Shown here: piece by piece, positions 1-64,000 of the stretch
Numbering within the stretch: the stretch's first letter is position 1
Layout: every line of letters begins with the position of its first letter
Assembly: GCA_008690995.1 (NCBI GenBank)
Contig: VRMN01000001.1
Coordinates: forward strand, 5,394,001 to 5,458,000
Direction of reading: 5' to 3'
DNA length: 64,000 nucleotides
Source of the DNA: Porphyridium purpureum
Taxonomy: Eukaryota; Rhodophyta; Bangiophyceae; Porphyridiales; Porphyridiaceae
Translations under genes and position numbers: made by a program
The notes under the pieces: generated by a model
Seen by the model: only the letters and a program-made list of their open reading frames with translations
The model's database searches: none
Told to the model about the DNA's origin: nothing

Positions 1-1726
1 TGTACTGCTGCTGATGCACGAAGAAGCGCCGGATGCGAAAGTGCAGCTCGTCTGGGATGTTGTAAAAGATGCAGAAGGCACGCAGCGCATCATCAAGCTC
101 GCGATAATAGGAGCGACTGGCACCCAAACGGGCAATGATACCACTCAAGTTGCCAATCACGTACACATAAAAGCTTGCCCCAATCGCCATTGCGAAGCTG
201 GTATACACACGCTCTTGAATGCTGATGGGCACGACATTGCCATACCCAGTCGTGGTGGCAATAGACGTGGCAAAGTACAGCGCCAGGACGTAGCTCTCAA
301 ATACATTTCCAACTAGACCAGCGCTTTCCACCCACGTATTCGTAGCCGACGGGTTGTTCAGCAGTGCGAAAAAATAAAAGAGGCACGCGATCCAGTGTGC
401 CGCTAGCACCCCAAATATCAGAAAAAGAAACATGAGCGCGACCTCGCCCTTGATGTTGAAACGCACCTCAAGCCACACGAAGGTGTCCGAGCCACGGACC
501 GACTGCCATAAAACTGGAATCTTAAAGACCTTGAGCATCGAGATGAAACTCAGCAAGTTCCACCCCGAAATGGCCACGTTCGGCTGGATCGCGAACGCAA
601 TGTACGGCCACGGAATCATGCCGAGCAGGTCCGGAAGGAACCAGGTTCGTAAATAGTGTATACAAATCTCCTTTTGTGATACGACGGAATGTCCGTCCTC
701 TTCGACAAAACCCGTAAAGAATGCCAGCACAAAGTCTGCTACAAACAACAGGGTGAGAAGGAGCTCGCCGTACCAGTACCAATCCGAAGTGGTCATGGTG
801 CCCAAGAAGCACGCAACATATACCGTCACGATGGATGAGTAAATAACTGCTATAAAAATGCACATTGCCCAGAACGGAAGAAACTTCGAGTCCGGTGGGA
901 TGTACAGCCTTGTTTCTGGCATGGCTTCGATTCGGAATTTATTTTCCTGCTCAGATGCCATAGCCTTCAGTGCGCTTTGCAAGAGCTCGCGGTCACGTTG
1001 TCTGGCTGAATGGCTAGCGGACGCACCCACGCTGCGCTCACTTGGCGGGGCATCGGCAATTAGATCTGAAGAGAGAAGGGCGTACTCCTCCTCCTGAACA
1101 TCGACCTCATCGGTGTCGACCCTCGTGCCGCTAGCCGAGCGTCTCAATGGGCCTGTATTCTGTTCACATGCTGCGTGCTCAAGATTGTCAAGATCAGCGT
1201 CAGTCACATCGATGGGATCGAAGGCCTCGCAGCCAGAGATTTCTTTCGGCTGGGTTTCGCTGCTCACGCGCGGTGATCCGGCGCCTTGCGGGAATTCGGC
1301 GTGACTCGTTGCGTGTACCTTATTGCCAATGGAATTCACCATCGTCCTCAGCGAGGCCGACACGGATGAAAAGTCCTGTCCACCAGGGGCATGTTCAAAG
1401 ACTGGTGCTTGAGAGCGGATCGAGTCGTCGTTGCCAAGCTCCCTGTCGGAAACCGACATCACTCGCCTCGTTGTGTCATTGTCGAAGGGCACCGCAGTGA
1501 GCGACTCAACGTCGCTGTCCTGTTCCGGCGTTTGCACCACCGACGACAAAGCCCCAACGTCATTCACCTGCTGCGGCTGTGCGCCCTGCACATGCTCATG
1601 CAGCACATCTGTGTCGTGGGGCGGAACCACCGCGGGTGAAGCTCCAGCTTCCGCAGATGGTGCTTGCCCTGAGTCATGCCGCGACACCGGCCCGCTGGGC
1701 GTCAGTGGCGTCTGGTCAGTCGACAT
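1..1726 (-). CDS. Cyclic-nucleotide-gated/KCNH-type K+ channel, copy A (3' end outside window)
   Basis: Partial gene: about 575 codons from the ATG to the left edge. It encodes the disordered acidic N-terminus, segments S1-S6 and the start of the C-linker. The start is set by homology: copies B and C share a Met followed by S-(T/S)-D-(Q/K); the equivalent ATG here ends at 1726 (another ATG lies at 1768). From about position 500 upward the sequence matches copy B exactly at an offset of 4197. Positions 157-499 (S5, pore, S6) differ from B at roughly 40 of 343 bases, yet the frame stays open. The selectivity filter reads TTTGYGNVVP instead of TITTIGYGDVVP, and S6 carries several changes. Members of this family are plasma- or endomembrane cation channels, usually K+-selective and modulated by cyclic nucleotide or an intrinsic ligand. 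The open frame makes a functional, diverged pore more likely than a pseudogene. Confidence 0.8.
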   Translation of the reverse strand, partial: MSTDQTPLTPSGPVSRHDSGQAPSAEAGASPAVVPPHDTDVLHEHVQGAQPQQVNDVGALSSVVQTPEQDSDVESLTAVPFDNDTTRRVMSVSDRELGNDDSIRSQAPVFEHAPGGQDFSSVSASLRTMVNSIGNKVHATSHAEFPQGAGSPRVSSETQPKEISGCEAFDPIDVTDADLDNLEHAACEQNTGPLRRSASGTRVDTDEVDVQEEEYALLSSDLIADAPPSERSVGASASHSARQRDRELLQSALKAMASEQENKFRIEAMPETRLYIPPDSKFLPFWAMCIFIAVIYSSIVTVYVACFLGTMTTSDWYWYGELLLTLLFVADFVLAFFTGFVEEDGHSVVSQKEICIHYLRTWFLPDLLGMIPWPYIAFAIQPNVAISGWNLLSFISMLKVFKIPVLWQSVRGSDTFVWLEVRFNIKGEVALMFLFLIFGVLAAHWIACLFYFFALLNNPSATNTWVESAGLVGNVFESYVLALYFATSIATTTGYGNVVPISIQERVYTSFAMAIGASFYVYVIGNLSGIIARLGASRSYYRELDDALRAFCIFYNIPDELHFRIRRFFVHQQQY

Positions 1727-2432
1727 GGCACCGCTGCCTGGTGGCATACCGCCACTGCCACTGCGCATGTGCACTCTTCGCTGCTTTGACGCGGGGCTTG
1801 CTTGGCCTGAACTTTCCTGCTGTCTTTGCTTGAAAATGCACGCTCCTGCTCTCCCTACCCAACACACACACAGCGCGTGACGCCCTTACTGCAACCAAAT
1901 GCAATGCGCAGGGCCGTCTGTGTCAGGGTGCAGGTGTTGACCCTTGGCGTGCGCGGTCTGTGCTTGAAATCTTCGGGATCTTCGGGATGCGTGTTTACCC
2001 GAGCGCAGGTGGGCAGGCTAGCGCGGCTGGCGCTTCCAAATGCGCAGGCAGTGCAGCGTATAAATGCACAGCGACAACAAGGTTGGGAAGGCAGGGGGTC
2101 TTGCAGACGGGTTCATTTTGCTTGCCGTTTGATTCAGGAGACGCCCCTGTAGAACGAAAAGGTTTCTCGAAGAAAATAATTTTTTTCCCTGGGGCGTAAG
2201 ATTTGAGTTCGTGCGGTGCATGACGCATTGTCGCCTCCAATGATCTGCCGGTCTCGCTCTGACCCCGAACGGCGACAACATTTCACACACACGAAAACAC
2301 ACACACAGATCAGCCACAAAGCCACAAGATGCGGGTGTGGAGACACAAAAGTGATCAAACGGCGCCGTTCGACTAGGCGTGTTCGTGATGACCACGTGGG
2401 GCGGTTCTGTAATTTGGTCATCATGATCGCAC

Positions 2433-2445
2433 GAGGTACAGTGTG
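2433..2445. promoter_or_regulatory. GTACAGTG-containing 13-mer upstream of channel A
   Basis: The 13-mer GAGGTACAGTGTG occurs here, at 6630-6642 (copy B) and at 10318-10330 (copy C), although copy C's upstream region has otherwise diverged. It contains the GTACAGTG word that recurs near many gene starts in this window. A promoter role is inference. Confidence 0.4.
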
Positions 2446-2800
2446 CTCGAATCAAGGTGCGGAATGGTCCGTCGGTGCATGCTTGCCGTGGAGCCGTGGA
2501 GCCGTCAAGCTGTCAAGCCGATAAGCCGTTAAGGGATGACGCTAAATAAGGGAAACTGCCGGCTGCATGAAAGCTTTGGGGGTTTACAATGCAGCGAAGC
2601 TGCTACATCGTGACGGAGAAGAGATTCTTGCTTCGAACAGTAGGGGCATGATTCACGTCGCGAGATCGAACAACGGCTTTTAATTACTGCCGCGCGTCGT
2701 GATGGAGTAGGCGAATTGGTTCATAGATGCCGGTCGTGAACGCCGACGCCGGCAGCGGAAATCGCAGATCCTGCACGTGAGCATGTAGAGAGGCGCGCCG

Positions 2801-3194
<394 letters not shown>

Positions 3195-3277
3195 CGATTC
3201 GGCTTGCATCGTGAAACACACGATTATCGATCTTAACCAAAGTATACTTCGAAGCGAATCCTGACAACGGAAACGAC

Positions 3278-5923
3278 TCAAGATGCACCTTGGGTGTCGC
3301 GTGCTGCGTCGGCGTCTAGTGAGAAGAAGGCGAGTCGTGCTGAACCAGCCCGTTGCGCTAGCTCCTCTTCGCGTGCAAGGAAGCGCAAGTTCTCGGCCAC
3401 AATGGCACGTGACTCCTGTAGAATCTCGCGCACCTGCTCAACAGAATCGAGGAGCTCGTCGAGCTCCGCCAATGGGTCTTTCGGCGGAACTTCTTCATGA
3501 TCGTCACTGGTAGAAGTTTCTTGGTCGAAGAGCACTGGAGACTTTCCACCGAGGCTATGTGATCGCCCCAACTGCTGCTCCTTTTTCGCTGCGAGAATTA
3601 CCTGAATCCGAGCCTCGGCACGCGCTTCTTCTTCCTCAACGCGAGAAAAATCCTCTGCGTGCATGGCCTTGGCCACTTGCAGTAACTTGCGCGAGAGGTT
3701 TCGCATGCGCGCACGCGTGCTAGCGAGCTCCACGAATCCGGCCCAAGATCGGAGCGATTCAAAATGCAGCACGCTAGGCAGTGCTCCACATGACTGCACA
3801 CCCGCCAGTAAGTCCTTGATAGGGAGCAGCAAAAGGTCGCAGTAGCCTTCGCTCACAACAGTGGACATGCGTCGCTTGTAGCAGACAAGACCCTCTTCGC
3901 CGAATACCGAGTCAGGCCCAAAGGAGCGTAAGGTCTCACCCTGTGGGGAGCGCTCTGTGCATGTGCCGCGCACCACAACGTAGCTCCCAAGAGGCCAAGT
4001 GTGGCGGAGAAATACAGTTTCGCCTGGCGCAAAGCTAAGCTGCACGGCGGATGCATACACTGAGGCAATATTCTCCGAATTCATGTCGTGGAGATAGACA
4101 GAGCGATTGGCAAAGTCGCCGTACGTCTCCAAGTTGACCTTTGCGTGCAGCTCGACGCTCAGCGCGCCTAGGAACTGCTGGGTGTGGGCATACGGGTTGT
4201 ACTGCTGCTGATGCACGAAGAAGCGCCGGATGCGAAAGTGCAGCTCGTCTGGGATGTTGTAAAAGATGCAGAAGGCACGCAGCGCATCATCAAGCTCGCG
4301 ATAATAGGAGCGACTGGCACCCAAACGGGCAATGATACCACTCAAGTTGCCAACCACGAACACGAAAAAGCTTGCCCCAATTGCCATGGCAAAACAGGTA
4401 TACGCAAGCTCTTGAACGCTGATGGGCACGACGTCGCCATACCCAATTGTCGTGATAGTATACGTCGCGAAGTACAGCGCCACGACGTAGCTGTCAAATA
4501 CGTTTCCCACAGTGCCAGCCCTTTCAACCCACGTATTCGTAGCCGACGGGTTGTTCAGCAGTGCGAAAAAATAAAAGAGGCACGCGATCCAGTGTGCCGC
4601 GAGCACCGCACACATCAGGAAAAGAAGCATGAGCGAGATCTCGCCCTTGATGTTGAAACGCACCTCAAGCCACACGAAGGTGTTCGATCCACGGAGCGAC
4701 TGCCATAAAACTGGAATCTTAAAGACCTTGAGCATCGAGATGAAACTCAGCAAGTTCCACCCCGAAATGGCCACGTTCGGCTGGATCGCGAACGCAATGT
4801 ACGGCCACGGAATCATGCCGAGCAGGTCCGGAAGGAACCAGGTTCGTAAATAGTGTATACAAATCTCCTTTTGTGATACGACGGAATGTCCGTCCTCTTC
4901 GACAAAACCCGTAAAGAATGCCAGCACAAAGTCTGCTACAAACAACAGGGTGAGAAGGAGCTCGCCGTACCAGTACCAATCCGAAGTGGTCATGGTGCCC
5001 AAGAAGCACGCAACATATACCGTCACGATGGATGAGTAAATAACTGCTATAAAAATGCACATTGCCCAGAACGGAAGAAACTTCGAGTCCGGTGGGATGT
5101 ACAGCCTTGTTTCTGGCATGGCTTCGATTCGGAATTTATTTTCCTGCTCAGATGCCATAGCCTTCAGTGCGCTTTGCAAGAGCTCGCGGTCACGTTGTCT
5201 GGCTGAATGGCTAGCGGACGCACCCACGCTGCGCTCACTTGGCGGGGCATCGGCAATTAGATCTGAAGAGAGAAGGGCGTACTCCTCCTCCTGAACATCG
5301 ACCTCATCGGTGTCGACCCTCGTGCCGCTAGCCGAGCGTCTCAATGGGCCTGTATTCTGTTCACATGCTGCGTGCTCAAGATTGTCAAGATCAGCGTCAG
5401 TCACATCGATGGGATCGAAGGCCTCGCAGCCAGAGATTTCTTTCGGCTGGGTTTCGCTGCTCACGCGCGGTGATCCGGCGCCTTGCGGGAATTCGGCGTG
5501 ACTCGTTGCGTGTACCTTATTGCCAATGGAATTCACCATCGTCCTCAGCGAGGCCGACACGGATGAAAAGTCCTGTCCACCAGGGGCATGTTCAAAGACT
5601 GGTGCTTGAGAGCGGATCGAGTCGTCGTTGCCAAGCTCCCTGTCGGAAACCGACATCACTCGCCTCGTTGTGTCATTGTCGAAGGGCACCGCAGTGAGCG
5701 ACTCAACGTCGCTGTCCTGTTCCGGCGTTTGCACCACCGACGACAAAGCCCCAACGTCATTCACCTGCTGCGGCTGTGCGCCCTGCACATGCTCATGCAG
5801 CACATCTGTGTCGTGGGGCGGAACCACCGCGGGTGAAGCTCCAGCTTCCGCAGATGGTGCTTGCCCTGAGTCATGCCGCGACACCGGCCCGCTGGGCGTC
5901 AGTGGCGTCTGGTCAGTCGACAT
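3278..5923 (-). CDS. Cyclic-nucleotide-gated/KCNH-type K+ channel, copy B (hybrid gene)
   Basis: Complete channel of about 881 residues from the conserved ATG (another in-frame ATG at 5965 adds 14). Approximate layout: disordered Ser/Asp-rich N-terminus 1-280; S1 283-308; S2 317-339; S3 359-380; S4 390-411, with few basic residues (K, K, R), so weak voltage sensing is possible; S5 427-456; filter GYGD 494-497; S6 505-533; C-linker; cyclic-nucleotide-binding domain about 623-708 with a phosphate-cassette-like FGEEGL...RRMST; then a Glu-rich helical tail. GYGD predicts K+ selectivity. The upstream part (base 4697 and above) matches copy A and the downstream part (4855 and below) matches copy C, so this gene is a recombinant of the two, joined within S3-S4. 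Confidence 0.88.
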   Translation of the reverse strand: MSTDQTPLTPSGPVSRHDSGQAPSAEAGASPAVVPPHDTDVLHEHVQGAQPQQVNDVGALSSVVQTPEQDSDVESLTAVPFDNDTTRRVMSVSDRELGNDDSIRSQAPVFEHAPGGQDFSSVSASLRTMVNSIGNKVHATSHAEFPQGAGSPRVSSETQPKEISGCEAFDPIDVTDADLDNLEHAACEQNTGPLRRSASGTRVDTDEVDVQEEEYALLSSDLIADAPPSERSVGASASHSARQRDRELLQSALKAMASEQENKFRIEAMPETRLYIPPDSKFLPFWAMCIFIAVIYSSIVTVYVACFLGTMTTSDWYWYGELLLTLLFVADFVLAFFTGFVEEDGHSVVSQKEICIHYLRTWFLPDLLGMIPWPYIAFAIQPNVAISGWNLLSFISMLKVFKIPVLWQSLRGSNTFVWLEVRFNIKGEISLMLLFLMCAVLAAHWIACLFYFFALLNNPSATNTWVERAGTVGNVFDSYVVALYFATYTITTIGYGDVVPISVQELAYTCFAMAIGASFFVFVVGNLSGIIARLGASRSYYRELDDALRAFCIFYNIPDELHFRIRRFFVHQQQYNPYAHTQQFLGALSVELHAKVNLETYGDFANRSVYLHDMNSENIASVYASAVQLSFAPGETVFLRHTWPLGSYVVVRGTCTERSPQGETLRSFGPDSVFGEEGLVCYKRRMSTVVSEGYCDLLLLPIKDLLAGVQSCGALPSVLHFESLRSWAGFVELASTRARMRNLSRKLLQVAKAMHAEDFSRVEEEEARAEARIQVILAAKKEQQLGRSHSLGGKSPVLFDQETSTSDDHEEVPPKDPLAELDELLDSVEQVREILQESRAIVAENLRFLAREEELAQRAGSARLAFFSLDADAARDTQGAS

Positions 5924-7474
<1,551 letters not shown>

Positions 7475-10114
7475 TCAAGATGCACCTTGGGTGTCGCGTG
7501 CTGCGTCGGCGTCTAGTGAGAAGAAGGCGAGTCGTGCTGAACCAGCCCGTTGCGCTAGCTCCTCTTCGCGTGCAAGGAAGCGCAAGTTCTCGGCCACAAT
7601 GGCACGTGACTCCTGTAGAATCTCGCGCACCTGCTCAACAGAATCGAGGAGCTCGTCGAGCTCCGCCAATGGGTCTTTCGGCGGAACTTCTTCATGATCG
7701 TCACTGGTAGAAGTTTCTTGGTCGAAGAGCACTGGAGACTTTCCACCGAGGCTATGTGATCGCCCCAACTGCTGCTCCTTTTTCGCTGCGAGAATTACCT
7801 GAATCCGAGCCTCGGCACGCGCTTCTTCTTCCTCAACGCGAGAAAAATCCTCTGCGTGCATGGCCTTGGCCACTTGCAGTAACTTGCGCGAGAGGTTTCG
7901 CATGCGCGCACGCGTGCTAGCGAGCTCCACGAATCCGGCCCAAGATCGGAGCGATTCAAAATGCAGCACGCTAGGCAGTGCTCCACATGACTGCACACCC
8001 GCCAGTAAGTCCTTGATAGGGAGCAGCAAAAGGTCGCAGTAGCCTTCGCTCACAACAGTGGACATGCGTCGCTTGTAGCAGACAAGACCCTCTTCGCCGA
8101 ATACCGAGTCAGGCCCAAAGGAGCGTAAGGTCTCACCCTGTGGGGAGCGCTCTGTGCATGTGCCGCGCACCACAACGTAGCTCCCAAGAGGCCAAGTGTG
8201 GCGGAGAAATACAGTTTCGCCTGGCGCAAAGCTAAGCTGCACGGCGGATGCATACACTGAGGCAATATTCTCCGAATTCATGTCGTGGAGATAGACAGAG
8301 CGATTGGCAAAGTCGCCGTACGTCTCCAAGTTGACCTTTGCGTGCAGCTCGACGCTCAGCGCGCCTAGGAACTGCTGGGTGTGGGCATACGGGTTGTACT
8401 GCTGCTGATGCACGAAGAAGCGCCGGATGCGAAAGTGCAGCTCGTCTGGGATGTTGTAAAAGATGCAGAAGGCACGCAGCGCATCATCAAGCTCGCGATA
8501 ATAGGAGCGACTGGCACCCAAACGGGCAATGATACCACTCAAGTTGCCAACCACGAACACGAAAAAGCTTGCCCCAATTGCCATGGCAAAACAGGTATAC
8601 GCAAGCTCTTGAACGCTGATGGGCACGACGTCGCCATACCCAATTGTCGTGATAGTATACGTCGCGAAGTACAGCGCCACGACGTAGCTGTCAAATACGT
8701 TTCCCACAGTGCCAGCCCTTTCAACCCACGTATTCGTAGCCGACGGGTTGTTCAGCAGTGCGAAAAAATAAAAGAGGCACGCGATCCAGTGTGCCGCGAG
8801 CACCGCACACATCAGGAAAAGAAGCATGAGCGAGATCTCGCCCTTGATGTTGAAACGCACCTCAAGCCACACGAAGGTGTTCGATCCACGGAGCGACTGC
8901 CATAAAACTGGAATCTTAAAGACCTTGAGCATCGAGATGAAACTCAGCAAGTTCCACCCCGAAATGGCCACGTTCGGCTGGATCGCGAACGCAATGTACG
9001 GCCACGGAATCATGCCGAGCAGGTCCGGAAGGAACCAGGTTCGTAAATAGTGCATACAAATCTCCTTTTGTGATACGACGGAATGTCCGTCCTCTTCGAC
9101 AAACCCCGTAAAGAATGCCAGCACAAAGTCTGCTACAAACAAAACGGTGAGAAGGAGCTCGCCGTACCAGTACCAATCCGAAGTGGTCATGGTGCCCAGG
9201 AAGCACGCAACATACACTGTCACGATGGATGAGTAAATAACTGCTATGAAAATACACATTTCCCAGAACAAAAGAAACTTCGAGTCCGGTGGGATGTACA
9301 GCCTTGTTTCTGGCATGGCTTCGATTCGGAATTTAGTGTCTTGTTCAACTGCCATGGTCTGCAAAGCACTGTGCAAGAGCTCGCGGTCACGTTGTCTGGT
9401 TGAATGGCTTGCGGAAGCATCCATGCTGCGCTCACTTGGCGTAACATCTGGAATTGAATCTGAAGAGACAAGGCTGTACTCTTTTCCCGGAACATCGACC
9501 TCATCGGTGTCGACTTTCTTGCGGCTAAGCAAGCGCTTCAACTGGCCAGTCTTCCGCGCACGGGCTCCGTGCTCAGTATTGTCAGGGTCTGCGTCATTCA
9601 GATCGACGGGATCGAAGGTCTTGCGGCTAATGATTCGTTTCGGCTGGCTTTCGCTGCTCACGCGCGGTGATCCGGCGCCTTGTGGTGATTCGGCGTGACT
9701 CGTTGCTTCCACCTTGTGACTGTTCAAATTCATCATCGTCAGCCGCGAGGTGGGCCCGGGTGATAGGTCCCATGCTCCCAGGGCATGTTCAAACACTGGT
9801 CCTTGAGAGCGGATCGAGTCTTCGTTGCCAAACTCCCTGTCAGAAACCGACATCACTCGCCTCTGTGTGTCATCGTCGAACGGCACCGCAGTCAGCGACT
9901 CAACGTCGCTGTCCTGTTCCGGCGTTTGCACCACCGACGACAAAGCCCCAACGTCATTCCTGTGCTGCGGTTGTGCGTCCTGCACATGCTGCACATCCGC
10001 CTCGTGCGGCAGAGCCACCTCGAGTGAAGCTCCAGTCTCAGCAGATGGCGCGCCTCCTATTGCGTGCTGCGGCAGCGGCTCACCGGGCGTCTGCGGTATC
10101 TTGTCACTGGACAT
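7475..10114 (-). CDS. Cyclic-nucleotide-gated/KCNH-type K+ channel, copy C
   Basis: Complete channel of about 879 residues with the same order of domains as copy B: acidic disordered N-terminus, S1-S6, GYGD filter, C-linker, cyclic-nucleotide-binding domain, helical tail. From 7475 to 9052 the DNA equals copy B; above 9053 (S2 and everything N-terminal) it diverges, with many substitutions and small indels in the disordered region. The ATG at 10114 starts MSSDK, matching MSTDQ of B; the longer open frame begins at GTG and is not used. Its own upstream region (10115-10350) is unrelated to that of A and B apart from a shared 13-mer at 10318. This is likely one of the two ancestral genes of the array. 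Confidence 0.88.
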   Translation of the reverse strand: MSSDKIPQTPGEPLPQHAIGGAPSAETGASLEVALPHEADVQHVQDAQPQHRNDVGALSSVVQTPEQDSDVESLTAVPFDDDTQRRVMSVSDREFGNEDSIRSQGPVFEHALGAWDLSPGPTSRLTMMNLNSHKVEATSHAESPQGAGSPRVSSESQPKRIISRKTFDPVDLNDADPDNTEHGARARKTGQLKRLLSRKKVDTDEVDVPGKEYSLVSSDSIPDVTPSERSMDASASHSTRQRDRELLHSALQTMAVEQDTKFRIEAMPETRLYIPPDSKFLLFWEMCIFIAVIYSSIVTVYVACFLGTMTTSDWYWYGELLLTVLFVADFVLAFFTGFVEEDGHSVVSQKEICMHYLRTWFLPDLLGMIPWPYIAFAIQPNVAISGWNLLSFISMLKVFKIPVLWQSLRGSNTFVWLEVRFNIKGEISLMLLFLMCAVLAAHWIACLFYFFALLNNPSATNTWVERAGTVGNVFDSYVVALYFATYTITTIGYGDVVPISVQELAYTCFAMAIGASFFVFVVGNLSGIIARLGASRSYYRELDDALRAFCIFYNIPDELHFRIRRFFVHQQQYNPYAHTQQFLGALSVELHAKVNLETYGDFANRSVYLHDMNSENIASVYASAVQLSFAPGETVFLRHTWPLGSYVVVRGTCTERSPQGETLRSFGPDSVFGEEGLVCYKRRMSTVVSEGYCDLLLLPIKDLLAGVQSCGALPSVLHFESLRSWAGFVELASTRARMRNLSRKLLQVAKAMHAEDFSRVEEEEARAEARIQVILAAKKEQQLGRSHSLGGKSPVLFDQETSTSDDHEEVPPKDPLAELDELLDSVEQVREILQESRAIVAENLRFLAREEELAQRAGSARLAFFSLDADAARDTQGAS

Positions 10115-10350
10115 GGCGGCGGCGCTCCCTACATCCCATGCCGCCACCGCCGCTGTGCATGCACGTTTGCCTCACCTCACATATCCCCCACACACTCACC
10201 GCCACGCCCAACAACACCCAAGCGGCCAGCGACCCTGTGCCACTCATAAAACAGGACCATTCTATTAGACCTCACGTAACACCCAATTTAACGCTTACGT
10301 AACACCCCTCACCGCATGAGGTACAGTGTGTTCTGTCACAAATGGTTCAT

Positions 10351-10648
10351 CTTTGATGATAGCGCCTTCGTGAAGCACGCGTATACCAAACGTGTACCAA
10401 TAGTAAACTACTGGTGGCTAGCTGAAGCAAGAGGTCCACAACAAGACGACTTTACTCCTTAACACAACCTAGCTCTTACCTCAAAAGGAGACAGAGCGCC
10501 GACTCGTCGGCCGTCTCTCACACTCTAATGATATACTACTGTGGTTAACCATTACGGTCACCAACCAACGGAGAGTTGTCATCATTAAGTATTTGATGAC
10601 TCCTCATCACGTCATCAGGCAGGCAGAGAGGGATGACAATATTCCACG
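10351..10648 (+). mobile_element. 298-bp non-coding mobile element, copy 1
   Basis: The same 298-bp sequence, about 98% identical and gap-free, occurs at 32181-32478. Here it is flanked by a direct 5-bp duplication, TTCAT, on both sides; the other copy is flanked by AAAGA. The ends are CTTTGATGAT and ATATTCCACG, with no clear terminal inverted repeats. Inside are two hairpins (GCCGAC/GTCGGC and GTCATCA/TGATGAC). It encodes no protein. A 5-bp target duplication fits a solo LTR or a small non-autonomous DNA element; the family cannot be fixed from two copies. High identity suggests a recent arrival. Confidence 0.75.
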
Positions 10649-10668
10649 TTCATTTTACAGTGAATAAG

Positions 10669-10690
10669 GTACAGTGAACAGGGTACAGTT
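10669..10690. promoter_or_regulatory. GTACAGTG/GTACAGTT pair upstream of UFD1
   Basis: GTACAGTG at 10669-10676 and GTACAGTT at 10683-10690 lie about 130-150 bp before the UFD1 ATG, just outside the mobile element. Function is inferred from recurrence of the word in this window. Confidence 0.4.
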
Positions 10691-10816
10691 AATGGTTTGG
10701 TGTGGCAGCTTTGGATGCCAGCGGGGCACAGCGGGAAGAAAGGTTTGCGGGGTTGAAGAAGGGGGGAGAAGAAAGATATGGGAGTGAGACGAGCTGGTGA
10801 GGGTTTTTGAGCAACC

Positions 10817-11845
10817 ATGTTTGGGTTTGGGTTGCATATGTATGATGATGGGATGCACGGACGTGCCCCAGCAGTGAACGGCGCGTTCACGCGGCGCTTG
10901 CGCGTGCACTCGTTGCTGGACGTGGGCCGATTCGAGCTGGAGAATGGCGATAAGATCATCTTGCCATCGTCCGCGCTCGACGCGCTGACCAGGCTCCATA
11001 TTGTGTACCCGATGATGTTTCGCATACAGGGCGCGTCCACAGATGCGTACACGCACTGCGGCGTGATTGAGTTTGTGGCAGAGGAAGGCCACGCGTACAT
11101 TCCGAGCTGGATGATGGTGCGTCTCAACGTCGTGGAGGGCGCATTCGTCACCATTCAGAACGCAAATCTGCCAAAGGGAACCGACGTCAAGTTCCAGCCA
11201 CAGACAGAAGACTTTCTCAACATTTCGAACCAGAAAGTGGTCCTGGAAGCCACCCTGCGACAATTCACATGCCTGACAGTGGGCGACTCGCTTCCCATTC
11301 ACTACAACAACAAGGTGTACATGCTAGACGTCATCTCACTCCAGCCAGGCTCAGCAGTATCTATTGTGGAGGCAGATGTTCGGACCGAGTTCGAAGCGCC
11401 ACCAGGGTATGTCGAGCCCACGTACGGTGTCCCCATTGCAGGCGCGGGAACCGACGGCGCGAAACCACCGAGTCTTGCCTCTTCGCCTCAGAATGTAGCG
11501 ATTCCGTTCGGAAAAGATGCCGCTGGAGGTGACCGCCTTGTTTCGCGACTTGAGTCGCTCAGAAGACATACGTTAGATGGGGAGGACTCGAGTAGCAGTG
11601 ACGAGGACGCTGGTCCAGGAGCAGCGGGGAGCAAGGGCGCCGCTCGGGTGGTTCCCTTTTCAGGCACAGGCCAAGCTCTCTCAGCCAACGTGCGCCGTGG
11701 CTCAGCGGCCGTGGCTGGCGTCGGTGCTCGTGCTGATGCCGACGGGCCGCAAGGCGAATCCACGCGTAAGGAGGGCAGCAGTGGCGCGGCCGCGACTCAG
11801 CCTTTCGTTCCGTTTGGCGGAGCGGGTCGCAGTTTGCGCGACTAG
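10817..11845 (+). CDS. UFD1: UFD1, ubiquitin recognition factor of the Cdc48/p97 complex
   Basis: 342 residues. UFD1 pairs with Npl4 as an adaptor of the AAA ATPase Cdc48/p97, extracting ubiquitinated proteins from the ER membrane, chromatin and other complexes. The UT3 fold (double-psi barrel) spans about 22-205, with the family core KIILPSSALDALTRL, YPMMFRI and YIPSWMM. The C-terminal third is disordered and acidic/Ser-rich. It carries two SHP boxes (F-x-G-x-G-x-x-L), FSGTGQAL at 281-288 and FGGAGRSL at 333-340, which bind the p97 N-domain. The ATG at 10817 follows a purine-rich leader; length matches the family. Confidence 0.93.
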   Translation: MFGFGLHMYDDGMHGRAPAVNGAFTRRLRVHSLLDVGRFELENGDKIILPSSALDALTRLHIVYPMMFRIQGASTDAYTHCGVIEFVAEEGHAYIPSWMMVRLNVVEGAFVTIQNANLPKGTDVKFQPQTEDFLNISNQKVVLEATLRQFTCLTVGDSLPIHYNNKVYMLDVISLQPGSAVSIVEADVRTEFEAPPGYVEPTYGVPIAGAGTDGAKPPSLASSPQNVAIPFGKDAAGGDRLVSRLESLRRHTLDGEDSSSSDEDAGPGAAGSKGAARVVPFSGTGQALSANVRRGSAAVAGVGARADADGPQGESTRKEGSSGAAATQPFVPFGGAGRSLRD

Positions 11846-12591
11846 CATAAGCGCTGCTCCGCACTAACAGAGAATATAAGATTGCCTGCACAATGGTTTG
11901 TTTTAAATATTCGCATGCCTTTCTGCATTTCGTGGTCAACATGCTCGTCAAGTGCGTGCTAGAGAAGCGCGGATTGCATTCTGTCCGTCATGCGTAGAAG
12001 AAAAGACCCAAGCATACGGAAAGTGTTGATTCTGTGAGCTGTCAAGCGAGCAGCAAATAGGGTTGTCGCTCACGTACAGCCAATATCCCTCCGAGCGGCG
12101 CCTCCACGCCAATGCAGCACAGCGCAGATTTGCATGCTCGCATCTGCACACAAATGAGAAGATCTGCTCTTGTCGCTGGATGCGTCTTTTGCAAATTGGC
12201 GGGAGAGAAAAGGATCCTTTTCGAGGAACGTTTTGCCAGCTGTGCACATCACTGAAGGGGTTTGCAAAAACCGATACGAACGATGTGGGTCGTGTCTGCC
12301 TCAAATTGAGCATCGAACGCGGTAACGCCATCAGTCGTCCGTATTCACGACCATCCCGGTTGAGATTTTCCCCCAAAGGTACAAGAAACCGGAGAGAAGT
12401 ACTGACCTGCCGTACCTGGAAGCACCGAGCGTCCCAAAATCTACGGAGATTTCCCAGCGAGGTCATACTTGCTCGCTACAGGAGCTTCTAGAATGAGAAT
12501 CTGTGCAACACTGGTAAGTTTTGCTGGAGAAAGCGGCAGTCTGCCACCGCAAAGAAAGACCCCGCAACAAACCGCTTCAGGCATAGTATCA

Positions 12592-12978
12592 TCAGTGAAT
12601 ACGCGCTGGTACGCAAGCGTCGGCAAGATCAGCGGGAAGTAGGCTGCATGTCGATCTGCATTTTTGCGCAGAAAGGTATCTCATGTCCTCACCATGATGG
12701 TTCTCCCTGCTCCATTCAGCACCATGCTCAATGAGCAGCCGAACGCATTCCAGGCGACTGCACAGTCCAGCAAGACGCAGCGCAGAGTCCACGTCGCGGT
12801 GCATGGCTTGTACCCATGCTCCAGACGTCCAACTTCTCCAGTTAATTTTCCTTGAGCACAGGCACAGTGGACGCGCGCTGCGTCGAGCTTCATGCGCCGT
12901 CCACACCGTCCACACCACACTGAATTCCGACAGACATGGCTTGGTGGCTGTTGCCAGTGACCGACGTGCCCCACACAC
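12592..12978 (-). pseudogene. Ankyrin-repeat gene relic
   Basis: One frame reads ALRLAGLCSRLECVRLLIEH followed by GAEW, a good ankyrin repeat (consensus TALHLAA..G..E.V.LLLEHGA). A second frame just upstream on the same strand reads VHCACAQGKL...RLEHGYKP, like the preceding repeat. The two halves are out of frame and the longest frame starts at GTG, so this is best read as a decayed ankyrin gene. Only about two repeats remain. A spliced gene is possible, but I see no convincing splice sites. Confidence 0.45.
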
Positions 12979-13005
12979 GCGTCACGCGGCTCAGCCTCTG
13001 TTCCT

Positions 13006-13048
13006 ATCGGTTTAACAGATAGCCGTCGAGCCGTTAACCGTTACGCCG
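13006..13048. promoter_or_regulatory. CGGTTTA / CCGTTAA cluster upstream of the biotin gene
   Basis: TATCGGTTTAA followed by GAGCCGTTAACCGTTACG, some 190-230 bp before the ATG. It is related to the TTTATCGG word found before several other genes here. The regulatory role is inferred. Confidence 0.35.
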
Positions 13049-13234
13049 CTTCTCACACGAAGGTACCGGGGTACTGTGCTGTCCTTAAGAGCGGATATCG
13101 ACTGTACTTACCCTAATGTGTTTTCGCGGCAGGTTTCGGAGTGTGCGCGGCGGCGCGACTGCGGGGACAAGGAGTGCGGAAGAACGGAAGAAGCAGGCGA
13201 GCAAGCTGCGTGCTGGCGGTGGTTGAAGGGCTGA

Positions 13235-15679
13235 ATGGCGCTGCGCTCGTCGTGGAGAGGCTTGATTAATAGATGTACTGCTCGTGGCTGCATTGGAGGA
13301 AGAGCTGGACGACCAAAAAGGTGGCGCCGACAGTGCGGCATCCCGAAGAGATGCACGTCGTCAGCTCGTGCCTTTAGCGCGGCGGACACGGGATCCCCTG
13401 GAGCAGAATGCGAGCCTGCGGCGCATGATAATGTGTTCTATGTGTGGGGTGCAAACACAAATGTCGGCAAGACAGTCTTGAGCTATGCCGTCATGCAGGC
13501 CGCAGATCGGGCCCTGTTCAATACAGCGAGGCTCTTTGTGAAGCCCGTGCAGACAGGGCCCGTGTCCGAGCACGATGCGCCCAGAGTCAATGGCAAGATT
13601 GCACCTTCCCACCCAGACCAAAAGAATAATGCGCGCCAGACGATCTGCGTGCGGACATTGTTCCAGTTCGAAAACCCCGTGTCTCCGGATCTCGCCGCGG
13701 AACACGAGAGCAGGCACGTCGGTGACGAGCACATTATTCGTGCGACGCATAACGTTGTTGAAAACTGGGTGAAAGATTGCATCGGCAACAAAACAAATCC
13801 ATTTGTTTTGATTGAAGGTGCGGGAGGCCCACTCAGCCCGACGCCTTCCGGCAGTTTGCAGGCGGACGTGTACCGCCACATTCCGTTCCCCGTGGTACTG
13901 GTGGCGGATAATCGGCTGGGTGGTATCAGTAGCACGCTTGCAGCCCACGAATCTATCCGACTAAGGGGATTTGATGTTCCTTTTGTCGTTATTTTTGAGT
14001 CTGACGCTGGGCTGGCGAACGACGGGGCCCTTCGGAGGCACCTACGGGACTCACATTCGTGCGTATTCGTCATGCCACCGCTCCCCAAACCAGACGATTC
14101 GCTTCATGATTGGTATAGTAATCATTCAAGAGTGCACGAAGCTGCGAATGAGCTGGTGCTAGCCATGGACCGATGGAACCTTCAACGGCACGAGACACTT
14201 GCTCGAGCGCCGCTGCGTGCTCAGCGGGATCTGTGGTGGCCATTCACGCAACATCGCCTCGTTTCTTCCGACGCAGTCACTGTGATTGACTCGGCATTTC
14301 ACAACGATGTGCTGACGTTCCGAAGAGAAGAGCGAACAGGGAAGGGAGCATTTGTGCCCATGTTCGATGCTGTCGGGGCGTGGTGGACAAACGGGCTGGG
14401 GCACGGTGATGTTGGCCTGGCGAAAAGCATAGCCGCAGCAGCCGGTCGCTACGGCCACATTCTCTTCCCGCAAGTTGCACACGCGCCTGCGCTGGAACTT
14501 GCCGACCTGCTGCTCAACGGATCAGGTAAGCATTGGGCATCGCGTGTGTTCTTTTCAGACGACGGCTCCACGGGGATCGAGGTTTCACTGAAAATGGCGT
14601 TTCGCCTGCGCAGCAAGCGGCTTGGCTTGGAAGAATCGCCAGAGTACAAAATTATCGGATTGCAAGATTCCTACCACGGAGATACGCTCGGAGCGATGAA
14701 CTGCTCGCCTTCGAGTGTTTTCAATTCACAGCAGACTCCTTGGTACACGGAGAGCGGCATTTTCTTCAAGTGCCCAACGGTACAAATGCGAAACGGAGAG
14801 TGGACAGTCGAATATGTGCCCGCGGAGTCCAGTGCGGGACTCAAGCATCACGCTTTGTTCACTTCTCTTGAGGATATTTTGGACCTGAAGGGTCGGGAAG
14901 GGTCTGAGTTGAACGCGAAGTATTCTGCGGCTATCGAATTCGTACTGCAGCAGAATCGCCCCGAATCTCTGGGCGCTCTTCTCATCGAACCCGTGCTTCA
15001 AGGCGCAGGAGGTATGAAGCTGATTGATCCGCTGTTCCAGCGTCAGCTCGTCGATTCATGCCGTGCGCGCGGCATTCCAATTGTGTTTGATGAGGTTTTC
15101 TCCGGGCTGTGGCGACTTGGGTGCGAGAGCGGTGCAATCCTGCTGCAAACCCATCCTGATATTGCCACCTACTCAAAGCTACTTACTGGAGGCACCGTAC
15201 CACTCGCTGCCACGCTGGCCAGCGAGCAGGTATTCGAGAGCTTTGCGGGTGACTTGAAGGCACAGGCGCTGCTGCACGGGCACTCGTATTCCGGGCACGT
15301 GATTGGATGTGCAGCTGCCGTTCACTCGTTACAGCAGTATGAAAAAATGCCGACCTTTGACGCGCACAAGCGTTGCTTCGGTGCGTTCTGGGATGAAGCT
15401 GTCGTCCGCGATATATCCGTGAGTCCCGGAGTGCGCGGCGTAGTCGCAATAGGAACCGTGCTGGCCGTCGAGCTGGAGCCGGATTCTTCCTCGACGGGGT
15501 ACACCGCAAAGAGCGAGAGCGTGCAACGAATACTTGACCACCTACGAGCGCACGGCGTCTTTTCGCGTCCGTTGGGAAACGTAGTGTATGTCATGTGCGC
15601 ACCCGCCACGGAGCGAGCAGAGGCTGAAGTGCTAGCGCGAAAAGTACAAGCAGCGGTTCATAGTTTATCGCTCCCTTAG
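13235..15679 (+). CDS. BIO3-BIO1: Bifunctional dethiobiotin synthetase / DAPA aminotransferase
   Basis: 814 residues catalysing two successive biotin steps: PLP-dependent transamination of KAPA to DAPA, then ATP-dependent carboxylation of DAPA to dethiobiotin. Residues 1-50 are Arg/Ser-rich and free of acidic residues, like a mitochondrial presequence. The BioD half (about 66-330) has the P-loop GANTNVGKT at 72-80 and the segment LIEGAGGPLSP. The BioA half (about 345-814) has WWPFTQH, AWWTNGLGHGD, FDEVFSGLWRLG and YSKLLTGG, in which K648 should bind PLP. Plants and many fungi carry the same fusion order. The ATG at 13235 follows the promoter words at 13006-13080; there are no neighbours of the same pathway. 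Confidence 0.95.
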   Translation: MALRSSWRGLINRCTARGCIGGRAGRPKRWRRQCGIPKRCTSSARAFSAADTGSPGAECEPAAHDNVFYVWGANTNVGKTVLSYAVMQAADRALFNTARLFVKPVQTGPVSEHDAPRVNGKIAPSHPDQKNNARQTICVRTLFQFENPVSPDLAAEHESRHVGDEHIIRATHNVVENWVKDCIGNKTNPFVLIEGAGGPLSPTPSGSLQADVYRHIPFPVVLVADNRLGGISSTLAAHESIRLRGFDVPFVVIFESDAGLANDGALRRHLRDSHSCVFVMPPLPKPDDSLHDWYSNHSRVHEAANELVLAMDRWNLQRHETLARAPLRAQRDLWWPFTQHRLVSSDAVTVIDSAFHNDVLTFRREERTGKGAFVPMFDAVGAWWTNGLGHGDVGLAKSIAAAAGRYGHILFPQVAHAPALELADLLLNGSGKHWASRVFFSDDGSTGIEVSLKMAFRLRSKRLGLEESPEYKIIGLQDSYHGDTLGAMNCSPSSVFNSQQTPWYTESGIFFKCPTVQMRNGEWTVEYVPAESSAGLKHHALFTSLEDILDLKGREGSELNAKYSAAIEFVLQQNRPESLGALLIEPVLQGAGGMKLIDPLFQRQLVDSCRARGIPIVFDEVFSGLWRLGCESGAILLQTHPDIATYSKLLTGGTVPLAATLASEQVFESFAGDLKAQALLHGHSYSGHVIGCAAAVHSLQQYEKMPTFDAHKRCFGAFWDEAVVRDISVSPGVRGVVAIGTVLAVELEPDSSSTGYTAKSESVQRILDHLRAHGVFSRPLGNVVYVMCAPATERAEAEVLARKVQAAVHSLSLP

Positions 15680-16785
15680 GATTGCAGGGGCGCAATCGAT
15701 GTAAACGCGGAAATACTAACTGTGTAACCTTGCACATGGCAGAGCAAGGATACCATCGATCACCAGACCCGCCCGTTCGCATAGGTGGCCGAAATTGTTC
15801 CTGTGGAAAGGGAAGCGGTCATAAACGGCGCGTGCCTTGTGTTGGCGCCTGCGTCCGACGGTGACCCGTGGCTCCACGTCACGGGTGCCCAAGTGGGGAC
15901 CAACGCAGTCTTGTGCTCGCTTCCACGATACATCTCTTCCTGAAAAGAAATTACTCGCATGGAAAACGGCTTGTCCGCGACCTGATTTGGCTGTGATTCC
16001 TACACCTCTACAGGCGGCTGGAATTTCACCACGGTCGCTCTCGATGTTGATTCAGCGACAGGCGCTTCGTCGGCCCGGCCTGGAACAGCTTTGCCGTGAC
16101 ATCTTGGCTCAGCCATGTTTCGGACACAAAAGTCACAAGCCAAGGTATTTGGTGAACGAGTGAATTAGCCACACACTTCTCGGCAAGAAAGTGATGCGTT
16201 GCGCCAGCTGGACACCATGGCCAACATAATGACGACAAGAACAGCCCGGCTCGGTCTTGTGGTGAGTCATGTGCCTTGGTTTCGCCAGATGAATGCCCAG
16301 CATGATTTTTTTTTCTTTTCCGGCGCACTTTTCTCATCTAACAGCTCAAAACCAGGAATCATCGGACAGCACATGGACCTCTGCCACGTGCGACCGGTCG
16401 AGGACCGTGCACGGCCAAAACGATAACGACGAAGCACATTCTCACGATCACAGACTGGCTCTTCCCCGTTTTCGAGGCCTGCCACAGTTTGGCGTGAGGG
16501 GTAGCGATCAGATCTCGCGCCCAAACGCCTGCGTGGCTATCTTGTGCGAGCCATGCGAGTTTCTCCTGCCCTGCACGCGCATTTCGCACTGATCTCTGCT
16601 CCGCGAAGGCCAACTCCAACCACTTTCAAGTACAGCACCGTACCTACTGTACTTCAGTCCCTTCAACCCTTTGCTGGGACGAAACGACGAAAATATTGTA
16701 AAACAGGGTCCTTTAATATGAACTCGACTTTCGGTGACGGCGGCCAGCCGCGGGGTGAACGGGGGAAATACGCAGGAAGGATGTG
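15680..16785. other. Gap between the biotin gene and the GNAT gene
   Basis: About 1.1 kb. Near 16630-16655 are GTACAG/CTGTAC words, 130-155 bp before the next ATG. A short plus-strand frame around 15786-15940 reads VINGACLVLAP...GAQVGTNAVLC, which looks protein-like but is unrecognised and has no start; it may be a relic. Nothing else is convincing. Confidence 0.4.
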
Positions 16786-17493
16786 ATGGAGGTGTGGAGC
16801 GCGTCGCCGCTGGGAGAGGACGTGGTAGATGATGCGGCGGATCTGGTAGCCGACGCGTTTTTGGAGAGTCCGGCATATAAGTATATTCTGCATGGCGTCG
16901 CGGGCCATGCACGAGCGCCGCCTGCGCGCGCGCGGCGCGAGCGTGATCGTGTAGTGCTGCGGATGCTGTTTCGCGCGAATCTGCGCGTGCATGCCGGTGA
17001 TCGCATATTCAGTGGCGCGTTTGCGCCCCATGAACACGCGAGGCGGCTGGTTTGCTTCTTCATGTTGCGCCCGTCGTCTGTTGCCCCGCCAAAGATTTGG
17101 CGTGAACTGTGGCTCGCGCTTCAAATCGTGTGGTATGGCGGGGTTGGCACACTGTGGAGGCTGATCCGCGTTAAGAATTGGTTTGAAAGCACGCAGAAAC
17201 AAGTCGTTCGCGGGTATCCTGGCGCGTCCCGCGGTGGACCGTATCTGACCCTCGAGAGGATGGTGGTTCGCCCCGAACTGCAGGGTCAAGGCGTCGGATC
17301 GCGTTGTCTCGCTGCAGCGCTGCAAGAGGCCGACGCCCTTCAACTACCGGTGTTCCTTGCCACACAGGAAGAAAGGAACGTGGAATTTTACTCGCGCCTG
17401 GGGTTCCGAGTCGCTCTTGCCGAGCCCGTGCCTCTGGACATTGGCGGTTATCCAAATTTCTTCATGGTTCGCGACCATTCACAGGACAGGTGA
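16786..17493 (+). CDS. GNAT-family N-acetyltransferase
   Basis: 235 residues. The C-terminal half is a GNAT fold: LERMVVRPELQGQGVG around residues 155-171 is beta4 plus the acetyl-CoA pyrophosphate loop (Q/R-x-x-G-x-G/A), followed by helix SRCLAAALQEAD and NVEFYSRLGFRV, the usual motif B. The N-terminal part (VVDDAADLVADAFLESP) matches fungal and algal acetyltransferases of unknown substrate. No targeting signal is obvious. The open frame begins at GTG one codon earlier; the ATG at 16786 is the likely start. The acceptor could be a small molecule or a protein N-terminus; the sequence does not say. Confidence 0.8.
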   Translation: MEVWSASPLGEDVVDDAADLVADAFLESPAYKYILHGVAGHARAPPARARRERDRVVLRMLFRANLRVHAGDRIFSGAFAPHEHARRLVCFFMLRPSSVAPPKIWRELWLALQIVWYGGVGTLWRLIRVKNWFESTQKQVVRGYPGASRGGPYLTLERMVVRPELQGQGVGSRCLAAALQEADALQLPVFLATQEERNVEFYSRLGFRVALAEPVPLDIGGYPNFFMVRDHSQDR

Positions 17494-17855
17494 GTTCACT
17501 CCGTTGGTATTGCATTTGTTTGGCGACAAGGCAAGCGTGCCCACGTGCGCTTGGGCGGGAATCCGCGTCGAGATGATCAAGGATGACAAAACAAAACGAC
17601 AAAAAATTAGATGACGAGTCTGACCCGTATAGGGATTGAGGACCCAATGATAGGCCTGAGATCATTTTCTAGAAAGCCAGAAGCGAAATGTCACCCGGAA
17701 AGCCGCGACGTTGAACGTCTCTAACCCGTTGAATTTCCCCGAATTTCGTGTGTCGCTGTTCATACTTTCTTGGCTGCCGCTTCCCTGTGATGATCTTTTT
17801 CGTACGACGCAAAAGTTCTGGAATCTCTGGATTGGAAAGCTCGTCGGGGCCAACA

Positions 17856-18247
17856 TGATCCGTTATACGGTAAGTTTATGCAACTGCTTTTCTTTGCGTG
17901 CTGATCGACGCGGTCCCAGTGATGCAGAATACAGTTTGGATGAGGTCGCGATATGATGCTTCTCTTTTAGGTAATTTGCGACTGAGGGCACCGCCTCGTG
18001 CACAAATGTCCAAGTAGTGCCCCAAATGTGATACGTGGTGGCGAGGCCATTCGTCCAGCGGCTGACCAGAATTTTTTTTGACTCTCTCAATTTCGGCGTG
18101 CAGGAAATTGTACATACGATTGTAACAGAAGACACTTCTCAGTTGGATGGTGAGTATTTGGAGAGCAGCGCTGTGCTTCTTTGGCGCGAGCTCCCACATG
18201 GTGCAGCGCTGCGTCAGGCAACAAACAAGCAAGCGTCCACTGAGTGA
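17856..18247 (+). CDS. Candidate spliced small gene (two exons)
   Basis: A consensus donor, GTAAGT at 17871, directly follows ATG-ATC-CGT-TAT-ACG. A strong acceptor, a T/C-rich run ending in GTGCAG at 18102, is followed in the same phase by an open frame to the stop at 18247. Removing 17871-18102 would give a protein of about 52 residues starting MIRYTEIVHTIVTEDTSQLD. There is no homologue I know. The upstream frame (17660-17870) is also open, so the true first exon could be longer. Support is only the splice consensus and phase agreement. Confidence 0.25.
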
Positions 18248-18463
18248 ACCCGATACGCCAATCACTGTACACTGGCCGCCCTTCCCTTCGCCACCAAACT
18301 GACAAAACACAGCGCTTTCTGTTGTGACGAAATAAACGAAAGCGTAGCAAAACGGCATCATTCGTGCATGGTACACCGATTTGAGTTCGTCGCGGCTGGA
18401 TGCACTGCGACGCGCGCGGAAACGGCTTACCGGCTACCAACTCACCAACTTACCAACTCATAT

Positions 18464-18476
18464 GAAACCGATAAGA
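18464..18476. promoter_or_regulatory. CCGATAA word upstream of the phosphatase
   Basis: GAAACCGATAAGAACC lies about 340 bp before the phosphatase ATG and matches the recurring CCGATAA word of this window. Role inferred. Confidence 0.3.
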
Positions 18477-18813
18477 ACCTCGCGTGAGCAGTGTCAGTGT
18501 AAGCACATGCTGCGCCACTGTCGGTTACACGCGAGATCGCGAAAACGGAAACCGAAAAAAAAAAAACGGTCCGTTCATAGAAATCGAGCAGGCTGCGCTA
18601 TGCTGAGCGCGGCCGCCGTGGTTGCGGATGAGGGGTGGAGAGTGCGCATGTGAGTGGCAAGTGTGACGAGCTGCGCCGCTCGGTCCCTGGGTGACTGGCC
18701 CGCGTTGTGCTGGGCGGGTCGCATCGGCGGCGCGAGAGAGTCACGCAAAAGGCGCGTCGCAAGTCGCGGAGATCGGCGCAGCGCGGCCGTGCTCGGTGCG
18801 CAGATCTCACGAC

Positions 18814-20466
18814 ATGAGGGCCGGAACGCGCGCCCGCGCGTCCATGGCGTCGTGCAGGCCTCGCTCACTATCAGTGATGGCGAGGCTCTTTCTCATGGCG
18901 GTTGCCGTGGTCGCAGCGTTGGCCGCACTGTGGGTCGACGCAAAAATCATCAAGCTGGTCACTTTGGCGCGCCACGGATCACGCGCGCCAAATCAGCCAG
19001 TGACGCTTTTGTGCCCGAACAATCCTAATATATACCGCTATTCGGCGCCCTTTGGGGAGCTTACGGTGCTGGGTATGCGCCAGGCGCGTGATTTGGGCAA
19101 GCATCTCAGACGCATTTACGTCGGCGACAGGAAGTGGCTTCCAGAGCATTATGGCGAGCTGAACAAGAACTTCTCCGGGTTTTATGGCGTGTTTTGGAGC
19201 GACTCGGCCACGCGCTGCTTGCAGACAAGCATAGCTTTCGGACAGGGTCTGTTTCCCCCGCAGCCCGTCACAAGTCACGACAGCTTCGACCCGCATGAAG
19301 ACTTCACTGGTCCGCTGCCTCTACCCGTGCACTCAACCTTTAAAAAGCAGGACAACCTATTTGTCGCCCCCAAGGCGGACTGCCGTCCGTTGAGGGATGA
19401 AGACAATCGCAAATTCGTACTTGGACCCGGGGCACAGATTATGCGAGAGAATCGCGCGCTCATCCGGTATATTAGTGATATCTGCGGCTTTGATCTGATG
19501 CAATTGAGTCCGGAGGACCGTGTGACTCACATCAAGGAGGTTGCCGATCTTCTTGATTTTGACAATGAGCAAGGCTTCAAACCCATGCCTGGCCTCACGC
19601 CAGAGGTGTTTGAACGCACGCGCTCGTTGGCCCACGAACTCTTGATGCGGCGCTTGTACGACACGGACCGAAAGGTGACGTACTGGGCGGGAGGCTTTAC
19701 TCAGCGCCTCGTGTCTGATCTGTGGAAAGGGGTCAAGCAGGATCGGGAAGGAGCTGGTATCATGCCCTTGTACACGAGTTACAACGCTCACCGCGAGCTG
19801 TTGTACGCAATGATTGAATTACTCAATTGGCACTTTGACTTGGACGGCCAGCCGAAATTTCAACATACGACGCAGTTGCCACCGGGCACGACCATGTTCT
19901 TTGAGCTGCATCGCCGTGAAAGTACGCTTGCAGACGGCCGCTTGAAACGCAAACAGGTTCCCCATGCGTACTATATGAAGCAGTTTCTGTGGACGCCGCA
20001 GCATGGCCGAGTCGAGATCAAAATGCACGGCTGCAGCCATGCGCTGAACTGTTCCCTGGGCGACTTCTTTGGCAGCATTCATGAACACATTCAACGCACT
20101 GGCACCTTTCAGGAAATATGCCACGTTGGTGAGAACAAGACGCTCACAGAGCAAGAATGTCTGGCTAAGAGCTTCTCTGAAGCCAAGGAAGCAGAACTTA
20201 CGTCTGAAAAGCTGCGATCCTTGCTTTCGTTCAACTCGGACGACACAATGCTTCAGTCGCCTATGGCTCGTTCAGCAATCCCGCAAATGCCGCTTGCCGG
20301 CTCGGATGATGCTCCTACAGTTGATCGCTTTCCGGCCTGGCTGCATTTCGGCAGCGGTATCCTGTGCGGTCTCGCGGTCGGCTTCTGTGGTATCCTTCTG
20401 AAGGCGCGCTTGCCGCCAATGAGCGGACGGGCTCACGTTCGGGACACCTATAGAGCAATTGAGTAA
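18814..20466 (+). CDS. Membrane-anchored histidine acid phosphatase
   Basis: 550 residues from the ATG at 18814 (others at 18844 and 18877; the longer frame starts at GTG). A hydrophobic stretch (LFLMAVAVVAALAALWV) right after the start is a signal peptide. LVTLARHGSRAPNQP follows, with R53-H54-G55-x-R-x-P, the catalytic signature of branch-2 histidine phosphatases; the His forms the phospho-enzyme. The distal acidic motif seems altered: AHRELLYAMIELL lies where HD/HE-containing sequences are expected. Many Cys suggest a lumenal or extracellular domain. A C-terminal membrane helix (about 509-531) anchors it, with a short Arg-rich tail. It is probably a vacuolar, lysosomal or cell-surface phosphomonoesterase; substrate unknown. 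Confidence 0.85.
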   Translation: MRAGTRARASMASCRPRSLSVMARLFLMAVAVVAALAALWVDAKIIKLVTLARHGSRAPNQPVTLLCPNNPNIYRYSAPFGELTVLGMRQARDLGKHLRRIYVGDRKWLPEHYGELNKNFSGFYGVFWSDSATRCLQTSIAFGQGLFPPQPVTSHDSFDPHEDFTGPLPLPVHSTFKKQDNLFVAPKADCRPLRDEDNRKFVLGPGAQIMRENRALIRYISDICGFDLMQLSPEDRVTHIKEVADLLDFDNEQGFKPMPGLTPEVFERTRSLAHELLMRRLYDTDRKVTYWAGGFTQRLVSDLWKGVKQDREGAGIMPLYTSYNAHRELLYAMIELLNWHFDLDGQPKFQHTTQLPPGTTMFFELHRRESTLADGRLKRKQVPHAYYMKQFLWTPQHGRVEIKMHGCSHALNCSLGDFFGSIHEHIQRTGTFQEICHVGENKTLTEQECLAKSFSEAKEAELTSEKLRSLLSFNSDDTMLQSPMARSAIPQMPLAGSDDAPTVDRFPAWLHFGSGILCGLAVGFCGILLKARLPPMSGRAHVRDTYRAIE

Positions 20467-20519
20467 TTTGGAGGGAAGCGGGAGGGAGGAGAGAAGAGGA
20501 TCTCGAGTTTGTTTACATG

Positions 20520-21302
20520 CTAGAGAAGGAGATGGTCTAAAGATTTCTCGAGGTGCGCGCTGTCAAGATCACGCCACGAAGGGTACAAGGTGCACGTCGA
20601 CAGACGCTCCACGAGCTCAGAATAATTCTCTTTCACGCACTCGAACCACTTCTCCGCGAGGAGCCGCTGGCCCATTGCCGTCATGTGGAGGCCGTCACTC
20701 AAAAGCTCCGACCTGTTTGGGTGTGACTCGAAAATGCTGAACAAGTCCAGGCATGCAGCACCGGCCAGGTTCGCGGCATTGGTGCAGGCGGCGGCGTATG
20801 CGGCCGTGTTTGACGCTCTTCGCAGGCCTGATGGACAAGCATGCTCCGCTTTGCAAAATGAGTCCCACATCTCCTGATCTACCCACGGCGGGGTCACCAG
20901 GATCAGCTTTAAGCCCGGCGATTGCACTGAACGTAGGTAGGCGCACATCTTCAGTAGATTCTGTTCGTACGCGCCGAGCGGCACTCTCTGCTCACCCTCC
21001 GTCGCTGCATCATTTGCCCCCCAGAACAAAGTGACGACGTCTGGTGTTTGCGCAAGCGGGTGCGAATCAAGATGGTGCTCGCTCGCTCTCGACCATCCCG
21101 CGCACAGGTGCGGTAAAATGTGAGTGGCATGCCTTGTGTTGTAACCTGGAAAGCCCCTCACCACCACATCTGCCGCGCCACTGAATCTCGCTGCAATGTG
21201 CTGGCACCAGCCGTCTGCTTTGCCGCCGGCGTGCGTCAGCGAGTCTCCGAAGAAGATCAGCTGCGGTACGCGTCGTACGCGAAGGGCGCTGACGTCTCCC
21301 AT
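20520..21302 (-). CDS. IAH1: SGNH/GDSL esterase, isoamyl acetate esterase 1-like
   Basis: 260 residues, close to the family's length of about 240-250. All four SGNH blocks are present: FFGDSLTHAG (catalytic Ser21), RGFPGYNT (Gly), FWGANDA (Asn) and LSDGLHM (Asp203, His206). This pattern matches fungal, plant and animal IAH1, cytosolic carboxyl-ester hydrolases. I chose the ATG ending at 21302 (MGDVSALRV) rather than the upstream ATG at 21458, because a TCGGTTTATCGGCG word at 21351-21364 lies between them and looks like promoter DNA. Convergent with the phosphatase gene, with 53 bp between stops. Confidence 0.9.
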   Translation of the reverse strand: MGDVSALRVRRVPQLIFFGDSLTHAGGKADGWCQHIAARFSGAADVVVRGFPGYNTRHATHILPHLCAGWSRASEHHLDSHPLAQTPDVVTLFWGANDAATEGEQRVPLGAYEQNLLKMCAYLRSVQSPGLKLILVTPPWVDQEMWDSFCKAEHACPSGLRRASNTAAYAAACTNAANLAGAACLDLFSIFESHPNRSELLSDGLHMTAMGQRLLAEKWFECVKENYSELVERLSTCTLYPSWRDLDSAHLEKSLDHLLL

Positions 21303-21350
21303 GCTGCTCGATCTACAGGCGCCTCCGGATAATTCCCAAACTTTAGGCTT

Positions 21351-21364
21351 TCGGTTTATCGGCG
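21351..21364. promoter_or_regulatory. CGGTTTATCGG word upstream of IAH1
   Basis: TCGGTTTATCGGCG lies about 50 bp before the chosen ATG. The same core occurs at 37440-37452, 37457-37466 and, modified, at 48597-48618. Proposed core-promoter element; inferred. Confidence 0.4.
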
Positions 21365-23027
21365 CTTGCGATATTTTGGCCAGAGAAACCGAGTAAACCG
21401 AGAAACGTTGAAGCCGGCATGTGGACGCATCTAATCCCGTCAACCTCGATTGACTCATGTACGCGCGGGTCCGGAATCATTGGATTTGTAGGCATACGCT
21501 GGCAGCCTGGAGAAATTATACGTCCCGCACCGGCAGAATCTCCAGCCCAAACTTCTCTAGGCCCTGGTGTGAGTCGGCGGCCGCTCGCTCTCATGGAGCA
21601 CATCCCGTGGTTAATGGATGAAAGAAGCGCTCCATCGTGCCAGGCAGCCGCGCGTTATCGACACACGATGTACAGGTAAATCTGCCTCCTTTGCTGTGCT
21701 TCTCATGCACCGTCGTACCACGTCTCGCTTTCAAACTGCACGTGCTCGCAAAGTCACCCACTAGACGAACGAGAAGAGCAGCCTTGGGAGCACTAAAACA
21801 GAAGAAAGAGCCATCATACAAGAAAGCAAATGACGGGTATCATGTACTGAGCACGCAAGCAGAGCAAGGCAACGCGAAGCGCGGCGCATTGCCGAACCTT
21901 GGTACAAGTGGAGAGAACGATGGTCGTGAACATGAATTGCGTGAACGGATTCTAAGACTGTTCGATGGAACAAGCAGTACTGCATGCACGAGCAATTGGG
22001 GGCGACTCTATCTAAGACTCCAGATGCCTGCTCTAAGCGCCGCCGCGCAAAAGCCGAGCTCTAAGGAACAGCGAGCTGCGAATTTGAAAGCGGCCGCGAG
22101 GTCCTTGTGCCCACAGGATGGAGGAACAGATCAAGCGATGCTCGACTCAGGCATCTCTGCCTCGCAATGATCCGGATACGGGTCGATGTCGACTTCTGCT
22201 TTGCGAATGACTTGGTTCAGAAATTGCATGACGTGGCGGATGCCGGGATGGTCGATGCCTTGGTCGTGCTCGCGTCTCTGCAGGACGCGGCTGACACTGA
22301 AGCGCGCTGGAAGGGTGCATCGCGCGAACGACCACTTGAAATGGAAAATGAGTCGGTGATTCGCTCTGGCTTGATTGCGAAGATGGCCAAGGACGATCCT
22401 CGCATAAGTATGCCCCATGACAGCGGCTTTGGGAGTGCGGGTTTGACTACTGGACGAAGAACGAAACTACTTGCAGCGTTTAAAAATAAAGTGGCCGAGG
22501 AAGATACTTGGACGTGCACTATACTGCGACGAGGACCTCGCGCGCGAACCAAACAGCAAGGCTCAAAATGTCAGGGGCCGTATTCGACTCAACGTCGGGA
22601 GAAAAGCGCCAGCACCTTCCACTTTCCTCACACCAAGTGCACAGTTGATTGGATGAGAACATAGCCGTGCGCAAAGGATACATTCACCATCAAAAAGGCA
22701 CTCTCGACAGAGACTCGCAAAGAGGCACGCACTATCGGACAAAGCAAGAAGCATCAACTTCTGCCTCGACGTCTACGGCCTGGTCCTCTCTCGGCACGAC
22801 CCATGCACACAGCTACACCACAGAAGGCCGACATACCTTCATCATGCTGTCAGCGTAAGAGGTTTGAGCATCCCTCCTGCTTTCGATGCTGAGATTGGCG
22901 GCAGACGTGCGTCCATGACACGTTGGATCAAATGCCGGAACGCGCCAAGGCACTCACCAGCCGTCAACATGATGTGATGCGTGGCCGATCCGAGGAGCGG
23001 GGCCTGCACCGAAGTGCATCGCCATTC
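21365..23027. other. Gap between IAH1 and P5CR
   Basis: 1.66 kb. Open frames at 21637-22170 and 22107-22664 begin at GTG codons; only the second has a usable ATG (22167). No recognisable domain, repeat or RNA gene. Confidence 0.4.
22167..22664 (+). CDS. Hypothetical protein (uncertain)
   Basis: An open frame of 165 codons from ATG. The first half (DLVQKLHDVADAGMVDALVV and on) looks helical and amphipathic; the second half is basic and Ser/Arg-rich. Two antisense frames overlap it. I do not recognise any family and there is no clear promoter word nearby. It may be a real small gene, an exon or chance. Confidence 0.2.
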   Translation: MIRIRVDVDFCFANDLVQKLHDVADAGMVDALVVLASLQDAADTEARWKGASRERPLEMENESVIRSGLIAKMAKDDPRISMPHDSGFGSAGLTTGRRTKLLAAFKNKVAEEDTWTCTILRRGPRARTKQQGSKCQGPYSTQRREKSASTFHFPHTKCTVDWMRT

Positions 23028-24059
23028 TTATGCCAGCTCTTTGGATCGCAGGGTTGCAGCTCGCACCGCGCTTTGCACGGCGGCACGAAACGCGTCCTTT
23101 TCCAATGCAGCCGTCCCAGCCACTGTCGTTCCCCCTGGCGACTCGACCCGGTTGCGCAGTTCTGCAACATGAGTGTCTGGATTGTCCATAACCATCTTGG
23201 CGGTTCCATAAACCAGCTGCGCGGCCAGGACCTGTGCAGTGTCCCTGCGCAGGCCATTTTGGACGCCGCCATCCGCCAGAGCTTCAATAAACATCAGCAC
23301 GAACGCAGGACCACTCCCGCTCAGTCCTGTAACAGCGTCAAGCATGGACTCCTCGACCTTGACAATCACCGAGATCGCGCGGAACAGTAATTGGACAACT
23401 TCCGAATCCTGCGCCGTCGCCGAAGGGCCCAAGGCATACGCGCTCGCACCCTGCCCCACAAGACATGGCGTGTTCGGCATGACGCGGGCCAGACGCGCGG
23501 GGCATTGTGGAGAAAGCATGCCTTGGAGCGTCTCGAGACGCAGACCTGCGCAAACCGAGATCACGAGGGCTCGGCAATCTGGAGAAAGCTCTGAAAGCGC
23601 ATTTGCTGCCGCGTATGGTTTGACCGCGAGAAGTACCGCAGAGCACTTGGACAGCTCCCGAACGGATCCCACAACTTGTATGCCAAGGTCTTTATACTGC
23701 TGCAGCTTCTTTTCATTCCGATCACAGACGAAAATGGACTGCGCCGGGATGACCTTGTTCGAAACCAACCCGCTTAAAATGGCCCATGCCATATTTCCGC
23801 CGCCGATGCATCCCAGAGACAATTGCGCCTCTAGCTCTGGATCATTCGGCCCGGTGCCTCCACCGGCTTGCACACGCAGCAGCTCTTTGTGTGGCCGTGT
23901 GGCACAAGGCCAGCCCGACACCGAGAAACTGCTCTCACGGTTGACGTTTCGACCGCGCTGCGGTCTGCGCGACTGACCGACGGGGCACACATCTACGCTG
24001 CAGGCACCAACCTTGCGCTTGGAGGAGCAGCGCAAAGGCCCTATATCAACAAACGCCAT
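23028..24059 (-). CDS. P5CR: Pyrroline-5-carboxylate reductase, plastid-targeted
   Basis: 343 residues from the ATG ending at 24059. It catalyses the last step of proline synthesis, NAD(P)H-dependent reduction of P5C. The N-terminus, MAFVDIGPLRCSSKRK, is a red algal-type plastid transit peptide: MAFV, then Ser/Arg-rich and free of acidic residues after the Asp. The Rossmann motif GCIGGGNMAWAI is followed by VMPNTPCLVGQG and the dimer-domain signature AVTGLSGSGPAFVLMFIEAL with ESPGGTTVAG, all diagnostic of ProC. An ATG six codons upstream exists, but MAFV fits its plastid neighbours better. A CACTGTAC word lies 213 bp upstream. Confidence 0.94.
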   Translation of the reverse strand: MAFVDIGPLRCSSKRKVGACSVDVCPVGQSRRPQRGRNVNRESSFSVSGWPCATRPHKELLRVQAGGGTGPNDPELEAQLSLGCIGGGNMAWAILSGLVSNKVIPAQSIFVCDRNEKKLQQYKDLGIQVVGSVRELSKCSAVLLAVKPYAAANALSELSPDCRALVISVCAGLRLETLQGMLSPQCPARLARVMPNTPCLVGQGASAYALGPSATAQDSEVVQLLFRAISVIVKVEESMLDAVTGLSGSGPAFVLMFIEALADGGVQNGLRRDTAQVLAAQLVYGTAKMVMDNPDTHVAELRNRVESPGGTTVAGTAALEKDAFRAAVQSAVRAATLRSKELA

Positions 24060-25294
24060 AATATCACACTGGCACATCTTCCGGCAAAGTCTAGCTCTGC
24101 CTTCCTCTTTCCAGTCTGGGACCCTTGTCTCTCTGATCTACCAACTCCCTCATCAGCAGCTCCCTCGGTGACCCGTCACACACAAAGAATCACCAAATGG
24201 CAGTGTTTTCATATACAAAAGACCTTTTCCTTCTCAAGTCACCGCGCCAGGGCAAATACATACGCTGTACTCACTGTACAAAAAACCGTACCCCTTCACA
24301 GAACCCGCACATGCAGACCACTGTACCGTCAATGTCATGCATCATCACTTTGGCATCATCCGACCGCTGTCATCATCACCGCCACCACCACCACCACCAC
24401 CACCACCACTGCTGACTCCATTGAGAAAGAAGACAAGCACTCGTAAGCTAGTTGTTATGAACGAGTCCATTTAGTGCGCACGAGTGAAATCGATCTGCGT
24501 ATCGCGCGTGCCGCTTGTGATTGCACATGCACACACACACCATCACAAGCTTGCAGCTTACGTGCGACTTTCTGCTTCCTCCCCAAAATCGAGCGCCGAA
24601 ATCGTCGCCGCCCTCGCTTTTTCATCCGCTGTGTTCGCGTTTTCGTGCGCAAACGTGATTGATTTGTGATTAATGAGATATATCCTGTTGTTGTGTTGGG
24701 TTTTTTTTTGGCGTCGAGAACAAGGAGGAACGACGCGCGTTGTTGTGGTTATTGATCGGCGCCGCCGCAGGTTTGATGGAAAAAAAGGGGGTTTGGAGTG
24801 ATTCTAGAACGCAAAAGCGGTTGACGCCGCGTTGTTGTTGTTGTTGTTGTTATTTGTTGCTTTTGGGGTCGATTTGGAATGAGAAGTAAGCACATGCGCG
24901 ACGGCTGCGGCTTTGTGTGTCGGTTCGTTTGCGTGGAAGTTGGTGGTGAGAAAAGTAAAGCGGGGGGGGGAGATTGATAGACATTGACAGATAGAAAGAG
25001 CGAGGAAGTGGAGGAGACTAGGTAGTCATGGTGGAGAGATTGAGAGAGAGAGGTATTCATGGGAGGAAAGCAGGGTAGTGGGTCTGGAGGATGAGAAGAG
25101 CTGGGTGGTGCGTGAGACATAAGTAGGTGGATGCGGGTAAGAGGGTGCGGGAGAGGTACGGTGTGTATATCTGGTGTTGAGCGAGTTGGGTCTAGAGGGG
25201 TGTGGGTTGGAGGAGAGTGGAATTGCGGTGCGTAGGAGGTCGACGTGCGAGTGTGGTTGGGTTAGTGCGTGCGTTGGACTGGATTTGCGGGGGG
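24060..25294. other. Divergent gap between P5CR and the sigma factor
   Basis: 1.2 kb shared upstream region. It holds CACTGTAC at 24272-24279 and 24319-24326, a (CAC)n run about 24383-24409, a (TTG)n run about 24833-24852, a G-run at 24961 and a long purine-rich plus strand about 24955-25150 leading into the sigma factor. The Pro/Ser-rich frames on the opposite strand come from this base bias. No gene is seen. Confidence 0.55.
24272..24326. promoter_or_regulatory. Two CACTGTAC words upstream of P5CR
   Basis: CACTGTAC at 24272-24279 and again at 24319-24326, 213-260 bp before the P5CR ATG. The spacing equals that before the DnaJ-type gene (217) and the nucleoporin gene (217). Inferred promoter element. 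Confidence 0.4.
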
Positions 25295-26851
25295 ATGGCG
25301 TTTGTGAGTCACGTCGGAGTGGATATCGCAGCTCGGGAGCGGGTGAGATGCGGGGGTAGGACGCAGCAGTGTGCGTTGGCGGGCTCGACGCAGCCGTGGG
25401 CTTGCACAGCGGTGGCCGGAGGATCGAGCGCGAATGGCGCGTCGAAGCGCGTGACAAGGAGTAAGACGGGAAGCTCGGATGGCGCGACGAGATCGAAGCG
25501 TGGCTCTAGCGTCGCCGTGTCAGCTGCTGCAGCGGTCGCGGCGGCGCCGTCGGGTGTGTCGGGCGGCGCCGAGCGGTCGGTTGCGGTGGCGTTGCGTGTG
25601 CCGACAAAGAGTAAGAGTAGGCGTCGGAGTAGCATCGTGTCGGATGTTCTAACAGCCAGCACCCGCAAGACGGTCACGCGGCGCGCGTCAGAGCGTGTAG
25701 ACGACACGGTCAGATCACGGCGATCGGCACCTAGCGTGCTGAAAAGGGAAAAGGCGGAAGGGTCTTTGCGGCCTTCGCCTGTAGCGTCGAGCCCGGACGG
25801 AGATTTGGACCGGAAGAGCACGGACCGCCGCCGCAGTGGTGGCGGCGCGAGTGGTGGACACTTGCGCCGCAACTCGTCCGTGGGCCCAGCCGCGACAGCC
25901 ATGCGCCAATACCTAGCGGGGATTTCGCAGGATGACCTGCTTGAGCGCGCACAAGAAATTGCGCTTGCAAACCAAGTGCGCGCGCTTGTGGACTTGCAAA
26001 AAGTGCGCTCAGACGCCGCGCGTAAGCTCGGGCGTCCCGTGCCGCTGAACGAGTGGGCAGAAATGGTCGGCATGACCGCGCAGGACCTGACACTCGCCAT
26101 GCAGCTTGGCACGCGTGCCAAGAACCAGCTCGTGACATCGAACATGGGACTTGTCCACAATGTTGCGGGCAAGTACGCCGGCAAGGTGGAGACCTTGACG
26201 TTCCAGGATCTGGTGCAGGAGGGCGCGATGGGGCTCATGCGCGCGGCAGAGAAGTTTGACGCAAAGAAAGGTTGGCGGTTCTCGACGTACGCCACGTGGT
26301 GGATCCGTGCGTCAATGATGCGCTGCATGGATCACCAGGAGCGCTCCATCCGAGTTCCCGGGCCTGTGCTGGATCAATTTCGGCTGGTGAAGAAGACCTT
26401 CACTGTAATGTCTCTGCGAAAGGGACGCGAGCCCACGAATGAAGAGTTGGCGAAGGAGTTGAAACTGAGCACGGACAAGCTCCGCTTCATTCTTCAAAGC
26501 GGAGTTCGGAAACCGAGCTCGGTAGATCAGAACGTGGCACGGTCAGGCAGCAACGATGATGCACATAAGACGTTGCTTGACATTCTGCGCAGCGATGAAA
26601 ACGTAGAGGAGAATATTGTGGGCGAAATGCTCAAGGGCGACTTGGACCGCGTGCTTCGCCGGTACTTGAACCCGCAAGAGCGCGGCGTGGTGCGCCTGCG
26701 CTTTGGGCTTGAAGACGGACACACACGGACGCTAGAGGAAGTGGGCAAGGCGCTGAAGCTGAGCCGCGAGCGCATTCGGCAGGTCGTCTTCACAGCCATG
26801 AGAAAGCTGCGGGACCCACGTGTGCAGGCGGCTCTGCAGGATTACTTGTAG
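25295..26851 (+). CDS. SIG: Plastid RNA polymerase sigma-70 factor (nuclear-encoded)
   Basis: 518 residues from the ATG at 25295, which starts MAFVSHVGV, a red algal transit-peptide motif; the longer frame begins at a non-ATG codon. Residues 20-200 are Ser/Arg-rich and disordered. Conserved sigma regions follow: region 1.2 (about 210-235); region 2 (about 273-355) with NMGLVHNVAGKYAG, FQDLVQEGAMGLMRAAEKFD and GWRFSTYATWWIRASMMR (core binding, -10 recognition and melting); region 3 (PTNEELAKELKLS); region 4 (about 439-514) with RTLEEVGKALKLSRERIRQV, the -35-binding helix-turn-helix. It directs the plastid-encoded RNA polymerase to promoters. A purine-rich leader precedes the ATG. Confidence 0.95.
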   Translation: MAFVSHVGVDIAARERVRCGGRTQQCALAGSTQPWACTAVAGGSSANGASKRVTRSKTGSSDGATRSKRGSSVAVSAAAAVAAAPSGVSGGAERSVAVALRVPTKSKSRRRSSIVSDVLTASTRKTVTRRASERVDDTVRSRRSAPSVLKREKAEGSLRPSPVASSPDGDLDRKSTDRRRSGGGASGGHLRRNSSVGPAATAMRQYLAGISQDDLLERAQEIALANQVRALVDLQKVRSDAARKLGRPVPLNEWAEMVGMTAQDLTLAMQLGTRAKNQLVTSNMGLVHNVAGKYAGKVETLTFQDLVQEGAMGLMRAAEKFDAKKGWRFSTYATWWIRASMMRCMDHQERSIRVPGPVLDQFRLVKKTFTVMSLRKGREPTNEELAKELKLSTDKLRFILQSGVRKPSSVDQNVARSGSNDDAHKTLLDILRSDENVEENIVGEMLKGDLDRVLRRYLNPQERGVVRLRFGLEDGHTRTLEEVGKALKLSRERIRQVVFTAMRKLRDPRVQAALQDYL

Positions 26852-27002
26852 GACCAGCAGCTTAAGCGAAAGAGGTAGAGAGCCCTTTGAAACGTGATAA
26901 TGCAGAGGATAATAGTCGGAATCTATACTATTTTATACTGTGATTGAATATGCGGATGTGATGGCACGACCTCTGAACCCTTTGATCCCGGAAATATTGG
27001 TT

Positions 27003-27413
27003 TTACTTCTGGAGGAAGGAGTCTAGCGTATTTTCGTACCCAGGGGTGAGCTCTGCAAGCTTTCCAGTGCCGCGGCACGACCCGCAGTGCGCCTTGTTGG
27101 TGCCCTTGCACGCCGGGCACTTGAGCTCCGAGCCGTCTGCCTGAATCATCGTGGCGCCCTCGCACATGCCGCAGAAGGTGGTGCCCGTTCCGCGGCACAT
27201 GTCACACACGCGCTCCTCCGCTTTGCGCTCCGAGCTCGGGCGCAGGTCCCAGAATGGCCGCGAGCCCGGGCCGCGCGTGCCAATCTCCGGCAGGAACTCG
27301 TTCTTGAAGCCAGCCGACTTGGACAGCCCCTTTTCCCGCTTCTGCGCGCACACCGCCACGCCGGCCTTGCCCGCTCGGCTCGGCCTCACCGCGCCGGTCC
27401 CCACAAACGCCAT
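27003..27413 (-). CDS. Plastid DnaJ-type zinc-finger protein
   Basis: 136 residues from the ATG ending at 27413, starting MAFVGTGAVRPSRAG, again the plastid MAFV motif. The C-terminal half has four Cys pairs, CDMCRGTG (70-73), CGMCEGA (81-84), CPACKGT (99-102) and CGSCRGTG (110-113): a complete DnaJ cysteine-rich domain that can bind two zinc ions, but with no J domain. This layout is like plant BSD2, LQY1 and PSA2, which assist Rubisco or photosystem assembly in plastids; which of these it resembles most cannot be settled by eye. Convergent with the sigma gene, 151 bp apart. CACTGTAC lies 217 bp upstream. Confidence 0.88.
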   Translation of the reverse strand: MAFVGTGAVRPSRAGKAGVAVCAQKREKGLSKSAGFKNEFLPEIGTRGPGSRPFWDLRPSSERKAEERVCDMCRGTGTTFCGMCEGATMIQADGSELKCPACKGTNKAHCGSCRGTGKLAELTPGYENTLDSFLQK

Positions 27414-27857
27414 GGCACACAGAGTGTCGCTGATCCCGCCGCTCTCACCCGCCTCACCCATGCAACGCTTCTCCCGCGCACGTGCATGTCATGTGCGCCC
27501 AACCCCAGAAAGTCCAGCCGCGCTGATGCGCCGTTTTCCTGTCTAAAACACCGCGCTTTCTCGCATTTCGCGCAAATCTCCACGGCGGCGCAGCGCGTGC
27601 AGAACGCGTGGAGGTCATACTGTACTCAACACTGTACCACAGGCGTGTTCGTGGTGCTGCTGGGTTCCGGATGCGACGGTGCCGACCATGGCGTCGCGGC
27701 TTGTGGTGAGAGTTCGGTGTTCGCACTGGCGGATGCGCCGCCGCAACGCGTCGCGCCCGCGCAGATAAGAGTGGCGTAGCCTATGTCTGTCTTTCTCTGA
27801 AACATGCGTTAGACCTATATCTGTAACTAGTAGATCGACATCGACGCCGTGCGGCGC
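27414..27857. other. Gap upstream of the DnaJ-type gene
   Basis: 444 bp between the DnaJ-type start and the end of eIF2-alpha. It contains CACTGTAC at 27630-27637 and CTGTACT at 27620. No gene is seen. Confidence 0.5.
27630..27637. promoter_or_regulatory. CACTGTAC word upstream of the DnaJ-type gene
   Basis: Exact 8-mer, 217 bp before the ATG, matching the spacing seen at P5CR and the nucleoporin gene. Confidence 0.4.
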
Positions 27858-28781
27858 TCATTCGTCGGCGCCTGAGCCGCTGCCATCCGCGTCGCCGTCG
27901 ACCTCGCGGTTCTGCGTGTCAAGCTGCTCCATCAGCTTGAGAAGAATCTTGTCGTCACGGTCAGAGACCGTCCGCGCAGCCGCCTTGAGGATGAATTTGC
28001 CGCCTCGTTTTTGGATTTCGGTCTTGATCGCTTCGAGCGCGGTCTCAAGGGCGTCGAAGCCCTTCTTCTTGTCCACGGCCTGTGTTGTCGCAACGTACAG
28101 CGGCGGCGCGACGAGCTTGACACGAACGCGCATTTCCTCAGACGAGGCTTCCTCGCCCGCCTTGAGTGCCGCCTTGATGGCGTCAATGCCTTCAAACCCA
28201 AAACATGTGACCTCAAAGTCAGCGCGCATTTTGACTGCTTTGGGTTTGAGTCGGCCCTCAATGTTTTTCATCAGCTCGGCCCTTTCCTGCTCGGACATGT
28301 CGAGCCCTTTGAAAATGGCGTCCGCGTCCTGCACGGCGGCACGGAATGCATCGTACGCATGCCCAAACTTGCGGTAAAGGGGCCAGCCTACTCGAATGTA
28401 CAAGTCCTCGAGATCGACCTCGGTTAGTTCCGCGACGCGCCGCATAATCGAGTGCACGGTGCTCGCCTTGTTCCACTTCTCCTCCATGCGCACGAGATCG
28501 TCGGCAGTCACGCGCGATTTCGACAGATCGATGTACCCCTTTTCTTTATCGACGCGCACCACCACGACGACCTCCTGGCTGCCAACCCGCAGCAGCCTGT
28601 TCACCGAGCGGATGCGCCGACGAGACAGCTCCGAAAGCATGATCATGCCTTGGATCTTGTTGTACTCCAGCAGCTGCACATACGCCCCCACGTCCTGAAT
28701 ATCCTTCACGAGCACCATCACCACATCGTCCGGCTCCGGAAACGGGTTTTCGTACATCCGACATTCTAAATTGACCACCAT
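27858..28781 (-). CDS. EIF2A (eIF2-alpha): Translation initiation factor eIF2, alpha subunit
   Basis: 307 residues from the ATG ending at 28781 (the longer frame starts at GTG). It is the regulatory subunit of eIF2, which brings Met-tRNAi to the 40S ribosome. The S1 domain (about 10-85) contains DVVMVLVKDIQDVGAYVQLL and the loop MLSELSRRRIRS, in which Ser53 corresponds to human Ser51, the target of GCN2-type kinases; Ser50 matches human Ser48. Then come VDKEKGYIDLSKSRV, the helical domain (YDAFRAAVQD) and the alpha/beta domain (RADFEVTCFGFEGIDAIKAA, LVAPPLYVATT), ending in an acidic tail. The whole length aligns with human eIF2-alpha. Confidence 0.96.
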   Translation of the reverse strand: MVVNLECRMYENPFPEPDDVVMVLVKDIQDVGAYVQLLEYNKIQGMIMLSELSRRRIRSVNRLLRVGSQEVVVVVRVDKEKGYIDLSKSRVTADDLVRMEEKWNKASTVHSIMRRVAELTEVDLEDLYIRVGWPLYRKFGHAYDAFRAAVQDADAIFKGLDMSEQERAELMKNIEGRLKPKAVKMRADFEVTCFGFEGIDAIKAALKAGEEASSEEMRVRVKLVAPPLYVATTQAVDKKKGFDALETALEAIKTEIQKRGGKFILKAAARTVSDRDDKILLKLMEQLDTQNREVDGDADGSGSGADE

Positions 28782-29412
28782 CTTGCACGCTCGCACTGCT
28801 CTTCCTCCCTTCTCCTATGTCACAACACACACACACACACACCTCGCTTCACGTCCGTCCCGCCGAACACACCCCGAAATCCCGTCGACGTCCACTCCAA
28901 ACGCCTGTACACACACACCCTGCCTCGTTCCAAACCTCTTCCCACCTCCAGAGCGCAATCCACAGCACCACGACCCACCACAAACCGCGCCTCCACCCGC
29001 ACGCGCGCGCACTTACCGAGGCCTCAACTCCTGAAATCGTCTTCGTCCTCCTCTTCCCCGCCGGCCTGACCCGCCTCCTTCCTTCCGTCCAAGCCTTCTT
29101 CTTCTACCGCAAACGTCTCCTCTTGCTCGATTTTTTTCTTTTCCTTTTTTTCTTTTTCTGTCTCGACGATCCAACTGGTTTCAAACGTCTACTAAACCGA
29201 GTCCATTTACGTAGACACACCACACGACGACGCCATGTCGATAGAGGTACAGTGGATTAAGTGTACATCGAACGGAACCTGGTTTGTGCGCGGGGGATGG
29301 AGTGCGGGATGGAGTGGGGTGGTGAGGACGTCGTGGGTTGGAGAGGAGAGGGAGAGGCAGCGACGGCGCGGTTGGTGCTTGTACGCGCGCGCGCGCGCCA
29401 GGGCTGGGTGCG
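28782..29412. other. Divergent gap between eIF2-alpha and the Fe-ADH-fold gene
   Basis: 631 bp with a (CA)n run at 28829-28842, a pyrimidine-rich plus strand at 29040-29165, GTACAGTG at 29247-29254, a purine-rich plus strand at 29285-29375 and a (GC)n run near 29388. No gene is seen. Confidence 0.5.
29247..29254. promoter_or_regulatory. GTACAGTG word upstream of the Fe-ADH-fold gene
   Basis: Exact 8-mer 166 bp before the first in-frame ATG of the next gene. Confidence 0.35.
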
Positions 29413-32133
29413 ATGGATGCATGGTTGCACTGTGGGAATGCTCGTGAAGAGCAAATGCAATGCAGACGGCAACCGCACGCGAGGTCGGATTCGGCGCACA
29501 CTGCAGGCGTGTCTGCGTTTGTGTGGGCTGCAGTCGCGCCGCGCTGGAAGTCTGGTGGTGCGGTCGAGCTGCGAGAAAAACGCGGAGCAGCAACGTCGCA
29601 ATTGAAGCAAGGGACTGCGCGCCGTGCTGTTTGGGTGGGGCCAGTTGCAACGCGAAAGAAGGCGCGGGTGCGGATGGCGCAGGACATGGGCGAGACGGCG
29701 TCGAATGGTGCGCAAGAGGGCGCGGTGAACTCAGGTGCGATGACAGGGGCAGAAAGCGAGCGCGCGTATTGCCGTGTGGCCTCAATTCAGCCCAGCGGGA
29801 ATCAAGACGACAGCGACGTGCTGCCATCCTTGTTGCGTGTTTGCACACATGTGCTTCTGGACCGATCGGAAATTTTGCGCATTGCGATTCTGCGGAAGCG
29901 CAATGTGCGCCCGAGAGGGAGCCAGCGTAAATTCGCGCTCTGGCAGGAGGCCAAAGTGCTGGTGATGTACATTGCGGATCCGACACGAGCGGACGCAGAT
30001 ACAATCACTTTGCGCCATATTCTAGGGGCCCAAGATGAGGCCTCTTTGGTGGTACTCCATCCCCAGAATCGCAGAAAGATGGCAAGCACGCTTTCACTTC
30101 CCGCCATGTCTGCCCACGAACCCTTGAGTGCGAGTGCCAGCGACATAGAAAGCTCAAAGGGTGCGGCTCGAGACATGCTGGAGTCGACGCTGCAGGTCCG
30201 CAAGCTTGGAATCTATAGCGAGGAGAAAGAATCGTCCGAGGACGTTGTGGTATTGTTTGCCTCATCGCAACCTGATTCCGAGCGTGATTTTCGTCCGTTG
30301 GTTCAGGAGGCACGAGTTCACGTGCGCGCGCTGGAAAAAGCGCGATCAATTTTGTGGGGAAGCGTGCTCGTGGACGAGACGAGCAAGTCGGTTACAGTGG
30401 TGTGCGCATACGCATCAGTCGATTGCGAGGAAGGTGTCGGTTTTGATACAACTCTGGCGGACGAGCTTGTTTCGGACGATGGATGGCTGGTGGACTCGTT
30501 CTGGAGCACCTTCCCAGATCGCGAAGGCTGGGGGGCGCCTTATGTCATCGGCGGCGTACAGAATGAGCAGGAACACAAACGAGAACAACAACAGCAAAAC
30601 ACGGACGTCGACTACGCGAGCGTATCCAGCAATGTTGACGATGGTGACCGTGCCCAGACCAGATGGCAGACAAGGCAGGATGAGAAACCACCGTCTCGCG
30701 ATCCAACCGGGCCGCTAGCAAGCAAAATACGGCTTGTGATGGGTTTTGGGGCGCTCGAATCGATTACAAAAAGGTTGCTTGCAATCAATGGTGGTCGAGC
30801 CGATCCGTCAAAGCCTGTGCGTGTGTTCGTGATCACAGGGTGGAATGCTGCGCGCGCAGACCCGCTCTTCTGGGAGTTGAAGAAGAGCGTGGAGAGAGGC
30901 AGCGTGCAACTGCGTGCTGGTCGCGGGATCTCGGCCGGATGGTTTGGCCTGCATGACACCGGGCTCGGCGAGATTCAGCGCCTTGCCGAGGAAGCGCGCG
31001 CTTGGGGCGCAGACTGCGTGATTGGCTACGGCGGGGGGACTGTATTGGATGCTGCGAAAATTGTGGGCGTGCTAGCGGGGAAGGGTGCTTCAGAACGCGA
31101 TATCGAAAACTTTGGCCACAATGTCCGAACCTTTCTGCTCGAACGAAGACGCACACTTGCTCCCGTGATCATTCCGCGGTACATTCAGACCCTGCCGGTC
31201 TTTCTCTTTCCGACCGTGTTTGGCTCTGGAGCAGAAGTGGAGGAGACGACCGTGTTGAGCATTCCAGGGGCATCTGAGCGCATTCGGCTGACCATGGTGC
31301 ACGAAGACGACCGCGAGGAGGCACGGCGCTTAGATCGCTTAGGACCGCGTATGACGCTTCTGTTCGATCCGCGCCTCGGCGGCGCTCGATTGCTGCCTGG
31401 CTTTGCAGCGTTGGGTGGTCTGAACGCGGCGTGCATGTGTATTGAAAGTATGCTGTCACGGAGCCGGACGAGCATGAGCTTTGCAATTGCGGCTGACGGC
31501 CTTGCGCGTATGGCCTCAAGCTTTGACGCAGTTATCAATCGGCATGATGACGCAGCGGCTGTTGCCCAGCTGCAACAAGCGACTGTGTTTGGCGGGTTAG
31601 CGCGTGAGACGTGCGGCTCGGGTATTGCCTGCAATTTGGCTTTGCAGCTGGGCGTGCGGTATCGTTTCCAGGTTGCATTCCCGCGCTTTTTGCCGGCGGT
31701 GCTGGAAGTGGCACTGGAGGAGGCCTCAGCAGACCCTCGGCTCGGACACATCGAAACCATCCAGCATTGCGCGCGGCTGGTGACGCAGAACGACAAGGCG
31801 ATTTCCCGCGATCTGATTGAGTGGCTGTATCAGAAAATGGGTATCCTGCAGCTCGCTGATCTGGACGTTCCATCGCTTCGGCACGCGGACGAGGTGCGCG
31901 ACTTTTGCTCGACCATCTTGGCTGGCGGTGCGCTGAACGCCGAGTCCACACCGCTTCGCAGGCTCACGCTCGACCAACTCGAGCGCATTGTGCGCATGAG
32001 CGTCATCGTTCCATCGGATGCAGATGTAACGACCACGCCTGAAGGCGGGGCTGCGCAGCACAGCAATACGACATCAGACTCATCGACTCCCGCGCCAAGC
32101 GCACCGGTCCAACCTCGCTCGTCTGCACCCTAA
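29413..32133 (+). CDS. Iron-ADH/DHQ-synthase-fold protein lacking metal ligands, with novel N-terminal domain
   Basis: 906 residues from the first ATG (29413); an ATG at 29674 (MAQDMGETASNG) may be the real start, with 87 Arg-rich residues before it. The C-terminal half, from about 445, has the group-III alcohol dehydrogenase fold: RLVMGFGALESI, VFVITG, VIGYGGGTVLDAAK (Gly-rich NAD(P) loop at 540-542) and FPTVFGSGAEVEETTVLS. By my alignment all four metal ligands of the family (Asp, His, His, His) are replaced: GGYDAVTHALEAY becomes GGLNAACMCIESM (Asn671, Met675), and the later two His become Cys740 and about Val754. The first 400 residues match nothing I know and carry an acidic Gln-rich linker. 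It is probably a nucleotide-binding or regulatory protein, not a dehydrogenase. Confidence 0.75.
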   Translation: MDAWLHCGNAREEQMQCRRQPHARSDSAHTAGVSAFVWAAVAPRWKSGGAVELREKRGAATSQLKQGTARRAVWVGPVATRKKARVRMAQDMGETASNGAQEGAVNSGAMTGAESERAYCRVASIQPSGNQDDSDVLPSLLRVCTHVLLDRSEILRIAILRKRNVRPRGSQRKFALWQEAKVLVMYIADPTRADADTITLRHILGAQDEASLVVLHPQNRRKMASTLSLPAMSAHEPLSASASDIESSKGAARDMLESTLQVRKLGIYSEEKESSEDVVVLFASSQPDSERDFRPLVQEARVHVRALEKARSILWGSVLVDETSKSVTVVCAYASVDCEEGVGFDTTLADELVSDDGWLVDSFWSTFPDREGWGAPYVIGGVQNEQEHKREQQQQNTDVDYASVSSNVDDGDRAQTRWQTRQDEKPPSRDPTGPLASKIRLVMGFGALESITKRLLAINGGRADPSKPVRVFVITGWNAARADPLFWELKKSVERGSVQLRAGRGISAGWFGLHDTGLGEIQRLAEEARAWGADCVIGYGGGTVLDAAKIVGVLAGKGASERDIENFGHNVRTFLLERRRTLAPVIIPRYIQTLPVFLFPTVFGSGAEVEETTVLSIPGASERIRLTMVHEDDREEARRLDRLGPRMTLLFDPRLGGARLLPGFAALGGLNAACMCIESMLSRSRTSMSFAIAADGLARMASSFDAVINRHDDAAAVAQLQQATVFGGLARETCGSGIACNLALQLGVRYRFQVAFPRFLPAVLEVALEEASADPRLGHIETIQHCARLVTQNDKAISRDLIEWLYQKMGILQLADLDVPSLRHADEVRDFCSTILAGGALNAESTPLRRLTLDQLERIVRMSVIVPSDADVTTTPEGGAAQHSNTTSDSSTPAPSAPVQPRSSAP

Positions 32134-32180
32134 ACTGGACCGCTCCATCGTCTGACTGTACCTACAGACCAATACAAAGA

Positions 32181-32478
32181 CTTTGATGATAGCGTCTTCG
32201 TGAAGCACGCGTATACCAAACGTGTACCAATAGTAAACTACTGGTGGCTAGCTGAAGCAAGAGGTCCACAACAAGACGACTTCACTCCTTAACACAACCT
32301 AGCTCTTGCCTCAAAAGGAGACAGAGCGCCGACTCGTCGGCCGTCTCTCACACTCTAATGATATACTACTGTGGTTAACCATTACGGTCACCAACCAACG
32401 GAGAGTTGTCGTCATTAAGTATTCGATGACTCCTCATCACGTCATCAGGCAGGCAGAGAGGGATGACTATATTCCACG
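32181..32478 (+). mobile_element. 298-bp non-coding mobile element, copy 2
   Basis: Near-identical, same-length partner of 10351-10648, in the same orientation. It is flanked on both sides by AAAGA, a 5-bp target-site duplication different from the one at copy 1. It sits in a gap just downstream of the Fe-ADH-fold gene. Family undecided (solo LTR or small non-autonomous DNA element); recent by identity. Confidence 0.75.
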
Positions 32479-32618
32479 AAAGAAGCTGATTCAAAAATTT
32501 GAAATGGGCGCCAGTGTCGGACCATCTCGCCATCTGGAGACGGTGTGTGTGCGATGTGGCATCGGAAGCGTGTTCATGGGCTTGAACGTGGGCGTCGTCG
32601 AGCGGAAGGGCGGGAGAG

Positions 32619-32623
<5 letters not shown>

Positions 32624-32657
<34 letters not shown>
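32624..32657. repeat. (GA)n microsatellite
   Basis: About 17 GA units on the plus strand, part of the purine-rich leader region of the following gene. Confidence 0.85.
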
Positions 32658-32661
<4 letters not shown>

Positions 32662-32846
32662 TACATAGGACAGGAACGGAGCCGGACTTGTCATCATTAA
32701 GAGCGGAAAGAAAGACTTTGGAGCCGCGCGGCAGCGGAGCTGGCATATCGACCTTGCGTAGACTCTCTCAAGAGATCCAAAGTGTTTGTGAGCGTCCCAG
32801 TCTGCTTTTTGAAAAGTTTTGGCTTTGGTCGTGCCTCCGATTCCAC

Positions 32847-35594
32847 ATGGAGAACACATTCGAGTCTGACAATTGCGGCGAGCAGTCCCGGGTAAATCTC
32901 GAAGTTGACGATGATCGTTTCCCAGCAGTAGAGCTCTTCCGGGGCCCTGGCGCCCGCACGCCGAGTGGGCAGCTGGATGCTGAGAATGTGGCGCCCCTGA
33001 ATACAAATGACACGTACCCTGCCGTGATGAGCGATACAGAGGATGAAAAGTTCATGCCATTGACCATGTTGAACGATGATGTGCTCTTTGACTCGCCTCG
33101 TGGAACGAATCTGAGCATGAGCCACAGTGCTTCGCCGAGTGCATCAAAGCTGAGTATTTCATCGCGCTCTTCCTCAAACTCTGATGACTCGGATTTTATG
33201 CAGGAAGCTGCACGTCTTGCCGTCCTTGAGCAGGAAGAGCTGGAAGTTTGCGCACGCAACGCCTCGTTGACGTCCGGGTCCCATGTCGGCGCCGGATCTT
33301 CGGCCAAATTTCATGCGGGCGAGAATGAGAGCGTGTGCGCCGAGGACGGCGAGAATGAGTTGTCGATTCGCTCTTACCCAAGAAGCCTTGAGAAGTCGGT
33401 CTCATCGTGCGCAGCCACGGAAGCGGACTCGTCGCGTCACGTGCGCTCCTCAACGACTGGAAATCTGGACCTTGGTCACGCCACCAACCGACAAGCCGAG
33501 ACTGGTCATACAGTGCAAACGCCAGTGTCAATCAAGCACACAGAATATGTCGAGACAAGCAGCCGCGGGAACAGCAGCCGCCACACGATATACGAAACGG
33601 CGCGGAAGGAAGCCGACGGGGATGGTGAAAGTCCGAGTGCGTGTAGTGTAACCGACATGTATACGCCACGGCGCCACTTGGGGTTCGGGAAGGCGAAGAA
33701 TGGTCGAGCGTATTCCCAGGACTCATTGAATTGCAGCGGGAGGTGCAGAGAATCCAGCTCTGTAAAATCCCAACAGGTTGAGCCTCGTCTCCTGATGCTA
33801 GGCAAAGAGTCGCGCTCGAAAACAAAGTTTCTAGAGCGTCTCCTGGCGCAACTTTTGCTCATGACGACGATGGTGAAAGTGGCTTCCCGGGAGGACACCG
33901 AGAATCATGGGGCTTGTGGAAACGATGACCCGCACGAGCTTTCTACAGAGGACCACATACAGCGGCTGGCTGACCAGATTCTTTGTGCTTTGAAAGAGGG
34001 CCCCACTTTAGCACCGACTAGTCATTCTGCGCCCACGCTTTGTGTCACCGAGGAGCAGCGCGAGACGGATGCTCGCATCAAAGAGCTCGAAACCGCCCGG
34101 CTGGCTTGGGTGACTGAGAAAAGTAGCCTCCAGGCGGAAATTGAGGCGCTGAGGGCGGCTGTATCTGCAGCGAAGCAAGAGCAGCAAAGCACGATCACAG
34201 TGGCTGAGGACGACGACGAAGACATGTCGTGCACTGCGAGCGTCTCGTCGGTCCTCGAAAGCGGGCTTGTTATGGATGCTCTGCAGGCAACCACACGAAA
34301 CAGACTTTCTGTACCTGTAGGCTTCTCGGCTCATGCTGAAACAGATGAATCTGTGGCAGAACGGCTCGTGCGCTGCGGGACGTCGGCAGGAAATGACATT
34401 GTTGCTCTTTTGCAGAAGCACGGCGACGCGATCTTTGCTGCGAGAGACGGAATGAAGGAGGACATGTCCGACAATGGCAGCGTAGCGTCTGCGCTGGAGG
34501 ATGAAGAAGTTCAGGATGCATTGCGTTCCATCGCGCAGGCTCGGCGTGCGAGACTATCTGATTTACAAGGACTGGCTCGAGCTGACGAGCGCTCTCCGGA
34601 AGAATTCGCGCACGCGAGTGCGATTGCGAGACGTGAGATTCAAGGTCTCGTGACCGCTCATGGTGATACGTTGACAAGTGCCACGAATTTCATCTCCAAC
34701 TATCACGATCAGACTGGCGCTCTGCGCGTTCTTTTGCAGGAAGCGGAGGCGCGGAAGAGTGAGGTAGAGCGTCTGGTTATCGAGCTACAGGAGAAGGCAG
34801 TCGCTGAAGCCGACCAACGAGAGGAGTTTCAGGAGAGGCAGCAGGCAAAGGTGCGGGATCTTGAGAGCAAGATGGTGCAAGCGAAAGAGACCGCCGAGCG
34901 CGAGGTCAGTGAAGTCAAGGCCTCTGCGGAACGCGAACTCGCCCACTTACGCGAAGAGTTTGAGCGCGAGGTAACGCGCGCGAGTGAGGAAGTGAAGCAG
35001 TTGCGGCTGGAGCTCGCGATTGCGAGTGACTTCTTGCAGAAAGAGAAGGAAAGGAACAAGACCCTTGAGCTCGAGTTTGCACAGGCAAAGGAGGATATGG
35101 AGCGCGAAGCGGACAAAACTATACATGCGGCGAACGAGAAATGTGACCTCGTCACGCACGAGCTCGAGCATCTTCAGGATCAACACGCGCTCTTGCGCAC
35201 GGAGGTTCAACTTGAAAAGGAGCAACTGCGCGCCGCTCGCGACAAAGTCGTTCAGTACAAGGGCAAGATGGACCGGCTGCATGCTCGACACAAGGACAGC
35301 GTCGAGTCGATGAAGCAGGTTATTCGTGATCTGCAGGAGCTTAATGAGCGAGAGTGCACGGAGATTGAGGTACTGAAAGAAAGCAGGCGCGCGCTAATGG
35401 CGAGAGAAAAGGCTGCTTTGGCGAAAGCGAACGCCGATCGCACGCTGCTTGCTGACTGGCTGGACAGCCAGGCAAAAGCCCGTCGTGCAGAATTGTCAGC
35501 AGGAACTCTAGATTCTTGTGGCGAGGACATGTTCAAATCCTTTGCAGAGAGCCTGGAACAGGCAGCCAATGCATTGCGCTCCGCTGCTGTGTAA
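32847..35594 (+). CDS. Coiled-coil protein with a duplicated unknown domain
   Basis: 915 residues from the first ATG (MENTFESDN). Residues 1-440 are acidic, Ser-rich and disordered, with SDxE and SSSNSDDSD clusters suited to phosphorylation. Residues 459-534 and 539-614 are two equal-length (76 residue) copies of one domain: both begin DMS, then SV-x-S-x-L-E and V-x-DAL, and both end with I-x-x-L-x-x-x-HGD. From about 620 to 880 the sequence is a long heptad coiled coil (ERLVIELQEKAVAEADQREE and on), followed by a short helical tail. No motor, kinase or membrane segment is visible. It could be a centrosomal, Golgi or cytoskeletal scaffold; that is a guess from shape alone. Confidence 0.7.
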   Translation: MENTFESDNCGEQSRVNLEVDDDRFPAVELFRGPGARTPSGQLDAENVAPLNTNDTYPAVMSDTEDEKFMPLTMLNDDVLFDSPRGTNLSMSHSASPSASKLSISSRSSSNSDDSDFMQEAARLAVLEQEELEVCARNASLTSGSHVGAGSSAKFHAGENESVCAEDGENELSIRSYPRSLEKSVSSCAATEADSSRHVRSSTTGNLDLGHATNRQAETGHTVQTPVSIKHTEYVETSSRGNSSRHTIYETARKEADGDGESPSACSVTDMYTPRRHLGFGKAKNGRAYSQDSLNCSGRCRESSSVKSQQVEPRLLMLGKESRSKTKFLERLLAQLLLMTTMVKVASREDTENHGACGNDDPHELSTEDHIQRLADQILCALKEGPTLAPTSHSAPTLCVTEEQRETDARIKELETARLAWVTEKSSLQAEIEALRAAVSAAKQEQQSTITVAEDDDEDMSCTASVSSVLESGLVMDALQATTRNRLSVPVGFSAHAETDESVAERLVRCGTSAGNDIVALLQKHGDAIFAARDGMKEDMSDNGSVASALEDEEVQDALRSIAQARRARLSDLQGLARADERSPEEFAHASAIARREIQGLVTAHGDTLTSATNFISNYHDQTGALRVLLQEAEARKSEVERLVIELQEKAVAEADQREEFQERQQAKVRDLESKMVQAKETAEREVSEVKASAERELAHLREEFEREVTRASEEVKQLRLELAIASDFLQKEKERNKTLELEFAQAKEDMEREADKTIHAANEKCDLVTHELEHLQDQHALLRTEVQLEKEQLRAARDKVVQYKGKMDRLHARHKDSVESMKQVIRDLQELNERECTEIEVLKESRRALMAREKAALAKANADRTLLADWLDSQAKARRAELSAGTLDSCGEDMFKSFAESLEQAANALRSAAV

Positions 35595-36230
35595 TTTAGT
35601 ATTTGGTTCCTTGGCACAGGCAGCACGTCTGGGCTGTGGAGTAGATTTATCAGCGTGATGGCTGTTGTGACCAGCAAAAGGACATCTGTTGTGAACTTGT
35701 CGAACCGATCTTATCCCTCACACAGTCGTGATCATCTTGCACGCCCAAGGCATCATACTTGCGATACATTGTCAAGACGGGAACCTATCTTGCCACTTGT
35801 TGGAACTCTGGCGCTGGTGCCGGAAATATGGGACGAAAAGGTGGGTCTGATGGCTGCAACATTTGGGCTTGAAGAAGCGATTTGCAAGCCATACCGTGAA
35901 TGCTGGCACGCGTTAGAAGGCGAAAAAGAGGATGCCCGGGAAAATCTGCCGGCAGGGGAGTGTTTGGATTCCGTGGGCGAATCACGCGCGGGCGAGCGAT
36001 CGAGTATTGAAGGGGTATGACAAGCATAGACTCTGACAAAGGGCCCGTAACCCAGGACTGATTGGAAAGCTTCACCTGCAAAGACCGGACTCCGCATAGA
36101 GAAAGAGCTGCGCATGACTATGGTCAGGCGTACCAGAATGTTTGGGGCAGATTCCAGTACATGGACCTTGTCCACTATTGGTATGATAAAACAAGACTTC
36201 ATTCTGATTTCTTCGAGAGTGTTTCGCTGT
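35595..36230. other. Convergent gap with a possible small frame
   Basis: 636 bp between the stops of the coiled-coil and FBPase-fold genes. An ATG frame at 35658-36020 (120 codons, ending in an acidic stretch with WDEKVGLMAATFGLEEAICK) is unrecognised and overlapped antisense by a longer noise frame. Probably 3' flanking DNA. Confidence 0.4.
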
Positions 36231-37247
36231 CTATTTCTGCAGTGACTGCATCGTGGCACAGATCTCCTCCACCGCAGACGCAGGCCCACAGCAAATCGTG
36301 AGCGGGGCGTGGTAATTTCCTTCGACAGATTTGAGGTCCAGCACACGTTGCCCTTGGTCTGATACAGCCACGCCCATGCCTTGCTCGACCAAGAATGAAA
36401 TTGGAGCGGCCTCACACAGCAGGTGTGCGTCTTTCCACACCAACAGCCCGCCATTCTGAATGCACAGCGCCACATTCACGACAGCGCAGCCAGAGTCGCC
36501 CACGCGTAGATTGTGGTCCTGCACAAACTTTTTCACCGCATGCGCAAGCGGGGTGTCCTCCCTCAACAGGTTGCGGTCCAAGTAAACACACGTCACATTG
36601 GGCTCCCACATGAGCTTATGGTTTGGCTGCAAAAAGTACTGACGCGCGAGAGGGTGCAGCACGAACGAGTAGAGCCCTTGGCCGAGTGTGTAGTACAAGG
36701 TAGTCGCCGAAGAATAGACGCAGTAACCAGCAGCAACCTGGTCGCCCAAGTTCTGCTGCAGATCCATGCTACGTCCAGGCAGCGACGCGGACGACTTGCG
36801 CTTGTACACTGAGAACACGGTGCCAGCTGCGGAAAGGAAATGGTCGTTGAGGCTGTCGTAACTGAGCGGACTGAGGCACACAACGTACCCACCGTGAGGA
36901 ACGTACTCTGGGAAGGTGAGCGGCGCTTGCGTTCCCTTGGACAGGATCAGGCAGGCGTACCCATCGTTTGCGAGCGAGTGGTAAACCTCACGCGTGACAA
37001 AGTCGGACGTGATCTTCTGGTTCCCGACCTTTCCGTATCGGATCTGTTCGTCGGCCTCTGCGACATGCGCCGAAATGCCGTGCGTGACCAAGGACAGATC
37101 GTCCAGCAGGCGCACGAGCTCCCCCGTGTAGTCTGTGGGGTGATGCTTGAACGAGCGCCGCACGTGCGACGGAAACACGGTGGCCGCCTTGCCCTTGCGC
37201 ACGTTCGCGCCCAGCGGCGACATGGGCGACGCCACTTCCGACGACAT
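36231..37247 (-). CDS. Fructose-1,6-bisphosphatase-fold protein without metal site
   Basis: 338 residues, the normal FBPase length, alignable end to end. HGGYVVCLSPLSYDSLND...AAGTVFSVYKR (about 118-150) corresponds to the family's GKYVVCFDPLDGSSNID..SVGTIFGIYR, and LLCEAAPISFLVEQG (276-290) to LLYECNPMAYVMEKAGG. The catalytic residues are gone: the Glu-Glu of VSEED is Ser-Lys in LILSKGT (100-106), and both Asp of DPLDGSS are Ser in SPLSYDS (126-132). Only the distal Glu (279) remains. Without the Mg2+ ligands hydrolysis of fructose-1,6-bisphosphate is unlikely; sugar-phosphate sensing is one possibility. No transit peptide is clear. Upstream are two TTTATCGG words (37440-37466). Confidence 0.82.
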   Translation of the reverse strand: MSSEVASPMSPLGANVRKGKAATVFPSHVRRSFKHHPTDYTGELVRLLDDLSLVTHGISAHVAEADEQIRYGKVGNQKITSDFVTREVYHSLANDGYACLILSKGTQAPLTFPEYVPHGGYVVCLSPLSYDSLNDHFLSAAGTVFSVYKRKSSASLPGRSMDLQQNLGDQVAAGYCVYSSATTLYYTLGQGLYSFVLHPLARQYFLQPNHKLMWEPNVTCVYLDRNLLREDTPLAHAVKKFVQDHNLRVGDSGCAVVNVALCIQNGGLLVWKDAHLLCEAAPISFLVEQGMGVAVSDQGQRVLDLKSVEGNYHAPLTICCGPASAVEEICATMQSLQK

Positions 37248-37602
37248 ATTGATTCTCTTTCCTCACGCCAGTCTGCCTGCACCTGCTCTGCGTCGCCGTC
37301 TCAGTCTCCAACTCACACACTCGCGGCTTCAATCCCCACATCCACTCGCCACATCCATACACCATCCGCCACGCCTCCCCCAATCTCCGCTGCTCCACAC
37401 GTTTTCCTTCGAATGCACTGAGCCGGTTTGTCGGCTCAACGGTTTATCGGCGTAATGGTTTATCGGAGCACAACCGACTGAGCTGCGTGGTGGAATACGG
37501 GATGAGCTGTACCTCTATGGTTTCTTGTTTGCGGTGGACTGTACCGCGTGGAATCGATGTGGCGCGCGTGCATCCTGCGAAGGTTGGGCGGTGGCTGTTG
37601 GG
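37248..37602. other. Gap upstream of the FBPase-fold gene
   Basis: 355 bp ending at the stop of the nucleoporin gene. It contains CGGTTTATCGGCG (37440-37452), GGTTTATCGG (37457-37466), and CTGTACC at 37508 and CTGTACC at 37540. No gene is seen. Confidence 0.5.
37440..37466. promoter_or_regulatory. Double TTTATCGG word
   Basis: Two copies of GGTTTATCGG, 17 bp apart start to start, about 195-220 bp upstream of the FBPase-fold ATG. Same core as at IAH1. Inferred promoter element. Confidence 0.4.
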
Positions 37603-40600
37603 TCACGGAGTGGAGATGAGCGTGCGGATTTGGCGTGTCATCTGGCGCGTGAACGCGAGGTCGACGCCGACGGAATACGCAGAGTCCGCGAGCTCGTCCA
37701 AATGTGAGAAGAACGGCAGCAGCACGCTGCGCGCGTCGATCAGAAATTCCGCGGCCTTTTCGCCAGCATGCCCAAAGACACCGTGCAACTGCTCAAGGCG
37801 GTCTTTCGTCTCGCCGGCTTCGCCGCGGCGGCGGGGCGCGTGCGACCCGGACATGCTCACAATGTGCTCGGCGCCGTGCTCGTGCACTGCCGCGCGGCAG
37901 TACTCGCGCAGAATGAGTAGTGCGTGCTCCAGGCACGTCACGCATGTGCGCATCAGGTCTGCCGCGTCGTGCGCGCTGCGATCGAAACACGACGACAGTA
38001 CGCCGGCGGAACTGCTCGCTGAACCGGCCGCGCTGTTCAAGCTCAGCCCGTATTCCTCTGCGCAAAACGTGCGCAGCTCGGCAAGCTGCTGGGGCGCCAG
38101 CCTCGAAGCACTCAGCCCGTTTCCAAGACCAGAACCCGACCCGACTACGAAGCCCAGCTCGGCACGCTGCTGTTCCGCCAGCGCGCGAAGCCGCGCCGCC
38201 TGCTCAGCATAGCGCCGCAGCTCTACGTGCGCCACGAGCGCGCACTGCAGAACATCCGCCAGGGGCGGGTTTCTTCCAAGGTACTGTCTGGGGGTTTGCG
38301 GGTCAGTCTGTTCCAGATGGCGGTCGGCCTCCAGGATCAATACTGGGTCAAAGAAGCTCAGCACCTGCGCAACGGGGCTCTTAATGCCGCCCAGAAGAGA
38401 GCGTAGTGCATGAAGGCGCGTGCGGGCAATGTCGTGTTCAAACACCGAGCCACCGCTCGGATGCAGAATACTACTGCGCCGCGCCTCGCGCGGCGTGTGC
38501 GGTATCACGCGTGCCGCGCCGCACGACAGCGCGCCGCTGAATGCGCCTCCACTGCTGTCTCCCACTCTCGCGCCAGAAAGAGCCACCGCTAGAGGAACAC
38601 GCTCGCGAGCACCCGGTACCAGCTTCCACAGAACCCGCGCCGCCGCCACGCGCAGCGCGTGCACGCTCCGCACGAAACGAATGCCCAGCGCTTCGTCGCC
38701 GCTGCCGCCGCCAATCATGCCACTGTCATGCACAGCAAAGTCCGACGCATCGCTTCCCGGTAGGCACGCGAGTATCGAGCACACATCACCGGCAGCCTGA
38801 ACAAACTGCAGATTTCGAGACCCCACGTTCGCGATCGTATCTGCAAGCAGTGCGCACCCGGCATCGACAACGCAAAGCACTTTACCCAGCACGATTCTGC
38901 TCGGGAGCGAAGCCGATGGCGCGGCCGTTACCGCTGTCCCAAAGGGACCCTTGCTGTTCAGCGGTACGATAGCAGGTGCGACAGATGCAAAGCCAGATAT
39001 CAAAACGGACGCACAAATGCTAGCAATGGAAGAGGCGAGCTGAGCCCGTTTCTCATCGATAACTCCACTCGCGCCGGCTGCGGCAGCGAGAGTGTAATGC
39101 GAATCCAGTTGCGCAGTGTCCATCATCATTGTCCCCTGCTCTTCATTCTGTAAGCGTGTCACAGAAGGCAAAATCAGTTGCGTGCGCGCGGCTACCTGGC
39201 CAGCGAGCGCCGCGAGAAGCTCAAACACGTTCGCCTCGGCAAGAACGCGCGCTCCACCCTGCATATCAGCCACAGCCTGAAGCACGGAAAGACCATTCTG
39301 CGCGACGAATAGGACCTGCGTGCTGCGTACATCCTGTGCGCTAACAAAGTGCTGTTGCGTTTGAGTGCCGCTTTGCGTGATGCCAACATCCCCGACACTG
39401 CATGCGCGTGCGATCAACGCCGGAGCATCATGCTCAGCAAACACGCTGCTCACCACTTGGCGCAATCTGCCCTGCGCCTCAAGAGCGCGCAGTGCTCGCG
39501 ACTGGGGCGCAGCCGCCGGCTGTAAGTCCATGCGCAGAACCGGCGCTTCTGTGTCCCACTTCAAAAACATAGCAACGCAACTTAAGGCCGCAGCGCGCGT
39601 AGCCGGGAAGGCTGCCGCCGCAGCGTCCTGTGCGGCTGTGGCCATCAGCGCCTCAATGGCGCTTGTGCTCATACCTTCCTCACTGCGCACCGATGTGACA
39701 ACGCGCGTGCTCAGCGCGCGCGTCACCAGGGCTGCCACTGAGTCCGGGGCGTTCCGATGCGAACCCAAAGTACCTTCATCGTGCTCCTCACTGCCAGCCA
39801 CAAGCTCCAAATACTTGAGCATGAAGACGGCAGCTGCGTAAAGTGCGGCACGCGTAGGCTCGGCATCGGCCCGCTGACATAACGGACCCACAATGACTCG
39901 CATCAATGAACTCAGGAGAGAGGCCATTTCGCCGGCGCTCACCAGCTTCACGGGGGCAGAAGCGGATGTAAATGCCGCGACCGCGGAGGCCTGCATTTCT
40001 GCGCCTTCTAGCTGGTCGTCCCCGGCTTGGTCACCAGCAGGTGCTGCAACAGGGACGGAAGCGGGGACCGAACTGGAAGCACTCGAGCACAAAGCGTCCT
40101 CGTACAGCTTCGCAATACATAAGAGCACCGACTCGCCGGCGACACGACCGCTGTCGATTGCAAAAAGCTTTTCGTACCGGCCAGCGAAAGGCACTCCGGA
40201 CCGAGCGCCAGGGCCAGAGCCAGGTCCCACGTCACGTATTGCCATCCCTTCCATAAGCTCAGTCATAATCTCGCACAGCATCGAGTTGCCCTCATCACCA
40301 GAGTTCGCACCCGAACTCAAACTGCTAGCGCATAATTCTGCACCAAGCAACTGCCGCCAGGCCGTCAGGCACGTGAAGGCCGACAGGCGTTTCGCATTGC
40401 AGTCAAGCTCCCACTGAGCGATCGGCTCGCACGCGCGGAGCAGAGCCAGCATGACGCGCAGAATGCCAGACCCGGAGAAAATGCTGAACCAGCCGGTTGC
40501 ACCATCTACGCCATCGACGCGGTCATCGGTCGCTTGATCTGCAAGTTGGAGGGACGATATGCTCGAGTCTGCGCACAGGCGAGTGTCGAGCGCGACTAGC

Positions 40601-43600
40601 CGCAACACCGCACCCAGCAGGCGGCCAAACGCGCCTGGGTCTTGCATTGCCCCGACGCTTCCGTTTGATCGAGAAAAATTGGCGATACGCTGCAACAGCG
40701 TCCGCATCCCGCAAACGCGCGGAGAAAAGGTCCCAGACACGGCAGCATATTCCTCACCGTTAACACCAAAAGACGGAACGCCATACAACCGCTTTCCTGC
40801 ACTGTCCATATCCGCTAGGTTCAGGTCATGCAAAAATCCCAGGACCGCAGCCGAGACGCGCTGCGAGCAACCAATGCGTCCTCCGCCCATGCACAAATCT
40901 GCGACGAAACCCGCGGCTTGCGCGCGGCCCGCATCGTCCAGCAGGGGCATCGGATCGCAGATGCGTTCTAGCAGGCCCGCTAGTACCCCATATTCACAAA
41001 TGAGATCCTGCTCTGCACCAAAGCCTATGCCATTATCAAACTGCTCATCCAACGCAACAGACGGTGCGCCCAGAAGATACAGGCCGAGCCGTTCGGCATT
41101 ATTATGGGGAGCGGCGGAGAGACATGCGGCGACGATCTGGATGACACTTGTCAACGTTGCACTCGCGACGTGCTGCGCCGCCACTGCGGCGAGCGTGGCA
41201 CGGAATTGGTGCCGATAAGGGCTTTGCTGCTCTTGCGGCTGTTGGGAGTACTGGATGCGGCCATGCCCGGATCCTAACACATGCGCGGCGTACACGTCCG
41301 AGGACGCAAAGAGTGCTGCCAGCACCGCTGCCGCGTACGCACCAACATCTTGATCATCCTGCTCGTCGCTGAGTTCGTCCCCATATTCCATGTTCATTGG
41401 CGATGCAGGATGCATCCCAATACCGATGGCACAACCGGACGCCGCGTTATAATCTTCAGTGTCGTCATCGCGGAGTACCAGTGTGCGAAGCAAAGAGGCT
41501 ATTGCCCGCACCGAGCGCCCCTCACCGAGTAATAAATTGCCGACAGGGACACAGTGCGGGCTGACGCGAAGATGGCGCAGCACGGCGGGCGAAACGGTGC
41601 GCAGCAAAAAAAGCAGAATGCGACACGCACGAGAAGCGACTTGTGCGCATGAGCGGTACAAAGCGCCGCAGCCATTGGCCGCTGCGCGGAGTAGCACATC
41701 GCTTCCGCTGATCTCATTGTCCTCGGTAGTATCGTCATAAATCATGCTGCGCAGGCCAGCGCAGCAGGCGAGTGTCTTCAGCGCGGCACTCGCTCCCCCA
41801 GTACCTGGCACTGGCAACAAAAGTGCACCCAGAAGCGTCATACTGTGTTTAGCCGCGTCCACGAATGCAAGCGCCGACTCTGCCAGCGCCCACCGCTCTT
41901 CATCACTTGAGTATGCCCGCACTGTCCATTTGGCCAGGACGACGTCCAAGGCAAATATTGTTATGCGACGAAGTGCATGGCTGGTCCCGTCATTACTCGG
42001 CGCCGCCCCGTTCGCATTTCCAAAGGTATGCGATTTCTGCAGCATCGTGGCCAGGTCCAAAACCGAACGCGAAAACGCATACGAGCCGAGCGCTGCTTCG
42101 ACACCCGAAATATCAGCCACCAAGCCGGCGCACGGCTGTTGATTGAGTGCCCTTGGTCCTGAGCCTTCGCCGGTTGCGCTCTCGAGGAATGCAGACATCT
42201 GCCGCTCATCTCCCAAAGATATTAGAGCGCGCACAAGCGCAGTCTTCAGCTCGATTGGAACGTCAAGCAGCGCCGCGGCGCAGACACGCTCAGGGAGCTC
42301 CGGTGCGTTGGTGCCGAGGGTGGCCGTCAATAATGAAGCGCCAAAGCCGGACCCGGAAGCTGACGCGTTTCCACTTTGAAGCGCGGTAATTGTACCAGCC
42401 GCACGCGTTACAACGTCCAGCAATCCCACCAGGGCGTCACATTCAAATGCACTAATAGCTACCGGGACATGAGGCGGCTGCACGAGAACCGCTTGCCGCT
42501 GCTGTGTAGTATACAGCGCGCTAGAGTACTGTTCGATATAGTATTGAAGTGAGGCGTTCAGCTGGTCTAGTGATGCGAGCGGGTGGTGGCTCTCTACTAG
42601 AAAGCGCAAAGTGGTCATTGCGTACGGGCCGGACAGCGCCGAACATGCTGCCAGTAGAGCCAAGAACGCGCGTAGCGCCTCTGCGAAAGCGGCGCCCACA
42701 CCCGCCGGCGCTCGCGGATCGCGACGAGCCAAGTCTGCAAGCTCGGCCACTGCATCACCAAGCTGCTGAACTATGCCCATTCCACCGCTGGCGTCCGTCC
42801 AGTATCGCAGCGAGCCGCGCGGCGAAATCATCCACTGCGGAAAGACTAAACTCTTATGACCCGCGTCGCTGCTCTGTGTTCGTGCAAGTACAAGTACCGC
42901 CTCAACAAACTGTGCCAATTGTGACACAAAATTCTGCTCTGGTGCGAGTGCTGCAGAAAAATCGGGACTTACCTGCTGCGGAGCAAAGCCTGGCCCTAAG
43001 CCGAGCCCAAGCCCGCCGGGCAAGTCAAACGACGATGACGACGCGACGAGTGAGGCGGCGCGGCTCGTGGTGGAATCAAGTAGCGCAAAGGCGACGCACG
43101 ACTCACATACATCCATGCAAAGATCATCGAGCACATCTGCATAGAGCGCAGCATCGATGCACAGAGAACCATGCCCGTTGGCTGCCCATCCCGCTACGTC
43201 ACCCAAATAAGCCAGTGCCTGTCCGTTCCCGCCTGCCGACTCCGGCCCGCACGCGCGTATCGCACGCGCTGCGCACACGCGTTCGTCCGGATGTGCTGAG
43301 GCCAGCTCAAAAAGAATTTGTACTAATGAGGCCACACCGCGTACTGGCAAATAATCATCCTGATTCTCGTCCTGTTCTTCTTCTTCGCGCAAGCGTTGAA
43401 GAAAGGACTCATCCTCAAGAAGGCCATTGACACCTGTGCGGCCGGACTGAACATCGAGCACATTGCGGAAACGTGTCCGATCAAGGGCGCATGACCAAGT
43501 TAGCAATAGTATACATTCGGTGGACGCGATCGCGGACAAAACCAAGTGCAAAGCATCAAGCTGTTGCTGTGGCATCGTGCTCAGTTGTAATTCGCGCGCA

Positions 43601-44796
43601 AGTTCTGGTCGATGTGCGACCTCATCCTGGCTCTGCAGCTGAGAAACGAATGGCTCAATTGTCTGACTTGCGCGGCACGCCGCGAACAGTGCGCTGCGTA
43701 CCAGCATAGCATGCGCGGCGCTGAGTTGAAGCGTATATGTCGCGAGAAACGCACTCTCGGCAAGCAGCGTTACCTCATGTGCACTCAACCCTAGCACCCG
43801 AATCGCATGCAAAGGGTCCGAGCAGTCCAGCAACGGGCCCAACGCCGGCACCTGCGCTTGACCACTACCGACGCAGCTGACGCGAGCACACCAGTTCTTC
43901 AGCAAATCCACCACCGCCGGCAGCAGCTTGCCATCCTTGATCATCAAGGCGTGCTGTCTCAACAAAACTTGGACCAGGGCGGCAATGTGTTTATTCTCGC
44001 CATGCAGCGCCAACTGCGGTGACGCGCCAGTCCGCACGTGTTGGTGATGAGGCACATTTATGTGCCAATCAGCACCGCGAGTATCTTCCTCTGTATGATT
44101 CGTGTACTTGATGTCACCGCTGCCTCCCAAAATCAAAGGTGCGCGAAGAATGTCCTGTAGTAGCAGAATCAAATTCGCGCGTTCGGCCAGCACCAACTCT
44201 CGCGCAAGCTGACTGACGCTCTTGTGCGGCGCGCGTGCCGCGATGCGGCGCGCCTCAAATAAAACGCTCGCCGCCTGCAACTCATTTATGTCCAACTCGT
44301 CTGCCAACGCAAGAGCTGCCTGCACAAAGTCCCTAGAAAGCATGAGCGATACGTTCTCATACTCAGATTCCAGGCCACTGCTGTTCGGCACGCTTTTCAT
44401 GTGCTCAAAATACCCGAGCCCGCTACTTTCTTTGCGCACGCGTAGGCGCACGCGCGCAGGAGTTTCTGCCGGAGCGCCCGTACGCTGCAGCATGTCGCGA
44501 TCGCTCTGGGTACGTTTGCCAAACATGCTGCTCAGCATATCCTTGCTAATCCCTCGCCGCACTTTCTCGAGCGTCTGTTGCAGCTGGTGCACGGCGGGCA
44601 AAGTCAGATCGAAGCGATCGCGCATGTGATCTTCTTGCTTCTGCGCGGGCATCCCATCGCTCGCTGACGCGGGGGCGCCTGGACCTTGCGCCTCTACCGC
44701 GGCGGCCAAGTGCGCAATCACGCCGCGCACGCCCGCGAAATTCACGTCCCGCGCGGAAACCGACGCAGCGCGCTCGCCGCCATCTTCTAACACCAT
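37603..44796 (-). CDS. NUP205: Nup205/Nup192-family nucleoporin
   Basis: 2397 residues from the ATG ending at 44796 (the longer frame starts at TTG). This size and an all-helical composition fit the large inner-ring scaffold nucleoporins. The N-terminal region has DLTLPAVHQLQQTLEKV and FVQAALALADELDINELQAA followed by SVLFEARR and LVLAERANLILLLQDIL, matching the Nup192/Nup205 signature (LSDLFDIGELAAVELLL.. in human). The rest is helical solenoid with Ser/Gly/acidic loops and no FG repeats or membrane segments, as expected for this family. It would sit in the nuclear pore inner ring with Nup93/Nup155-type partners. A GTACAGTG word lies 217 bp upstream. The family is clear in the N-terminus; the C-terminus is too diverged for by-eye matching. 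Confidence 0.75.
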   Translation of the reverse strand: MVLEDGGERAASVSARDVNFAGVRGVIAHLAAAVEAQGPGAPASASDGMPAQKQEDHMRDRFDLTLPAVHQLQQTLEKVRRGISKDMLSSMFGKRTQSDRDMLQRTGAPAETPARVRLRVRKESSGLGYFEHMKSVPNSSGLESEYENVSLMLSRDFVQAALALADELDINELQAASVLFEARRIAARAPHKSVSQLARELVLAERANLILLLQDILRAPLILGGSGDIKYTNHTEEDTRGADWHINVPHHQHVRTGASPQLALHGENKHIAALVQVLLRQHALMIKDGKLLPAVVDLLKNWCARVSCVGSGQAQVPALGPLLDCSDPLHAIRVLGLSAHEVTLLAESAFLATYTLQLSAAHAMLVRSALFAACRASQTIEPFVSQLQSQDEVAHRPELARELQLSTMPQQQLDALHLVLSAIASTECILLLTWSCALDRTRFRNVLDVQSGRTGVNGLLEDESFLQRLREEEEQDENQDDYLPVRGVASLVQILFELASAHPDERVCAARAIRACGPESAGGNGQALAYLGDVAGWAANGHGSLCIDAALYADVLDDLCMDVCESCVAFALLDSTTSRAASLVASSSSFDLPGGLGLGLGPGFAPQQVSPDFSAALAPEQNFVSQLAQFVEAVLVLARTQSSDAGHKSLVFPQWMISPRGSLRYWTDASGGMGIVQQLGDAVAELADLARRDPRAPAGVGAAFAEALRAFLALLAACSALSGPYAMTTLRFLVESHHPLASLDQLNASLQYYIEQYSSALYTTQQRQAVLVQPPHVPVAISAFECDALVGLLDVVTRAAGTITALQSGNASASGSGFGASLLTATLGTNAPELPERVCAAALLDVPIELKTALVRALISLGDERQMSAFLESATGEGSGPRALNQQPCAGLVADISGVEAALGSYAFSRSVLDLATMLQKSHTFGNANGAAPSNDGTSHALRRITIFALDVVLAKWTVRAYSSDEERWALAESALAFVDAAKHSMTLLGALLLPVPGTGGASAALKTLACCAGLRSMIYDDTTEDNEISGSDVLLRAAANGCGALYRSCAQVASRACRILLFLLRTVSPAVLRHLRVSPHCVPVGNLLLGEGRSVRAIASLLRTLVLRDDDTEDYNAASGCAIGIGMHPASPMNMEYGDELSDEQDDQDVGAYAAAVLAALFASSDVYAAHVLGSGHGRIQYSQQPQEQQSPYRHQFRATLAAVAAQHVASATLTSVIQIVAACLSAAPHNNAERLGLYLLGAPSVALDEQFDNGIGFGAEQDLICEYGVLAGLLERICDPMPLLDDAGRAQAAGFVADLCMGGGRIGCSQRVSAAVLGFLHDLNLADMDSAGKRLYGVPSFGVNGEEYAAVSGTFSPRVCGMRTLLQRIANFSRSNGSVGAMQDPGAFGRLLGAVLRLVALDTRLCADSSISSLQLADQATDDRVDGVDGATGWFSIFSGSGILRVMLALLRACEPIAQWELDCNAKRLSAFTCLTAWRQLLGAELCASSLSSGANSGDEGNSMLCEIMTELMEGMAIRDVGPGSGPGARSGVPFAGRYEKLFAIDSGRVAGESVLLCIAKLYEDALCSSASSSVPASVPVAAPAGDQAGDDQLEGAEMQASAVAAFTSASAPVKLVSAGEMASLLSSLMRVIVGPLCQRADAEPTRAALYAAAVFMLKYLELVAGSEEHDEGTLGSHRNAPDSVAALVTRALSTRVVTSVRSEEGMSTSAIEALMATAAQDAAAAAFPATRAAALSCVAMFLKWDTEAPVLRMDLQPAAAPQSRALRALEAQGRLRQVVSSVFAEHDAPALIARACSVGDVGITQSGTQTQQHFVSAQDVRSTQVLFVAQNGLSVLQAVADMQGGARVLAEANVFELLAALAGQVAARTQLILPSVTRLQNEEQGTMMMDTAQLDSHYTLAAAAGASGVIDEKRAQLASSIASICASVLISGFASVAPAIVPLNSKGPFGTAVTAAPSASLPSRIVLGKVLCVVDAGCALLADTIANVGSRNLQFVQAAGDVCSILACLPGSDASDFAVHDSGMIGGGSGDEALGIRFVRSVHALRVAAARVLWKLVPGARERVPLAVALSGARVGDSSGGAFSGALSCGAARVIPHTPREARRSSILHPSGGSVFEHDIARTRLHALRSLLGGIKSPVAQVLSFFDPVLILEADRHLEQTDPQTPRQYLGRNPPLADVLQCALVAHVELRRYAEQAARLRALAEQQRAELGFVVGSGSGLGNGLSASRLAPQQLAELRTFCAEEYGLSLNSAAGSASSSAGVLSSCFDRSAHDAADLMRTCVTCLEHALLILREYCRAAVHEHGAEHIVSMSGSHAPRRRGEAGETKDRLEQLHGVFGHAGEKAAEFLIDARSVLLPFFSHLDELADSAYSVGVDLAFTRQMTRQIRTLISTP

Positions 44797-45012
44797 CACG
44801 GAGGCAGAGGCGCGTGTGCGCAACCGTCATCCGCCTCTTCTGCAAGTGCCGGACGCCCCTGTTCCTCTTCTTCGTGTCGTCTCGCTCGCCTTCAGCCTTG
44901 CCGCCCAGTCGCTCGAACTTGGCGCGCGCGCTTCGCTGCGGCGAAAGATTAAAAATATGTTTAAAAACAGATTAATTAAGATCTGATCTGCGGTACATCA
45001 TTTTGTGGTAAG

Positions 45013-45020
45013 GTACAGTG
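45013..45020. promoter_or_regulatory. GTACAGTG word upstream of the nucleoporin gene
   Basis: Exact 8-mer in the 285-bp gap between the nucleoporin start and the end of the PPP4R4-like gene, 217 bp from the ATG. An AT-rich stretch (44945-44990) lies between. Confidence 0.4.
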
Positions 45021-45081
45021 AGAGCACGAACCCCGCACAGTGCTTGGGGGCGCACAAGCGATGAAGTGCGATGTAGACCGG

Positions 45082-48000
45082 TTACCATGAGCCTCGGAAG
45101 AGTGATCTTGGCAGAAACTTTGCAGGCGACGCGGATGCCTGTCGATCGCCGCTCGAGTTTGAGGCACTTCTGCCTGTTGATCTGGAAGGCCGAAGGCCAG
45201 ATTCACTCATTGATGCCGACGTGCCTGCGGATGACGCGGCCGAGTTCGTCGTCTTGACGCTGCTGCGAGTGGCCGACTTCTCCGAACTTGCACCTTTGCT
45301 TGGAGCGAGACTATTATCTGGTGCGGCTTCCGTCGCCATAGCGGGTGTTGCGGCGGGTGTCGTCGCAGAGCTCGCATGCTTGGCCTTCAATGACCGTCTG
45401 AGCTTCAGGTTCGCGAACAGAGCGGAGACGCTTCGGCTGGTGCGCGACGCCTTCTTACTACTTGCAGTCTTGACGCCACTTCTACTTTCACCTTCGGTGC
45501 TGCCCGAAACGGCTTTGTTGCTGCTCGTCGAGTCCGACGTCGAGTGCGACCACATCGCTTCGATGTCACTCTTGCTGGGCTCCTTTGGCGCCGCTCGCAA
45601 ATGGCGCTTTGGCTGGGGGAGCACGTCCAACCAGCGCTGGTCTTGTTGTGCCTTGCATAGATAGAGGGCCTCCTGCTCGAGACGCTCGTCCTCGGTGCTC
45701 ATCCAGCGATCGTCTAGTCTCTCGTCTACGTCCAGGTTGGCGGGGTAAGCCGTCTGCGCGGCGGCCCGTACGTCTGCATCATCGTCATCGAGGAGCAGTT
45801 CGGCGGCCGTCATAAATTCAGTCATGTTGTGGCAGCGCTCAAATAAGCGGTCCAGGTGCCGCGCGAGCTTGATTCGCACATTGGGCACTGGGTCTGCCGC
45901 GAGACGCAACACCGGCGTTGCAAACAGCGTGCGAAACAGTCGGGCACTGTAAGAATGGGCTGCAGCCACGCCGCAGTCAAGAAAGGCCATACGCATCCAA
46001 AACACCCCGCACTGGCTCCACTCCATTCGAAAGTGCTCTAGCAATTCTGCCTGCAGTTGCGGGAGCCCGATGCACCGGATGCATGCTGCCACCACCTGCA
46101 TGGCGGTTGTGCGCACTGCGCACACACTCTCCTCTGCGAGTCGAAACAAGAATGGTAGCACGTGCTCGAGCAGAATGGGGCCTGGAATGAGTTCCACGCA
46201 CTCCAGCAATTGGTCCGCCAAAAGCTGCTGTGTCCTCCAGTTGCCCTCGCTGATAACCTCCAAGCTCAAAAAAATCGGGCTGAGTCTCTTAGTAAAGTCC
46301 GACGTCGTGGCTGCTGATGGGATGGCCGGTTTCAAAGCAGATGCAGAAGACGCCGCGGAACCGGTAACCGCCGTTACCACAGCCGCTGCGGGTCCAAGCG
46401 CGCTCGCGCTCGTCACCGCAACTGCAGATCCAGATCCATGTACATCAGCACACAGAAGACGAATCCACACCGCGAGATGCTCAAGCGCACGAATGCGCAC
46501 GAGGGTGTTTTCGTCATGTATGAGTGCCATAAAACCCGCACACAGATTCATACAGATTCGCGTATGGGAAGATGACTCGCAGCTCTGCACAGCGCAAGGT
46601 GCGAAAGTACTCGCAAGTGCAGATAGTCCAGCTGCCAAGATCCAGCGCGTCTCGGTGTCCGGGTCATTACTTAGGTACTCAAACACTTGACTGAGGTCGC
46701 GGGCATACTTGCTCCCCAGAATGAGCGCCACGCCGGGTAAATTATACGCGCAGTGTCGCCGTATTATCGGACCATTGCACGTGGACATGCCGATGAAGCA
46801 CTTGAGTGCGTCAAGCTTAACGGCTAGAGTTGAATCTACCCCAGCTTGCTGTTGGCTTTGCGCGTGAGCACACGCTGCCGCTCCTTCAAACAGCGCACCA
46901 AATACCTCGGAAAAAATCTCCAGCAGAAGGTACTTTTCATCGGACACGATGCGCTGGTCAGCCGCGGCGGCGAGCGCGGCGAGATTGCAGTGCTTCAAAA
47001 AAAGTGACGTGAGAACAGCCGCAAACTCAGGCGAAGCACAGCCACTGGGAGCAGAAACATTGCTGCTACCAGACGCTGTCTGACGGGGCACAGAGAGCTG
47101 CGCCTTGTGCGCTTGCACAATATGCGCTACTGAGCGCAGCGTTGCGGCGCGGATACGTGCCTCGCACGAATCCAGCAGTGCACATATCGTGCTCCATAAA
47201 AGGGAGTATACACGGGGTAACGGAAGCGCTGATCCCACAAAAGCCAGCGACTCGGTGCTCATGCCTTGCACCTCGATGTCGCTGTCGAACGCCAGTTTAA
47301 GTACGCGCGGTACCACACTGGTCTCAATCAAAGCGTACGATTCCACACGCACTGGTTCAGGCTGGAGCACAGACGCATCACTAACACATCGAAGGTCCGA
47401 TTCTGATTTAGCATGACCGACAACAACAAGCCCAGAATGATCGACATCAGAGTCGGATGCCTTCCGGGAAGCCCCCACGAGCGACAAGGCGCCTAGGACG
47501 CGGGCAGCGAGTTTCCGACTCGCTAGGCTAGAGCGAGCAGCATGTGAGTCGATGAGAGCAACGATGTGCAAAAGCTCTTCCTTGTTCCAGACCGCGAGGG
47601 GGAGAGTTGCAACAAGGATCTCTCCCCATGCCTCGAAGATGGCCAGACGCGTCGAGGTCTGTACGACCCGAAACGCAGCGGCTGTAATCATTTTCGCGAC
47701 CAGCGGCGGCAGCGCAAGGTGCGTGATGTCCAGCAATGCCTCGGCTGCCGCGACCTGCAGCTCTGGCGCCCATTCGTGGACGTGAGCACAAAGCGCTGGC
47801 AGGAGCACATTCAGAGTGTCCATAAGGCAGTGGTCAAACAGCTGCTGCAGCTCTACCAGGACAAAACTACGTTGTTGCTCTGTGCCGTCGCGTAGCAACT
47901 CCGCCATTTTGGTGATCGAGAACAAACTTGCCTGTTGTGAGTGATTCAGGAAGAGTAAAGGCTCCTCGTCACGCACAAGCATACCCTTGCCGCCGTAATT

Positions 48001-48246
48001 TGAGCCAGGCACCGCCGCGACCGACTCCATGTCGATGCTTAATGCCACTCCGCCCGTACCATTCGCCGATGCGCTGTTTTGCTTTCCGTTCGGACTACCA
48101 CCTGCCTCCCCACCGTGCTTTATCTCTGTCGTGCTTGTACTAACCGGCACAGCGCTCTCAGCTGAAGCTGCTCGCGTTCCATTTCTTTGCATCCCACGAA
48201 GTGCCTCTGACGGCTCTGGCGGCGTCCGACCGCCGTCCTCGGCCAT
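45082..48246 (-). CDS. PPP4R4-like HEAT-repeat phosphatase regulatory subunit, paralogue 1
   Basis: 1054 residues. HEAT repeats fill about 110-850. The diagnostic segment IIRRHCAYNLPGVALILGSK matches human PPP4R4 (RKNCAYNFPAMIVF), followed by LSNDPDTETRWILAAGLSAL, FLDCGVAAAHSYSARLFRTL and DPVPNVRIKLARHL, which align with HDPVANVRMKLCYLLP. PPP4R4 is a scaffold-type regulatory subunit of the protein phosphatase 4 catalytic subunit in animals. The N-terminus (1-105) and the C-terminus (about 900-1054, Ser/Arg/Ala-rich) are disordered. An insert near 610-650 is Ala/Val-rich and low-complexity. It is divergently paired with a paralogue at 48760, sharing a 513-bp gap. Confidence 0.82.
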   Translation of the reverse strand: MAEDGGRTPPEPSEALRGMQRNGTRAASAESAVPVSTSTTEIKHGGEAGGSPNGKQNSASANGTGGVALSIDMESVAAVPGSNYGGKGMLVRDEEPLLFLNHSQQASLFSITKMAELLRDGTEQQRSFVLVELQQLFDHCLMDTLNVLLPALCAHVHEWAPELQVAAAEALLDITHLALPPLVAKMITAAAFRVVQTSTRLAIFEAWGEILVATLPLAVWNKEELLHIVALIDSHAARSSLASRKLAARVLGALSLVGASRKASDSDVDHSGLVVVGHAKSESDLRCVSDASVLQPEPVRVESYALIETSVVPRVLKLAFDSDIEVQGMSTESLAFVGSALPLPRVYSLLWSTICALLDSCEARIRAATLRSVAHIVQAHKAQLSVPRQTASGSSNVSAPSGCASPEFAAVLTSLFLKHCNLAALAAAADQRIVSDEKYLLLEIFSEVFGALFEGAAACAHAQSQQQAGVDSTLAVKLDALKCFIGMSTCNGPIIRRHCAYNLPGVALILGSKYARDLSQVFEYLSNDPDTETRWILAAGLSALASTFAPCAVQSCESSSHTRICMNLCAGFMALIHDENTLVRIRALEHLAVWIRLLCADVHGSGSAVAVTSASALGPAAAVVTAVTGSAASSASALKPAIPSAATTSDFTKRLSPIFLSLEVISEGNWRTQQLLADQLLECVELIPGPILLEHVLPFLFRLAEESVCAVRTTAMQVVAACIRCIGLPQLQAELLEHFRMEWSQCGVFWMRMAFLDCGVAAAHSYSARLFRTLFATPVLRLAADPVPNVRIKLARHLDRLFERCHNMTEFMTAAELLLDDDDADVRAAAQTAYPANLDVDERLDDRWMSTEDERLEQEALYLCKAQQDQRWLDVLPQPKRHLRAAPKEPSKSDIEAMWSHSTSDSTSSNKAVSGSTEGESRSGVKTASSKKASRTSRSVSALFANLKLRRSLKAKHASSATTPAATPAMATEAAPDNSLAPSKGASSEKSATRSSVKTTNSAASSAGTSASMSESGLRPSRSTGRSASNSSGDRQASASPAKFLPRSLFRGSW

Positions 48247-48759
48247 GGCGCACGGCGCAACCTAGGCCGCGTCGTGAGCGTTCTCGTCGTGGCTACCGAA
48301 TCGAAATGCACACAAATTCCTACTCATGGTACAGATGACCGAGAGACTTATACGCGCCGTGCAAAGCGTCGCGCGCCGTGCGTCAGACGTACGTAGCACA
48401 AACCCCAACTGACCAATCCGTCGTCACGCACATTCATCCCACATCCTCCGCACCTCACGTGTCACGCATGCGGCCTTCCCTCGCGAACACGTGAACCGAG
48501 TCACCGACCGGTTAACCGTTTGAACCGTTTTGTCTTTAATTTTTTTTTAAACTTTATTTTGGTGTTATTTTAATCTGACTCTTTAAAAAAAACATATCGG
48601 TTTATACGGTTTAAGCCGAGGAGAAACCGAAGTGTGAAACGGTCTGGCGGTGAGGCTGCGCAAGGCGAAACGGAAATTTGTTCGCGAGACGTTTGTCCAC
48701 GCGGATCTTTCCGTTCGCCGGCCTTTCGTTCCTTCTTCTCGAGTGGATGTAGCTGCAGT
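48247..48759. other. Bidirectional promoter gap of the PPP4R4 pair
   Basis: 513 bp. It holds repeated CCGGTTAACCG/GAACCG words (48500-48530), T-rich runs (48535-48570), an A-run at 48583 and TCGGTTTATACGGTTTAAGC (48597-48616). No gene is seen; the downstream open frame extends to a GTG at 48634, but the ATG is at 48760. Confidence 0.5.
48597..48618. promoter_or_regulatory. TCGGTTTATACGGTTTAAG word
   Basis: Variant of the TTTATCGG word with a doubled CGGTTTA unit, 140-160 bp before the ATG of PPP4R4-like paralogue 2. Inferred. Confidence 0.35.
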
Positions 48760-51036
48760 ATGGCTTCACGTGATGCCTCCGGTGATATGCAGCATGATCC
48801 GGACGCCGAATGGAAGCCTCCAGGCGCCGGGCCGGAGGACAGCGCGGTGCTCAAGTTGGGCGCAATGATGATTGAGGCGCAGGAAGCGCCGCTGGACGAG
48901 GACGGCGCCGCCGGTGGCGGTGGAATGGGCTCGGGCGATCCGTCTTTGTATGGGCTTGCGTTTTCTCTCGGGCGAATGGCGGAGGCGCTCGAGAATGGGC
49001 CGCACGTGCACCGCGACGAGACGCTGAGCGAGGTGCCACAGCTGTTGGACCACTGCCCGGAGGGATTCGTGCAGCAAGTGCTGCCTGCGCTTTGCGACAA
49101 TGTGCTTACGTGGGACCTCGACGCACAGTCATCTGCGGCCTTCCTGCTAGATCAGCTTTTAGCGCGGAACGAGGCGCTCGCGGAACCCTTCGCTTTCCGC
49201 TTCGTTCAGATTGGCGTTGCCGTTCTGCAATCGTTCAAGGGGCAAAGGGACAACGCGGCCATCGAACCATACCATGAGCTGTGGCGAGATGTAATCTGTC
49301 GCTCGTTACTAATCTTACGGCATGACGAACAGCAGCGCTCGTGGCTACTTGAATACATGGACACCCTCGAGTTTGACGATCGCAACGAGTCGATCCTTTG
49401 TGCTCTCATGATAGGCGCCATGGCGAAAAATGCGAGCAGAGAGTTTGTTCGCTCGAAGCTGCTACCCTATCTGCAGATCTACGCAAATGAGGCGGCAGGC
49501 ATCGAAGTATTTGGCTCTTGTATCACATCGATCGCGCTTATTGGAAAAATGATATCTATGGAGGACGTGGAAAACTACCTGTGGCCGTACCTGCTCAACG
49601 CCATAGCGTGCGTTTCCGATACGCGCCTACACGCTGAGGCGCTGTACGTAATGTCTGAGGTTTTGGAGAACAAGCGCACTCAAAAAGACCCGGGCAAGCG
49701 ATTTTTCAGCGAGCTATTTCCCCCGGTGTTTTTGAACGAGTGCGCGCTTGCGTGCCGTGTCAGTACAGACGATGACTCGATCATTTTGGGCGACGAGTAT
49801 GCCGTGCTTGAAATTTTGTCCGAAAGCTTTGGCGAGCTGCTCTACTCGTATTCGCTGTACGGGCCCTCCGGCTCCGCGAGCCACAGCGGAAGCACTAACT
49901 ACCGAAAGCAAGCCATACGGGCATTTGCAAACATGAGCGCATGCTCAGGTGCGCTCGTACGACGCAACTGTGCGTACAATTTGCCGGGCGTGTGCCAGGT
50001 GCTTGCGGGCAAGTACGCAACAGAGCTGCTTGAGATTGTAGCCGCGCTGACGCGCGACAAGGACCGCGACACTCGCTGCCTCGTTGCTTCGGGTTTTCAT
50101 GAGACTGTTCGTGCATTGGCAAAGAAAGGGCGCATGGAGAAGCTTATCACCAGCTTAATTATGCTGCTCAAAGACCGCGACGCGCTGGTGCGGGAGTATG
50201 CGATTTCGCATCTTGCGGAATCACTCGTGTTGTTCGATAAATTCATCGAGCCGCAGATTATGGCCCACGTCGCCCCAGTGTTCGGTGTGGTACAGAGGCG
50301 CGATGCAGAGAGCTGGCGCGCGCAGGTCAAGATTGCAGAGCAAATTGAAGGCAGTGCCGAAGTTATTCCGGACGCCGCACTGGAGGATGCCATCCTTCCC
50401 GTCCTGAAGCGCATGATTCTGGAGGGCATTTTTCCTGTCAAGAGGGCGGCTGTGCGCGCCACCCTGCGCTGTATTCTATACATAACTGATTCGTCTCAGC
50501 GCAGCCATTGTATATCTCGCTATGTCGACTCGCTCGCGCAATCACGGACCGCTGCACGCATCCATTACCCATTCGCGCTACGAACTGCGCTTGAAATGTT
50601 CAGTGCGCGTTTTTTCTTTGCACATTTTGCGTCGCACCTGGCTGCCTTGAGCAGAGACCCGCTGAGCAACATTCGGCTCCTGCTGGCGCAATTGCTTCCG
50701 CAGCTCTTTCAAGCAGCGCGTATGACCAAGCAGGACGAGCCAGTTGACTTGATTTCTAATGTTGCAGACACTCTGCTTTCGGACGAATGGGAGGACGTGC
50801 GGGCAACAGCCATGACAAATATGGCATCGCTTTATGGTCCCCTTCCGGTCGCCATGCAAGATGCCAATGCGCGGAAAAGTGCCGACGAAGACACACGATT
50901 TGGAGGCAGCAATAATTATAGGTCCGGTGCTTCTGTAGGGAATCCATCAGCGCCCCAACGCTTTCTTCAAGGATTATCCATGACGTTCCGTGGCCAGCCC
51001 ACTCCTAAAGCGCCCAAGACGTCAAGCACGGAATAA
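48760..51036 (+). CDS. PPP4R4-like HEAT-repeat phosphatase regulatory subunit, paralogue 2
   Basis: 758 residues from the first ATG (MASRDASGD). It aligns with paralogue 1 and better with human PPP4R4: VRRNCAYNLPGVCQVLAGKY, DRDTRCLVASGFHETVRAL, ESWRAQVKIAEQI, FPVKRAAVRATLRCILY, FSARFFFAHFASHL and DPLSNIRLLLAQLLPQLFQA. Length and colinearity suggest the true orthologue, with paralogue 1 the more derived. HEAT repeats span about 60-700; the N-terminus is acidic and the C-tail basic and Ser-rich. The stop codon (51034-51036) is immediately followed by the ATG of the next gene. Confidence 0.87.
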   Translation: MASRDASGDMQHDPDAEWKPPGAGPEDSAVLKLGAMMIEAQEAPLDEDGAAGGGGMGSGDPSLYGLAFSLGRMAEALENGPHVHRDETLSEVPQLLDHCPEGFVQQVLPALCDNVLTWDLDAQSSAAFLLDQLLARNEALAEPFAFRFVQIGVAVLQSFKGQRDNAAIEPYHELWRDVICRSLLILRHDEQQRSWLLEYMDTLEFDDRNESILCALMIGAMAKNASREFVRSKLLPYLQIYANEAAGIEVFGSCITSIALIGKMISMEDVENYLWPYLLNAIACVSDTRLHAEALYVMSEVLENKRTQKDPGKRFFSELFPPVFLNECALACRVSTDDDSIILGDEYAVLEILSESFGELLYSYSLYGPSGSASHSGSTNYRKQAIRAFANMSACSGALVRRNCAYNLPGVCQVLAGKYATELLEIVAALTRDKDRDTRCLVASGFHETVRALAKKGRMEKLITSLIMLLKDRDALVREYAISHLAESLVLFDKFIEPQIMAHVAPVFGVVQRRDAESWRAQVKIAEQIEGSAEVIPDAALEDAILPVLKRMILEGIFPVKRAAVRATLRCILYITDSSQRSHCISRYVDSLAQSRTAARIHYPFALRTALEMFSARFFFAHFASHLAALSRDPLSNIRLLLAQLLPQLFQAARMTKQDEPVDLISNVADTLLSDEWEDVRATAMTNMASLYGPLPVAMQDANARKSADEDTRFGGSNNYRSGASVGNPSAPQRFLQGLSMTFRGQPTPKAPKTSSTE

Positions 51037-52455
51037 ATGTCACATCCTCCCATTGTCATGGTGAGCGCTTTTTTAATCGGATGGCCGGTGCGCCGCGTCG
51101 CCGTTGACGGCGGCGATGGCGGCGGTGGCCTTGGCGCTAACAGCACAAGGAGCCACCGCCGCCGCGAAAGAATCGTATGCACCGCTGCTGAAGCTCAACA
51201 ACGTGGATGGTCAGGGGCGAACGATTCGAGCGCCAGTCTAGAAGCCCGCGGCAGGGCGCGCTTTCAGGAGTTCGAGCCCGTGCAGAGCATTGTGCGGCGC
51301 GCGCAGCATGCGCTGAGCGTGAATCAAGTGGCTCAGGCTCGTGAATTGTTCCAGCAGGCTGTCGATGTCGACCCTTTTTACGGCAAAGGCTGGTACGGTC
51401 TGGCGCGCACATGTGGTATGATGGAGGGTAAGCGTGGACCCAGAGAGAGTCTCCAGGTGCTGAAGCGCGCCTTGCGTGCGGATCCAGAGAATCCCAAGCT
51501 ATTTCAAACGGCGGCCAAGCTCGCACTTCGCAGTCGCAGCTATCGAGCGGCCGTGCGGTACTTGCAGCGAGGCATTGAGGTCGCGTCAGACGGAAGCGCG
51601 CAAGCTTCGCTGCTGGCTATATGGGCGCAGGTTGAGCTGGCGCTCGAGAACGAGGCTGGCGCGCGACAGCTGTTTCGCGATGCGCTGCGCGTTGACAAGC
51701 GATGCACGCGCGCGTACGTGGGATGGGCGCGAATGGAAATCCGAAGCGGTGCCTATGAACGAGCGAGCCGTCTTCTGAGCGCATGCGTTCTGCGCGGCGG
51801 GGGGATGCAGAGTGCACGCGTAATGCAGACAGCAGGCTACTTCGAGATGCTGCAGGGTGCGTACGGGCGCGCGCGCGAGTGCTTTGAGCGCGCAGTCGCC
51901 CTGAGCGCGAGCGAAGCCGTGCCAAGTATTTTCGGCTTCCTGATGTACGCACGCATGGAGGCGTATTTAGGCAATGACGCGCGCGCGCGCGAAGTGCTGA
52001 CGCTCGCATCGGAGCGCTTTCAGAGGCACAGTCGCCCGGAAATGCTTCTCGCGCTTCTCGCACTGCGCCGCGACGACCTCGAGGCCGCCAAGCTGCACGC
52101 GAGCCGCGCGCTGGCCCGCCAGCCCAAGAAAACGGTGCTGTGGACGCTGCTTGGGCAGATCGAGTGCCGGCTGGGGAATGTGTCCCGCGCGCGAGCTATC
52201 TTTATCCGGGCGTGCGAGCAAAACCGGTCGGACTGGTACGTGCGCCATTGCTGGAGTGCGCTCGAGTGGGACCAACCCCAACCAAATGTGTCACTGGCGT
52301 CCAGTCTGTGCAAACAGTCGTTCGCGCTTCGCGACCAGATCAGGTTCGACTTTTGCCCGCTGACATGCGCGATCAATGACCATCCCGATCAGTACCTCTT
52401 CCGCAAACTCATCATTTTCCCCGTCAGCCGCACCTTGTCTCCAGCTAAACAATGA
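51037..52455 (+). CDS. HAT/TPR-repeat protein, plastid RNA-maturation type
   Basis: 472 residues from an ATG that directly abuts the previous stop; a second ATG at 51058 (MVSAFLIGWPVRRVAV) gives a more transit-peptide-like start. Tandem helical-pair repeats run from about 85 to 410 (ARELFQQAVDVDPFYGKGWY, ARQLFRDALRVDKRCTRAYV, ARECFERAVALSASEAVPSI, ARAIFIRACEQNRSDWYVRH), with the W/Y-A-x-x-E pattern of half-a-TPR (HAT) units. This resembles Mbb1/HCF107, which bind and stabilise plastid psbB/psbH transcripts; plastid location fits but is inferred. It could alternatively be another HAT protein of RNA processing. Confidence 0.7.
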   Translation: MSHPPIVMVSAFLIGWPVRRVAVDGGDGGGGLGANSTRSHRRRERIVCTAAEAQQRGWSGANDSSASLEARGRARFQEFEPVQSIVRRAQHALSVNQVAQARELFQQAVDVDPFYGKGWYGLARTCGMMEGKRGPRESLQVLKRALRADPENPKLFQTAAKLALRSRSYRAAVRYLQRGIEVASDGSAQASLLAIWAQVELALENEAGARQLFRDALRVDKRCTRAYVGWARMEIRSGAYERASRLLSACVLRGGGMQSARVMQTAGYFEMLQGAYGRARECFERAVALSASEAVPSIFGFLMYARMEAYLGNDARAREVLTLASERFQRHSRPEMLLALLALRRDDLEAAKLHASRALARQPKKTVLWTLLGQIECRLGNVSRARAIFIRACEQNRSDWYVRHCWSALEWDQPQPNVSLASSLCKQSFALRDQIRFDFCPLTCAINDHPDQYLFRKLIIFPVSRTLSPAKQ

Positions 52456-52549
52456 AAGGGGCTGCACGTTGGCGAGTTGGGGTTCACGGGCACGTCTGGT
52501 GCATTGGAGAAGGTCTGGTCAGACCCCGGGGTGCCACCGCCGGCACCAG

Positions 52550-53092
52550 ATGGCTTGTGGCCAGCGCGCTGTCTACGTGAGTCGTGGCGGGGTGGTTTCT
52601 TTCCGTCGGAGCATGCTCGCTTACACGGGACCTGTGAATCCCCGGCGCATGGTTCGAACTGATTCACCAGCAGAAGCTGCGAGTGGTCGCGGGGCACAAT
52701 TGGCTGTATGCGGCACGAAAGGGATAGCGCGCAGTATGTCCACGGCGGACTCGGACACCGCCAGTCCTGGCGAGGACGGTTCTCGAGCGCGGCTGCCGAT
52801 AGGAGATGGAGGCGAAGCACACAGAGGAACGGACAAGACGGCCGATCGCAAAGCGGCAAAGAAACAGGCTAAGATGGAGCGCCGCGCGAAGCGCGAAGGC
52901 CGTCTTGTGACGACCAAGCCATGCGAATTGTGTGCCAGACAGGTCACCTTACTCGTACGGTGCCAGACCGATGCCACCCGTGCGTGGAGGATGGTGTGCG
53001 GGAAGTGCTGGCATGTAGTATCTGGGGGTGTGACCGATGGTTCACCCAACCATCCTCACTACCGCTACGGGGGGCTGTGGAAAGCGCAGTAG
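52550..53092 (+). CDS. Small CxxC protein of the 'VCGKCW...YGGLWK' family
   Basis: The conserved part is the last 60 residues: KPCELCARQVTLLVRCQTDA, then MVCGKCWHVVSGGVTDG and HYRYGGLWK. I have seen this signature (two CxxC pairs, RCQxD, VCGKCW, VSGGVxDG, YRYGGLWK) in uncharacterised proteins of plants, algae and other protists. The Cys pairs suggest one zinc site. Before it is a very basic helix (ADRKAAKKQAKMERRAKREG). The start is uncertain: ATGs at 52550, 52613, 52649 and 52736 are all in frame and the residues between them are Arg/Ser-rich; 52736 gives the shortest version. Nothing shows its function; a zinc-binding nucleic-acid or ribosome-associated role would suit the basic helix. Confidence 0.65.
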   Translation: MACGQRAVYVSRGGVVSFRRSMLAYTGPVNPRRMVRTDSPAEAASGRGAQLAVCGTKGIARSMSTADSDTASPGEDGSRARLPIGDGGEAHRGTDKTADRKAAKKQAKMERRAKREGRLVTTKPCELCARQVTLLVRCQTDATRAWRMVCGKCWHVVSGGVTDGSPNHPHYRYGGLWKAQ

Positions 53093-53191
53093 TTTTGCAG
53101 GATGATGGAGCAGGTGATCTATTTCTCTAGGCTTGGCAAGAACGCTGCGACAAGCACCAAAGTTGATTGGGTCGGTCGATATCATTCATCT

Positions 53192-56100
53192 TTAATGGGC
53201 TATGTCAAGAGAAGTCGGTGGACGCATTGGTTCTATACTTGCATGCTCTCTATTGCTTTCGCCCGTGCTGAGCGTCGGACCGTCCTGAATGCCCGCAGAC
53301 GGGATAACAAACTTGGCGGGATCAATGGCGACAGAGCGCGTGGTGTTCTGCTGCTTGTAGATACCTACGAGTCGGTCAGCGAGCTCAAACATGTTGTTAC
53401 GAAGCGAGATGATGATAAACTGCGCACCCTTGGTGCGCTGCTGTACATAATTGGCCACAATGCTGACGTTGCGAAAATCAAGCGCTGCGTCAATCTCGTC
53501 CATGAAATAGAGCGCGTTGGGCTTGTAGCTGTGCAAGGCAAACACCAGAGCAAGTGACGACAGTGTTTTTTCGCCGCCCGATAGGTGAGCAATATTTTTC
53601 CAGCTCTTCTTCGGCGGGCGCACTGAGAACAGAATGCCTTCGGAAAATGGGTCAAGCGTGTCCACGAGCTCTAGCTCTGCATCGCCACCCAATGTAATCA
53701 TTTGGTACATCTTTTTAAGTTCCGTGCTAATCCGCACGAATCCTGCCATGAACTTGTCCAGTCGCTCTTTCCGCAGATGCTCTACAAAGCGCCGCGCACA
53801 GTCTCGCTTGGCCGTAATCGTATCTAGCTCACCCAGTTCGGATCGTAGTTCAGCTTCCTTTAAGTTAAAGCGCCGAATCGAATCGAGATCAACCGTCATG
53901 TTGGTAAGTTGGCTGCGCGCAAGCTCAATTTCGGCAGTTAGTTGCTTGCGGTCCACCTGCTCAAAATCAAAGGCCGCGAGTGCAGTTTCTGAAAAGCCTC
54001 CATCCTGGTCATCGTCCGATACTTTGTCCATGAGTCGATCAGTCTTTGATGGTGTTTCCTGAGCGTGGCCTTCTTCCATGATCATCATTGTCATCATCGA
54101 CGCTTCCATTTCCGAAGAACCATTCACTAGAAGCTCTCTCAAGCTCGCGCGGGTTTTCAGCCAGCGCTTCTTCACCTTGCCAAACTCTTCTTCGATCAAA
54201 GCTAGCTGCTTGCCGAGCTTTGCGATCTGCGCAACGTTGCGCGAAACTTCTTCTTCTAGCTTGGATGATCGTGTGGAGTACAGCGTAACCGCTTTTTCTG
54301 CTTCATCCACAGACGTCTGTAGTTCCTGGGTTCGCCTGTCTGCTTCAACACACGCCCTTGACGCTGCTTCGCGGGCCTCTGCAAGGGCCTCTGCCTTTTC
54401 TGCGATACTTTCCTGTTCCTTGTGTAGCGCTTCAATTTCTGCCTCTAGCTTGGCGCTGCCTTCTCGGATCTTTTGCAGCTCTGCATCCATCAATTCAAGC
54501 GACAGTGTCATTTCCGAAAATGCACTGCGGAGTTCATCCTCCGCGCGCTTCACTTCGCCCATTTGCTTCTTGGCGTTAGCATACACTTCACCACCAGCTT
54601 GCACCACCTGCGCCTCAAGTGTTTGGATCTCGCTTTCAATGCCCGCAATCTTAAGGACAATCATGTCAATGTTCTCCCGATCGGCTTCCACTTCGCGTTG
54701 CAAGGCATCAATCTGTTTTGCCGCGTTCTTGCTATTCGACAAGGTGTGGCAAGCTGCAAGCCTGCGCTCTAGCTCCCTCTGCCTCGACTTCAGCTCCGCT
54801 TCGGACTTTTGCTTTTCGGTAGCCTCTTGCTCCAGTCGTCGTTTATGATTTGCTACGGCCCGCAACTGTTCCGGTGCGAGAGCTTCAACAAACCTGGCAC
54901 ACTCCTTGATGGCGCTCTCCAATTGGTCTCGACGTCCAACGACTTCAGCAAGACTTGTCCTCATGGCAGCAGCTTCATGCTCGTTGAGCAACCCCTTGTG
55001 CTTGTCCGAACTCATCGTGGCACGCGTATTATTGCCAAGAAGCAGCGGCAGCTCGTCGGTGGCTTCGGAGGAAGACGCTCTTGTCTTGGCGGCAATCCCA
55101 CCTCCAGACATGGCGCCGTTGGACTCAATAAGCTGCCCAAGCACAGTCACCACGCGTCGCGTACCCTGAGGACGGAAAGCCATCCTAGTCCCTGACTCAA
55201 GATCCTGCGCGAGGAGCGTATTCCGCAAGACAAAGTAAAAGGCCACACGAAAGCGGTCGTCGATGGGCGTAATCTTATCTATCATCCGCTGCTCGCCATG
55301 CGATGCTGTAGAAGGTGCGCCCATCTGCTTGACTAGGTGTTGGATTTTGTCCAGCACAATAAAGGAAACACGTCCCAGCTTCTCGCGTTTGAGTAGCTCG
55401 ATGCACGCTTGCGCTGCCTGCTCGGTTTCGACGACAAAGTGATTCAACGAGCCCCCCATGCAAGCCTGAATCGCAGCATTGTATTTGGAGCTGCAGGTAC
55501 CCAGCCCACTCAACTTGCCAATCACACCATCAATGCGCGCATCCATCAGCCGTGCCTCTAGACGCGAGTTGCTCTTGAATTCACGCGCGCGCTGTTCCTG
55601 CAGGCTTAGCGCCGCTTCCAAGTCGCCTGCTCGCTGCGTGCACGCATCAAGCTCCTTCCGCAGCTCCGCCAGCCGATGCGATTCCTTGGATAGTTGAGCA
55701 TTGAGCTGTGCGTGCTCCAAGCTGACGCGCTTGTGCGCTTGGGCGTTTTCGTCGAGCTCACCTTTGATTGTGCCCAAGGCTGCTTTGGTCTCATTCAGCT
55801 CCTGCTTTGGACGCTCAACACGATCGCGCTCAACCTTGAGTTCATTTTCACTCACGGAATGTTTTTTCTTTGCTTCATTCATCTGCTCATTGAGTGCGCC
55901 AAGCGCCGAGTGCCTGTTTTCCAGTTGAGCTCTGAAAGGACCCGTCAGTCCTTTGACCCTATTTGACTCGCGATCCAACGCATCTTGCGCCATGCGCTTT
56001 TTTTCCTGTGCCTCCAGTAGCTCCGCCTCTAACGCAGTCAGCTTGACCTTGTTCGCGTGAGCATCCTTCTCCAGATTCGCACGGCGCTTCTGTTTGGCCG

Positions 56101-57280
56101 CAAGTTTACTCGTTTGCGATTTGCGCTGCTTCTCATTGAATTTGGATGCCTCTTGTGCCTGAATCGCGTCGCACTCAGCTCGCGTAAGCGCTGCTTTCAG
56201 GGACTCTGCCTTCTTCGCGTTTGCTTTGAACTCTTGAAGGATGCGTGCGTGAAGCTCGTCGGTCTCTTTTCGGTCGCTGTCCAAGGTCTGTTTCTCGAGC
56301 TTGAGCTCAGATGCACGAGAACGCAAAAGCTCACATTCCGAACGCAGTTGCGTTTGGTGGGCAACCAGCTCGGCGCCCTGAGCGCGCAGGAGTGTGGATT
56401 CGTTTGATACCATTTCGCGTTTCTTTTCGAGAAAAGCTTCGGCCTGCAGTTTTGGCCCCTCAAGTCCCTTTTTCTCCTGTTCCATGGCCTTGACTCGATT
56501 CAGTTTGAGGCTGCGTTCTTCTGATGCGGTGTCGAGAGCCGTGGCAGCCTCCTCAATGCGCTCGACGTACTCCACAGTACCAATGATATCCTCCAGGTAT
56601 TCGAGCAGCCCTTCCTTGCCGTGATCGCCTTTTGGCGGCATGGTGCTGATGGTCTCAACCTCGCCCTGAAGAATGAGGAATCTGTTGTGCTTGAGGTCGA
56701 CGCCTTTAGACATGAGCAGCTCCTGCATGTCCTTCTGCGTCGCTTTACGTCCGTCAATGCGATATGTTGACGCGCTCTGTGCGTCCACGCTGCGAGAGAT
56801 TTCAAAGCTGCGCACCACCGTGTATTCATTTTCGCTGCTGGTCTCGGAAGATTCGCCACTTGGACCTGGAGTATCAATGATCTCGGCCATGCGGATCGTC
56901 ACGCTGGCGTGCGTGCAATTTGGAAATGTATCTGACTTGTGAATGAGCTCCGCCAGCTTACTCATTCGCATTTGAGACGCCTTGCGCCCGAACACGAAGA
57001 TCATGGCGTCCACCGTGTTCGACTTGCCGCTACCGTTGGGCCCCACAATCGCCGAAAAGCGCTTATGAAAAGGGCCCACCGTCACCCGTCCGCCGTACGA
57101 CTTGAAGTTCTCCATGACTATTTCCGTGATAATCAAGCGCGGCTTAATTTCCTGCGCAGAGCCTGCCGACGGCATTTCAACATGTGGCTCCGACGGCTGC
57201 CCTTGCGGGGCTCGCCGATGAGCCTCCGAAGTATCCATCGGCGATGGCGGCGCGTGCAACTCTTCTCCGCCACCGTCCAT
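53192..57280 (-). CDS. SMC4: Condensin subunit SMC4
   Basis: 1362 residues from the ATG ending at 57280 (another in-frame ATG at 57448 adds 56 charged residues from a purine-rich tract that looks like leader). SMC4 pairs with SMC2 as the ATPase core of condensin. Walker A is GPNGSGKSN at 80-88, preceded by IVMENFKSYGGRV. The SMC4-specific segment is ILQGEVETISTMPPKGDHGK, then EGLLEYLEDIIG. Long coiled coils flank a hinge (DGVIGKLSGLGTCSSKYNAA). The C-terminal head has HLSGGEKTLSSLALVFALHS (ABC signature) and ALYFMDEIDAALDFRNV (Walker B/D-loop). Full length and intact. Convergent with the CxxC gene, 99 bp apart. Confidence 0.96.
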   Translation of the reverse strand: MDGGGEELHAPPSPMDTSEAHRRAPQGQPSEPHVEMPSAGSAQEIKPRLIITEIVMENFKSYGGRVTVGPFHKRFSAIVGPNGSGKSNTVDAMIFVFGRKASQMRMSKLAELIHKSDTFPNCTHASVTIRMAEIIDTPGPSGESSETSSENEYTVVRSFEISRSVDAQSASTYRIDGRKATQKDMQELLMSKGVDLKHNRFLILQGEVETISTMPPKGDHGKEGLLEYLEDIIGTVEYVERIEEAATALDTASEERSLKLNRVKAMEQEKKGLEGPKLQAEAFLEKKREMVSNESTLLRAQGAELVAHQTQLRSECELLRSRASELKLEKQTLDSDRKETDELHARILQEFKANAKKAESLKAALTRAECDAIQAQEASKFNEKQRKSQTSKLAAKQKRRANLEKDAHANKVKLTALEAELLEAQEKKRMAQDALDRESNRVKGLTGPFRAQLENRHSALGALNEQMNEAKKKHSVSENELKVERDRVERPKQELNETKAALGTIKGELDENAQAHKRVSLEHAQLNAQLSKESHRLAELRKELDACTQRAGDLEAALSLQEQRAREFKSNSRLEARLMDARIDGVIGKLSGLGTCSSKYNAAIQACMGGSLNHFVVETEQAAQACIELLKREKLGRVSFIVLDKIQHLVKQMGAPSTASHGEQRMIDKITPIDDRFRVAFYFVLRNTLLAQDLESGTRMAFRPQGTRRVVTVLGQLIESNGAMSGGGIAAKTRASSSEATDELPLLLGNNTRATMSSDKHKGLLNEHEAAAMRTSLAEVVGRRDQLESAIKECARFVEALAPEQLRAVANHKRRLEQEATEKQKSEAELKSRQRELERRLAACHTLSNSKNAAKQIDALQREVEADRENIDMIVLKIAGIESEIQTLEAQVVQAGGEVYANAKKQMGEVKRAEDELRSAFSEMTLSLELMDAELQKIREGSAKLEAEIEALHKEQESIAEKAEALAEAREAASRACVEADRRTQELQTSVDEAEKAVTLYSTRSSKLEEEVSRNVAQIAKLGKQLALIEEEFGKVKKRWLKTRASLRELLVNGSSEMEASMMTMMIMEEGHAQETPSKTDRLMDKVSDDDQDGGFSETALAAFDFEQVDRKQLTAEIELARSQLTNMTVDLDSIRRFNLKEAELRSELGELDTITAKRDCARRFVEHLRKERLDKFMAGFVRISTELKKMYQMITLGGDAELELVDTLDPFSEGILFSVRPPKKSWKNIAHLSGGEKTLSSLALVFALHSYKPNALYFMDEIDAALDFRNVSIVANYVQQRTKGAQFIIISLRNNMFELADRLVGIYKQQNTTRSVAIDPAKFVIPSAGIQDGPTLSTGESNREHASIEPMRPPTSLDIAH

Positions 57281-57712
57281 CACCACGCCGTGCCGATGCT
57301 CTCCCTTGCCTTGTCTCTGAACAGAACGACAACGCTGCTTTGTTCTCTTGCCCTTTGTCTCGCTCTCCGTATCATCTTGCCTCTCTCTCTGGCTCTCCCT
57401 TGGTCCTTGTTCCAAACCGGGTCCAACCTCATTTGAAATTTTGAACATTTGAAAATTTGAAATGATCGTTGTTCAGCGACCGACGTACAGTGAATGGTGT
57501 ACTAATTCGTACAGTGATGAATTTATAGAAGTTTAGACGGACACTGCGCGGCATCATTAAGAGATACAAGATGACATGCTTGTCATCTGTGATGAAACGG
57601 CTCGGACTTTATTTTTGCGCGGTGCAGCGCCGAGGCGCGCATGGGTGTGTGTGTGTGTGTGAGAGAGTGAAGGAGCGATGCGGTTGGGGCTGGGGACTGG
57701 ATGTGTTGAGCG
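57281..57712. other. Divergent gap between SMC4 and MOCS3
   Basis: Contains GTACAGTG at 57485-57492 and 57509-57516, a pyrimidine-rich plus strand at 57300-57415 (purine-rich on the SMC4 strand) and a (GT)n run at 57645-57661 running into a GA tract before the MOCS3 ATG. Confidence 0.55.
57485..57516. promoter_or_regulatory. Paired GTACAGTG words between SMC4 and MOCS3
   Basis: Two exact 8-mers 24 bp apart start to start, each about 205 bp from one of the two divergent ATGs (57280 and 57713). One word per gene would explain the arrangement; inferred. Confidence 0.45.
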
Positions 57713-58999
57713 ATGGAGCAGCCTCAGCAGGAGACGGTAGAGCGGTACTCGCGCCAAATGGTGCTGGGGTGTTTCGGCGTCGAGTCGCAGCGCTGCCTCA
57801 GTCGTGCGCGCGTGTTGGTGGTGGGCGCCGGCGGGCTCGGGTGTCCGGCCGCAATGTATCTGGCGGGCGCTGGTGTAGGGGCGCTGTGCTTGCTGGACAG
57901 GCACGGCGACTGCGTGGAGCGATCAAACTTGCACCGCCAGATTGCGTATAATGACGCGGTTGTTGGGGTGGATAAGGCAGAGGCGCTCGCGCAGTTTGTG
58001 CGGAATTTGAACCCACGCTGTGACGTTCAGCGCTTAGACAGCAAGCAGCACGGCGTCGGAATCTGTGCTGCAAATGCCGAGCAAATGGTGCAAGGATTTG
58101 ATGTTGTCCTCGATTGTACAGATAATGTGATGTCGCGGTACGTGCTTAGCGACGCGTGCGCGCTTCAGAAGGTGCCACTGGTGTCTGGTGCTGCGATTGG
58201 CACAGACGGTCAGCTCTCGGTATATTGCTCTTCCGGAGCGAAAGACGATGATACGCCATGCTATCGCTGCGTGCACCCCGTCGCGCCGCCTCAGCACTGC
58301 GTGGGCTCGTGCGACTCTGCCGGTGTTCTGGGTCCGGTGCCCGGCATTATAGGAACCTTGCAGGCCATTGAGGCGATCAAAGTGATATGTGGCGCCTCTT
58401 TTGTCGGGGCAGAGCCGCTGAGACGAAAGATGCTTCTGTTCGATGCCATGGATTGCTCTTTCAGGACCATGAAGCTACGTGCGCGAAATTCAGCGTGCAT
58501 AGCCTGCAGCTCGAATTCCACGTCAACGCAGAATAGAATCACGCGCGTGAATGAGTACGATTACGATGCCTTTTTGATGGGCGATTCCGCGGGAGACTCG
58601 GCCGCCGCAGCTCCCGCCATTGCACCGGAGTCGCGTGGACCGCTGCCCTCGCGCATTGAAGCGCTCGAGTTTTCGCGGATCTCAAACGAGTCCACGCTGC
58701 TAGTCGACGTTCGTCCAAACACCCACTTTCAAATGTGCCACCTGCCTGGCGCGATGAATGTGCCACTGACCGACCTATCCTCGGCCGAGCGCGTGCGTGA
58801 TATTCAGCACGAAATGGACCGACGCTCGCGTGGTGAAGCTCAGAGCAGCACCCTGTACATTATTTGCCGGCGGGGTAACGATTCCCAGAAGGCCGCTCGT
58901 AAGCTGTCCGAAACTGGCCTCTTTCACCGCGTCGTTGACATCATGGGTGGGCTGAGTGCGTGGTCCGATCAGGTTGACCCCACGTTTCCGAAGTATTAG
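57713..58999 (+). CDS. MOCS3: MOCS3/UBA4: adenylyltransferase and sulfurtransferase
   Basis: 428 residues. This E1-like enzyme activates the C-terminus of MOCS2A and URM1-type proteins and transfers sulfur to them, serving molybdenum cofactor synthesis and tRNA thiolation in the cytosol. The E1/ThiF domain (about 8-270) begins with RYSRQMVLGCFG and has VLVVGAGGLGCPAAMYL (nucleotide loop 38-43), DCTDNVMSRY and the Cys of VGSCDSAGVLGPVPG. Zinc-binding pairs are CYRC and CIAC. The rhodanese domain (about 310-428) has the active-site Cys385 in YIICRRGNDSQ. Both catalytic cysteines are present. Length and order match MOCS3. Its stop lies 35 bp from the stop of the opposite gene. Confidence 0.95.
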   Translation: MEQPQQETVERYSRQMVLGCFGVESQRCLSRARVLVVGAGGLGCPAAMYLAGAGVGALCLLDRHGDCVERSNLHRQIAYNDAVVGVDKAEALAQFVRNLNPRCDVQRLDSKQHGVGICAANAEQMVQGFDVVLDCTDNVMSRYVLSDACALQKVPLVSGAAIGTDGQLSVYCSSGAKDDDTPCYRCVHPVAPPQHCVGSCDSAGVLGPVPGIIGTLQAIEAIKVICGASFVGAEPLRRKMLLFDAMDCSFRTMKLRARNSACIACSSNSTSTQNRITRVNEYDYDAFLMGDSAGDSAAAAPAIAPESRGPLPSRIEALEFSRISNESTLLVDVRPNTHFQMCHLPGAMNVPLTDLSSAERVRDIQHEMDRRSRGEAQSSTLYIICRRGNDSQKAARKLSETGLFHRVVDIMGGLSAWSDQVDPTFPKY

Positions 59000-59034
59000 G
59001 CTTCTTGCATCAAAAGGGAATGCGGCGCAACTTT

Positions 59035-59766
59035 TTATTCAGTGCTGCTACCGCCACTATCATCGTCAATCGCAGAGCCAGACGCAGCCGTCCCGCTGTC
59101 GTTTTCGTCGCCTGTATTGTCTTCGTGATTGTTTGATGGGCTTGGGTCCGAGGAGCCCGAACTTGACGTGGAGGCACTTGAGCTTTCGCTTTCCGCAGAA
59201 TTCTGTCTAGGGATGTGCTTTGTGTGCGCGCCCAAAAGCTCCAGGCGCCCAATGGTCCTGCGCACCGACTGGTCAAGGCCAAGAGCAGAAAATTCTGCCA
59301 GGTCAGCGTAGAGCATCCGACACTCATGCGCCAGTGCTCTAAGCCCATGCTCTGCTGAATCCTCATCAATTTCACTCTCTGTATCTGCCTGGCCGCCGAC
59401 CGCGCCCGCCCGCGTCGAGGATACCATTGGCGTAAACAGATCCAAGTGCTCAGTGACGAGCGCGGTGAACCACACGCACAACATCTGAATCTGCGCGTGC
59501 TCAGCAAGATCTCGCGTGCGTATCCGACGACACAGAGCAGCGCTCAGCGACAGCACCAACTCATCTCGCTTGTCCAAGCCACTCCTGGCGCGCTCGGCGC
59601 CTCCGACGTCCGTGCTGCCGGCGCTGCCAGTAGTGAGGCGGCCGGTGCGCCACGACTGAACCGCAGCGCGCACCTGCCCCGCCGCGTGCCGCTGAACCAG
59701 CAGAGCATCCAGCGCCGCCGCGTCTCGGCGCTCCCACGCTTCCAATATCGCGTCACCCACCATCAT
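59035..59766 (-). CDS. Probable Utp12-domain protein (SSU processome-like)
   Basis: 243 residues from ATG 59766 (an ATG at 59862 overlaps a GTACAGTT word and is less likely). The helical part fits the Utp12 domain by pattern: GDAILEAWERRDAAALDALL near the start, then LVLSLSAALCRRIRTRDLAE with an aromatic helix (VWFTALVTEHLDLF), then LRALAHECRMLYADLAEF and RTIGRLELLGAHTKHI, like the domain's closing GRLDLLL. The final 60 residues are Ser/Asp/Glu-rich. WDR43/Utp5-type proteins carry this domain after WD repeats; here it stands alone. I recognise it only by pattern, so another helical family is possible. Confidence 0.5.
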   Translation of the reverse strand: MMVGDAILEAWERRDAAALDALLVQRHAAGQVRAAVQSWRTGRLTTGSAGSTDVGGAERARSGLDKRDELVLSLSAALCRRIRTRDLAEHAQIQMLCVWFTALVTEHLDLFTPMVSSTRAGAVGGQADTESEIDEDSAEHGLRALAHECRMLYADLAEFSALGLDQSVRRTIGRLELLGAHTKHIPRQNSAESESSSASTSSSGSSDPSPSNNHEDNTGDENDSGTAASGSAIDDDSGGSSTE

Positions 59767-59851
59767 CGCCGCCCGGCCTCGCTCGACCTTGCCGCAGCGC
59801 GCCTCCCACGGCGCCCTACGAGTTGGCAAGTCGGCACAAACCGTGCTGGGT

Positions 59852-59889
59852 GTACAGTTCATAATTGCTTACACATATGCGGTACAGTG
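59852..59889. promoter_or_regulatory. GTACAGTT and GTACAGTG words
   Basis: Two near-identical words 30 bp apart, 86 and 116 bp upstream of the Utp12-like ATG at 59766. Their position argues that the start is 59766 and not 59862. Confidence 0.4.
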
Positions 59890-60549
59890 CATCGAACGTG
59901 GGTGTACACCTCACATGCGAGCTGTACATTTACATGGTCGGTTTCAGCCTGAGAAACGCCGCAGTGGTACGAACTAGGTTGGGTCTACCAAATCAATGCC
60001 ATTTTAGAAGAATGACTGAACCTGGTCGCTGTTGGACTGTACTCGTACGGTTCCCATCGACGTGCGAGTCTCGCACCGCTCGCATCACGCCGAGCCCAAC
60101 GAGGCGCGTTTATCGTGGGATCGGTATTCTTGTGCGCGTCGTCGGCCTCTGAACACCCAGCGGTTTGACAACATCCAAGCAGTCGTCCCAAAGCACCAGC
60201 CGTTCTGCAAATCGGGACTCGTTCACACGTGTTCTTTCCAACACGCCCGGCATGAACCACAGCGCTCCACAATCTTCTCCGGAGTACGTTGCCCCGGCAA
60301 GATTCGTCCAGGTCCCGGGTCCCGGGTCACAGTCATGCACACTCTTGACAAACTCGGGAATACCGTCTGTTCCTGCCACACCAGGCGATGGCTGCCACCG
60401 CTGGCTGCAACTTCTTCCGCACTTTCCCCCATCACGCCCTCGTGCGAACCCACGCTTGAACCGTTTAATAAACGGTCCACGGTTTCCACTATCCGCGCCG
60501 TTATGCAAAGCGGTTTCCGGTGGATTATCTGAGAGTGTACCTAGACATG

Positions 60550-60563
60550 AACCGATATAAAAG
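60550..60563 (+). promoter_or_regulatory. AACCGATATAAAAG, TATA-like element
   Basis: A CCGATA word fused to a TATA-box-like run, 160 bp before the first ATG of the glycyl-tRNA synthetase. Confidence 0.4.
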
Positions 60564-60719
60564 TATATGTAAATAACGTCAAAACATCACAACGGGGGCG
60601 AGTCGATAAGTCACACTTTCAAACCGGAGCCGGTGCGCGGCGCGTGCGGGGCCGAGTGGCGGCGCTTTTCCGGGTTAAGAGGGGAGAAGAAGAAGAAGGA
60701 GGGCGAGGAGGCGCGACGT

Positions 60720-63098
60720 ATGGGTTGTGTGCTTGGTGGTGCTGCTGCTGCTGTTGCGCGAAGGGTGTGGTGGTGGCGGGGAGTGTACGGTGGAACGGCG
60801 GCGCGTGAGCTGGGCGGCTCCGGTTGGGCTGGAGTGGTGAGCAGATCGGTGGTGCAGTCGGTGCGAGCAATGGGGCATCGTGGTGACGCGCAGGATGGCG
60901 CAGCGGCAACGCAGCGTGACGCGCAGCTCGAGCAAGTGGAGCGGGAGATTGAGGCGCTGTGTGAACGCATGCTGAATGAGGGTGATATGGTGAGGCAGCT
61001 GCGGGACAGTAAGGCGTGTGATCACGCCGAGCTGACGGCAAAGGAGCAGGCGCTGAAGCAGCTTAACCGCGACCTTAATGTGTTGCGAGTCAAGCAGCGC
61101 GAGCTCGGCGGCGGCGTCCAGGCAAAGAGCGCCGACGCCGCCGCCGCGCTGTTCGATCGGCAGCGTCTGGACCTCACGCTCAAGGGGCGCTTTTTCATCG
61201 CAAACGCGTTCGAGATCTACGGCGGCGTCGCTGGGCTGTATGATTATGGCCCGCCGGGCTGCGCTGTCAAAAACCATCTGACCTCTTTGTGGAGGGAGCA
61301 CTTTGTGGTCACCGATAACATGATGGAGCTTGAGGCGTCAAGTCTGACCCCCATGCCCGTACTCAAGGCGTCCGGCCACGTCGACCGCTTTGCCGACTTG
61401 CTCGTCAAGGACTCAGTCACGCACGACTGCTTCCGTGCCGATCATCTTCTGAAAGAACACCTCGACGCCTTGATTGCGAACAAGCCGCACCCGTACGTCA
61501 TCGCGGAGCGCAAGAAGCAAGCCAAGGCGGCGAAAGCAAAAGACAAAGCGTCCGATGCGCCACCACCGCAGGACGTGGATGGCTGGATCGATCTCGAAAG
61601 CAACCCAGAGCTCAAGGAAAAGGCCATCAACCTGCGTGAGCGCCTGGACGAGGTGGGCCTTGACGAAATGAAGCAGTGCATTGAAGAGTGGCAGGTGCGA
61701 GCCGTCGAAACGGGCAACAAGGTCACAGAGCCGTACGAATTCAACCTCATGTTTGCGACAGCGATTGGCCCGGCTGGTATTGTGCCCGGATTCCTTCGCC
61801 CAGAGACCGCGCAGGGCATTTTCGTGAACTTTAAGCGCTTGCTGGACTACAACGGGGGAAAGCTGCCGTTTGCGGTGGCGCAGATCGGATCTTCGTTCCG
61901 CAACGAAATTCGGCCCCAGCAGGGCCTGCTACGCGTGCGCGAATTCACGCAGGCCGAAATTGAGTATTTCGTGAACCCGCAGCAAAAGTTACACCCTCGG
62001 TTCGATGAAGTCGCGGAGCTTTGCGTGACAATGTACCCACGGCGCAACCAGCTGACCACACACTCGTGCGTGAGCATGACCGTTGCTGACGCGGTGAAGG
62101 GAGGCGTGATTGCCAACGAGGCGCTCGGCTACTTCATCGGGCGGACGTGGCAATTTGTAGAGCGCGCGGGCTTCAATTTGGAGCATGTGCGCTTTCGACA
62201 ACACTTGGAGCATGAAATGGCGCACTATGCCAAGGACTGCTGGGACCTTGAAGTCAACTCGAGCTATGGTTGGATTGAGTGCGCCGGGCTCGCCGACCGC
62301 GACGCTTTTGATCTGCGCAATCATACCGAAGCGAGCGGGCAGGAGCTCAACGCGCGCGAGGTGTACGACACGGTACGGTATGAAACACAATTTCGTGCCG
62401 TGCCAGACAAGAGCAAGCTGGGAAAGGCGCTCAAGCGCGAAGCGGCCGCGGTGATTCAGACACTGGATGCGATGCGCGGCGACGATGCGAAGGAGCTGCA
62501 GAGCGCGCTACAAAACGGCGCCAAGGTCGCCGTTGCCGGACACGACATTGACGCCTCCATGGTGAATTTCGAGGAGGAAAAGGTGACCATCTCTGGGCAC
62601 AATTATTACCCGGGCGTGATTGAGCCCTCGTTTGGTATTGGTCGCTTGTTGTATTGTCTGTTTGAGCATGTTTTCTACGTGCGCCCAGGTGACGACGAGG
62701 CCCGAGCCGTTCTGGCTCTGCGGCCGGCGCTCGCGCCCATCAAGGTGGCCATTCTGCCCATTTCAAATAAGCCTGCGTTTGCGCCGATCCTGCGCCGGCT
62801 GGTGGACGCGTTCCGCGCCAAGCGCGTTCTCTGCAAGCTCGACGAATCTGGCGTGAGTATCGGCAAGCGCTACTCGCGCTCGGACGAGCTTGGTACGCCC
62901 TTTGGCATCACGGTCGATTTCGAGAGCGAGGCGGACGATAGCGTCACGCTTCGTGAGCGGGACTCGACCAAGCAGGTGCGTGCATCCATCCCCGTTATCG
63001 TCGATGCCGTGGCGCGATTGTCCAGCGGCGAGTGGACGTGGCAATCCATTGTAGAACAGCCAGATGTCTTTCGCCCGTTCACCGCCGCGCAGGAATAG
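60720..63098 (+). CDS. GARS: Glycyl-tRNA synthetase, probably dual-targeted
   Basis: 792 residues from the first ATG (60720). Residues 1-50 (GCVLGGAAAAVARRVWWWRG and on) are Ala/Arg-rich, like a mitochondrial or plastid presequence; an in-frame ATG at 60870 (MGHRGDAQ) would give a cytosolic form, as in yeast and human. A WHEP-like helical hairpin spans about 65-125. The class II core has motif 1 region FEIYGGVAGLYDYGPPG, motif 2 FRNEIRPQQGLLRVREFTQA and motif 3 PSFGIGRLLYCLFEHVF, with a lysine-rich insertion (KKQAKAAKAKDKASDAPPPQ) typical of eukaryotic GlyRS. The C-terminal anticodon domain begins near VAILPISNKPAF. Length and order match eukaryotic alpha2 GlyRS. It makes Gly-tRNA for one or more compartments. 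Confidence 0.96.
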   Translation: MGCVLGGAAAAVARRVWWWRGVYGGTAARELGGSGWAGVVSRSVVQSVRAMGHRGDAQDGAAATQRDAQLEQVEREIEALCERMLNEGDMVRQLRDSKACDHAELTAKEQALKQLNRDLNVLRVKQRELGGGVQAKSADAAAALFDRQRLDLTLKGRFFIANAFEIYGGVAGLYDYGPPGCAVKNHLTSLWREHFVVTDNMMELEASSLTPMPVLKASGHVDRFADLLVKDSVTHDCFRADHLLKEHLDALIANKPHPYVIAERKKQAKAAKAKDKASDAPPPQDVDGWIDLESNPELKEKAINLRERLDEVGLDEMKQCIEEWQVRAVETGNKVTEPYEFNLMFATAIGPAGIVPGFLRPETAQGIFVNFKRLLDYNGGKLPFAVAQIGSSFRNEIRPQQGLLRVREFTQAEIEYFVNPQQKLHPRFDEVAELCVTMYPRRNQLTTHSCVSMTVADAVKGGVIANEALGYFIGRTWQFVERAGFNLEHVRFRQHLEHEMAHYAKDCWDLEVNSSYGWIECAGLADRDAFDLRNHTEASGQELNAREVYDTVRYETQFRAVPDKSKLGKALKREAAAVIQTLDAMRGDDAKELQSALQNGAKVAVAGHDIDASMVNFEEEKVTISGHNYYPGVIEPSFGIGRLLYCLFEHVFYVRPGDDEARAVLALRPALAPIKVAILPISNKPAFAPILRRLVDAFRAKRVLCKLDESGVSIGKRYSRSDELGTPFGITVDFESEADDSVTLRERDSTKQVRASIPVIVDAVARLSSGEWTWQSIVEQPDVFRPFTAAQE

Positions 63099-63379
63099 AG
63101 CAGAGCGGTATTCAGGAATAAAACTTGGCATCCCAGGCACGCCAGAATCCACGCACCAACTCGGTTTGAACTTGATACCTCCCAAAAAAAAGTATCAATT
63201 TAATGAACGGGGAGAATCGTCGGCGTCCGACTGCTGGGTCGAGCCCGACCAGGCTTGAGCACCTATTACAATTCATGGCGTGCCGATGCTGGCGCCAGCT
63301 CGGGCAAACTATTTACCGGCGGTTGGTATCCTCAATCGGTGATGCGGGTCGGCCACGCAAAGGAGCTCGGTTTGATCTC
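63099..63379. other. Gap between GARS and the right-edge gene
   Basis: 281 bp with an A-run at 63184 and no promoter word I can match to the others. An ATG frame at 63255-63464 is short and becomes an Arg-only run from a shadowed reading of the next gene. Confidence 0.5.
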
Positions 63380-64000
63380 ATGGGCGCGAGCGCGAAACCG
63401 GCGCCGGCGCAGACGCCGGCACCGACACAGACGCAGAGGCAAAGACAGACGCAGGTGCCTGTAGAAAGGAGAAAGCGACTGAACTCTCGTTACGCGATGC
63501 ACCGGCGCACATATTCACCAAGTGAGCGTGCATTCGGTGACTCGGAAATTCTAGCTTCGTCAGGAGCGTCGTCGTCGTCGTATCGGCACAAGTGGCGGAG
63601 ACGGCAAAGTGGAGAGCCGCTTGCAAGCAAACAACAAGTCGACGAATGGGTCGTGACATTATCGCGTACGGCGCGCGTGCTGGAGGGCAAGGCGCGAAAT
63701 GAAGGTAAGGCCTTTGATGCGCGAATCTTCAAGTGCAGGCGCATAGCGAGGGACACACTCAAGAATATTGTAGAGGTGCTACGCTATGTAGCGTACAGAG
63801 ATAGGAATAATTGGTTAGCAAACCCAAGCAGCCGCGCTAGACGGCGCCAATCTGTGCAGTCGCAGCGCGACTTGCGCAGATTGATACACAGCAACCCTGA
63901 CTTGGTTGCGCTGTGGGTCAAAAATACGCTTCTCCTGTGGGACGAGCATACCGCGGCCTCGAGCGTCTCCTCCCAGGGCTGGGAGGAGCTGGTTGCGGAT
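63380..64000 (+). CDS. Unknown gene, 5' part (runs off right edge)
   Basis: An ATG at 63380 opens a frame of 207 codons without a stop to the end of the window, with no stop codon in it. The N-terminus (MGASAKPAPAQTPAPTQTQ, then RQRQTQ) is Pro/Gln-rich. A basic Ser-rich stretch follows (RRTYSPSERAFGDSE; SSSYRHKWRRRQ), then a predicted helical region (DEWVVTLSRTARVLEG, ARIFKCRRIARDTLKNIVEV, LRRLIHSNPDLVALWVKNTL). I do not recognise it. MGAS at the start could be an N-myristoylation site (Gly2, Ser at position 4 after Met removal is near-consensus); this is speculative. Confidence 0.55.
   Translation, partial: MGASAKPAPAQTPAPTQTQRQRQTQVPVERRKRLNSRYAMHRRTYSPSERAFGDSEILASSGASSSSYRHKWRRRQSGEPLASKQQVDEWVVTLSRTARVLEGKARNEGKAFDARIFKCRRIARDTLKNIVEVLRYVAYRDRNNWLANPSSRARRRQSVQSQRDLRRLIHSNPDLVALWVKNTLLLWDEHTAASSVSSQGWEELVAD

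Follow-up and report, generated by a model that had tools for sequence, protein, structure and literature searches.

Three tandem ion-channel genes in Porphyridium purpureum, the middle one a probable recent hybrid of its neighbours

The window analysed here is a stretch of 64,000 nucleotides from Porphyridium purpureum with a GC content of 57% and long single-exon frames. Three near-identical ion-channel genes lie in tandem at its start, all on the minus strand, and are transcribed in the order C, B and A. Copy C (7475–10114) encodes 879 aa from its ATG and has a divergent N-terminal half of its own at 9053–10114. Copy B (3278–5965) encodes 895 aa from its ATG and carries an N-terminal half of the A type together with a pore and a C-terminal half of the C type. 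Copy A (1–1768) runs beyond the window edge with its C-terminal part. Its 589 codons from the ATG at 1768 cover the N-terminal region, S1–S6 and the start of the C-linker, and all statements about A refer to this part, as its C-terminal half lies to the left of the window. The spacer between the stop codon of B and the start of A (1769–3277) is present in duplicate between the stop codon of C and the start of B (5966–7474), with 0 differences at an offset of 4197.

Several other genes in the window were recognisable. One open frame at 13235–15679 contained an AAA_26 domain, which we take to be dethiobiotin-synthetase-like, followed by a class-III aminotransferase; it is a candidate for a fused biotin-synthesis gene, presumably the BIO3-BIO1 fusion. 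A sigma-70 factor gene with regions 2, 3 and 4 was located at 25295–26851; as its surroundings are those of a eukaryotic nucleus, with the eIF2-alpha gene at 27858–28781, it suggests a plastid-bearing organism. Together with the GC content and the long single-exon frames, these two genes point to an alga with few introns. The single open frame of 2397 aa at 37603–44796 matched Nup192 below the Pfam cut-off (25 vs 28.7 bits) and is a nucleoporin-scaffold candidate.

The Ion_trans pore domain, which was accompanied by Ion_trans_2, scored above the Pfam cut-off in 3/3 channel copies, and the cNMP-binding domain PF00027 did so in B and C, the corresponding part of A being outside the window. The copies look like intact genes for K+-type channels that belong to the cyclic-nucleotide-binding-domain superfamily, which for A refers to its visible part. 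They share the six-helix Ion_trans domain, the GYG filter and, in B and C, the cNMP-binding domain with the KCNH, HCN and plant AKT-KAT channels, but they differ from them in a long N-terminal region, to which no Pfam family matched, and in a putative S4 with 3 K/R in 35 residues (B residues 398–432, window 4670–4774; helix limits by homology only). This putative S4 stretch was identical in C, differed at two residues in A and held fewer K/R than the aligned S4 of HCN. The voltage sensitivity of these channels may be weak or absent.

When B was compared with solved structures, HCN3, HCN4, HCN1 and AKT1 were closest, with similar E-values. A 233-residue pore piece of A gave 80.4 bits with hERG, 76.1 with HCN1 and 62.4 with AKT1, and the matching 233 residues of B gave 77.2 bits with HCN1, 76.2 with hERG and 68.8 with AKT1. 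The shift in scores between A and B was small and gave no sign that A carries a pore from a foreign subfamily. Because HCN, AKT1 and hERG were similarly close, no subfamily was given to these channels. Relatives of copy B were also sought in viral_contigs and genome_contigs, where 1 and 27 pattern matches, respectively, yielded 0 confirmed relatives.

A comparison of A with B at an offset of 4197 showed 0 differences at 1–156, 44 at 157–499 and again 0 at 500–4855 (4356 bp). The sequence-only reading had reported an island of about 40 differences in 343 bases, in an open frame and between identical flanks, and both the open frame and the identical flanks were borne out, with a count of 44/343. 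The island corresponds to A residues 424–538, of which 24/115 differ from B and C, and its counterpart in B (4354–4696) is of the C type. The filter was TTTGYGN in A, as had been read from the sequence, and TTIGYGD in both B and C. The earlier statement that the island covers exactly S5, pore and S6 was too strong. The hydrophobic stretches of S5 and S6 were placed at about residues 435–472 and 517–551 of B by hydropathy only, in agreement with the hERG alignment, and the island starts about 10 residues ahead of S5 and stops inside S6. A single-sequence AlphaFold model of B residues 286–760 had a mean pLDDT of 36.8 and was not used.

The residue that follows GYG is N in the A filter, as in hERG, and D in B and C, and inner S6 residues also differ between A and B. 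In hERG, N629 was proposed as an inactivation switch (PMC3404103), and the same article cites a paper on hERG N629D titled 'Altered gating and selectivity' (PMC3404103). A and B may therefore differ in gating. As judged from its residues, A keeps a K+-type filter; loss of K+ selectivity was not indicated, since both filters keep GYG, although N versus D may still matter.

The third copy was then included in a three-way codon alignment restricted to gap-free columns (573 codons in the A/C version; 16 N-terminal A codons absent from C were omitted). A and C differed at 206 sites. At 162 of these, which all lie on the N-terminal side, B agreed with A; at the other 44, which all lie in the island, it agreed with C, and it had 0 private changes. 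The middle copy thus has the pattern of a one-breakpoint recombinant of both neighbours, with a single switch between the first site where B equals C, at 499, and the last site where B equals A, at 659; under random site order, the chance of so clean a split into two blocks is about 10^-45. The A N-terminal half (659–1768) is identical to B and divergent from C. B and C show no difference between the stop codon and the junction zone (3278–4855 vs 7475–9052) and diverge in the N-terminal half. The switch falls inside a stretch of parental identity, 500–658, where all three copies agree over 159 bp and which corresponds to 4697–4855 in B; this identity may itself be a by-product.

The duplicated unit includes the spacer, and its length equals the register shift: the 4356-bp stretch at 500–4855 is identical to 4697–9052 and spans one complete unit of 4197 bp and a further 159 bp. 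The absence of any difference over these 4356 bp limits the divergence between the two copies of this tandem duplication to less than about 0.0007 per site (95% bound), which makes the duplication a recent event. A search of the region upstream of A (1769–3277) against that upstream of C (10115–13000) gave a single match below E 0.5, 21 bp long with E 0.004, a result compatible with an older split of A and C or with other limits of the duplication.

Very probably, then, B is a recent hybrid of C and A that arose by unequal crossing-over, and the island is ordinary divergence between A and C. That B is the recombinant copy, and crossing-over the molecular route, is what we infer from the switch pattern. 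If A were the recombinant instead, its pore would have to come from a donor not seen here, and B versus C would take another event to explain. The sequence-only reading had offered, as one of two explanations, that a pore from another paralogue was pasted into A. A single breakpoint in B accounts for all 206 sites without recourse to a missing donor, so such a transfer is not needed. What stands of that proposal is recombination between paralogues, which is the likely cause and joined a pore to the N-terminal half of the other paralogue, but B is a simpler choice of recipient than A.

The divergence between A and C on the N-terminal side, from 659 onward, was as strong as in the island and is absent from a comparison of A and B only. 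This decides what the island means: as B lacks the island of A, the pore of A looks specially changed, though it is only as diverged as the N-terminal half. Divergence per site was 0.128 at 157–499 and 0.135 at 659–1560, with transition to transversion counts of 23:21 and 66:56, respectively. Among degenerate codons for identical amino acids, 14/86 differed in the island and 33/253 on the N-terminal side (Fisher p 0.47). The A/C dS was 0.258 in the island compared to 0.262 N-terminal of 658, a rough clock comparison that is also compatible with a donor of similar age, since dS was uneven on the N-terminal side (0.301 for the N-terminal region compared to 0.146 for S1–S4) and the island has about 82 synonymous sites.

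The dN/dS between A and C was 0.41 in the island and 0.55 N-terminal of 658. The island contained 26 nonsynonymous and 18 synonymous changes, which is fewer nonsynonymous changes than under neutrality (binomial p 0.012), and the pore of A is under constraint, as its open frame and dN/dS also show. Decay of copy A was ruled out by the same two observations; a synonymous to non-synonymous ratio and stops indicative of decay, which had been named beforehand as evidence against a maintained function, were looked for and not found. Positive selection on the island was likewise unsupported by this ratio and by the deficit of nonsynonymous changes. The suggestion that diversification of ion selectivity drove the island found no support in these values or in the filter, where GYG is kept. 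Changed residues between A and C were more frequent in the island (24/115) than in S1–S4 (4/85, Fisher p 0.0009), whereas the N:S ratio did not differ significantly between the two (p 0.19–0.34). Sequence change is fast in the N-terminal region of the channels (9053–10114 vs 4856–5965), where 87/269 aligned residues differ between A and C, and slight in S1–S4 (4/85).

The proposed mechanism would start from an older tandem pair of paralogues in which C preceded A in the direction of transcription. Misaligned recombination between the two within the conserved 500–658, around S3–S4, would have yielded C, followed by a new B with the N-terminal half of A and the pore and C-terminal half of C, followed by A. 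The same step would have duplicated the 4197-bp unit together with its spacer. The island at 157–499 would then be native A-type sequence that was not passed on to B and in which the ordinary divergence between A and C shows. Its end within S6 would be set by the second stretch in which A equals C, at 156 and below, probably through gene conversion. B would presumably work as an A/C hybrid channel.

What is unusual between A and C is not the divergent island but the stretches of identity. At 1–156, the end of S6 and the C-linker, where A matches B and C, 0/51 degenerate codons for identical amino acids differed between A and C (Fisher p 0.0018 vs the rest), and at 500–658 the count was 0/47 degenerate codons (Fisher p 0.003 vs the rest), both tracts having been picked after looking. 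When codons were shuffled, the longest run free of synonymous changes (A residues 354–425, 64 degenerate codons) had p 0.018, and the second-longest (A residues 529–589, 58 codons), which is cut off at the window edge, had p 0.040. The identity of A and C in both tracts is beyond what the crossover model alone explains. Short gene conversions are likely to lie behind it, one of them perhaps tied to the exchange itself, and 1–156 is a probable conversion tract. The earlier idea that gene conversion had homogenised everything except the pore therefore holds for 1–156 and 500–658 only and fails for the N-terminal half, where A and C have diverged at the rate of the pore.

An opsin-like shielding of the pore, with ongoing conversion of A with C or B and selection that guards a difference between pores doing different jobs, would also leave identical tracts on both sides of an island. 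The larger residue change in the pore than in S1–S4, the differences at the D/N position of the filter and in inner S6, and the slightly closer match of the A piece to hERG (80.4 vs 76.2 bits for B) with its greater distance from AKT1 (62.4 vs 68.8) agree with such shielding, and the L/M opsins of gibbons provide a precedent (PMC3213168). However, the N-terminal half was not homogenised between A and C (0.135 per site at 659–1560), one flanking tract is only 159 bp long and the other runs off the window, and neither the dN/dS of 0.41 nor the comparison of N:S between pore and S1–S4 speaks for such selection. We consider shielding unlikely. A further reading is a natural pore-swap device, in which repeated recombination would shuffle N-terminal and voltage-sensor halves with two functionally different pores (GYGD and GYGN), selection would keep the pore difference, and homogenised flanks near S4 and the C-linker would keep the modules compatible; this we regard as very unlikely.

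The sharp boundaries on both sides of the island would equally be expected if the pore of A had come by gene conversion from another, unsampled paralogue. This would call for an unseen donor and for a separate event for B and C, whose 3' halves are identical and whose N-terminal halves are divergent, and it would make the near-equal divergence of the island and the N-terminal half a coincidence. Searches of 10148–64000 with blastn and tblastn brought up no further channel copy, and the probability that we give to a pasted pore is very small indeed. Perfect 4.2-kb repeats are difficult to assemble, and repeat collapse, cross-copy polishing or a misjoin could have created the identity at 1–156, which reaches the window edge, and perhaps the third copy too. 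The 44 differences of the island, its protein constraint and its A/C-like spectrum are nevertheless unlike sequencing error, and we judge an assembly artefact to be distinctly unlikely.

Anti-Lepore-type hybrid genes are known from the delta and beta globins (PMC10954745, PMC5434260). In the anti-Lepore layout of three genes, the hybrid lies in the middle of a tandem array and joins 5' sequence of the downstream gene to 3' sequence of the upstream gene, with one junction within homology, and the same is found here; in contrast, the present case concerns ion-channel genes and is known from one sequence, not as a within-species variant. The formation of chimeric duplicates by a single duplication across adjacent genes has been reviewed (PMC3449122). 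The primate L/M opsin array is similar in its tandem membrane-protein paralogues, its conversion and its divergent functional core, and L/M hybrids occur in humans (PMC3213168). It differs in that the N-terminal half of the channel is here as divergent as the core, and again the channel array is known from one sequence. The hallmark of the opsin case, homogenised surroundings of the core between the same two genes, was not seen for A and C on the visible N-terminal side. Among the titles and abstract openings listed in a literature search, none reported the three-copy channel array.

The comparison of only two out of three tandem copies can disguise a plain recombination junction as a selected domain. 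The island is best read as mostly ordinary, and B as a natural pore-swap hybrid of recent origin. Should the array prove real, a comparison of A with B would isolate the effect of the pore and a comparison of B with C that of the N-terminal half. The three copies would then allow electrophysiology without engineering, provided that the C-terminal half of A beyond the window matches.
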